Below are positions 1 to 36,093 of a stretch of DNA of 36,093 nt, piece by piece. The notes beneath the pieces are model-generated. The model searched no databases. It was not told the DNA's origin and saw only the letters and a list, made by a program, of their open reading frames with translations. Location of the stretch: contig JANWZQ010000146.1 in NCBI GenBank assembly GCA_025054835.1, forward strand, positions 1 to 36,093, given 5' to 3'. This DNA is from Chthonomonadaceae bacterium (GTDB lineage: Bacteria; Armatimonadota; Chthonomonadetes; Chthonomonadales; Chthonomonadaceae). A program made the position numbers and the translations under genes. How positions within the stretch are numbered: position 1 is the stretch's first letter; the number at the start of each line of letters is the position of its first letter.

Positions 1-2
1 CA

Positions 3-173
3 CGCCTGATGGACGAGTGGGTTGCACAGCGTCTGTCGGCCACAGGCCTGCCGGATCCGTTCCCCATCCAGCCCATCCCCCTGCGTCGGATTGGCAACAT
101 GCAGGCTGCTGTTCCAGCGGACAACAAACAGCAGGAAGGCGATTTCATCGGATACGACACAGATAGCCGATGA
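3..173 (+). CDS. C-terminal end of an unidentified protein (5' truncated by window)
   Basis: An open frame enters from the left edge and stops with TGA at 171-173, giving 56 residues. The composition looks like real protein (RLMDEWVAQRL... then a proline-rich PDPFPIQPIPLRR stretch and an acidic end GYDTDSR), and codon use fits its neighbours. It ends 42 bp before the response regulator on the same strand, so the two may share a transcript. I do not recognise the family from this tail. A sensor partner of the response regulator is possible by position only; nothing in the 56 residues shows a kinase domain. Confidence 0.55.
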   Translation, partial: RLMDEWVAQRLSATGLPDPFPIQPIPLRRIGNMQAAVPADNKQQEGDFIGYDTDSR

Positions 174-215
174 TCTGCCGGCGCATACCGGCATCCGGAC
201 TGTAAGGAAGTAGTT

Positions 216-968
216 ATGGCGATCCTGATTGCAGAGGACAATGCGATCCAGCGACAGTACCTGGCACAGCTGTACACGGCACGCTTCCCGGAGTACGGCC
301 CGGTCGTCAGCGTATCTACCGGTGATGAGGCTGTTAGCTGCGCCCGCAGTGCTCCGCCCGATCTGATCGTACTGGACATTCAGATGCCGGGGAAGAACGG
401 TATTCAGGCCGCCAGGGAGATCTGGAGCGCGCACCCGCAGGCGCGCATCCTGTTCTGGTCGCAGTTCAAAGACGAGATCTACCTGCGCGAGCTCTCCAAA
501 TGCATGCCTCCGGATACCGTTTACGGCTACCTGCTCAAGACGGCCACCGAGGAGCAGCTGATCTCGGCCGCACGCGCGGTTCTGATCGATGAACAGTGCT
601 GGATCGACCGTGAGATACGCGGCCTGACCTCCCGCGCTGTCCACTCCAGCACCGCGCTCACCGATACCGAGTACGAAGCCCTGATCGATATTGCTCTCGG
701 CCTGACGGACAACACCATCGCCCGCCGTCGGTTCCTGTCACGGCGGGGCGTGCAGAACCGGCTCAGCGCGCTCTACGCCAAACTGGGAGTCGATAACGAG
801 GAGGCAGAACTGAGCGGCCATCTGGGAGGGCCGAACGCTACCGGCCAGGTGTTCAACGCCCGGAATCGGGCCGTACTGGTCGCTCTGCTGCGTGGCCTGA
901 TCAACGCCGCAGAACTGGCCCGGGAGGCTGAGGAGCTCAAACGCTGGCTGGCTGCCAACCGCCCGTAA
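216..968 (+). CDS. Response regulator, receiver domain plus divergent LuxR/FixJ-type HTH
   Basis: A 250-aa two-component response regulator. The N-terminal receiver domain (about residues 1-120) has the acidic pair E7-D8, the phosphoacceptor D54 in VLDIQMPG and the conserved K108 in GYLLKTA. A helix-turn-helix follows at about 147-191 (LTDTEYEALIDIALGLT... SALYAKLGV), aligning with the LuxR/NarL pattern but with an unusual RRRFLSRRGVQNR recognition region. About 55 further residues follow the HTH, longer than a standard NarL-type regulator (about 210-220 aa), and end in a predicted amphipathic helix. An AAGGAAG ribosome site lies at 204-210, 5 nt before the ATG. No histidine kinase is visible in the window, so the signal and targets are unknown. 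Confidence 0.9.
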   Translation: MAILIAEDNAIQRQYLAQLYTARFPEYGPVVSVSTGDEAVSCARSAPPDLIVLDIQMPGKNGIQAAREIWSAHPQARILFWSQFKDEIYLRELSKCMPPDTVYGYLLKTATEEQLISAARAVLIDEQCWIDREIRGLTSRAVHSSTALTDTEYEALIDIALGLTDNTIARRRFLSRRGVQNRLSALYAKLGVDNEEAELSGHLGGPNATGQVFNARNRAVLVALLRGLINAAELAREAEELKRWLAANRP

Positions 969-1021
969 CCAGACGCACCGGCCACGAGATCGGGAAGCGC
1001 TGCCCGCTACGTCCTCCCGCG

Positions 1022-1804
1022 CTACGACGCGTTCCCCTCGCTCCCGGGAGTCGTCAACCCCAGATGACGCGCATGAAAAGCGATCGCTTCGCGCACGTGG
1101 ATGTCCCAGTAGTCCCAGTCATGCGCTCCCGGGTACTCTGCATACTCATGCGGGTAGCCAATCCGCTCCAGATGCGCATGAAACGCCCGGCTCTCGTCCA
1201 GCAGAAAGTCCTCTGTGCCGCAGTCGATACGCAGGGCCGGGCGCAACTCCGGTGGTACGCGTGAGGCGAGCGCAAGCAGATCGTCCGATCCCCCTACCGG
1301 AGAGGGGCCGAAAACCCGGGTCCATTCCCGCATCCACTCCGGGTCCATTCGCCCGCTCTCCAGCCGTTGCACAACGGTGAGCGCGCCGGAGTGGCTGACA
1401 GCAGAACAGAACCGTTCCGGATACTTGAGCGCCAGCTTCACCGCGCCATATCCTCCCATGGAGAGTCCGCCGATGCACCGCGCCCCTCGTTCGGGGCGGG
1501 TTCGAAACCGGGTATCAATGAAAGTGATCAGGTCCTCCACGATGGCGGTCTCATAGGCCATGCCCTCCCGGGCATCCGTGTAGAACCCGCGTCCTCCATC
1601 CGGCATCACCACGATCAGCGGGAGATCGCGCACGTAGTAGTCGATGTTGGAGCGCCGCACCCAGATGGTGTGATCATCCGAGAGCCCGTGTAACAGGTAG
1701 AAGACAGCAAACGGGCCCGCATGCTCTACCTCGGGCAGGATCACAGTCGCGGCGGTCTGCTTCTGCAGTGCCGGACTGAAGTATCTCAACTCACATAGCG
1801 CCAC
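1022..1804 (-). CDS. Alpha/beta hydrolase, esterase D / tributyrin-esterase-like
   Basis: A serine hydrolase of the esterase D (S-formylglutathione hydrolase-like) family, about 260 aa. The nucleophile elbow is GLSMGGYGA (Ser about residue 115), the oxyanion/HG segment is YLLHGLSDDHTIW, an acid candidate lies in CGTEDFLLDESR, and the catalytic His is in PGAHDWDYW. There is no clear signal peptide, so it is probably cytoplasmic and acts on short-chain esters. I place the start at a GTG (1804-1802), because GGAAAGGGAGG at 1820-1810 sits 5 nt upstream and the resulting N-terminus (MALCELRYFSPAL) matches the family. A GTG at 1834 would add 10 charged residues. It is divergent from arsC across a 108-bp gap. 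The natural substrate is not inferable. Confidence 0.88.
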   Translation of the reverse strand: MALCELRYFSPALQKQTAATVILPEVEHAGPFAVFYLLHGLSDDHTIWVRRSNIDYYVRDLPLIVVMPDGGRGFYTDAREGMAYETAIVEDLITFIDTRFRTRPERGARCIGGLSMGGYGAVKLALKYPERFCSAVSHSGALTVVQRLESGRMDPEWMREWTRVFGPSPVGGSDDLLALASRVPPELRPALRIDCGTEDFLLDESRAFHAHLERIGYPHEYAEYPGAHDWDYWDIHVREAIAFHARHLGLTTPGSEGNAS

Positions 1805-1809
1805 AGGTA

Positions 1810-1820
1810 CCTCCCTTTCC
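1810..1820 (-). promoter_or_regulatory. Shine-Dalgarno that decides the esterase start
   Basis: Read on the minus strand, GGAAAGGGAGG is followed by 5 nt and a GTG at 1804. This favours that start over the in-frame GTG at 1834, which would place the ribosome site inside the coding region. Confidence 0.6.
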
Positions 1821-1912
1821 TCTTCCCCTTTCACTCCCCATCACAGGCTCGCAACACGCAGGCTTCTATTATGCGTAGCTTACTGTATGGACTGCTCCAC
1901 GGAGTCCCCCGC

Positions 1913-2329
1913 ATGAAAACGGTTCTCTTCGTTTGTGTGCATAACGCCGGGCGCTCACAGATGGCCGAAGCGTTCTTCAACCACCTGGCTGAACAGCGCG
2001 GGTTACCTTTCCGCGCGCTCTCGGCGGGAACTGCCGCAGGCGCACAGATCAATCCGGTCGTTGCCGAGGCGATGCGCGAAGCCGGCCTCTCGCTGGAAGG
2101 TCACTGCCCGAAAATGCTGACCCAGGAAATGGTCGACGCTGCCGATCGCATCATCACAATGGGTTGTGGCGTGGATGCAACTGCCTGCCCCGCACGCCTC
2201 TACATTACAGAGGACTGGGGACTGCCGGACCCGGCCGGACAACCGCTGGCAATCGTGCGACAGATACGGGACGCGATCCGGGACCATGTCGGAAAATTAT
2301 GTGACGAACTCACCGGACAGTCCTCGTAA
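1913..2329 (+). CDS. arsC: Arsenate reductase, low-molecular-weight phosphatase fold (thioredoxin-type ArsC)
   Basis: A 138-aa enzyme that reduces arsenate to arsenite using a cysteine relay. It has the P-loop C-x5-R (C8-VHNAG-R14-S), the acid loop DPAGQ (D106), and two further cysteines, C85 and C92, in MGCGVDATACPA. These match the three-cysteine thioredoxin-coupled ArsC class rather than a plain tyrosine phosphatase. I chose ATG 1913 because GGAG at 1901-1904 lies 8 nt upstream and MKTVLFVCVHNAGRS is the family N-terminus; an upstream ATG at 1871 would add 14 residues with no family match. No arsR, arsB or acr3 gene lies beside it, so it is a stand-alone copy here. It converges on the rhomboid gene. 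Confidence 0.92.
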   Translation: MKTVLFVCVHNAGRSQMAEAFFNHLAEQRGLPFRALSAGTAAGAQINPVVAEAMREAGLSLEGHCPKMLTQEMVDAADRIITMGCGVDATACPARLYITEDWGLPDPAGQPLAIVRQIRDAIRDHVGKLCDELTGQSS

Positions 2330-2418
2330 GCCCGTTCGCGCCCGGTAGAAGCGCCCCATATGAACTTAAAAAAACACGCCCGGATCTCCACGCCAGAACG
2401 CATCCAGAGAGTGCTCCC

Positions 2419-2432
2419 GGGGCATTTGCCCC
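2419..2432. terminator. Small GC hairpin between convergent arsC and rhomboid genes
   Basis: GGGGC-ATTT-GCCCC forms a 5-bp stem with a 4-nt loop in the 108-bp gap between the two convergent stop codons. There is no T-run after it on either strand, so a terminator role is only suggested by position. Confidence 0.28.
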
Positions 2433-2437
2433 CTCCG

Positions 2438-3697
2438 CTACTCCCGGACAGTCGCCGAACTGTCCGTTGTATCTGCGGCTCTGGAAGTGGTGGAAATGGC
2501 GCGATCCAGCTCCCCGGCTACCGGCAACCAGACGCTATGGGGATAGCGTTCGCGAAACAGCCGCAACAGGATAGCCGCCTCCTCGCGCCGTCCCAGACGA
2601 TGGACATACAATCCGATCACTTTGAGTAAAGCGACTTCTGCCTCCGGTGCTCCCGGGCTGCGTACCGTTACGGCCCGCAGGGTCTCCGCAGCCAGCGCAA
2701 ACTGCTCCAGTTCCTCCAGTGCACACCCGAGCTGGTACAGCTGATTGGACGAAGGCGACGGAGCGCGCGGTAGCTGCTCCCGCATCTCAACGTACAGCAG
2801 CGCTGCCTCGGCCCGTTGGTTGTTCCGGAGGTGTGCGTTGATGGCGTGCAGGTAGTGATTGGCCGCGTGCTCCGTATCACCCAGCTGCAACCAAGCGCGC
2901 GCCAGTTCCGCGTGCGCCGTCGGGTTGCCCGGCTCGCGCGCCAGCAGCGCCTCCCAGCGGCGGATTGCCGCCCCCGGTACGCTGGCGCGCGTGGCTTCGG
3001 CCTGCAAATAGGCGCTCTGCCCGGCCGCGTCCAGACGGGCCACCTGCGCGTAGATCAATCCGAAGAGAAAGCCGCCAGTGTGTGCCCAGTGCGCGATACC
3101 GTCTGCCATGGCGCCCGTCGCCACACCCCACAGGCCACTGCCGATCTCATACAGGAGAAAGAGGCCCACCACCACAACCACGTGCAGACGCAGAGGAACA
3201 GGCGCAAAGTAGAGCCGGGCGCGATAGTAACGCACTGCGTACACTCCGATCAAACAGGCACAGGCAGCAGAAGCCCCGACAACTGGCAGGTCTGCGATGT
3301 CGACCAGCAGGGTGCGAACGACCAGACACTGCAATGCGCCTCCGAAGGCCCCTCCCGCCAGGTACAGGGCCAGAAACTTCTTCCAGCCCACTGCAGCCTC
3401 CACCCCCCCACCAAACACCCACAGGTAGAAGGCGTTGATCAGCAGGTGCGCAAAGCCCACATGCAGAAAAACATAGGTGAGAAAGGCCCATGGATGCACC
3501 AGCGGCCGTGCAGGCACCAGTGCAAACCATTCCAGTACCCGCTCTACCCGATCTCCACTTCCCATCTGCATGGAGATCTCCATCCAGACCGCAACCGCCA
3601 GCGTGATTACCAGCAGGAGGAGCGTGGCGTAGGGCCGTACCCGGTCGTTATTTCCCCCCTGCAACAGGCCTTCTTCACTCGCGTATGGCAACAGCAC
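2438..3697 (-). CDS. Rhomboid-family intramembrane serine protease fused to TPR repeats
   Basis: About 419 aa. The N-terminal half has six hydrophobic helices with rhomboid signatures: HVGFAHLLINAFYLWVFG (the HxxxxHxxxN element in helix 2), GASAACACLIG with the nucleophile serine, and HWAHTGGFLFG with the catalytic His. The usual GASGA is GASAA here, so Ser is kept but the following Gly is Ala. The C-terminal half (about 240-400) is soluble and helical with at least three TPR-like repeats (RWEALLAREPGNPTAHAEL, then ALEELEQFALAAETLRAV). Rhomboids cleave transmembrane substrates within the membrane; the TPR part probably recruits a partner. I prefer the GTG at 3697, because GGAAGGGAG lies about 9 nt upstream; a GTG at 3721 is an alternative. 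Confidence 0.87.
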   Translation of the reverse strand: MLLPYASEEGLLQGGNNDRVRPYATLLLLVITLAVAVWMEISMQMGSGDRVERVLEWFALVPARPLVHPWAFLTYVFLHVGFAHLLINAFYLWVFGGGVEAAVGWKKFLALYLAGGAFGGALQCLVVRTLLVDIADLPVVGASAACACLIGVYAVRYYRARLYFAPVPLRLHVVVVVGLFLLYEIGSGLWGVATGAMADGIAHWAHTGGFLFGLIYAQVARLDAAGQSAYLQAEATRASVPGAAIRRWEALLAREPGNPTAHAELARAWLQLGDTEHAANHYLHAINAHLRNNQRAEAALLYVEMREQLPRAPSPSSNQLYQLGCALEELEQFALAAETLRAVTVRSPGAPEAEVALLKVIGLYVHRLGRREEAAILLRLFRERYPHSVWLPVAGELDRAISTTSRAADTTDSSATVRE

Positions 3698-3867
3698 GCA
3701 ATGGTTCTCCCTTCCGCACACACCCGCACAGGCATTGCATCCGCTACTGCAGAATGTTCACACCTCGCTTCCTGGTGTCCTTCTGACAATGCCATATTGA
3801 CACAGACCTTGTACCCATGGCGCTCAAAGCGAAGCACCCGCCCCGTGTTTCCGAGCCCGCTTCGAGC

Positions 3868-3880
3868 AAAGGAGGTGATC
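3868..3880 (+). other. Extended Shine-Dalgarno-like 13-mer without a gene
   Basis: AAAGGAGGTGATC is the exact complement of the canonical 16S rRNA 3' end (GATCACCTCCTTT). No start codon with an open frame follows at a normal distance: the overlapping GTG gives only seven residues, and the next gene starts about 270 bp away. Confidence 0.5.
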
Positions 3881-3913
3881 GGGTCCGTCATCCCCTGAAG
3901 ATCTCTGCATCAC

Positions 3914-3929
3914 ATTGTGTCTCCACAAT
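3914..3929. promoter_or_regulatory. Perfect inverted repeat, candidate operator
   Basis: ATTGTG-TCTC-CACAAT has 6-bp perfect arms and a 4-bp spacer. It lies in the shared upstream region of the rhomboid and oxygenase genes. The size and symmetry suit a dimeric repressor site, but no regulator gene is adjacent. Confidence 0.3.
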
Positions 3930-4150
3930 TCGGAGGCAGCCACGATTGCAGTTTCTACTTATCAAGTTATCAAGAAAACTACGCCACAGTATCGTCGCAA
4001 TTGCGGGTTATTCCTTTCGATCCCTCACCCGATACTGCTGCGTGTTATTCCCGTCCATGAGAGGTAGCACTGTAGAGAGGAAACCGGGCCTGCTATCGGG
4101 AATGACTCCTGTGCAAGGTCCCATTCGTCCACCGCAGACGCATTCGAACC

Positions 4151-4762
4151 ATGGAAGCGTTGCAGGAGTTGATCGCCTCTCTGGTAGAACGCAACTGGGC
4201 TGTGACGGAACAGTTCCTGCCACAGGAGATCCTGTCGGCCCTGTATGCCGGGGCACGATCACGCTGGGAACAGGGCAACATGCGCCCTGCGGGAACTGGC
4301 AGAGGCCGGGACTTCGCAGTGCGTGAGGAAATCCGGGGGGATCATATCTGCTGGATCGACCCGCAACACCCGTGCAATGCTGCAGAAAGCGCATACGTGC
4401 AGGCCATGGAAGCACTGCGCGTACTACTCAATCGCGAGTTGTTCCTGAGCCTGGTAGACTTCGAGGCGCACTATGCAGTCTATCCACCGGGCGCTTTTTA
4501 TCGGCGGCATGTTGATTGCTTTCGTACCGACGACCGGCGCATGCTCTCCACTGTGCTCTACCTAAACCCCGGGTGGAATGCACGCAACGGTGGGCAGTTA
4601 CGCCTGCACCATCCGGATGGTTGCTGGACCGACATCCTGCCACGAATGGGAACATTCGTGATCTTCTGCAGCGATGCGGTACCCCATGAGGTGCTTCCGG
4701 CCAGCACATGGCGCTTCAGCCTCACTGCATGGTTACGTCGGCGGGGGCTGCTGCCGTTCTAG
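4151..4762 (+). CDS. 2OG-Fe(II) oxygenase, prolyl-4-hydroxylase/SM-20-like
   Basis: A 203-aa iron- and 2-oxoglutarate-dependent oxygenase of the SM-20/P4H group. The double-stranded beta-helix core shows the iron facial triad: H120-x-D122 in YRRHVDCF and distal H179 in AVPHEV. R188 in WRFSLTAW, nine residues later, is the expected 2-oxoglutarate-binding arginine. Between them, RMLSTVLYLNPGW and NGGQLRLHHPDG match the conserved core strands. There is no signal peptide, so it should be cytoplasmic, hydroxylating a protein side chain or small molecule that cannot be named from sequence. The ribosome site is weak. Its stop lies 3 bp from the convergent stop of the lipoprotein propeller gene at 4766. 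Confidence 0.85.
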   Translation: MEALQELIASLVERNWAVTEQFLPQEILSALYAGARSRWEQGNMRPAGTGRGRDFAVREEIRGDHICWIDPQHPCNAAESAYVQAMEALRVLLNRELFLSLVDFEAHYAVYPPGAFYRRHVDCFRTDDRRMLSTVLYLNPGWNARNGGQLRLHHPDGCWTDILPRMGTFVIFCSDAVPHEVLPASTWRFSLTAWLRRRGLLPF

Positions 4763-4765
4763 CTC

Positions 4766-5893
4766 TCATGCCGGCCCGAAGGCATACACATAACCATCAT
4801 CGGCTCCGACGAGCACGGTGCTGCCTGCAATGGTCGGCGAGCTGATGATGGGCGCACCTACAGGATAGGACCACAATTCCTTCCCGTCACTCAGACGTAC
4901 CATGTAGAACGTGCCATCCTCGGAGCCGAACAGCACCTTGCCATCTGTGATCAGAGGCGAGCTGTCGACCTTGCCCCGCGTGCGAAAGTCCCAGATCAGC
5001 TTGCCTGTGGCGCGGTCCAGACAGTGCAACCGTTTGTCTCGTCCTCCAATCACTACCCGATCCGGCGTTACCGCGGGCGTGGAGAAGTAGGGGAAACGGC
5101 GCTCGCGATAGGCCCAGACTACATTGCCAGCATTCAGGTCCGCGCAGATGACCGCGTTGCCATAGTGCCCCAGGTAGGCCATGTCCTGGTCAACTGTTGC
5201 GGAACCGGCTATGTACTCGCCGATCTCAATGGCCCGCAGTTTCTTGCCGTCCGCAAGCCGCACGACGTAGAGCATGCCGTCGCACCCGCCGAAGACTACT
5301 CTGCCGTTGGCGATCGCTGGCATGCCGTTCACGTAGTTCTCGGTCTCAAACGCCCAGACCCGCTTTCCTGTCTCCAGACGGACGCAATGCACCCGGTTGT
5401 CGTAGCTGCCGACCACCACCCAGATGCCCTTGCCATCAGGCGCAGGCACTGTATTGGCGCCCCCAAGAATTTTATCGTCGGTAGCATACCTCCAGCGCAA
5501 CGCACCGGTAGCCGCATGCAATGCGTACAGATTGCCGTCGGAAGATCCGACAACGACTGTATCGCCCTCCACACGAGGGGTCGCTTCGATACTCCTCTTT
5601 GTCCTGTACGCCCAGAGCCGGCTCCCATTGGTCAGCCGGAGCGCGTAGAGGTGCCCATCGCCTGAGCCCACAAAGACCCGCCCGTTGGCTACCACAGGTG
5701 ATGAGACGACAGGTCCTCCCGTCTTGAACTTCCAGAGCAATTTCAGGCGCGCGGGTAGCGGATTGCTCGCGATGCGCAGTGTACGCACGGTCGGGGGGGT
5801 AGAAGGACCTGCCTGCCCGGACCGCACCGGCAGACAGGCGATTAACAGAGCTCCTGCCATGCAGGCAGGCCACATCAAGCGTCTCACAGTCAT
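4766..5893 (-). CDS. PQQ-type beta-propeller, probable BamB-like lipoprotein
   Basis: 375 aa. The N-terminus has two arginines, a hydrophobic stretch and a lipobox L17-I18-A19-C20, so it is probably a lipid-anchored envelope protein, as BamB is. The rest is a propeller built of about 40-residue blades carrying the repeated 'SSPVVANGRVFVGSGDGHLYAL...G..LW' pattern (for example ATPRVEGDTVVVGSSDGNLYAL and SSPLITDGKVLFGSEDG). No quinoprotein dehydrogenase active-site pattern is seen, so a scaffolding or ligand-binding role is more likely than catalysis. It starts 13 bp after the upstream propeller gene and is the last gene of the 14-gene minus-strand run. Unlike the other five propellers, it lacks the WRGP-type N-terminal motif. 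Confidence 0.85.
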   Translation of the reverse strand: MTVRRLMWPACMAGALLIACLPVRSGQAGPSTPPTVRTLRIASNPLPARLKLLWKFKTGGPVVSSPVVANGRVFVGSGDGHLYALRLTNGSRLWAYRTKRSIEATPRVEGDTVVVGSSDGNLYALHAATGALRWRYATDDKILGGANTVPAPDGKGIWVVVGSYDNRVHCVRLETGKRVWAFETENYVNGMPAIANGRVVFGGCDGMLYVVRLADGKKLRAIEIGEYIAGSATVDQDMAYLGHYGNAVICADLNAGNVVWAYRERRFPYFSTPAVTPDRVVIGGRDKRLHCLDRATGKLIWDFRTRGKVDSSPLITDGKVLFGSEDGTFYMVRLSDGKELWSYPVGAPIISSPTIAGSTVLVGADDGYVYAFGPA

Positions 5894-5906
5894 GGTACCA
5901 CTCGAC

Positions 5907-7133
5907 TCAGATTTCCCAGAGGATCAGCGCGTCGGCATCTTTGATCAGGATGCGCCGTCCGCTGAACGCGGGGCTGGCCCAGGTTGGACTATCCGCCACA
6001 CGGTAACGCGCTACCTCGGTCATTCCGTTGCCCTGTTTTCTCCATACGAGCAGATCGGCCCCGGTTGTTAACGCGATCAGGCAGTTACCGGCCCAGAAGA
6101 CCGCGGCATTTTCGCCCATACGCCCCGAATTGGTCCAGAAGACCTGGCCCGTTCCGGCGTCCAGCGCGAACATCTGTCCGCTACGCCGCTCCGTCATTCC
6201 ATAGATGGTCTGTCCGACGGCTACCGGCGTGCTCATGTACAGGGTAGCATCGCGGGTCTGCCATGTGCGGGCGACCTGCCATCCCGCGCCCGCTCGCACC
6301 ACTTTCACGGCAAACGTGGGTTGCTGTGTTCCCCCGAAGATCACGCGATCCCCGACCACAACGGGCGTCACGCAGTTCTGATCGTACGGAGTTGTGAAGG
6401 GCAGGCTCCAGAGCAGACGTCCCGTGTCCGGGTCCAGTCCCACGCACCGACGCTGCGTCTGCGTAATCAGCATGTTTGTGCCGCCGAGCGCAGCCAGTAC
6501 CGGCGAGGCATAGGCCGGGCCGTCCCCACTCCACTTCCATCGCACCTGCCCGGTCCGGGCGTCAAACGCGGTCAGTGCCCCCTGATCGTGCCCCCCCACA
6601 TGCACGATCACCATACCGTTGTACACCAGAGGCGAAGCAGCCACGCCATACAGCGGGGAGGTCTTCGTGTACTGGCCAGAGAAGTCGCGTTGCCAGATCA
6701 CGCGCCCGGTGCCGGCATCGAGTGCAGTCAGCCGACCGTTGATGCCGAACGTATAGAGTCGCCCCTCCGCATACGCCGGTGTGGATTTCGGCCCTTTGCC
6801 ATGCCCGGTCGCTGCCGGGTTCATTTCATAGGGTGCGGGATAACTGTAGCGCCAGACCTCCCGGCCATCCCCCAGGCGCAGGCAACGCACCACTTCGTTC
6901 TCCCCCACACGCGCGAAGACGAAGGCACTCTCACCCACGATGAGGGGGGACGCATGCCCGCTTCCTACCGTTACTTTCCAGCGGCGCTTCAGCTGCCCCG
7001 GCCACTGCATCGGGATCTGGAAACCCGGGACATGCCCGTTGCGATCTGGCCCACGCCACTGATTCCAGTCGGCCAGCACTCCCGGGGTAGCGCCCACAGT
7101 CAGAAAGCATGCAAGCCAGAATGGCCTCCACAT
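5907..7133 (-). CDS. Secreted PQQ-type beta-propeller protein with WRGP N-terminal motif
   Basis: 408 aa. A signal peptide (hydrophobic residues about 4-20, probable cleavage after GVLA) is followed at once by DWNQWRGPDRNGHVPG, the N-terminal motif common to exported propellers of Planctomycetota, Armatimonadota and Verrucomicrobiota. Blade motifs recur along the chain (ALDAGTGRVIWQRD, AFDARTGQVRWKW, GLDPDTGRLLWSL, ALDAGTGQVFWTN), each ending a strand with the tryptophan-docking pattern. It probably folds as a seven- or eight-bladed propeller in the periplasm or outside the cell. A near-perfect ribosome site (AAGGAGG, 7145-7139) precedes the ATG. It follows the alcohol dehydrogenase by 39 bp, which suggests cotranscription. 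Function unknown. Confidence 0.86.
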   Translation of the reverse strand: MWRPFWLACFLTVGATPGVLADWNQWRGPDRNGHVPGFQIPMQWPGQLKRRWKVTVGSGHASPLIVGESAFVFARVGENEVVRCLRLGDGREVWRYSYPAPYEMNPAATGHGKGPKSTPAYAEGRLYTFGINGRLTALDAGTGRVIWQRDFSGQYTKTSPLYGVAASPLVYNGMVIVHVGGHDQGALTAFDARTGQVRWKWSGDGPAYASPVLAALGGTNMLITQTQRRCVGLDPDTGRLLWSLPFTTPYDQNCVTPVVVGDRVIFGGTQQPTFAVKVVRAGAGWQVARTWQTRDATLYMSTPVAVGQTIYGMTERRSGQMFALDAGTGQVFWTNSGRMGENAAVFWAGNCLIALTTGADLLVWRKQGNGMTEVARYRVADSPTWASPAFSGRRILIKDADALILWEI

Positions 7134-7138
7134 CGTTG

Positions 7139-7145
7139 CCTCCTT
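7139..7145 (-). promoter_or_regulatory. Consensus Shine-Dalgarno for the 408-aa propeller
   Basis: AAGGAGG on the minus strand, 5 nt before the ATG at 7133. It is the strongest ribosome site in the minus-strand run and suggests efficient translation of this exported protein. Confidence 0.6.
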
Positions 7146-7172
7146 GCTTTCACAGGGCAGGAAGGGCCCGGG

Positions 7173-8354
7173 TCAGTCACACACGTTCAGGGCCGCACGG
7201 TAGAGAGCAATGAAGTCCTCCGGAAAAATCGGGCGCGGGTTGAACTGCGCGGTCCATTGCCGGGCGGCCTCCTGCGCCAGCATCGCGATGGACGCGTCGT
7301 CAACGCCGTATTCTCGCAGCGAAACGCGCATCCCTGCAAGGCTCAGCATGGCATTCAACTCGGCCACCAGAGTACTCACTGATTGCGCAGGATCCGCAGA
7401 GCGTTCTGCCTTCCCTGCAACACAGAGCAGATCATGATAGAGCGCCCGGATTTCTGGTTGTTGCGCGTTAAACCGGACCACATGGGGGAGCATCAATCCG
7501 ACTGCATGACCGTGCACCAGATGGTAGCGTGCGGTGAGAGGGTTAGCCGCCGAGTGCGCCGCGCCAAGCATACTGTTCTCGATCGCAACGCCCGCGAAGG
7601 CCGCGCCCAGCATCACATGTGCCCGTGCCTGTAAGTCCTGCGGGGAGGTCAGCACACGAGGGTAGTACGTGATCAGGCGACGGAACGCCTCGCGGGCGTA
7701 GAGCGCACTGAACTCGTTCCGCCGGGTAGTCACTGCGGTCTCAACGGCGTGCACTATGGCGTCCATGCCAGTGCATGCCGTCACTCGATGCGGCTGCGAA
7801 ACGGTCAGCGTCGGGTCCAGCAAGGCGATCCGGGGAGCAGCCTTCGGGTCGCCGCACGCCATCTTCTGATGCGTTTCCTCATCCGCAATAAGCGCGAACG
7901 ACTGACACTCGCTGCCGGTTCCAGCCGTAGTCGGCACCGCAATGAGAGGAAGCATCGGCCGGGTTGCCTTGCCCACACCCCAGTAGTCCTGCATGCGCCC
8001 GCCGTTGGTTAGCAGGAAGTTACACCCCTTGGCCGTATCGAGACTGCTGCCGCCCCCCAGCCCGATGATCGCCTCGATGCGGGCATCACGCGCTACGGCA
8101 AGGCAGTTGTCCACATCACGCGTGGTCGGGTTCTCTCGAACACCGTCGAACAGTACAACCTCAACGCCAGCGGCCGTCAGAATGTGTTGCGCGCGGTCCA
8201 CATGACCTGCCGCCACAATACCCGGATCTGTCACCAGCAGAACGCGTTTTGCCGGCAACTCCCGCGCCAGCTGGCCGAGACGATCCAGTGCGTTGAAGCC
8301 GAACACGATCCGGGTGCGCGGCCAGGTGTCGAACCCGATAATCTCACTTTCCAT
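7173..8354 (-). CDS. Iron-dependent (class III) alcohol dehydrogenase
   Basis: 393 aa, the usual family length. It interconverts an alcohol and an aldehyde with NAD(P). The nucleotide-binding GLGGGSSLDTAK lies at about 98-109 and the family signature VPTTAGTGSE at 140-149. Predicted metal ligands are D198 and H202 (GMDAIVHAVE), H267 (GAAHSAANPL) and H281 (YHLVHGHAVG). Family members act on ethanol, butanol, propanediol, lactaldehyde or long-chain alcohols, and the substrate cannot be read from sequence. It lies between a MarC gene (43 bp upstream) and a secreted propeller (39 bp downstream), and close to an acyl-activating enzyme and an acyl-reductase-like protein. That context favours the aldehyde/alcohol step of a carboxylate-reduction route. 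Confidence 0.9.
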   Translation of the reverse strand: MESEIIGFDTWPRTRIVFGFNALDRLGQLARELPAKRVLLVTDPGIVAAGHVDRAQHILTAAGVEVVLFDGVRENPTTRDVDNCLAVARDARIEAIIGLGGGSSLDTAKGCNFLLTNGGRMQDYWGVGKATRPMLPLIAVPTTAGTGSECQSFALIADEETHQKMACGDPKAAPRIALLDPTLTVSQPHRVTACTGMDAIVHAVETAVTTRRNEFSALYAREAFRRLITYYPRVLTSPQDLQARAHVMLGAAFAGVAIENSMLGAAHSAANPLTARYHLVHGHAVGLMLPHVVRFNAQQPEIRALYHDLLCVAGKAERSADPAQSVSTLVAELNAMLSLAGMRVSLREYGVDDASIAMLAQEAARQWTAQFNPRPIFPEDFIALYRAALNVCD

Positions 8355-8397
8355 CGGTCAGCCTGTTATCCTGAGGATGACGGGGACGGTAGCACCC

Positions 8398-9027
8398 CTA
8401 CGCCGTCCAGAGAGCGCGCACCCCCTTCACGATAGCCTCGGCAGCAACAGCGATCAGAATGAGCCCCATGACGCGGGAGAGGATGTTGATCCCCGTCTGA
8501 CCGAGCGCGTTACCGATGGGCAGCGCCATGCGCAACGCTCCGTAGCAGACCGCTGCGATGAACGCGACTACTCCGATGACGAGCAGAATGTGTGGCCAGA
8601 ACGGCCCGGAATCGGCCAGCAGGATCACAGAACCAATCGCGCCCGGACCGGCCAGTTGGGGCAACGCCATCGGCACAATCGCAATCTCCTGACGTTGCGA
8701 GGCTTCCTCCACCTCCTCGGGTGTCTCCCGGCTCCGACTGATGCGCGCGTTCAGCATGTCCATCCCCATCAGCAGGAACAGCACGCCCCCTGCCACCCGG
8801 AAACTGGCCAGACTGATCCCGAACATCTGCAACAACCACTTGCCCGCCAGAGCCGCTACCGTAAGAATAAGAAAAACGGCGAGAGCGGCTGTGCGCGCCA
8901 TTTGATGGCGTTGCCACGCCGGCTGTTGCTGCGTCAGTCCCAGAAACACCGGGACGGCTCCAATCGGATCCACGACAACCAGCAGGGAAACCACCGTTTT
9001 CAGCAACGCCGGCAGCTGTTCGAGCAT
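8398..9027 (-). CDS. MarC-family integral membrane protein
   Basis: About 209 aa with six hydrophobic helices. The first carries VVSLLVVVDPIGAVPVFLGL, the MarC (UPF0056) signature, and a second copy of the fold starts near AIVPMALPQLAGPGAIGSVI, the family's pseudo-repeat. Despite the name, the transported substrate of the family is not established. I chose ATG 9027 because CTGGAG lies 6 nt upstream and the protein then starts MLEQLPALLKT; a GTG at 9042 would add five residues and overlap the neighbouring gene's stop. It sits 20 bp after the aldehyde dehydrogenase-like gene and 43 bp before the alcohol dehydrogenase, so it is probably in the same transcript. It might export a product or by-product. 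Confidence 0.87.
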   Translation of the reverse strand: MLEQLPALLKTVVSLLVVVDPIGAVPVFLGLTQQQPAWQRHQMARTAALAVFLILTVAALAGKWLLQMFGISLASFRVAGGVLFLLMGMDMLNARISRSRETPEEVEEASQRQEIAIVPMALPQLAGPGAIGSVILLADSGPFWPHILLVIGVVAFIAAVCYGALRMALPIGNALGQTGINILSRVMGLILIAVAAEAIVKGVRALWTA

Positions 9028-9047
9028 TGCGTGCTCCAGCACTCCGA

Positions 9048-10472
9048 TCAGGCCGCACGCTGGATGGAACGGCGTCGATACAGAAACTCAAACATGTTGC
9101 CCTCGTGCGGCTGGTTCCATTCCACCCGGGAAGTCGGCAGGGGTCCCAGGTTCAGACGCTCGATCTGCGGCGAGGCGAGCAGTTGTTCGATGAATTTCTC
9201 ATCCTGCGTGATTGCGGTCACCACCAGCGAGTACCCCATCTGCTCCACCATCTGCTCCTGCGGTATCTCTACCACGCTGGCATAAGGGAACAGAAACTCT
9301 CGATTGGCCAGCGGATGCGCCATCGACTGGCAGCGGATCAGGGTGGGCAACAGATAGGTACTTCCCTCCATGGTGACCCGGCGTGGGCCGCGGCGGTACC
9401 GCGCTGTGACGTCCTCCGCACCGGGAGTCTGCAAGCCTTCTGTGATGGCGTTATCGATAAATTCAGCCATCTTCACGCTGGCAAAGCCTGCGAGCGCGGC
9501 GCGCTCATCCGTTGCCGGAAGGGGCTCGATCTGCGCCAGGCGTTTTGCCAGCGCGTCGGCCAGCGCGTCGGCATGGCGTGGCACCAGCACGGCAGAGGCG
9601 TTGATGCAGCTGCGTCCCCCATTATCCGCGATGGAGGCCACAATCACATCCACGAACTCTTCCCAGCGATCGACCATGTCCGCACCGATAAGCACTTTGC
9701 TCCAACCCGGGCCATGCACCTGCACGCCGGGGTTACCGGCGTAACGCTCCACTGTTGCCTGGTCGCCGAAGATCAGGGAGCGTCCACACACCTCCATTAC
9801 TGTGGCACTGCCCTCATGATCGGTCGGATAGAAGTAGAACGCTTCCGGGGGACATCCAGCGGCCAGAAACGCCTGAATGATCCGGAACGGGGTCCACGGC
9901 TCTTCACGCCCCGGCTTCAGCACCACAGGGATTTTGAGCGCGACAGCCGGCATCCAGAGTGAGTTGACTCCCGGAGAGTTGCTCGGCAACACCACGCCCA
10001 GTGTGCTGGTAACCGCATAGTAGCTGACCGGGACTCCCGCCTGCTCGCCATAGCCACGATCCAGCACACTCAGATCCATGCCCCGCGTCAATCCCGCAAG
10101 AATACGGTCCATCTCGGTGAAGACCTGATAGATCTTCTGCATGTTCCTGCGCACCAGCGTATGTGGCAGGCCACTGGTTGCAGATAGCTGCTCCACGTAC
10201 TCCTGCGGGCTCTGGGTCTGCCCCGGTCCCAGAGGCAGCGTACCCTCCATGAACAACTGTCCGGCCTCTTTACACAGGGCGATCATGCGTGCCATGGGCA
10301 CAGCACGCAACACCTCCCGGGAGGGGCGGCGCAGGTCCCGCCGGATCAGGCCGGCATTGGCATGATGCACCTGTGCCACGCTCTCACCAGTACGCACGCT
10401 CTTCAGTTCCACCTTCTCGAGGCTCTCGTAGACCTGACCTCGACGCAGTATCGGAATATCGGGTAAGGACAT
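9048..10472 (-). CDS. Aldehyde dehydrogenase-fold acyl reductase (LuxC-like), lacking the usual catalytic Glu
   Basis: 474 aa of the NAD(P)-dependent aldehyde dehydrogenase superfamily. The oxyanion segment is TLGVVLPSNSPGVNSLWMP (about 157-175), the cofactor-binding strand is IPVVLKPGREEPWTPF, and the catalytic Cys is C289 in NGGRSCINASAVLVP. At the place where hydrolytic enzymes carry the general base in ELGG, this protein has HGPGWSKV, so that glutamate is absent, as in CoA-acylating aldehyde dehydrogenases and LuxC-type reductases. This suggests it reduces an acyl thioester to aldehyde, or does the reverse. A LuxE/PaaK-like activating enzyme lies immediately upstream and an alcohol dehydrogenase downstream. 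The chain-length preference is unknown. Confidence 0.8.
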   Translation of the reverse strand: MSLPDIPILRRGQVYESLEKVELKSVRTGESVAQVHHANAGLIRRDLRRPSREVLRAVPMARMIALCKEAGQLFMEGTLPLGPGQTQSPQEYVEQLSATSGLPHTLVRRNMQKIYQVFTEMDRILAGLTRGMDLSVLDRGYGEQAGVPVSYYAVTSTLGVVLPSNSPGVNSLWMPAVALKIPVVLKPGREEPWTPFRIIQAFLAAGCPPEAFYFYPTDHEGSATVMEVCGRSLIFGDQATVERYAGNPGVQVHGPGWSKVLIGADMVDRWEEFVDVIVASIADNGGRSCINASAVLVPRHADALADALAKRLAQIEPLPATDERAALAGFASVKMAEFIDNAITEGLQTPGAEDVTARYRRGPRRVTMEGSTYLLPTLIRCQSMAHPLANREFLFPYASVVEIPQEQMVEQMGYSLVVTAITQDEKFIEQLLASPQIERLNLGPLPTSRVEWNQPHEGNMFEFLYRRRSIQRAA

Positions 10473-10542
10473 GGCTTTCTATTCCTGAAATGACGATGGC
10501 CGTCAGTGTGCGGCATTCCCGGGTCTCATCAGGGGATCGTCC

Positions 10543-10567
10543 GGACAGCCGCACCGACTTTCTGTCC
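10543..10567 (-). other. Nested hairpin in the gap between acyl-activating enzyme and reductase
   Basis: GGACAG (10543-10548) pairs with CTGTCC (10562-10567). It is enclosed by a second imperfect pair, CCCGGGTCT near 10518-10526 with AGACCGGG near 10567-10574. It sits in the 136-bp gap between two otherwise linked genes. It may attenuate or stabilise the mRNA; there is no clear T-run. Confidence 0.3.
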
Positions 10568-10608
10568 AGACCGGGAGTGATTGAACCGGGGAGACAGGTA
10601 CTGCTGCC

Positions 10609-11706
10609 TCAGTAGACCCCTTCGATTGTCTTGTGCTCCAGTGCGCCAAAGGGCCGTACTTCGCCCACGCCGTCCCACGGGAAGCGCTCATGCGGCCCGC
10701 GCCGGATCGCCTCATCACGCTCCAGGAAGCGGGGCATGAAGAACTCTTTTGTCAACGTTGTCAGCTCCACACGCCCCCACGCGCCATATTCCACGGTGCG
10801 CGCGGTGTCATCCGGGTCTACCACACGCAACACGGCACGCGGTTGCGGCGCGTGATAAGTGATGCTATAGTTGTCTTCCGGGGTCAGAGGCCGGCTGCAC
10901 GCCAGTCCCATCAACGTGTTGCCATAGGTCGGGACGAACTGCGCACGGTTCTGCAGCACTTCTTCTACCAGGAAACGCACTGTCTGCGGATTCATCTGCG
11001 TGCCCCCGCAGAACACCCCGGTGATCCCTGCGTCCGGCACGCTGATCTTTTCATCCAGTGCCTCCAGCAACAGGGGCGTGGTGAAGAGACAGCTGATCTT
11101 GCGATGCTTCAGAATGGTCACTCCCTGCTCCACCACATGTTCCTTGTACCGGCGCGCCGTGTCGAAGTCCTTCTCCGCGATGAGCCGCTTCACCCAGCGC
11201 GGATCCAGGTCCACATGATAGCAAACTCCTCCACGATAGTGCGCCAGGTGCTCGATCGCCAGACGCAGACGGCGCGGGCCTGTCGGCCCCAGCATCAGCC
11301 AGTTCCCCCCGCGGGGGAAATAGCGATCGTCCAGCGTGTCCGAGAACTCCTCGTAGTCCCGTTTGTGGTCCTCCCAGCCAATACGTTGCTTGGGCATGCC
11401 GGTAGTGCCACCTGTCTCAAAAATGTAGTAGGGCCGCCCGGCATACGCCTTTGGCACCCAGACTTCATTGGGCAGATCGCGTAACCATTCGTCCTGAAAA
11501 TGAGGGAATCGGGTCAGATCTGCGTACGAGTGTATTTCCTCCCGGGGATCCCATCCAGCTTTTGCTGCCCATTCCAGCCAGAACGGACATCCCGTCTCCG
11601 GCGAGAAGTGCCAGGCAATGATCTCGCGCACATGCGCATCCAGTTGTTCCTGAGCGGCCCGCACCGCTTCCGGCAGGACCTGTTCGCTCACCATCGTCAT
11701 ATCCAT
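10609..11706 (-). CDS. LuxE/PaaK-like acyl-activating (adenylate-forming) enzyme
   Basis: 365 aa. The ATP-binding loop is YIFETGGTTGMPKQRIGW (about 95-112), FTTPLLLEALDEK and FCGGTQMNPQTVRFL match PaaK/LuxE core motifs, and the A5 position is PTYGNTLMGLA. Full-size phenylacetate-CoA ligases are about 430-440 aa with a C-terminal lid domain; this protein is about 70 residues shorter, close to the length of LuxE acyl-protein synthetases. It should form an acyl-AMP from a carboxylic acid and pass the acyl group to a thiol. The ATG at 11706 has AGAGAGG just upstream; an upstream frame extension to 11748 has no family match. With the downstream reductase it resembles the LuxE-LuxC pair of bacterial fatty acid reductase. 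The true substrate is unknown. Confidence 0.78.
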   Translation of the reverse strand: MDMTMVSEQVLPEAVRAAQEQLDAHVREIIAWHFSPETGCPFWLEWAAKAGWDPREEIHSYADLTRFPHFQDEWLRDLPNEVWVPKAYAGRPYYIFETGGTTGMPKQRIGWEDHKRDYEEFSDTLDDRYFPRGGNWLMLGPTGPRRLRLAIEHLAHYRGGVCYHVDLDPRWVKRLIAEKDFDTARRYKEHVVEQGVTILKHRKISCLFTTPLLLEALDEKISVPDAGITGVFCGGTQMNPQTVRFLVEEVLQNRAQFVPTYGNTLMGLACSRPLTPEDNYSITYHAPQPRAVLRVVDPDDTARTVEYGAWGRVELTTLTKEFFMPRFLERDEAIRRGPHERFPWDGVGEVRPFGALEHKTIEGVY

Positions 11707-11781
11707 GCTGCCTCTCTTTAAATCACAGAACCACTGGCAGGAAGGCACCTGCGCCCTCTGCTCCCGGTCCGTTCTACGCTC

Positions 11782-13506
11782 TCAGACACCGGTTTGCTGC
11801 GCATCGCGCCGGGGCGGAAAATACTTGTCGATAGTCGCCTGACCGGGCGGAGGCGTTAGCAGAGACACCACGATCATCAGAACCGCCGAACCGATCACCA
11901 TCGGGAACACCGGGAGAAAACCGTATACCGTTACGTTCACCGGCCCGCGCAGGAACAGATCGCCATACTGCGGGAAGATCTGTACGGGCTTGATCGGGCG
12001 CGCCCCGCCCGCAGGAGCGTTCTGCTGTGCGCCTGTTGCTCTGGAAGAAGTTGCGCCGGGGCCGTTGACTGGTTCCGAGCGAGCCAGAGCGGGGGTACCG
12101 TCTCTCTGCGCCACCACAGGCCGTACTGCGGGAGCCGGCGGTCTGGGGGCGATCGGATCCGAGATCGTCTGCAGATACCAGTTCAGGCCCATACAACCGG
12201 TGACCCAGAGTGCAGCGGCCAGCGCTCCCCACTTGGTGCTGCGTTTCCAGAACAGTGCGGCCAGCATGATCGGAGAAAGTGCAGCGAAGCCAGAGAACGC
12301 GAAGCGAATGGCCAGCTCGAAGATCCCGGCCCTGTCCTTCAATTTCAACGCAACCCAGTAGGAGACCAGCGCAATCAGCACGATGAACAATCGCCCGGCC
12401 CAGACCTGCATCCGATCGCTGAATCGCTCCTTGCCCCCGTAGTAGGCAAACAGGTCTTCCGAGAAGATGGTGCTGAGCGCCAGGATCTGGCTGTCCGAAG
12501 CCATCACGCAGGCCATGATCCCCGCACCCAGTATCCCCGAGAGCAGTGGCCCCACGTTGGCCGTCAGCAACCGGATGATGATATCGTCTGACTCCCCCGG
12601 CCCCAGCCCGGGGAACAACGCAGCGCCCACCACACCCAGATACACCGAGGGAGCCCAGATCGCGATGATGCAGAGGGGATACCAGATAACTGTCTTCCGG
12701 AAGTGACTGATCCGCTCCGCCGTAAGGCACATGATAGAGATATGCGGGAACATAATGGCCGACAGCGGAATGAACATGTAGCTGAAGAACTCCTCGGCCG
12801 ACATTCGGTCGCGGGCCAGCAGGGATGCCGTGCGCGGATTGGAAGCCAGCTGCTGCATGATCGAGCCGAATCCACCGATGCTCTGTGCCAGCAGAATGAA
12901 CGCCAGTGTGCCGAAGCAGAGGAACAGCACGGTCTGGAACGTGTTGACCCACGCTGTGCCCCGCATCCCGCCAAAGAACACATAGCTCATGACCACCACA
13001 GCAACCAGTGCGCCCCCGAACTCATAGCTCACCCACGTGCGCCCGTTGACCGTACTGATCGCCTCCAGCGTCTGCCCACCTCCCATCACGCCGATAATGA
13101 TGTAGGGCACCAGCATCGCTGCTGTGAGCACCGAAATGAACGTGCCGATCCCCCCCGCTTCCCACCGGTCACGCAGGAACTGTACCTGTGTCATGTGACC
13201 GTGCTTCTTGCCCAGCGCCCAGAGCCGGGTACCGATGAAAAAGATCGTTAGCGGGATCACCATGGCCGAAGAAGAGGCCATCAACCCGAGCACACCGATA
13301 CCCTGCCGGTACGCCAGCCCGGAAGAACCGAGAATGGCGAACGCTGTCATGTTGGTGCCGAACAGGGAGAGCAGAAAGACGTATGGCCCCAGCGAGCGAT
13401 TGGCCAGAAAAAAGTCCTCACCGGACTCCTTGCCCTTGCGGAAGGCAAAGATACCGATGTAGAGCACGATGGCCAGATAGATGAAGACGATGATTGCAGG
13501 GTTCAT
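11782..13506 (-). CDS. Sodium:solute symporter (SSS family) with Pro/Ala-rich insert
   Basis: 574 aa with about 13-14 hydrophobic helices typical of SSS transporters, which couple solute uptake to sodium. The N-terminus (FIYLAIVLYIGIFAFRK...GEDFFLANRSLGP) and the segment LGSSGLAYRQGIGVLGLM match the family core; the helix near ILGAGIMACVMASDSQILALSTIFSED is the conserved helix 8 region. A roughly 60-residue low-complexity Pro/Ala/Gln-rich insert (about 450-512) separates the last two helices. The first codon overlaps the upstream small membrane gene by 4 bp (ATGA), so translation is coupled. The solute is not inferable; the adjacent acyl-activating enzyme suggests a carboxylate. Confidence 0.88.
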   Translation of the reverse strand: MNPAIIVFIYLAIVLYIGIFAFRKGKESGEDFFLANRSLGPYVFLLSLFGTNMTAFAILGSSGLAYRQGIGVLGLMASSSAMVIPLTIFFIGTRLWALGKKHGHMTQVQFLRDRWEAGGIGTFISVLTAAMLVPYIIIGVMGGGQTLEAISTVNGRTWVSYEFGGALVAVVVMSYVFFGGMRGTAWVNTFQTVLFLCFGTLAFILLAQSIGGFGSIMQQLASNPRTASLLARDRMSAEEFFSYMFIPLSAIMFPHISIMCLTAERISHFRKTVIWYPLCIIAIWAPSVYLGVVGAALFPGLGPGESDDIIIRLLTANVGPLLSGILGAGIMACVMASDSQILALSTIFSEDLFAYYGGKERFSDRMQVWAGRLFIVLIALVSYWVALKLKDRAGIFELAIRFAFSGFAALSPIMLAALFWKRSTKWGALAAALWVTGCMGLNWYLQTISDPIAPRPPAPAVRPVVAQRDGTPALARSEPVNGPGATSSRATGAQQNAPAGGARPIKPVQIFPQYGDLFLRGPVNVTVYGFLPVFPMVIGSAVLMIVVSLLTPPPGQATIDKYFPPRRDAQQTGV

Positions 13507-13748
13507 CCCCGGGGATCCTCATCCGTGTGGTGTGCCGTCAGGTCCATGGTCTCACGTTCCAGATCATGCGGCCAAGCATACCGGACCAGAACCGCCATGG
13601 TGAATGAGGCCAGAAAAGCGTAGCCGATGTGATAGGCCAGGCCAACAGGAATGAAGCCCAGTACCAGAGACTTGTTGGTCCAGTTCCAGAGATCATGGTG
13701 CAGTGCCAGAACCACCAGCACAAAGACCGTGAGCAGGAAAGTTTTCAT
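13503..13748 (-). CDS. DUF3311-like small membrane protein, symporter partner
   Basis: 81 aa with two hydrophobic helices (MKTFLLTVFVLVVLALHHD and VGLAYHIGYAFLASFTMAVLV), a WNW...GFIPVG link and an acidic, His-containing tail (TAHHTDEDPRG). Small proteins of this kind, annotated as DUF3311, are commonly encoded just ahead of SSS symporters and are thought to be accessory subunits. Its stop overlaps the symporter start by 4 bp, which supports a one-to-one partnership. The start at ATG 13748 gives a clean membrane-protein N-terminus; a much longer upstream frame (to 13919) has no membrane or family features and crosses a terminator-like hairpin. Confidence 0.72.
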   Translation of the reverse strand: MKTFLLTVFVLVVLALHHDLWNWTNKSLVLGFIPVGLAYHIGYAFLASFTMAVLVRYAWPHDLERETMDLTAHHTDEDPRG

Positions 13749-13772
13749 GAGTGGCGTTACTCTCAGAGGAGA

Positions 13773-13791
13773 GTCCCGGGTATCCCGGGAC
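13773..13791. other. Perfect palindromic hairpin upstream of the symporter pair
   Basis: GTCCCGGG-TAT-CCCGGGAC has 8-bp perfect arms and a 3-nt loop. It lies 25 bp upstream of the DUF3311-like start and could be an operator or an mRNA leader structure. Confidence 0.35.
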
Positions 13792-13805
13792 AGGATCGGA
13801 TCCGG

Positions 13806-13856
13806 AAAAGAGCCCCGGGCGTCCTTCAGGGGCAGAGAGGACGGAAGAACGCCCGG
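13806..13856 (-). terminator. Candidate Rho-independent terminator after the four-propeller block
   Basis: On the minus strand, CCGGGCGT (13856-13849) pairs with ACGCCCGG (13822-13815), with an inner GTCCT/AGGAC pair, and is followed by GGCTCTTTT (T4 at 13809-13806). It lies between the end of the propeller block (stop at 13891) and the symporter unit, and probably divides the run into separate transcripts. Confidence 0.5.
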
Positions 13857-13890
13857 AGCAGAGCGGATCGTCAGGACGCAGGCCCTGTTC

Positions 13891-15603
13891 TCAATACACC
13901 CGCTGTCCTCGTGCCTCATACCCCGGGCAGAGTGCGCGACGTAGCCAGCCCTGCCGGGTCACCTGACTGTGCCTTCCACACTCACATCGTCCCTGCGTTG
14001 CCGTGCCAGATTTCGCCAGCATCGGACGCCCTGCGGGCACCGGGGCAACCGGGCGCGACGCACTCTGCGCGGACTGCTTTGTGCTGATTGCGTACAGGTG
14101 TGTCTGTGTGGCGATGTAGAGCGTGCCATTGGCGACCACGGGAGAGGAGTAGACCGGGGCGCGCATATCCACGCGCCGGATCTCCTTCAACGTCCTGTCC
14201 GCTGCCAGGATCACGATGTCTCCATCCTCGGTACCCATGTAGACTTTGCCGTCTACCACCAGCGGACTGCCCCAGATGTGGCTCTTCGTATCGAAGACCC
14301 AGTAGGGCTTGCCGGTATCCGCATCCAGGCAATGGATGTACCCGCTGAAATCGCCCACGAAGACCATACCGTTCCAGATCGCCGGTGTAGAAAGCGAGCG
14401 TCGGATCCCGTCATACTGCCAGATCGGCTTCCCGGTGGCGGCATCCAGGCAGACGAAGTTCCCCAGCCCCTCGCCATGCTCCGGATCCTGACCGATGGGC
14501 ACATAAACTCGATTGTTGAAGAAGACCGGCGTGGCGATCACTTCGCTCGGCCCGTCGTAGGTAGCGTACTTGAGCGGCTTCCCGTTCTTCATGCGGTAGT
14601 GCGGCGGATTGCAATCGAAGCGCCACTTTTCAATCAGCACGTCACGCCCATCTTCCGACTTCTTCGTCCGGGTCTCAAACCCGTAGAGCCAGCCGTCACC
14701 ACCACCGAGAATGATCAACCCTTCGCCATTCACCACACCGTACGCCGGAGATGACCAGTTGGAATGCAGCGTGCGTGCTGATACCCCGGAGGCCTCCTCA
14801 CCCACCAGCTTACCCGTGTGCTTGTTGACCACGCAGAGTGCCGGGGCCTGCGGGTTGGGAATGTTGGTGTGTGTCCAGTCCACCCCGTTGCTGGTGGTGA
14901 CTACCACCAGATCGCCCGCGATGAGTGGCCCACAGTTGGTGATGTTGTGCGGGAATACCCCGAGCTCCTCACGCATATCGAACCGCCAGATGATATCCGC
15001 GTCCGTCTTCTGCAGGGTCACAGGGGGCTTACCGGGGCCAGCAAGATACTGCGCCTCGTTCTGGAACTCGCCGTCGTTGCCATTGGCCAGGCCCTCTGTG
15101 TCCAGACACATGATCTCATTGCGATTGGTCACAATGTAGACCCGGTTCCCTTCCACAGCCGGCGAAGAGCAGAGTCCGAGAAATTCCCAGTCGCTGACCT
15201 TCCCGGTGCCCAGCTTGGGCACAGCCAGTTGCCAGATCAGCTCTCCGGTCTTTTCGTCCAGGCAGTAGAGAATGCCCCGATCTCCTTTCTTGGTCGGGTC
15301 TCGCGGGGATTCATTGTTGGTACCCACGAAAACCTTTCCGCCGGAGATCGTCGGGTTGCCATACGTCTGTGAGCCGAGTTTGGCGATCCACCTGATGTTC
15401 CGCGTAGTCGCCATATCGATCTCTTCACTGTTCTCTTTGTACTTCCCGGGATCGAAATCGTCCGGGATACCCGTCTCGTCCGACACCATGTTGCGCGAGC
15501 TGTCTCGCCCCCAGAAGGGCCAGTCAGCCGCCCAGCCAGAAGTCGCCAGAGCCCCCAGAGCAACCCATATAACGAGGCCGAGACGTCCTGTATTCCTTTT
15601 CAT
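13891..15603 (-). CDS. Large secreted PQQ-type beta-propeller protein with unusual Cys-containing tail
   Basis: 570 aa. A signal peptide (MKRNTGRLGLVIWVALGALA, probable cleavage after SGWA) precedes ADWPFWGRDSSRNMVSDETG, a variant of the WRGP motif. The propeller blades are longer than in the sister proteins and carry insertions. Typical blade ends include YCLDEKTGELIWQL, VCLDAATGKPIWQYD and HCLDADTGKPYWVFD. The fold ends near residue 502 (LYAIS). The remaining 68 residues are Pro/Ala/Ser-rich, then basic with CEC and one more Cys, unlike a propeller. The ATG at 15603 has GGGCGGAG upstream. It lies 14 bp after the next propeller gene. No enzymatic residues are recognised. Confidence 0.83.
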   Translation of the reverse strand: MKRNTGRLGLVIWVALGALATSGWAADWPFWGRDSSRNMVSDETGIPDDFDPGKYKENSEEIDMATTRNIRWIAKLGSQTYGNPTISGGKVFVGTNNESPRDPTKKGDRGILYCLDEKTGELIWQLAVPKLGTGKVSDWEFLGLCSSPAVEGNRVYIVTNRNEIMCLDTEGLANGNDGEFQNEAQYLAGPGKPPVTLQKTDADIIWRFDMREELGVFPHNITNCGPLIAGDLVVVTTSNGVDWTHTNIPNPQAPALCVVNKHTGKLVGEEASGVSARTLHSNWSSPAYGVVNGEGLIILGGGDGWLYGFETRTKKSEDGRDVLIEKWRFDCNPPHYRMKNGKPLKYATYDGPSEVIATPVFFNNRVYVPIGQDPEHGEGLGNFVCLDAATGKPIWQYDGIRRSLSTPAIWNGMVFVGDFSGYIHCLDADTGKPYWVFDTKSHIWGSPLVVDGKVYMGTEDGDIVILAADRTLKEIRRVDMRAPVYSSPVVANGTLYIATQTHLYAISTKQSAQSASRPVAPVPAGRPMLAKSGTATQGRCECGRHSQVTRQGWLRRALCPGYEARGQRVY

Positions 15604-15617
15604 CTGTTTCTCCGCCC

Positions 15618-17924
15618 TCACGCGTTGGGGGTGACCGAAATGTTGTCGATATAGCACCGGAACAGGCTCTGTGGTGAGAAGCCGAACAGCCCGGGTGCCC
15701 CCTGTTTATGTACGTTTTTCAGTGCCACCTCGATCGTCCACTTCTCCGGCTCGGTCTCGCCTTTACGCCAGGCCTTGGCGCGCACCACACCACTGCCGTC
15801 CGGGTTCGTATCTACCCGGGTTTTCAGGCGATACCAGACCTTCGGCTCGATGGGGAAGGGCACCGTTGCCTTGATCCGCTCCTGATTGGAGTTCACCTCC
15901 AGCTGATTGGCATTGCCTACCAGCACAATGTAGTACCTCTGGTTCACCAGCCCCACAGTGGACCGCGTACGACGGTTGCCATCTGTCATCACGTCGGCCT
16001 CGAACGTGTAGTTCTTCGCCTCCGGGTGCCCGAAGAAGACAGTAGCACGCTGGAAAAAGATGTTGTCCAGCGTCTTGGCCAGTACTTTATTCCCGTCGAT
16101 CTCCCGGACATCGAATTTGAAACGCGCACCGATCCATGGCAGTGGCGGGTAGGCGAACTTACCGTCGGGCGCGGTCTCCGTTAGCTCAAACGCCTCGAAG
16201 TCCTCCTTCAGAGGCAGGTCCGGCAGTACTCGACCACGGATCACGCCTTTCGCGTTGCCGTAGCTGGCCTGCCATGCGCCTGCGCTCGGCACCTGCGCCC
16301 GATCCGCAACCAGTTCGCCCTGCGCGTTAAACGAGGCATTCATCTCGGAGCGCACACGGGCCGTCGGCGGGATGTACCGGGACCACGTGACTCTGGCAGG
16401 ATCGATGTTCCCTGTCGGGAAGCCGTTGGCGTCCACCCCCCGCACTGTGAAACGGACCTTCTGCCCGGGACGCAGCGTGACCTCTGCCGGCAGGATCTGC
16501 AACGCTGCAATCGGGCCGGGCTTTGGATACTCCGGTTCCATAGTGGATCGGGGCAGGCCAGGATTGTTACCCTTGCGGCCGAAGCAGTAGAGTTTCTCTG
16601 TGCTGAAAACGTAGACCTTGCCGTTCCACACAGCCGGGGCGCCAATACACCGCCCCGCCAGCTGCACGTCCGAGAGGACTTCTGCTCCGTCCTCTTTCGG
16701 GCGGATCACAAAGAAGTGTCCATTCTGAATGGGAATGTACAGCTTACCATCCGCGTAGGTAGGCGAGGCGTGCAACTGATCCGGCCCCAGTCGATGCTCC
16801 CACAGAATGCGTCCTGTGCTGGCATCCACCGCACAGAGGAAGCCGATCTTGTTGACCTGGTAGATCCGATCACCAACCAGCACCGGCGAGCTGGAGATGG
16901 AACCCAGACCGTTGCGCCAGACCTCTGCGCTGCGGTCCAGCGTTGGAGGCAATCCGTCTGCCCCCGGCTTCGGCGTCGCATCCGCACGCAGCGCGGTCAT
17001 CCGCCCCGAGTCAGACGAGTCCAGATTTTCATCTGCATGAATAGAGATGACCTTCCCTTTGTGGACGAGGACTGAGGCGTTCATGCCCCCGGCAGAGATC
17101 GGGTATCGCCAGATCACTTCCCCGGTACGCGCGTTGGCACAGATGACCGCACCATCGCCCGTACCGGTGTAGAAGACTCGCTTGCCCTCTCGCCAGTCGA
17201 AAAACGGACGCGCGAAGACGTTGTCTTTGGGTGGCGCTCCCGGGCTGCAGGACCAGACCAGATGCCCGGTCTTCTTGTCATAGGCGTAGAGGCGGTCCTG
17301 TGCGGCTCCTTCACCTCCCCAGTTGGAGGTGATCCCGCGTACAATCACCAGATCCTGCTCAATGGTCGGCCCGCCGGTGCGTCCATTGGTGAACGTCAGG
17401 CGGCCCAGCTCTTCCATCAGGGAGCGTTGCCACAGGATCTTTCCGTCCGCGTTGCAACAGACGAACACCCCGGCCGACGTGAGGGCGTAGACGTTACCGG
17501 TTTCGGCATCGATACAGGGGCTTCCGATCGCGTAGCGATCGTAGGTGATGTCGCTGAGAAAATCGCTGAACCGGTGCTGCCAGATCAGGCGGCCCGTTTC
17601 GGCGTCCGCGCAGAAGAGCACTTCCTGCAGGTCCGGCCCCTGCCCCTGATAGCCCAGACCGTAGAGACGTCCGTTGGCGATCACCGGCGTTCCCCCTCCG
17701 GCCATATCCATGGTCCAGAGCAGGGAGCCATTGCTCAGGTCGATCCTGTCGGGCAGGCCGGTCTCTCGCGAGACACCGGTCTGTTCCGGACCACGCCAGT
17801 TCAACCACCCCGTCGCCCGGGGTGCGCGGCGGGCTGTATGCGAGGCGGACTGCGCCCCCAGCAGCAGTCCAATGCCTGCCACAACCGCGCCCACCACAGA
17901 CAGAACACGATACGCTTTTCTCAT
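15618..17924 (-). CDS. Exported beta-propeller with C-terminal Ig-like and lectin-like domains
   Basis: 768 aa, the largest propeller here. A single N-terminal hydrophobic segment (about 5-25) acts as signal or anchor, then GWLNWRGPEQTGVSRETGLP, the WRGP motif. Propeller blades run from about 45 to 450, with a vicinal pair C156-C157 (GVFVCCNADGKILW). Residues about 470-565 look like a bacterial Ig-like domain (LQILPAEVTLRPGQKVRFTV). From about 568 to the end is a concanavalin/LamG-like sandwich (EDFEAFE ... YTFEADVMTDG ... YRLKTRVDTNPDG ... FRCYIDNISV) of the kind that binds sugars. It may therefore be a surface or periplasmic carbohydrate-associated protein. It starts 10 bp after the upstream propeller gene. 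Confidence 0.83.
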   Translation of the reverse strand: MRKAYRVLSVVGAVVAGIGLLLGAQSASHTARRAPRATGWLNWRGPEQTGVSRETGLPDRIDLSNGSLLWTMDMAGGGTPVIANGRLYGLGYQGQGPDLQEVLFCADAETGRLIWQHRFSDFLSDITYDRYAIGSPCIDAETGNVYALTSAGVFVCCNADGKILWQRSLMEELGRLTFTNGRTGGPTIEQDLVIVRGITSNWGGEGAAQDRLYAYDKKTGHLVWSCSPGAPPKDNVFARPFFDWREGKRVFYTGTGDGAVICANARTGEVIWRYPISAGGMNASVLVHKGKVISIHADENLDSSDSGRMTALRADATPKPGADGLPPTLDRSAEVWRNGLGSISSSPVLVGDRIYQVNKIGFLCAVDASTGRILWEHRLGPDQLHASPTYADGKLYIPIQNGHFFVIRPKEDGAEVLSDVQLAGRCIGAPAVWNGKVYVFSTEKLYCFGRKGNNPGLPRSTMEPEYPKPGPIAALQILPAEVTLRPGQKVRFTVRGVDANGFPTGNIDPARVTWSRYIPPTARVRSEMNASFNAQGELVADRAQVPSAGAWQASYGNAKGVIRGRVLPDLPLKEDFEAFELTETAPDGKFAYPPLPWIGARFKFDVREIDGNKVLAKTLDNIFFQRATVFFGHPEAKNYTFEADVMTDGNRRTRSTVGLVNQRYYIVLVGNANQLEVNSNQERIKATVPFPIEPKVWYRLKTRVDTNPDGSGVVRAKAWRKGETEPEKWTIEVALKNVHKQGAPGLFGFSPQSLFRCYIDNISVTPNA

Positions 17925-17934
17925 GATGCTGTAC

Positions 17935-19146
17935 CTACTGCCTGACATCCAGGCAGACCAGTGTGCCCTCTGCGTTGCGGCAGTAGATCCGCCCGTTGGC
18001 AAGTACCGGATGCGTCCAGCAGGTGCCATTGAGCACCCGGGCTCGTGAGATCTCCGTGAAGCGAGCCGGGTCCGCAGCGATCACCAGCAACTCGCCTCGC
18101 TCGGTCATAACCAGCAGCTTGCCATCTGCGGCAATCAGGCCCCCTTTGCCCATGCCACGCATCTGCCAGCGCACGTTGCCGTTCCGCGCATCCATACACT
18201 TGAGGGTGTTCTCGTCGTTGCCGTACAGAAAGCCGTTCACCAGAACACTGGCGTTGAAGTGATTGCGCATGTAGCGCGTCTGCCAGACCACAGACGGTCT
18301 GTTGCCCTGCAGTCGCAGTAGAGCACCCCCTTTGCCGTAGTTGGACGAGATAAACACGGTATCCCCGGCGATGACCGGATCCGCCGCGTTTACGTCGTAG
18401 CTGGTCTGCCAGGGGAACTCCCAGAGTTTTCGCCCGGTAGCCGGGTCCACCCCGATCAGGCCCGGCCCGGCGAAGATTGCCAGACCGCGTTGTCCGCCAA
18501 TCTGGTAGAGCACAGGAGTCGCGTAGCCCGCCTTGCCACTACCAGACTTCCAGAGCACGGCTCCGCTTCCCCGGTCCAGCGCCACACCGTGCGAGCCCAC
18601 GTTGTAGAAAATCCGGTTGCCATCCACCAGTGCGGACCCGGTGAACCCCCAGGAGGGAACCTGCGCCCGGGTCTCACGGCGCAGGTCACGCTGCCATTTC
18701 AACTTCCCCGTGTTCGCGTCCAGGCAGAAGGCCACGCCCTCACGACTGAGGATATGCAGGTCGTTCCCGTCCAGCACCGGTGAAGCCCCTGTACCGGCAG
18801 GGTACGGGTCGCCCGGGAAATCGCGAGAGGGGACCGGGTAACTGTACTGCCAGATCGTCTTGCCTGTATCGGCGTTGAGGCAGTAGACGAAATCACGATT
18901 GCCTCGATTGCCCGCGGTGTAAACCCGATTGCCCCGGACCGCAACGGCCGAGTACCCGGTGCCCACCTGAACAGACCAGAGCTGACGTGGAGCCCCTCCG
19001 GACCACTGCCAGCGCCATCCGGTCTCGTTCGTGATGCCGTTCTTCAGCGGGCCACGCCATGTCAGCCAGTCTCCAGCCTGCGCAGCCACGCTCACCATGG
19101 CCAGAGCGGCCCCCATGCCTGTCCGGAAAATCGCGTAACGTCTCAT
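17935..19146 (-). CDS. Secreted PQQ-type beta-propeller protein with WRGP motif
   Basis: 403 aa. The signal peptide MRRYAIFRTGMGAALAMVS is probably cleaved after VAAQA and followed by GDWLTWRGPLKNGITNETG. The blades show the usual docking pattern (YCLNADTGKTIWQYS, FCLDANTGKLKWQRD, GVDPATGRKLWEF, KCMDARNGNVRWQM). About seven blades fit the length. It is most similar in architecture to the 414-aa protein upstream (19166-20410), including a shared order of segments (a blade with GNDENTLKCMD here, GFDNNTLTCLE there), so the two look like duplicates. Gaps of 19 bp upstream and 10 bp downstream indicate one operon. Function unknown. Confidence 0.86.
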   Translation of the reverse strand: MRRYAIFRTGMGAALAMVSVAAQAGDWLTWRGPLKNGITNETGWRWQWSGGAPRQLWSVQVGTGYSAVAVRGNRVYTAGNRGNRDFVYCLNADTGKTIWQYSYPVPSRDFPGDPYPAGTGASPVLDGNDLHILSREGVAFCLDANTGKLKWQRDLRRETRAQVPSWGFTGSALVDGNRIFYNVGSHGVALDRGSGAVLWKSGSGKAGYATPVLYQIGGQRGLAIFAGPGLIGVDPATGRKLWEFPWQTSYDVNAADPVIAGDTVFISSNYGKGGALLRLQGNRPSVVWQTRYMRNHFNASVLVNGFLYGNDENTLKCMDARNGNVRWQMRGMGKGGLIAADGKLLVMTERGELLVIAADPARFTEISRARVLNGTCWTHPVLANGRIYCRNAEGTLVCLDVRQ

Positions 19147-19165
19147 TGTGAGCGTTCCTGTCTGT

Positions 19166-20410
19166 TTATGGAGCCTTGATGTCGTAGCAGTAGAGCGTGT
19201 TCTGATCCAGCAGGTAGAGACGGCCGTTGGCGATCACCGGGTAGGTCCAGGTCGGGTTTCCAGAACGCTCTGGTTGCTCGAAGCGACCTTTCTCCACATA
19301 GCCCATCGGTGTAGCCTCCACCAGAGCGATCGGACCTCGCTCGCTTCGTGCGTAGAGATGGCCATCTGCGTAGGTAACCGAACCTTTGCCCACACTCCGA
19401 TCAGTCCACATCACCTTGCCTGTCTTGAACTCCAGACAGGTGAGCGTGTTGTTGTCGAAACCGTAGAGGTAGTCGCCGACCAGAACCATCCCTCCGTGAT
19501 GGTTCTGCATGCTTTTGGTGAAGTAGACCTGCTCGGCAACAGTGCCATCGGAGTTGCGCGTGAGCTTTGCCAGCCCGCCTCCCGTGCTGTAGGCGGATGC
19601 AGCGAAGACATGGTTATCCCGATAGATTGGTGTGGAGCAGTTCGCCACACGGTTAGCAGGGTTGTCGTAGCGCCACAGGAACTTCCCGGTTGCCGCCTCC
19701 ACCCCTACCACGCCACCGGCCATGAACTGAACATACTGCTTCTGGCCGTTCACGCTGGCAATAATGATCGATGAGTAGTGCGCCCGGTCGTTGCCGGGTA
19801 CTGCTGCTTTCCACACCACTGCGCCGCTGGCTTTGTTGAACGCCACAATTGCGGCGTCCTTGCCCCCGGGAGTCGCGATCACCAGGTTGCCGTCCACCAG
19901 CGGAGATTCGCTGTAGCCCCAGACGGGCACAGTTCCGCCGAAATCCTTGACGAAGTCCTGCTTCCAGATCAGGCGACCGTTCTTTGCGTCCAGACAGACC
20001 AGCAACCCACCCACGCCGAGCGCGTAGAGCCGGTCTCCATCCACGGTAGGTGTGCTCCGCGGGCCGTATCCCCCCTGCGCACCCTCCAGAGTGATCTTAT
20101 CCGCGATGGGTGTGTGCCAGACCTCTTTGCCGTTAGCGGCATCCAGAGCCCAGACAACCTCTTTATCGCCCCGCAACCCCATACCATAGATGCGTCCCTT
20201 CGCAACGGACGGGGTTGCATAGCCCTCGCCCAGTCCCGTCGCCTTCCAGAGGAGCTTTGGCCCCCCCTCGGGCCACTGCTTGAGCAGTCCGGTTTCACGG
20301 GAGATACCGTCCCGGTTCTCCCCGCGCCACTGCGGCCAGTCGGCTCCCTGAGCGACCATGCCTGCAATCGCTAGCAACGCCACGGACGTCACGTGAAGCA
20401 GCATTTTCAT
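19166..20410 (-). CDS. Secreted PQQ-type beta-propeller protein with canonical WRG motif
   Basis: 414 aa. A signal peptide (MKMLLHVTSVALLAIAG, cleavage near AQGA) leads into DWPQWRGENRDGISRETGLL and then WPEGGPKLLWKATGLGEGYATPSV, the fullest version of the WRGP-type N-terminus in the window. Blade ends include ALDAANGKEVWHT, CLDAKNGRLIWKQ, AFNKASGAVVWKA and GVEAATGKFLWRYD. This is the first of four propeller genes spaced 19, 10 and 14 bp apart, so it probably leads their operon; the 113 bp upstream should contain a promoter, but I see no clear boxes. An internal Met at codon 3 is an alternative start. No catalytic motif is seen. Confidence 0.87.
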   Translation of the reverse strand: MKMLLHVTSVALLAIAGMVAQGADWPQWRGENRDGISRETGLLKQWPEGGPKLLWKATGLGEGYATPSVAKGRIYGMGLRGDKEVVWALDAANGKEVWHTPIADKITLEGAQGGYGPRSTPTVDGDRLYALGVGGLLVCLDAKNGRLIWKQDFVKDFGGTVPVWGYSESPLVDGNLVIATPGGKDAAIVAFNKASGAVVWKAAVPGNDRAHYSSIIIASVNGQKQYVQFMAGGVVGVEAATGKFLWRYDNPANRVANCSTPIYRDNHVFAASAYSTGGGLAKLTRNSDGTVAEQVYFTKSMQNHHGGMVLVGDYLYGFDNNTLTCLEFKTGKVMWTDRSVGKGSVTYADGHLYARSERGPIALVEATPMGYVEKGRFEQPERSGNPTWTYPVIANGRLYLLDQNTLYCYDIKAP

Positions 20411-20523
20411 GGTGTTCGATGCTCCCGAATATTTTCAAGCAGGGAGAAGCGGGCGATGTCCCGTGTCCTCCCTGTTGCAGCGTTCTGGGCCTTTCGGTGT
20501 GTTCTGTTCACCGGTTCCGCGAG

Positions 20524-21282
20524 TTATTCCTGCGGGCACCGTGAGGCGTCCAGCACGCCGCTATCGAGCGGTATGCCGCACCCCTCCACGCGATTCACAT
20601 AGGCTCCGCCACTGGCCCCGATACGGTAGCGCCTCAGCTGCCGGCCGGGCCCCTGGAAGGTAAACTGCAGCGCCGTGCCATCCAGCACCGCCCGCACAGC
20701 CTTGCTGTGCCCATCCACGAAGTTCACACTGGCATGTTCGTTATGCCGCGCCTGGATCAGTTGCAGCTGTGCCTGAAACGTCGTATTGAAGGAAACATTT
20801 CCGTCGTAGGTCATGAACGTTTCCGCCGGGCGCGAGATCGCAGCAAGCGACATGGGCGCGGCCCCCGGGATGTAGCCGTTGACGAAAATCATGTGGTTGA
20901 TGGTGTAGCCGGTTCCGAAGGGAGAATTGGGGCAGGGTTGCAGCGGATTGAAGATCTGGCTCAGCACCAGAGCATTTCGCTCCGACGGGCACTGCATGAT
21001 CTCACCGTTTCTGACGTAGGGTGCCACTGCCCAGTAGAACGTGGCCACACACATCATCTCTCCCGGATAGGACGAGAAGGGGAATGCCTCATCGTAGTCC
21101 TGCACATACATCAGGGTAGCCGTCGCGTACTGCCGCGTGTTGCTCAGGCAGCTGGCCTGCCGTGCCTTCTCCCGCGCCTGCGCGAACACCGGAAACAGGA
21201 TCGCCGCCAGAATGGCGATGATCGCAATCACGATGAGCAGTTCGATGAGCGTAAAACCGGAACGATGGGAAACGCGTTGCAT
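20524..21282 (-). CDS. Prepilin-type N-methylation protein with H-x9-DG domain (DUF1559-like)
   Basis: 252 aa. The class III signal is [27 protein letters not shown]: prepilin peptidase should cut after Gly and methylate Phe. The next residues, [16 protein letters not shown], are typical of the large pseudopilin-like families in Armatimonadota and Planctomycetota. The C-terminal domain carries the H-x9-DG motif in [18 protein letters not shown] and several Cys, probably disulfide-bonded. Such proteins exist in dozens of copies per genome in these phyla and probably form surface or secretion-associated structures. ATG 21282 gives a short basic leader (MQRVSHRSG); an upstream frame to 21327 is less likely. 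It lies between the aldo/keto reductase and the propellers. Confidence 0.88.
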
Positions 21283-21349
21283 ACGGGTTTTCCTGTCCTC
21301 ACGTAGTGGGATGTTGGGCGCCTGCACAGGCAGGCTCCCTCAGAAGGTT

Positions 21350-21373
21350 CGCACGCGAAGGTATACGCGTGCG
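21350..21373. other. Perfect inverted repeat upstream of the prepilin-like gene
   Basis: CGCACGCG and CGCGTGCG are perfect 8-bp arms around an 8-nt loop, in the 161-bp gap between the aldo/keto reductase stop and the prepilin-like start. It may end the reductase transcript or be an operator. There is no T-run. Confidence 0.35.
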
Positions 21374-21443
21374 CCAGAGCCTTTGCTGCATTTCATTCAG
21401 ACGCCCGGTAGTAGGAAAAGTTACGCACCCGGAGAATCGGGCT

Positions 21444-22451
21444 TCAGGCGTCCAGATAGAAGTTGTTGTGGTACAGCTCGGCTACCCGACACAACTCTTC
21501 CGCGGTGAAAGGAGGCGTATGGGGTGCCGCCGCGAACTCCTCCAGCTGACGCTCATCGTAGATGTTAGGCAGCACAGAGCTCACACAGGACTCGCTCAGA
21601 ATGAACTGGATCGCCATCTGTCCCAGGGTACGGCCCGCTTCTTCGGCGGCAAAACGCAACTTCTCGATCTTCTTCAGGCCATCGAGCAACCACTGCTTGC
21701 GCATCGCATCGGTGGCGAGCCGATGGCTGCGATGATCCCCGGGGGCAAACTGCGTCTGCTCCGTGTAGTGCCCCTCGAGCAGTCCGGAAGCATGGGGCAC
21801 GCGCACCAGCACCGGAACCGCATTCTGACGTGCCGCAGGGAAGATCCCTTCGCCCAGAACCTGCTCCAGCAGATTGTAGATGATCTGCACGGGCGCGCGC
21901 CGGTGGGACACACAGTAGATCCCTTCTTCCACCTGCCTTTCCGGTTTGAGCGCCGGGCCGAGCGCAGCCCCCCACAGGCGGATCTTCCCCTCCGCCTTCA
22001 GTTGCTCCAGCTCCGCGATCAGATCGTCCCGCTGCAGAGCGTCGATCCGGGGATTGTGCATCTGATACAGGTCGATCCAGTCGGTACGCAGACGCTTGAG
22101 GCTCTGCTCGCAGGCTCTGCGTACGAACTGCGGCGACCAGTCCTGCGGGCGTTCCCGTTGCCCGGGTTGTTCGCCAGGATAACGGTAGAAATCGTAGCCG
22201 AACTTGGTCGCGATGACGATCTGGTCCCGATGCGTCCCCAGAGCGTCCGCCAGCAAAGTCTCCCCCCTGCCATCGCCGTAAACGTCCGCCGTGTCGTAGA
22301 ATGTGATCCCGAGGTCAAACGCTCGCTGCAACAACCGGATGCCGTAGGCTTCATCGGTGATACCCCACATTCGGGTTGCAACCGTCCAGACGCCAAAACC
22401 AACTTCCGAGACCAGCAGACCAGAGCCCGAACCCAGCGTGCGATATTGCAT
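21444..22451 (-). CDS. Aldo/keto reductase
   Basis: 335 aa, TIM-barrel NADPH-dependent carbonyl reductase. The catalytic tetrad is visible: D53 and Y58 in [15 protein letters not shown]83 in IATKFGYD, and H132 in YQMHNPR. The N-terminal [20 protein letters not shown] is the family start, and [19 protein letters not shown] is the usual cofactor-side segment. These enzymes reduce aldehydes, ketones or sugars; this one resembles the AKR group often linked to sugar or deoxysugar metabolism, but that is not specific. AGAGAGG lies about 8 nt before the ATG. It is the first gene of the minus-strand run and diverges from the secreted repeat protein, with back-to-back promoter candidates between them. 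Confidence 0.92.
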
Positions 22452-22516
22452 GACTCCGCCTCTCTAAATTCAGTCATCAGCGCGACAGAACCCTACGCCC
22501 CGCGTATCCGACTAAA

Positions 22517-22546
22517 ATGGTAGCCGAAACACTGCTGCGGAGTCAA
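22517..22546 (-). promoter_or_regulatory. Candidate promoter for the aldo/keto reductase
   Basis: On the minus strand, TTGACT (22546-22541), an 18-bp spacer and TACCAT (22522-22517). The -35 box matches at five of six positions and the -10 box at four. It lies 66 bp before the reductase start. Confidence 0.4.
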
Positions 22547-22594
22547 GGATCACGTGCGTCATCGCTGCCGTCTCAGGTCAGCCGGTGCCAATCG

Positions 22595-22623
22595 TTGACT
22601 TTCCCCGGCAGCTGTGCTATGAT
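22595..22623 (+). promoter_or_regulatory. Sigma-70-type promoter for the secreted repeat protein
   Basis: TTGACT, a 17-bp spacer and TATGAT: each box matches the consensus at five of six positions, with ideal spacing. Initiation near 22630 would give a leader of about 40 nt before the ATG at 22671. Confidence 0.65.
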
Positions 22624-22670
22624 GGCAGGAGTATCATTAACAGCTACGCGTTCCAGAAGGGAGTCCGTTC

Positions 22671-24359
22671 ATGACGCCTCGCTACGCTGTCTCTATGGTG
22701 TCCTCTGCGCTCATGCTGTGTGGCATCGCGCACGCTATGGCGCAGGCGCCCTTTACCATCCGTCGCCCTCCGGATGGAGCGGTTGTCCGGGAGCAGGTGC
22801 GCGTTGAGATCCCGCGCGGCAGCATCGGCCCGGGGGGTTTTGTGGCGTTCTACATCGACGATAAGTTTCACTCGGCCATCGCCCCGCAGGAAGATCTGAG
22901 CAAGCCGTTCACATTTGTGTGGGACACGAAGCGCGATAACGTCCCGGACGGTGAGCACACCATTCGCGCCGTTCTGTACGAGCCCGCTGGTGGCGATACG
23001 CCCGGCGGGGTTGTGGCAGCGGAGAAGAACGTCTCCGAAGTACGGGTGACTGTGGCCAACAAGATCAAGAACGGCCCGAACACGCTCACCCTGCGCTACA
23101 AGTACCCGGCAGGCACAGTCCTGGAGTACGCGCGCAACGCCCGATCGTTGATTGTCGGGGGTGTCTCCGCCACCGGTGTTACCACCAGCGATCAGGTGCT
23201 CAACGAGATGCGCAGTCGCCTCCTGCTGGGCATCGAGGACTCACGGCCCGCACAGGACGTGGCCCTTATCCGTAACAAGCTCACCCGCCTCTCCCTGCTG
23301 GAGGAAGGACAGGAGATCACCTTCCCGGAGGGAATGCTCTCCGGCTCCATGTACCAGGAGGTCAATTCGCAGGGCAGGGTGCTCTACGAGACCGGCACGG
23401 GCGTGGGCATGGAAGAATTCACCCTCCGTGGGCTCCCGGTCAACAACACGCTGGAGCTCCCTCTGCTCCCCCTGATGCAGGTCTCTGTGGGCCAGACATG
23501 GCAGCTGCCCGGACAACGCCTCGACATTCCAGGCCTGCCACCTGCCATGCAACCCAGGGTCACGCTCACCAGCAAGTTTGAAGGGCTGGAGTGGGAGAAC
23601 GGGTACCCGACCGCAAGGATCCGCCAGACCTATGAGGGCGACTACGGGAAACCGCTGATCTTCAACGGGATCGAGGTCACCAGCCCGAAGATCAACTACG
23701 AGCGCGATATCTACATCGCGTACAAGTCAGGCACACTGGTCAAGATCAAGCGCACCCTGACGATCAGCGGGCGCACTACCTCCACGCTGGCAGCCCCACC
23801 GGATACCGGCATGGCGGGAGGCAGTGGCGCCTTTGCAGGGCAACCGGGTGGCCCGACCGGAGGCCCGATGATGGCTGGTGGTCTTGCCGGTGCAGCAGGT
23901 GGCACGAGTTCCCCGTACGCGAGCGGTGGCCCACCGTCCTTCGGTGCCGGTGGCCCCTACGGAGGCGGCATGCGTGGCGGGATGGGCGCTCCGTACTCCA
24001 GTGGTCCCCCCTCGTTCGGTGCCGGTGGCCCCTACGGAAGCCGGCAGGGGCGTCAGGGCAGCCGGGGCGGTTTCCCCGGGTATGGTGGGCCTCCCTCCTT
24101 TGGCGCCGGCGGGCCCTATGGCATGTCGGGGGGCCGGATGGGTATATCCCGGGGAGGCAGCGTCCGCCGCGGTGATGACGACGACCGGGGATTTGCCAGC
24201 GGCGCTCCCTATGGGGGCAGCAGGATGGGCTTCCCGACCATGATGGGCTCCGGTGGTATGACGATGGGTGGCGTCGGCACGCAGGAGCGGGATTATCCGG
24301 TCACATTGCGCTCCATCACCGAGACGTTCATCCTGACGAACGACAGCAAAACGCTGTAA
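22671..24359 (+). CDS. Secreted protein with Ig-like start and Gly/Pro-rich repeat tail, unknown function
   Basis: 562 aa. A signal peptide (cleavage near HAMAQA) is followed by an Ig-like segment (FTIRRPPDGAVVREQVRVEIPRGS...GFVAFYIDDK, about 27-130). The middle (about 140-365) is beta-rich and not recognised. From about 370 to 530 it is a low-complexity Gly/Pro/Ser/Met region with three copies of GPPSFGAGGPYG and an acidic DDDD spot. The last 20 residues (YPVTLRSITETFILT) return to beta-strand. It should be an exported structural or surface protein. GAAGGGAG lies 8 nt before the ATG, a good promoter lies upstream and a strong terminator follows, so it is a single-gene transcript. I do not recognise a family. 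Confidence 0.85.
   Translation: MTPRYAVSMVSSALMLCGIAHAMAQAPFTIRRPPDGAVVREQVRVEIPRGSIGPGGFVAFYIDDKFHSAIAPQEDLSKPFTFVWDTKRDNVPDGEHTIRAVLYEPAGGDTPGGVVAAEKNVSEVRVTVANKIKNGPNTLTLRYKYPAGTVLEYARNARSLIVGGVSATGVTTSDQVLNEMRSRLLLGIEDSRPAQDVALIRNKLTRLSLLEEGQEITFPEGMLSGSMYQEVNSQGRVLYETGTGVGMEEFTLRGLPVNNTLELPLLPLMQVSVGQTWQLPGQRLDIPGLPPAMQPRVTLTSKFEGLEWENGYPTARIRQTYEGDYGKPLIFNGIEVTSPKINYERDIYIAYKSGTLVKIKRTLTISGRTTSTLAAPPDTGMAGGSGAFAGQPGGPTGGPMMAGGLAGAAGGTSSPYASGGPPSFGAGGPYGGGMRGGMGAPYSSGPPSFGAGGPYGSRQGRQGSRGGFPGYGGPPSFGAGGPYGMSGGRMGISRGGSVRRGDDDDRGFASGAPYGGSRMGFPTMMGSGGMTMGGVGTQERDYPVTLRSITETFILTNDSKTL
23928..24122 (+). repeat. Three copies of a 12-codon repeat (GPPSFGAGGPYG)
   Basis: Copies at 23928-23963, 24003-24038 and 24087-24122 encode the identical 12-residue unit. 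The first two differ at few bases, while the third differs at several synonymous positions. The units are 75 and 84 bp apart and separated by other Gly/Arg/Met-rich sequence. Confidence 0.85.
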
Positions 24360-24381
24360 TGCCTCACTGGACTTCCTTCGC

Positions 24382-24412
24382 AGAGGAGAGCGTACCGGGT
24401 ACGCTCTCCTCT
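24382..24412 (+). terminator. Strong hairpin terminator after the secreted repeat protein
   Basis: AGAGGAGAGCGTAC (24382-24395) pairs perfectly with GTACGCTCTCCTCT (24399-24412) around a 3-nt loop, giving a 14-bp stem followed by pyrimidine-rich TCTCTGTT. It lies 22 bp after the stop codon. Confidence 0.7.
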
Positions 24413-24501
24413 TCTCTGTTCAGCTAACGATCTGTGATCCTCCGGGACACTCTCCTGCACCCTGCAGGGCACAGGCTTCCTCCTTCCCGGAAGCCCGGCT
24501 C

Positions 24502-24530
24502 TTGTAGAAGGCAGGTTTGCCATGTATAAT
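24502..24530 (+). promoter_or_regulatory. Candidate promoter for tatC
   Basis: TTGTAG, a 17-bp spacer and a perfect TATAAT. The -10 box and spacing are ideal, while the -35 box matches only at TTG. It lies 46 bp before the tatC ATG and after the upstream terminator. Confidence 0.55.
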
Positions 24531-24576
24531 TTGTTCACGTACGGCACCGCATTGAAGACTGTGAGGCGACCACGTC

Positions 24577-25509
24577 ATGTTCGGTCTCTTCGGAAAAGAC
24601 CCCAACCCGGAACGGCGCATGGAATTAACCGAGCATCTGGCAGAGTTGCGCGCCCGGCTTATCCGTTCGATCCTCTACATGATCGTGGGCGCCATCATCG
24701 CCTACCAGTTCTTTACCCCCCTCTACACGTTCCTGAGCCGCCCGCTGTCCGAAGAGATGAAGCGGCAGAACCGGAAGATCGAGACGCGTACCGTACAGAC
24801 GCCTTTCGAGCTCCCACCAGAACCGCAGGGCGAGCCGACCCGGGAAGACTATCTGAAGTTACGCCGGGCTGTTGAGTGGCTCTACCAGAACCGCAGCACC
24901 ACAGGCAATCAGATCGCCTCCACGGTGGTCACCAGCTTCTGGGAACCGTTCATGTTGCGGTTGACCATGAGCCTGATCTTCGGGTTCATTATCGTCTCCC
25001 CTCTGGTTCTGTGGGAGCTGGGCATGTTCGTCGCGCCTGCACTGACCCCGGAAGAACGCCGCCCACTGCGCCTGATGCTTCCTGTTGCTGCAATCATGAT
25101 GGTGCTGGGGGTCAGCGTCGCCTACTACACCATGTTCTTTGCGATCACCTGGTTCCTGTCTTACATGAGCGACTTCCCGCCACCCATCAGCCTGATGCAG
25201 AAGCCCAACGACTACGTAATGTTCCTGCTCAAAATGATGGCCGTGTTCGGTCTGGCCTTCCAGCTGCCAGTCGTACTGTGCGCAGGTGCATTCCTCGGAC
25301 TGGTTACCTCCAGGGGGATGCTCCGGGGCTGGCGCTACGGTGTGCTGCTCGCGGCCATCGCAGCAATGTTCATTCCAACCAACGATCTGGTCTCCATGTT
25401 CGTCATCTGCTTCTGCATCCTGTTGCTCTACTTCGGCAGTATCTTTCTGGTCAAGATCGTGGAGCGCATGAAGGCGAAGCCACCCGAGCCCCGCCCTGCA
25501 AAGCCGTAG
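24577..25509 (+). CDS. tatC: Sec-independent protein translocase TatC
   Basis: 310 aa. This is the core membrane subunit of the twin-arginine pathway, which exports folded proteins and binds RR signal peptides. The cytoplasmic N-terminus has MELTEHLAELRARL, the family signature; later helices carry FMLRLTMSLIFGFIIVSPLVLWELGMFVAPALTPEERR, and FFAITWFLSYM and FGLAFQLPVVL match helices 4-5. The loop between helices 1 and 2 is about 45 residues longer than in E. coli TatC and is rich in charged residues (about 58-115). No tatA or tatB gene is adjacent, so those must lie elsewhere. It has its own promoter candidate and is followed 39 bp later by the helicase gene, possibly cotranscribed. Confidence 0.93.
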   Translation: MFGLFGKDPNPERRMELTEHLAELRARLIRSILYMIVGAIIAYQFFTPLYTFLSRPLSEEMKRQNRKIETRTVQTPFELPPEPQGEPTREDYLKLRRAVEWLYQNRSTTGNQIASTVVTSFWEPFMLRLTMSLIFGFIIVSPLVLWELGMFVAPALTPEERRPLRLMLPVAAIMMVLGVSVAYYTMFFAITWFLSYMSDFPPPISLMQKPNDYVMFLLKMMAVFGLAFQLPVVLCAGAFLGLVTSRGMLRGWRYGVLLAAIAAMFIPTNDLVSMFVICFCILLLYFGSIFLVKIVERMKAKPPEPRPAKP

Positions 25510-25548
25510 ACATCCAATGCGGGTTCCATCCTGCGAAGAAGGCGTGTT

Positions 25549-27843
25549 ATGAGTTTCTCGAATTTCCTGGACGCGTTACGCGGCGCACCCTTTTATCGGG
25601 GCCAGATCGTCCATGTTCAGCAGATCCCGGGGCGTGAGGCCAGTTATGATGAGCTGACGTACCCTCTGGAGCCGGAACTGGCCGAAGCCCTGCACCGGTC
25701 CGGGATCACACGCCTTTACACCCACCAGGCACAGGCCGTGAACGCAGCCCGTGCAGGCGCGCACGTAACTATCGTTACAGCGACCGCCAGCGGCAAAACG
25801 CTCTGCTACAATCTCCCGGTGCTGGACGCCGTGCTGCGTGACGCGAGCACCCGCGCCCTCTACATCTTTCCCACCAAAGCGCTTGCTCAGGACCAGCTGG
25901 GCAAACTCAACGCTTTCGGGCTCTTCCCCGCCGTCCGTTTCGCCACCTACGATGGCGACACCCCTCAGAACGAACGGCGCGCCATTCGCAATGGCGCACA
26001 CATCGTTCTGACCAATCCGGACATGCTGCACGTGGGGATCCTGCCCTGCCACGCTGCATGGCGCACGTTCCTGAGCTGCCTGCGTTTCGTGGTGCTGGAT
26101 GAGATCCATACCTATCGCGGAGTATTCGGAGCGCACGTCGCGCAGGTGCTGCGGCGCCTGCGCCGCCTGTGCGCCTTCTATGGGGCAGACCCGCAATTCC
26201 TCTGTTGCTCTGCAACCATCGCGAACCCGGAAGAACTGACCTGCAAGTTGACCGGGGTAGAGCATCTGACGCTGGTGGAGAAGAACGGCGCGGCTGCCGG
26301 ACCACGCACCTTTGTGTTCTGGAACCCGCCTGTTATCGATCCTGCCCTCGGAGTGCGGCGCAGTGCCCACGTGGAGGCAGCGAACCTCTTCGCCAACCTC
26401 GTGGTCAATCAGGTTCGCAACATCACGTTTACCCGGGCCCGCAAGAGCGCGGAGCTGGTGCTGCGCTACGCCTGTGACGCGTTCAGACAGAACGCATATG
26501 ACGGTCTTGTCCAGAGGGTGATGTCCTACCGGGGGGGCTACACAGCGCAGGATCGACGCCGGATCGAGAAGGACCTGTTCGAAGGCCGTCTGATCGGCGT
26601 GACAGCGACCAACGCCCTGGAGCTCGGGGTTGACGTGGGTGGTCTGGATGCTACAGTACTGACGGGCTATCCCGGTACGATCTCCAGCACCTGGCAACAG
26701 GCGGGCCGCGCCGGACGCCAGGGAAAAGCCGCACTCTCGATCCTGATTGCGCTGGATAATCCCCTCGATCAGTTCCTGATGCGCCACCCGCATTACCTGT
26801 TCGAACGGCCCCACGAGAGAGGCATTGTGGACACGGACAATCGGCGGATCCTGGGCCGTCACCTTCTCTGCGCTGCCTACGAACGCGCGTTGAGTGTCGA
26901 AGATCTCGTTCTGTTCGGGCCAGAAGCCCTGACTGCGTTGCACGCTCTGGAGGCAGAAGGGGATCTGGTTCGCGAAGGGAGATACTGGCGATATGCGGCC
27001 AGCGACTACCCGGCGAGCCGCGTGAACATCCGTTCCGCTTCGGAAAACAACTACTCCATTCTGGAGATCACACCGAAGGGAGAGCGCCTGCTCGGGTTTG
27101 TGGAGAGCGACGTCGCGTTCAAGGTGCTGCACGAGGGCGCCATCTACCTGCATCTGGGAGAGACCTACCGGGTCGAGCAACTGAGTATCCGGGAACAGAC
27201 CGCCTATGTCCGGCACTGCGAAGTCGACTACTACACCGAGCCCATGGAGCACTCCAACATGGTTGTCCGGTATGCGTATCAGCAACGCGAGCTAGGAAAC
27301 ACCATGGCCTACTTCGGTGAGGTGTTCGTGGCGAGCCAGGTAGTGGCCTACCGGAAGAAACGCCTGTTCACCGACGAGGTGCTGGAGATCTGCGACCTCG
27401 ATCTGCCCCCACAGACTTTCGAAACCGAGGCCTTCTGGTTCACCGTGCCGCACGATGTGACACATGCCCTGGTGCAGCAGGACCTGGATCTGGCCGGAAG
27501 CATCCACGCGGTAGAGCACGCCACAATCGGCATGATGCCCCTTCTGGCCACCTGCGACCGATGGGACCTGGGCGGGGTCTCCAACCCCGATCACCCGGAC
27601 ACACGCCTGCCCACGATCTTCATCTACGATGCCTATCCCGGAGGCGTGGGCATCGCCGAGAACACGTTTAACAATCTGGAAGAGCTCCTGCGCGTCACGC
27701 GTGACGTGATCGCAGAGTGCCCGTGCGCAGAAGGGTGCCCGTCGTGCGTACAATCGCCCAAGTGCGGTACCAGCAACTCCCCGCTGGACAAGCAGGGCGC
27801 ACGGCGCCTGCTCGAACTGCTGTTTTCCACAACAGGCGCGTGA
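25549..27843 (+). CDS. mrfA: DEAD/DEAH-box helicase with DUF1998 domain (MrfA-like)
   Basis: 764 aa superfamily 2 helicase. The Q motif region is LYTHQAQAV (Q60), Walker A is TATASGKT (77-84), motif II is DEIH (184-187), motif III is CCSATIANPEE and motif VI is QQAGRAGRQGK. The C-terminal DUF1998 region ends in a four-to-five Cys cluster (C724, C726, C730, C733, C739), which binds zinc in MrfA. Bacillus MrfA is an ATP-dependent DNA helicase in mitomycin C damage repair, and this protein has the same domain order and length. Close relatives of unknown role exist, so the symbol is provisional. GAAGAAGG precedes the ATG. It overlaps nothing, and the 49-aa gene follows after 8 bp. Confidence 0.9.
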   Translation: MSFSNFLDALRGAPFYRGQIVHVQQIPGREASYDELTYPLEPELAEALHRSGITRLYTHQAQAVNAARAGAHVTIVTATASGKTLCYNLPVLDAVLRDASTRALYIFPTKALAQDQLGKLNAFGLFPAVRFATYDGDTPQNERRAIRNGAHIVLTNPDMLHVGILPCHAAWRTFLSCLRFVVLDEIHTYRGVFGAHVAQVLRRLRRLCAFYGADPQFLCCSATIANPEELTCKLTGVEHLTLVEKNGAAAGPRTFVFWNPPVIDPALGVRRSAHVEAANLFANLVVNQVRNITFTRARKSAELVLRYACDAFRQNAYDGLVQRVMSYRGGYTAQDRRRIEKDLFEGRLIGVTATNALELGVDVGGLDATVLTGYPGTISSTWQQAGRAGRQGKAALSILIALDNPLDQFLMRHPHYLFERPHERGIVDTDNRRILGRHLLCAAYERALSVEDLVLFGPEALTALHALEAEGDLVREGRYWRYAASDYPASRVNIRSASENNYSILEITPKGERLLGFVESDVAFKVLHEGAIYLHLGETYRVEQLSIREQTAYVRHCEVDYYTEPMEHSNMVVRYAYQQRELGNTMAYFGEVFVASQVVAYRKKRLFTDEVLEICDLDLPPQTFETEAFWFTVPHDVTHALVQQDLDLAGSIHAVEHATIGMMPLLATCDRWDLGGVSNPDHPDTRLPTIFIYDAYPGGVGIAENTFNNLEELLRVTRDVIAECPCAEGCPSCVQSPKCGTSNSPLDKQGARRLLELLFSTTGA

Positions 27844-27851
27844 GGGATGCG

Positions 27852-28001
27852 ATGACGTTGCAGGAGAGACGCCGGCGCGAAGCCCGTCAGTTTGTCATGA
27901 AAGTGCTGCTGCTGCTGACATTGATCGGAGGCGTGGCCTACGGGGCCTGGCTCGCACCCGCCGTGAGAGAACCAGAGGAAGCGCGCGTTGAACGCAGGTA
28001 G
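27852..28001 (+). CDS. 49-aa single-pass membrane peptide
   Basis: The order is a basic N-terminus (MTLQERRRREARQF), one hydrophobic helix (about 17-36, VMKVLLLLTLIGGVAYGAWLA) and a charged tail (REPEEARVERR): a small type II-like inner-membrane peptide. GAGGG lies a few bases before the ATG. It starts 8 bp after the helicase stop and its last 14 bases overlap the TTG start of the glycosyltransferase, so translation of the two is probably coupled. No family is recognised. The charge layout and gene order are the only support, but a non-coding explanation is less likely because the frame has a good start, ribosome site and clean membrane helix. Confidence 0.6.
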   Translation: MTLQERRRREARQFVMKVLLLLTLIGGVAYGAWLAPAVREPEEARVERR

Positions 28002-29835
28002 CCCCGGCCCCATCACACGCGCCCACGCCCTCTGGCTGGCTCTGATCATCCTGCTGGGGGCAATCCTGCGCTTCTGGGCCCTCCACTGGAGCCTGCCCGA
28101 CACGCGACACCCCCTGGCCACCTACCACCCGGACGAACGCATCAACCTCAACACCGCACTGAATGCCGACTTCCTCCGCGGCGACTTCGACATCGAGTTC
28201 TACAACTACGGCACACTCTACTTCTATCTGGTACACTGCGCGCACATCTTCGGGAGCGGATGGAAGCTGATCCCCACCACTCCTGCCCCCCCGGCACACA
28301 CCTCCCTGTCGCCCGTGCAAGAACTGCAACGGCTGGCCCCGGAAAACGCCGGCCTGTTCCTGGCCGGACGCATCGTCACCGCACTGCTCGGCACCGCAAC
28401 CGTGGCCGCCATGTTCCTGCTGGGCCACCGGGCGTTCGGCACACAGACCGGACTGCTCGCAGCCCTGCTCTACGCCGTTGCCCCGCTCGCCGTTGTGCAC
28501 GCCCACTTCCTCACCGTGGATGTGCCCGCGACATTCTTCGTCACGCTCACCCTGATCGGCGCCCTGCGCCTGCTCAACCACCCCGCCCGCAAGGACTTTG
28601 TGCTGGCCGGAGTGTATACCGGACTGGCCGCGGCCACCCGCTACAACGCCGGTCTGGTGCTTGTGGCCCCGTGTGTGGCCACCATCCGGGCTACCCCGAA
28701 AGGGCCCGCACGCCGGTACAACACTGCCCTCCTGATCGGCGCCGCAACCCTCACCTTCCTGATCGCCTGCCCCGGCATCTGGATCAACTGGGACGCCTTC
28801 TGGAACGGACTGCCCAGCTATCCCGGATCCGGACTGCGCTACGAGCTGCTGGAACACTCCCGACAGGGACACGGGGACACCTTTCTGCAGACCGGGCCCG
28901 GCGCGTGGTACCACCTGACCGTCTCCCTCCGCTACGGTCTGGGAATGCCCCTGCTCCTGCTCGCGATCGCCGGCACACTCACCGCGATCGCGCGCCGCAC
29001 CCCGCAGGATCTCACGCTGATCGCCTTCCTTGCGGCGTACTACAGCGCAACCTCACTCTCCGCCGTGCGGTTCGCCCGCTACATGCTCCCCCTCTTCCCC
29101 GTGCTCTGCGTCCTCGCGGCACGATGGGCCACCACAACAGGCCGCGAACGCCTCACCCCCCCCTGGCGATCCGTGCCACCCGCTCTGGGAGCGCTGACCG
29201 CCACATCGGTCGGCGCCCTGATCACCATCCCGCTGCTCAGCGCCATGCATGCCACAGATCCCCGAGACGCCGTCGCCCGCGCCCTCGAGACCCGGGCCCC
29301 GGCGGGCGCGTCGGTCGCCTTTGCCAGAATACCGTGGTTCTCCTCCCCGCCCCTGTCTCCGTTCTTCGGAGCCCCCGCGCCGACCATGCGCGCGCAGGCC
29401 GCCACACACACCAGCCGGTTCACACTCTGGATCCCGCAGACCGAATGGGACCTCGCCGTGCTGGAGAACCGACCGGACTACGTGGTGGTCTCGGATCTGG
29501 AGACCGTGCATACCGTGCAGAGATTGCGCAGACCGCAGGCCGTGCGCTGGATGCAGTTCGTGCAACAACACTACCGCGCAGAAACTTTCGCGCCACCCCT
29601 CCCCGCATGGAGCGTGCCACTCATCGGAGTATCGGACCCGAGCTTCCCGGAGGACCTGCGCTACGTCGTGCCCACGCTATCGCTGTTCACACGACGTCAG
29701 GACAACACCACCGGACTCACACGCGAACACGCTTCCACTGCCCGGTCCGAAACAACCCGAGCGTCATCAGCCCACCTGCCACCGTGGTCACTGTCATCGC
29801 CCACCAGGCACCTACCGCCTGCAGGTTCCACGTGA
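27988..29835 (+). CDS. GT39/PMT-like membrane glycosyltransferase with runover C-terminus
   Basis: 615 aa with about ten hydrophobic helices. It resembles GT-C enzymes (ArnT/PMT/GT39) that move sugars from polyprenyl-phosphate donors onto acceptors outside the membrane. After helix 1, YHPDERINLNTALN carries the acidic pair expected in the first outer loop; PLAVVHAHFLTVDVPATFFVTLTLIGAL and GLAAATRYNAGLVLV are typical GT39 helices. The start is TTG at 27988 with AGAGGAAG upstream. The last 40 residues (from about 29717) are low-complexity Thr/Ser/Pro and lie antisense to the convergent MATE gene, so the original stop was probably lost. The donor and acceptor are unknown. Confidence 0.8.
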   Translation: MNAGSPGPITRAHALWLALIILLGAILRFWALHWSLPDTRHPLATYHPDERINLNTALNADFLRGDFDIEFYNYGTLYFYLVHCAHIFGSGWKLIPTTPAPPAHTSLSPVQELQRLAPENAGLFLAGRIVTALLGTATVAAMFLLGHRAFGTQTGLLAALLYAVAPLAVVHAHFLTVDVPATFFVTLTLIGALRLLNHPARKDFVLAGVYTGLAAATRYNAGLVLVAPCVATIRATPKGPARRYNTALLIGAATLTFLIACPGIWINWDAFWNGLPSYPGSGLRYELLEHSRQGHGDTFLQTGPGAWYHLTVSLRYGLGMPLLLLAIAGTLTAIARRTPQDLTLIAFLAAYYSATSLSAVRFARYMLPLFPVLCVLAARWATTTGRERLTPPWRSVPPALGALTATSVGALITIPLLSAMHATDPRDAVARALETRAPAGASVAFARIPWFSSPPLSPFFGAPAPTMRAQAATHTSRFTLWIPQTEWDLAVLENRPDYVVVSDLETVHTVQRLRRPQAVRWMQFVQQHYRAETFAPPLPAWSVPLIGVSDPSFPEDLRYVVPTLSLFTRRQDNTTGLTREHASTARSETTRASSAHLPPWSLSSPTRHLPPAGST

Positions 29836-31162
29836 ACATCAGCAGGCTCGCCAGAGGCAGGCGCAGAAACACCATGGTCACCACGGTGATCAACGTCGGC
29901 TTCACCGTCTCCCCCGCGCCCTGCAACGCACTGGTCAGCACCATACCCGGAGCGAGAAAAGGCTCGCACAACGCATTGATCCGCAAATAGGCTACCCCCA
30001 GCCCGATCACCTGCGGATCGGCCGAGAACGCACGCGCGATAGGCCACGCACCGGCAAAGAACAGCGTGGCCATCAGGCACATCACACAGAGCGCCTGCCA
30101 CATGGCCGCCTGCGCGGCCCGCTCGGCACGATCCGCATCCCGCGCGCCCAGCGCCTGCCCGACCAGAGCCGAAGCGGCTATCCCGTAGCCGAAACCCGGC
30201 ATGAACGCAATCCCCTCGGCCCGGATACCGATCTGCAACGCCGCAACCGCAGCCGCACCCTCCACCGTGCGCGCCAGCATGCCCGTAAACAGCATCATCG
30301 AGACCGTCCGCACCAGCGCCTGCACCGAAGCCGGAACACCGATCCGCAGAATCCGCCCGTACCACGCAACGTCCGGCCTCCAATGACGCCACCGGAAAGC
30401 CTCGCGTAACACCACATGACGCCATGCGGCCACCCCGAACAGAAACATCCCCACACACCACGAGAGCGCCAGAGCCACCCCGGCACCCACAACGCCCATG
30501 CGAGGCAACCCCCAGTGCCCGTAGATCAGCAACCAGTCCCCGATCACATGCACGCTGATCGCCGCTCCGGTAACCCGCATCGGCGTACGCGCGTCCCCCA
30601 CACCCCGAAAGGCCGCCTGCAACACGTTCCAGACAAACAGAGGCAACGTCGCCAGCAAAGCGGCCCCCAGAAACGCCACACACAGGCGCGACGCCTGCGG
30701 GTTCCGACCGGGATCCAGCAACAGACTCACAATCTGTTCGCGCCAGCAGTATGCGGGAACGCCGCAGAGCAATGCCAGCAGAGCAGCCAGTGACAGGGAC
30801 TGCCCGGTTGCCCGTGCCGCCTGCGCCGGATCCTGCGCCCCGGTGAACCGGGCCACCAGCGCCGTCGTCCCCACCGTCACGCCCATCGCCAGCGACACCA
30901 GCAGGAACACAACCCCGCCCCCCACCCCGGTAGCCGCCAGCGCCTGCGCGCCTTCCGGCAAATGCCCGACGAAGAACGTATCCATCAGGCTATTGAAGGA
31001 CTGCAGCAACATCGCGGTGACCGAGGGCCACGCCAGATGCCAGACCTGCCGATGGATCTCCCGATCCGTAACGAGCGCGTCCCCCACACCCGCAGGTGCT
31101 TCCGTATCCACAAGAACAGACACCTTCTGTTTCACAACTCTGTGCATCTGCAGGCCCGCCAT
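29717..31162 (-). CDS. MATE-family multidrug/toxin efflux transporter
   Basis: 481 aa with twelve hydrophobic helices. The N-terminal half shows LAWPSVTAMLLQSFNSLMDTFFVGHL, and the second half MPGFGYGIAASALVGQALGARDADRAERAA and LTSALQGAGETVKPTLITVVTM, all standard MATE signatures. It exports cationic compounds using a Na+ or H+ gradient. I chose ATG 31162 because GAGGAG lies just upstream. A cytoplasmic leader of about 35 residues (to VTDREIHRQVWHL) precedes helix 1. The 3' end overlaps the convergent glycosyltransferase by 119 bp; the helix 12 sequence here looks normal, so this frame is the conserved one. No adjacent regulator was found. Confidence 0.9.
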   Translation of the reverse strand: MAGLQMHRVVKQKVSVLVDTEAPAGVGDALVTDREIHRQVWHLAWPSVTAMLLQSFNSLMDTFFVGHLPEGAQALAATGVGGGVVFLLVSLAMGVTVGTTALVARFTGAQDPAQAARATGQSLSLAALLALLCGVPAYCWREQIVSLLLDPGRNPQASRLCVAFLGAALLATLPLFVWNVLQAAFRGVGDARTPMRVTGAAISVHVIGDWLLIYGHWGLPRMGVVGAGVALALSWCVGMFLFGVAAWRHVVLREAFRWRHWRPDVAWYGRILRIGVPASVQALVRTVSMMLFTGMLARTVEGAAAVAALQIGIRAEGIAFMPGFGYGIAASALVGQALGARDADRAERAAQAAMWQALCVMCLMATLFFAGAWPIARAFSADPQVIGLGVAYLRINALCEPFLAPGMVLTSALQGAGETVKPTLITVVTMVFLRLPLASLLMFTWNLQAVGAWWAMTVTTVAGGLMTLGLFRTGQWKRVRV

Positions 31163-31745
31163 ACGGCTCCTCGACAATTGCTCGAAAAGCACTGCGAGTG
31201 CCCGCATCCTTTCCAGAACAAAAAGTTTGATGTCGCTGTCTTACCAACCGTTGTCGATCTATCTGAAACAGGCGTCGATCACACAGAACAGCACGTCACC
31301 TATCGACACGCCGTACAGACTCTGCGACGGACTTTTTGAATGCATCGACGCGCTTTCTCCTGAGTAAAACGCGCTGGATCCTCCGCACAACAGGCCTGTT
31401 CCTGCACTCGACGCGGCTTCTTTCTCCTGCAATTCCGACCTTCTGGAATACGACGGGAACTGGCTACCGGTACGACTGGATGCTACGCAGGAAACTGCGC
31501 ACAGGGATTGGATCGACCTTTCTGCCACGGGATGCGCCGGATCTCCGCCTGACAGGAGCCTCTCTGATCCGAATAGCAGACTTTCACGCGCGCTCCCCGG
31601 CCATGCAGACAGCGCTGCCGGCCCTTTTACGAACTGCCTGCCCGAAAAGTTTACCTCGCTTTCCGTCTTGCCTGACCTCACTACAGTTGCTATAATGTGT
31701 CAGGCTCTTGCAATGAGCGAACACATCGAATCCCTGGAGCACAAT
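31163..31745. other. 583-bp gene-free region between MATE and sbcD
   Basis: This divergent region should hold the MATE promoter; the sbcD promoter is at its right end (31668-31696). Open frames of 119-140 codons cross it on both strands but have unlike-protein composition (Ser/Arg/Thr-rich), no ribosome sites and no family motifs. It appears less GC-rich than its flanks. A direct repeat of GTCGATC flanks about 13 bp near 31252-31280. I see no tRNA or CRISPR pattern. Confidence 0.5.
31668..31696 (+). promoter_or_regulatory. Sigma-70-type promoter for sbcDC
   Basis: TTGCCT, a 17-bp spacer and a perfect TATAAT. Initiation near 31703 leaves about 43 nt before ATG 31746 and supports that start over upstream in-frame codons. 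Confidence 0.65.
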
Positions 31746-33002
31746 ATGACACGCCCCGTGCGCGTAATGCATTTCGCCGATACGCATTTTGGCGTCGAAC
31801 TGTACGGTAAGCTCGATCCCGAGACCGGCATGAATACGCGTCTGCTGGATTTCAAGCGCTCGCTGAATCTGGCCATCGATCGGGCCCTGGATGAGGACAT
31901 CGACCTGGCCGTGTTCGCCGGCGATGCCTACAAGAACCGCGACCCGCGCCAGACCGAACAGCGCGAGTTTGCCGATTGCGTGCGTCGCCTCACGCAGGCG
32001 GGCGTTCCGGTCGTGTTGCTGGTTGGCAATCACGACATGCCCCCCATCCGCGGGCGGGCCAACGCGGTCGAGATCTACCGCACCCTGGGTGTGCGGCACA
32101 CCCACGTCTTCAGCAAGGCGGACATTCAGATCCTGCATACCCGGGTCGGTCCGGTGCGCATTGCGGCGCTGCCCTATCTGGTCAAGGGATACTCCATCGC
32201 CCGGGAGGAGTTTCAGGGCAAGACCATCGACGAAACGCGCCGCCTTCTGGAAGACAAGTATGTGGGGTACCTGCAGTGGTTCTGCAACGAGATCCAGAAC
32301 GCCGACGATAACATTCCAACCATCCTCTGCGGTCACTTCTGGGTCAGTGGCGCGCAGCTTTCCAGTCGCGAGCAGAACTACTTCGGCCCCGGCGAGCCGC
32401 AGGTGCCTCTCTCTGCGCTCACGGCACCGCAGTTCGACTATGTGGCCCTCGGGCACATCCACAAGCATCAGGATCTGAATCGGGGACAGCATCCTCCGGT
32501 CGTCTACAGCGGCAGTCCGGACCGCATTGACTTTGGCGAGAAAGATGAGGAGAAGGGGTTTGTGCTGGCGCGGGTTCAGAAGGGGGCTGCCGAGTACGAG
32601 TTCGTGCCCCTGCCGGAGAGTCGTCCCTTCATCGAGATCACGGTGGACCCTGTGCCGGGCGACGACCCGACCGAGCAGATTGTGGCTGCGATCAAGCGGC
32701 ATCGGTTGCGCAACGCGGTGGTCCGGTTGAGCTACAGTGTGCCCCAGGGTCAGCAGGGGGAGATCCGGGAGAAGGAGATCCGGGAGGCGCTCGGTGCGGC
32801 ATTCATGGTGGCTGCCATCCAGCGCAATGTGCAGCGCGATCGGAACGCGCGCAACAGCCAGCTGACCGACACGTTGTCTGCGCGGGAGGCCCTGTCTCTG
32901 TATATCGACACCCGGGAGGACTGGAGGCCCCAGAAATCCCGCTTGATGGAATACGCTGAGCCCCTGTTTGCGGAACAGGAGAAGGAAGAGGTGATTGCAT
33001 GA
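31746..33002 (+). CDS. sbcD: Exonuclease subunit SbcD (Mre11-family nuclease)
   Basis: 418 aa calcineurin-like metallophosphoesterase, the nuclease half of the SbcCD (Mre11-Rad50) DNA end-processing complex. Manganese-binding motifs appear in order: FADTHFG, FAGDAYKN, LVGNHDMPP, CGHFWVSG and ALGHIHKHQ, followed by the capping region with YSGSPDRIDFGEKDEEKGF. SbcCD cuts hairpins and blocked double-strand ends. ATG 31746 has TGGAG 8 nt upstream, lies just after a good promoter and gives the family start MTRPVRVMHFADTH; ATG 31713 and an upstream frame to 31668 are less likely. Its stop overlaps the sbcC start by 4 bp (ATGA), so the two subunits are translationally coupled. Confidence 0.95.
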   Translation: MTRPVRVMHFADTHFGVELYGKLDPETGMNTRLLDFKRSLNLAIDRALDEDIDLAVFAGDAYKNRDPRQTEQREFADCVRRLTQAGVPVVLLVGNHDMPPIRGRANAVEIYRTLGVRHTHVFSKADIQILHTRVGPVRIAALPYLVKGYSIAREEFQGKTIDETRRLLEDKYVGYLQWFCNEIQNADDNIPTILCGHFWVSGAQLSSREQNYFGPGEPQVPLSALTAPQFDYVALGHIHKHQDLNRGQHPPVVYSGSPDRIDFGEKDEEKGFVLARVQKGAAEYEFVPLPESRPFIEITVDPVPGDDPTEQIVAAIKRHRLRNAVVRLSYSVPQGQQGEIREKEIREALGAAFMVAAIQRNVQRDRNARNSQLTDTLSAREALSLYIDTREDWRPQKSRLMEYAEPLFAEQEKEEVIA

Positions 33003-35575
33003 TCCCGGCCCGTTTGACATTGCGCAACTTCATGAGCTACGGCGATGAGCCCGCCACACTGGATTTCACCGACATGCACGTTGTTTGCCTCTCGGGCGAT
33101 AACGGCAACGGCAAGTCGGCCCTGCTCGATGCGATCACATGGGCGCTCTGGGGCAAGACCCGGGCCTCCTCGGTCCGTAGCGCCACCGAAGACGATCTGA
33201 TCCGCGTTGGCGCGGACGAGATGGAGGTCAGTTTCGAGTTTTTCCTGAACGATCAGCGCTACCGTGTGGTGAAGAAGCGCCGTCGCGGGAAGAGTAGCGC
33301 GAGCGAGTGGCACCTGGCCCAGCAGATTGACTCTTCGGGCCAGTGGGTTTCCATCGGGGGGAGCAGTCAGCGCGAGACCGCGCAGCAGATCGTGAAGCTG
33401 CTTTCCATGGAGTACGATACGTTTGTGAACTCCGCATACCTGCAGCAGGGGCACGCCGATGAGTTCACGCGCAAGACTCCTGTGGAACGCAAGCGCATTC
33501 TGGCCGAGGTGCTCGGGCTGCAGCGCTTCGATCGTCTGGAGGCTCTGGCCCGGGCGCGCTGGCAGGAGCGCAAGCAGGAAGTGAACGAGCTCGAAAACGA
33601 GCTGCGTCTGCTCGATGCGGAAATCCATCGTTTGCCCGAGTACGAGCGAGAGCTGGAGGGCGTGCGTGCCGAGATCCAGAGCATGCAGCAGACCCTGGAG
33701 CAGCGCACGCAGGAACATGAGCAACTGCGAGAGCGTCTGTTCTTGCTGCAGGCCGTCGAAGCCCAGGTAAAGCAGCACGAGGCGCACATCTTCCAGATTG
33801 AGAGAGACCTGAGCCAGATCCGTCACGATCTGGATCGGCAGTCCGATAAACTGGAGCAGATGGCCGATATCCTCGCGCAGCGTGCTGCGATTCTGCAGGA
33901 TTATGAGGCCTACTGGGAAGCGGAACGACAGCGCGAGGCAACCGAACCGCAGGTGCGTCTGTACGAGCAGCGCAGCAAAGAACTGCAGGCCATCCAGAAT
34001 GAAATTGAGCGGGAGCAGGTCCGCCTTGAAGGTCAGAGGCAGTTGCTGCGCAACCGGCTCCAGACCCTGGAACAGAACGTTTGTCAGCTCCAGCAGACAG
34101 AGCAGGACCTGCAACAGATTGCCACGACGCTCGCGCAGAGTGAGGCGCTGGAAGCACAGTGGCAAGAGGTCAACGAGGCGCTGGAGAGGCATCGCGACCA
34201 CTATGCGAGCCTCAAGTCCCGCAACGAGCAGCTCAAGGAAGACCTGAGAGAAGTCGACGAGGTACTGGAGCTACTGGCTCGCCCGTATGCTGCCTGCCCG
34301 GTCTGTATGAGCGATCTGAGTGGCGAGAAGCACGCGCAGTTACTCGCGCGCCAGCAACAGAAAAAGACCGCCCTGCTGGAAGCGCAGGCGCAGGTGAAGC
34401 AAGAAGGACATACTGTCAAGCAGGCGATCGCACAGTTGGAGCAACAGTTTCAGGAACTGCAGTCCCGGCGTTATGAGCAGATGCGGTACCGCGCTCGTCA
34501 GCAGGAGCTCCTGAAGCAGCGTTACCAGCTGGCCGGTGCTCTGACGGAACGCGATCAGGTGCAGAGCGAGCTGGAGGCCCTTACACGTCAGCTCGAACAG
34601 GGGGACTTTGCCGCGCCGCAACGGGCGCAGGTGCGTATGTTGCAGGCGGAACTGGGCCAGCTGCAACAGGCCCGGGAACAGTACGAAAGAGCGCAAACAC
34701 GGGTCCGACAGTTGCGGGACGCGCCCCAGCGCTACCAGCAACTGCAAACTGTGGACTGCAACATGCAGCAGGAGTTGCAGCGACAGCAGCAGCTGCAACA
34801 GCGCCTCGCCGAGAAGCAGCAAGAACGCACCGCCATGGTACAGCAATGCGACGCGTTGCGTACGCAACTGGCGGAATACGATACGCTGCGCCAGGAAGTC
34901 TCCCGGGCCGAGCAACTCCTGCAGGAAGCACAGGAACAGATGCACGCCCTGCAACGGAAAGAAGGGGGCCTGCTGAGTTCCATTGAGGGCGGGAAACGGG
35001 CCCTGGAACAACGCAGAGAGCGGGAGACACGGCAGCGACAGCTTGCCGAAGAAGCGCAGATCTACCAGAAGCTGACCACCGCATTCGGTAAGGGCGGGAT
35101 CCAGACGTACATCATCGAAAACGTCATTCCTGAACTCGAAGAGGAAGCCAATGCGCTGCTGGCCCGCATGACTGACACCGGAATGTCCCTGCGCTTCGAG
35201 ACCACGCGTGCCGGCAAGACTACCCGCCAGGAGATTGAAACGCTGGACATCAAAGTGCTGGACGATGCAGGCAGTCGCCCCTACGAGCTGTTCAGCGGGG
35301 GCGAGGCGCTGCGGATCAACTTCGCCATCCGGGTCGCGCTCTCACGCCTGCTGGCCAGACGCTCTGGAGCCCGCTTGCAAACGTTGATTGTAGATGAAGG
35401 GTTCGGCTCTCAGGACAGCAAGGCGCGCGAGCGGCTGGTGCAGTTGATCCACACGATCCAGTCCGACTTTGCCCTGATCCTGGTTATCACCCACTTTGAG
35501 GAGCTCAAGGAACGATTCCCGAGTCGCATCGAGGTGATCAAGGAAGCAAGCGGTTCGCGTATTCATGTACTTTAA
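32999..35575 (+). CDS. sbcC: Exonuclease subunit SbcC (Rad50-family ATPase)
   Basis: 858 aa SMC-like ATPase that partners SbcD. The N-terminal half has Walker A GDNGNGKSALLDAI (about 33-46) and the Q-loop region YLQQGHADEFTRKTPVERK. A long coiled coil follows, very rich in Gln, broken at the centre by the zinc hook C433-P-V-C436 that joins two SbcC chains. The C-terminal half carries the ABC signature FSGGEALRINFAIRVALS and Walker B LQTLIVDEGFGSQD. At 858 residues it is shorter than E. coli SbcC (about 1,050), mostly through a shorter coiled coil. The start overlaps sbcD by 4 bp. The 3' end lies 37 bp before clpS. Confidence 0.95.
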   Translation: MIPARLTLRNFMSYGDEPATLDFTDMHVVCLSGDNGNGKSALLDAITWALWGKTRASSVRSATEDDLIRVGADEMEVSFEFFLNDQRYRVVKKRRRGKSSASEWHLAQQIDSSGQWVSIGGSSQRETAQQIVKLLSMEYDTFVNSAYLQQGHADEFTRKTPVERKRILAEVLGLQRFDRLEALARARWQERKQEVNELENELRLLDAEIHRLPEYERELEGVRAEIQSMQQTLEQRTQEHEQLRERLFLLQAVEAQVKQHEAHIFQIERDLSQIRHDLDRQSDKLEQMADILAQRAAILQDYEAYWEAERQREATEPQVRLYEQRSKELQAIQNEIEREQVRLEGQRQLLRNRLQTLEQNVCQLQQTEQDLQQIATTLAQSEALEAQWQEVNEALERHRDHYASLKSRNEQLKEDLREVDEVLELLARPYAACPVCMSDLSGEKHAQLLARQQQKKTALLEAQAQVKQEGHTVKQAIAQLEQQFQELQSRRYEQMRYRARQQELLKQRYQLAGALTERDQVQSELEALTRQLEQGDFAAPQRAQVRMLQAELGQLQQAREQYERAQTRVRQLRDAPQRYQQLQTVDCNMQQELQRQQQLQQRLAEKQQERTAMVQQCDALRTQLAEYDTLRQEVSRAEQLLQEAQEQMHALQRKEGGLLSSIEGGKRALEQRRERETRQRQLAEEAQIYQKLTTAFGKGGIQTYIIENVIPELEEEANALLARMTDTGMSLRFETTRAGKTTRQEIETLDIKVLDDAGSRPYELFSGGEALRINFAIRVALSRLLARRSGARLQTLIVDEGFGSQDSKARERLVQLIHTIQSDFALILVITHFEELKERFPSRIEVIKEASGSRIHVL

Positions 35576-35612
35576 TTGCCAGGATCTGTAACGCGAAAGA
35601 GGAGAAGAAAGC

Positions 35613-35957
35613 ATGTTCTGTTCCCACCGCATTACAATCCGTGCAGCAGCGACGCCCGTTGTAGAACCGAAACCTGTCGCCCCGTCGCTACCGGATCAGA
35701 AAGAACACTCCGACGACATCGGTACCAGAAGCCACTACATTGTCGTCGTTTATGATAACGACTATAACACGTTTGATGAAGTGATCCTGATCCTGATGAA
35801 GGCAACGGCCTGCTCCTTGCAGGAAGCACAGATAGAGACCTGGGAAATTCACCATCTGGGCAAATCCGTGGTGCACTACGGGAGCAAGCCAGAGTGCGAG
35901 CGGGTAGCCCGGGTGATCCGCACCATCGGCATCCGGGTTGAGGTATGTGAGGAGTAA
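35613..35957 (+). CDS. clpS: ATP-dependent Clp protease adaptor ClpS
   Basis: 114 aa. The core fold runs from SHYIVVVYDNDYNTFDEVILILMKATACSL to GIRVEVCEE. The 'V-x-NDxxxTFxxV' pattern (VVYDNDYNTFDEVI) forms the N-degron pocket of ClpS, and KSVVHYGSKPECERVARVIRTIG matches the ClpA-binding side. ClpS hands proteins with destabilising N-termini to ClpAP. The first 40 residues are a variable extension with Pro/Val-rich sequence and may include a later start. GAGGAGAAG lies just upstream of the ATG. No clpA lies within the window, so the partner must be elsewhere. It follows sbcC by 37 bp and is followed by a hairpin. Confidence 0.85.
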   Translation: MFCSHRITIRAAATPVVEPKPVAPSLPDQKEHSDDIGTRSHYIVVVYDNDYNTFDEVILILMKATACSLQEAQIETWEIHHLGKSVVHYGSKPECERVARVIRTIGIRVEVCEE

Positions 35958-35990
35958 GGTCCGTTTGCAGTTTCTGCGAAGGCCAACACA

Positions 35991-36022
35991 GAGAGACCGG
36001 AAGCTGTCGCTCCCGGTCTCTC
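35991..36022. terminator. Hairpin between convergent clpS and the right-edge gene
   Basis: GAGAGACCGG (35991-36000) pairs perfectly with CCGGTCTCTC (36013-36022) around a 12-nt loop. It lies 33 bp after the clpS stop and 32 bp from the stop of the minus-strand gene, so it may serve both. There is no long T-run. Confidence 0.5.
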
Positions 36023-36053
36023 CGCGGTTTCTCGGAACGAAAGCAGCAGCGGT

Positions 36054-36093
36054 TTACTCCCTGCGACGCCGCAAAAGCAGGCTCCCACCGATC
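36054..36093 (-). CDS. C-terminal tail of a probable PEP-CTERM protein (truncated by window)
   Basis: Reading leftward from the right edge, the frame gives IGGSLLLRRRRE and a TAA stop (36056-36054). A Gly-rich hydrophobic stretch ending in Leu and a run of four arginines at the extreme C-terminus is the end of the PEP-CTERM sorting signal, recognised by exosortase/archaeosortase-type enzymes; the PEP motif itself would lie outside the window. Only 12 residues are visible, so this is a pattern match, not a proven gene. A convergent hairpin 32 bp downstream supports a gene end here. Confidence 0.5.
   Translation of the reverse strand, partial: IGGSLLLRRRRE

Follow-up and report, generated by a model that had tools for sequence, protein, structure and literature searches.

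A 768-aa PQQ-type propeller protein, encoded in the window (the whole stretch of 36,093 nucleotides that was analysed), was found by sequence comparison to be strongly conserved in three bacterial phyla, to lie in a recurrent gene neighbourhood and to occur in the same genomes as a defined group of enzymes. The protein rather likely handles a ligand in the periplasm as part of a pathway connecting a carboxylate, an aldehyde and an alcohol, and the propeller set of the window is more aptly viewed as belonging to a metabolic gene system. To our knowledge, no function is known for most PQQ-type propellers in such genomes. As one propeller family is tied here to defined enzymes, both by operon and by genome presence, the label 'PQQ-like, unknown' becomes a testable pathway question. 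No description of the gene set was found in literature searches that covered few subscription papers and whose looser queries were judged on titles and the beginnings of abstracts. The first-pass annotation was partly right, but its emphasis on the cysteine pair and a lectin was not borne out, and the gene surroundings are of more interest than it suggested.

Gene order and domain layout

The ORF of the 768-aa protein starts with an ATG at 17924, ends with a TGA at 15618-15620 on the minus strand and represents a real gene. The gene order in the window is propeller 6, propeller 5, the 768-aa gene, propeller 3, DUF3311, symporter, EhpF-like enzyme, aldehyde dehydrogenase, MarC, iron-containing alcohol dehydrogenase, propeller 2 and propeller 1 (Table 1).

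Table 1. Features of the operon and of the 768-aa protein (coordinates in the window)
Feature	Position	Strand	Evidence and remarks
Propeller 6	19166..20410	-	PF13360
Propeller 5, directly upstream of the 768-aa gene	17935..19146	-	PF13360; upstream in Armatimonadota loci
Propeller + Ig-like + C-terminal beta protein (768 aa)	15618..17924	-	ORF; PF13360 117.1 bits; AF2 model pLDDT 89.7, pTM 0.90
Probable signal peptide region, residues 1-36	17817..17924	-	Hydrophobic N-terminus; predicted helix 8-25, low pLDDT
Eight-bladed propeller, residues 58-451	16572..17753	-	Blades assigned from DSSP of the model; YxaL/BamB fold matches
Codons of C156-C157, third strand of blade 2	17454..17459	-	ORF translation, alignment, model
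Ig-like beta segment, residues 465-572	16209..16532	-	Nine predicted strands
C-terminal beta domain, residues 568-768	15621..16223	-	16 predicted strands; stand-alone relative in other species' operon
Propeller 3, next gene downstream	13891..15657 (ORF as listed; likely start ATG 15603)	-	PF13360
DUF3311 small membrane protein	13503..13919	-	PF11755 31.0 bits, cut-off 30
Sodium:solute symporter family transporter	11782..13506	-	PF00474 146.7 bits
EhpF-like adenylating enzyme	10609..11748	-	EhpF 3hgu E 3.7e-49, residues 30-379
Aldehyde dehydrogenase family protein	9048..10472	-	PF00171; Cys289, His253
MarC membrane protein	8398..9042	-	PF01914; not among recurrent neighbours
Iron-containing alcohol dehydrogenase	7173..8354	-	PF00465
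Propeller 2	5907..7133	-	PF13360
Propeller 1, ACSF4 propeller family	4766..5893	-	PF13570 208.1 bits, cut-off 133

The structure model was prepared from an alignment of 60 orthologues and replaced an earlier one based on eight sequences (pLDDT 72). In this model the predicted strands can be read as eight four-stranded blades, with the ring closed by strand 68-72 in blade 8. Judging by its N-terminus, the protein is probably exported. The PF13360 (PQQ_2) score lies above the cut-off of 27.6 bits, and the same family matched 60 of 60 orthologues at E 1 or better. Propellers of the PQQ type are abundant in genomes of this kind, the source genome having 35 matched PQQ_2 stretches.

The window holds six propeller ORFs, and the 768-aa protein is indeed the largest of the set, as had been proposed, since the others comprise 375, 408, 588, 403 and 414 aa. 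Pfam gave no match for the Ig-like segment 465-572. Profiles of the Ig-like segment (465-570) and of the C-terminal domain (568-768) were made from the orthologues and searched against the 24 window proteins; the 768-aa protein was the sole match of both, the next best hits having E values of 0.76 and 0.61, respectively. The sister propellers thus lack both domains, and the three-part layout with extra domains missing from the sisters, proposed by the first-pass annotation, was borne out by this search.

Conservation of the gene system across loci

The genome collection contained 310 relatives of the 768-aa protein, of which the best 80 were kept (50-72 % identity; by record names mostly Armatimonadota, Verrucomicrobiota and Planctomycetota). 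The 80 loci compared below were thus selected through the 768-aa protein itself. Propeller 3 followed on the same strand, at most 3 kb downstream, in 70 of the 71 loci having 2 kb left, and the EhpF-like gene lay downstream in 54 of the 63 loci having 5 kb left, the other nine being without it. Among the 51 loci having 9.5 kb, a downstream aldehyde dehydrogenase was present in 28 and an alcohol dehydrogenase in 25. A divergent MarR gene lay upstream, at most 3 kb away, in 43 of 80 loci, and in 10 of 80 an MFS carrier followed propeller 3 in the usual place of the symporter. One Armatimonadota contig (L031) repeated the window order without MarC and with one propeller more, and the remaining Armatimonadota contigs compared carried parts of this order.

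Downstream of the EhpF-like gene a second module was recognized in 12 examined regions, its proteins being named from two of them. A HemN-like radical-SAM protein was present in 9/12 regions (by reading of its cluster). One cluster, present in 10/12, comprised a 208-aa protein of no family together with a flavin enzyme belonging to the Trp_halogenase family. The other members were a PaaK-like ligase (8/12), a 4HBT-type thioesterase (6/12), a small membrane protein (5/12), a group 1 glycosyltransferase (4/12) and an FtsX-type ABC exporter permease (3/12). These counts are lower bounds, because BLAST clustering misses some copies. The 208-aa protein had been taken by eye for a chorismate lyase, an assignment that was dropped as neither Pfam nor NCBIfam gave a match and the PDB gave no meaningful one.

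A quick tree of 60 orthologues followed the phyla to a large extent: 4 label changes were counted against a minimum of 2 for three groups and a mean of 19.2 after shuffling. For this count L048 (recorded as Actinomycetota) and L044 (Abditibacteriales) were treated as Armatimonadota and three rows were left ungrouped; the 60-orthologue alignment is itself a selection, in which contigs repeating a genome of the 61-genome set described below were omitted. Such a phylum-wise tree suggests that these lineages have probably had the gene system for a long time, some transfer having occurred as well.

Co-occurrence in 61 genomes

The distribution of the genes was determined in the source genome and 60 relatives. 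Full-length orthologues of the 768-aa protein were present in 9/61 genomes, with 59-69 % identity in 8 of the 60 relatives; the other matches listed in these relatives were propeller-only and 34 % identical or less. The EhpF-like gene (E 1e-60 or better) was present in exactly the same nine genomes. Strong matches to the aldehyde dehydrogenase were obtained in 8/61 genomes and to the flavin enzyme in 7/61, all within the nine, although four of the seven flavin-enzyme matches were only 41-47 % identical and three of these come from one genus. The E-value limits for these three enzymes were set by us. If the genomes were independent, the chance of the orthologue/EhpF-like pattern would be 6e-11 and that of the flavin pattern 8e-8, but they are not, three of the nine belonging to this same genus. 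As a control, a window gene from outside the operon was present in 36/61 genomes, including 30/31 of the same order.

In one genome 0.7 Mb separates the orthologue from the EhpF-like gene; in two others the genes lie on separate contigs, which may be due to assembly breaks. Most of the second module lies on another contig in G027, and parts of it do so in G036 and G042. In the stretches examined, the source genome and G015 carried only the flavin enzyme of this module, the source genome having the glycosyltransferase as well.

Enzymes of the neighbourhood and the proposed pathway

The EhpF-like enzyme is related to EhpF over its full length, the match covering residues 30-379 of its 379 residues. 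EhpF to EhpO are described as converting phenazine-1,6-dicarboxylic acid to D-alanylgriseoluteic acid, and griseoluteic acid as carrying a hydroxymethyl group (PMC3175449). In another phenazine operon an ehpF-ehpG pair (AMP-binding protein and aldehyde dehydrogenase) is annotated (PMC11278526). The EhpF relative of the window likewise adjoins an aldehyde dehydrogenase family gene, but the window set differs from EhpF/EhpG in having propellers, a transporter and an iron-containing alcohol dehydrogenase and in occurring in other phyla. We noticed no phenazine genes next to the EhpF-like gene of the window.

In the aldehyde dehydrogenase the nucleophilic Cys was kept in 31 of 31 aligned rows, and in all 31 a His occupied the place of the general-base Glu of KauB. 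The retained Cys together with the replaced Glu suggests acyl transfer rather than hydrolysis. Combined with the kinship to EhpF, these residues point to a series of acid, activated acyl compound, aldehyde and alcohol, which could run in either direction.

In ACSF4/AASDH-type enzymes a propeller of the PQQ type is combined with an adenylation enzyme. The window resembles them in that propeller 1 exceeds the PF13570 cut-off and is encoded near an adenylating enzyme, whereas propeller and adenylating enzyme are separate proteins here. The 768-aa protein itself reached 62.9 bits with PF13570, against the cut-off of 133 bits.

From the chemistry of these enzyme families, the EhpF-like enzyme would adenylate a carboxylic acid in the cytoplasm, the aldehyde dehydrogenase, devoid of a hydrolytic base, would convert the activated acyl compound to an aldehyde or act in reverse, and the iron-containing alcohol dehydrogenase would interconvert aldehyde and alcohol. 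The symporter, or the MFS carrier in some loci, would move the acid or the product. More tentatively, the 768-aa propeller and its adjoining partner, likely propeller 3, might bind, oxidise or deliver the pathway compound outside the inner membrane. An aromatic acid or its derivative may be this compound, the only pointers being the kinship to EhpF, the MarR neighbour and the types of ligase and thioesterase encoded.

A further scheme, which we regard as a long shot, is that a small aromatic redox factor is produced by the system itself: after activation and reduction the acid would be altered by the flavin and radical-SAM enzymes and then exported, and the likewise exported 'empty' propellers, among them the 768-aa protein, would be the enzymes that carry it. 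If true, this would be a self-contained quinoprotein-like system with a non-PQQ cofactor, spread across three phyla. A hit to an 'Acido-empty-quinoprotein' family had 42.6 bits against a cut-off of 650 and was set aside, and a literature search for this name returned nothing. A 'PLuB' family considered for propeller 5 was likewise rejected, as the score was only 15.5 against 250 bits and the literature search turned up nothing.

The cysteine pair C156-C157

The adjacent cysteines C156 and C157 are present in the ORF translation, as the first-pass annotation stated. It had connected them with the vicinal disulfide of methanol dehydrogenase, and bacterial PQQ alcohol dehydrogenases are described as usually having such bridges (PMC13384848). 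The pair was followed in 79 aligned sequences, i.e. the window protein and 78 of the best 80 of the 310 relatives; L054 (326 aa, with a stop inside) and L092 (1308 aa) were left out, and L009 (stop inside) was omitted from both orthologue alignments. CC at 156-157 occurred in 1/79 sequences, the window protein only. Position 156 was occupied by Ala in 38, Cys in 26 and Gly in 10 sequences, and position 157 by Phe in 65, Leu in 8 and Tyr in 5.

The model, proposed earlier as the way to examine the pair, places C156-C157 in blade 2, at the end of its third strand (153-157), where they take the 'AL' place of the usual G-x-L-Y-A-L-D-x-x-T-G repeat. By the standard topology of propellers this predicted position is away from the axis. 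A vicinal disulfide requires a bent backbone, so a regular strand would suit it poorly. For a protein of 768 residues with 10 Cys, chance alone would give 0.12 adjacent pairs, and in the 24 window proteins together 2 CC pairs were observed against a summed expectation of about 1.8. CC was found elsewhere in 11 of 78 orthologues, in 10 of them at about residues 349-381 (own numbering); in L005 and L006 this other pair aligns beside C364 of the window protein, the equivalent place in another blade. The C156-C157 pair therefore looks like a chance feature of one sequence, and the idea of a vicinal disulfide near PQQ was rejected on conservation and position.

Propeller fold and the question of PQQ

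The closest fold was that of YxaL (Z 38.3 over residues 36-451; YxaL entries gave Z 37-38). The BamB entries, likewise eight-bladed PQQ_2 propellers, gave Z 30-35 over about residues 58-450, and the identity to the YxaL and BamB structures was 16-21 %. As BamB is among the closest solved structures both by sequence and by fold, the 768-aa protein could be a BamB-like scaffold for outer-membrane protein assembly, its operon link being incidental. However, the BamB family TIGR03300 scored 73.5 bits against a cut-off of 285.2, the full-length orthologues are confined to so few of the 61 genomes and are tied there to the enzymes, and, unlike BamB and YxaL, the protein has two extra conserved domains and sits in a metabolic operon. 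A scaffold function is distinctly unlikely.

The alternative of a true PQQ dehydrogenase of the methanol/ethanol type, with PQQ bound at the propeller axis, could draw on the nearness of the fold to quinoproteins, L-sorbose dehydrogenase 4mh1 giving Z 30.3 (rmsd 2.6, 359 aligned residues), a value within the range of the BamB entries. The protein is also encoded with aldehyde and alcohol dehydrogenases, and the genome has one PqqD-domain match above the cut-off and a weak PqqC-like match. The PQQ alcohol dehydrogenases share the propeller fold but differ in family score and in their conserved Cys pair: TIGR03075 reached 47.5 bits, about one tenth of its cut-off of 480.05, and the pair of the window protein is not conserved among its orthologues. 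In the 97 % complete genome three PqqE matches were all under the cut-off (best 69 against 381 bits), and the one PqqC-like match, at a contig end and possibly cut off, had 48.9 against 240 bits. PQQ may also be scavenged rather than made. Taken on its sequence, the propeller is of the PQQ type with no sign of PQQ, and we consider a PQQ dehydrogenase unlikely.

Tetrathionate hydrolase is a propeller enzyme that is not known to use PQQ. The enzyme of Acidithiobacillus ferrooxidans ranked fourth in the Foldseek list (Z 31.8, about 20 % identity), which shows that propellers of this sort can have enzymatic activity. It differs by its sulfur chemistry, and we know of no comparable extra domains in it. 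A role in handling the pathway ligand is preferred to the PQQ dehydrogenase, to the scaffold and to the lectin discussed below, each of which is less likely.

Conserved loops and a candidate pocket

Where a ligand might be bound was considered from loop conservation in 60 orthologue sequences, counting the positions at which a polar or aromatic residue is shared by 95 % or more of them. In the loops leading from the outer strand to the inner strand of the next blade, 16 of 94 positions were of this kind (D121, S124, D125, Y128, R130, Y131, E171, R175, T177, F178, N180, R182, T183, D234, N282 and S345), most of them between blades 1 and 4, whereas the other loops had 6 of 107 (W202, T142, N144, D392, K217 and T267; Fisher P 0.012 for a comparison picked after the data were seen). 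No difference was seen between the two faces as wholes (17/133 and 5/68 kept positions, P 0.34), and the short A-B loops of the opposite face (0.81, 19 positions) surpassed the outer-to-inner loops (0.74, 94 positions) in mean identity. A ligand pocket in the outer-to-inner loops is for these reasons a suggestion, and in the proposed pathway the loops of blades 1-4 would be the tentative candidate. The excess of kept residues in these loops makes ligand contact compatible with the data. The first-pass annotation saw in this protein the carbohydrate- or substrate-contacting member of the set; the substrate part agrees with the loop conservation, and contact with carbohydrate was not borne out, as no family matched over threshold.

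The C-terminal domain and the lectin question

The C-terminal domain had been annotated as concanavalin/LamG-like. An extra beta domain is real and unique to this protein within the window, and its lectin-like nature is putative, all family matches being sub-threshold. The best Pfam family for the domain alone was PF14099 (Polysacc_lyase), with 13.4 bits for the window protein against a cut-off of 29.9; it was seen in 4 of 13 domain members, under the cut-off, the best E being 0.0054. With whole proteins PF14099 appeared weakly in 4/60 and Laminin_G_3 in 1/60 (E 0.13). No PDB sequence matched the domain, and hhalign gave no match to ten 3keto-disac_hyd and three Laminin_G_3 domains taken from the source genome (a fourth of the latter, under its own cut-off, was left out), so that a LamG assignment drew no support from sequence, nothing being over threshold in Pfam, PDB or hhalign. 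The 16 strands are predicted at high pLDDT, which is compatible with a jelly roll. The whole-model fold search listed no lectin, but this means little because the propeller fills the list. A viral fold search with the whole model listed LamG-named phage proteins with rmsd above 30, which makes these matches unusable.

It is nevertheless conceivable that a lectin-like C-terminal jelly roll docks the propeller on polysaccharide. The predicted strands, the sub-threshold Polysacc_lyase matches, the glycosyltransferase gene of the downstream regions and, at very poor rmsd, the viral LamG names would all fit such a glycan-binding protein. Against it, known ConA-like domains gave no match over threshold, and we noticed neither a glycoside hydrolase nor a lyase in the set of recurrent neighbours. 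In addition, the mean identity of the domain (0.74 in 60 sequences) equals that of the outer-to-inner propeller loops, which is more than we would expect for a docking module. Glycan binding is judged improbable, and the ligand-handling role in the pathway is retained as the preferred explanation.

The hhalign procedure did detect a stand-alone relative of the C-terminal domain (97.7 %). Of the 12 downstream regions examined, three had such a relative at the operon end, and these were the only ORFs above threshold among 1,366 (domain E 1.8e-12, 3.6e-11 and 3.8e-5); one of them showed 26 % identity over 179 residues in BLAST.

Genes of the propeller operon and its surroundings

In all 31 aligned sequences the aldehyde dehydrogenase of the operon retains Cys289, but His253 occupies the position of the Glu base, the usual general base of the family. 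On this alignment the protein is an unusual family member that is probably non-hydrolytic.

Most orthologue matches to propeller 3 stop short of its final ~50 residues, and this stretch overlaps the ORF of the following gene. The tail would be an extension or the product of a frameshift. Propeller 1 scored 208.1 bits against the ACSF4 propeller family, above the cut-off of 133. The name of this family derives from an adenylating enzyme.

Features considered in this section (L124, a contig carrying the second module, the recurrent genes downstream of the EhpF-like gene in other loci)
Feature	Coordinates	Strand	Basis
Propeller 3 ORF, C-terminal end (~50 residues)	13891-14046	-	Orthologue coverage
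Propeller 1	4766-5893	-	ACSF4 propeller family match
~208-aa protein, second module	L124:5504-6127	+	Relatives in other loci
Aldehyde dehydrogenase family protein	9048-10472	-	Cys289 and His253
Protein with Gly-rich C-terminal part	22671-24359	+	Matches in other genomes
DUF1559 protein, pseudopilin-like	20524-21327	-	Upstream of propellers

The ~208-aa family of the second module, relatives included, gave no match in Pfam or NCBIfam and no meaningful match in the PDB.

The first 380 residues of the Gly-rich protein, the control outside the operon, were matched in 36 of the 61 genomes and in 30 of the 31 belonging to the same order. Nine Armatimonadota regions were compared, and three of them carry the DUF1559 gene at the equivalent position.
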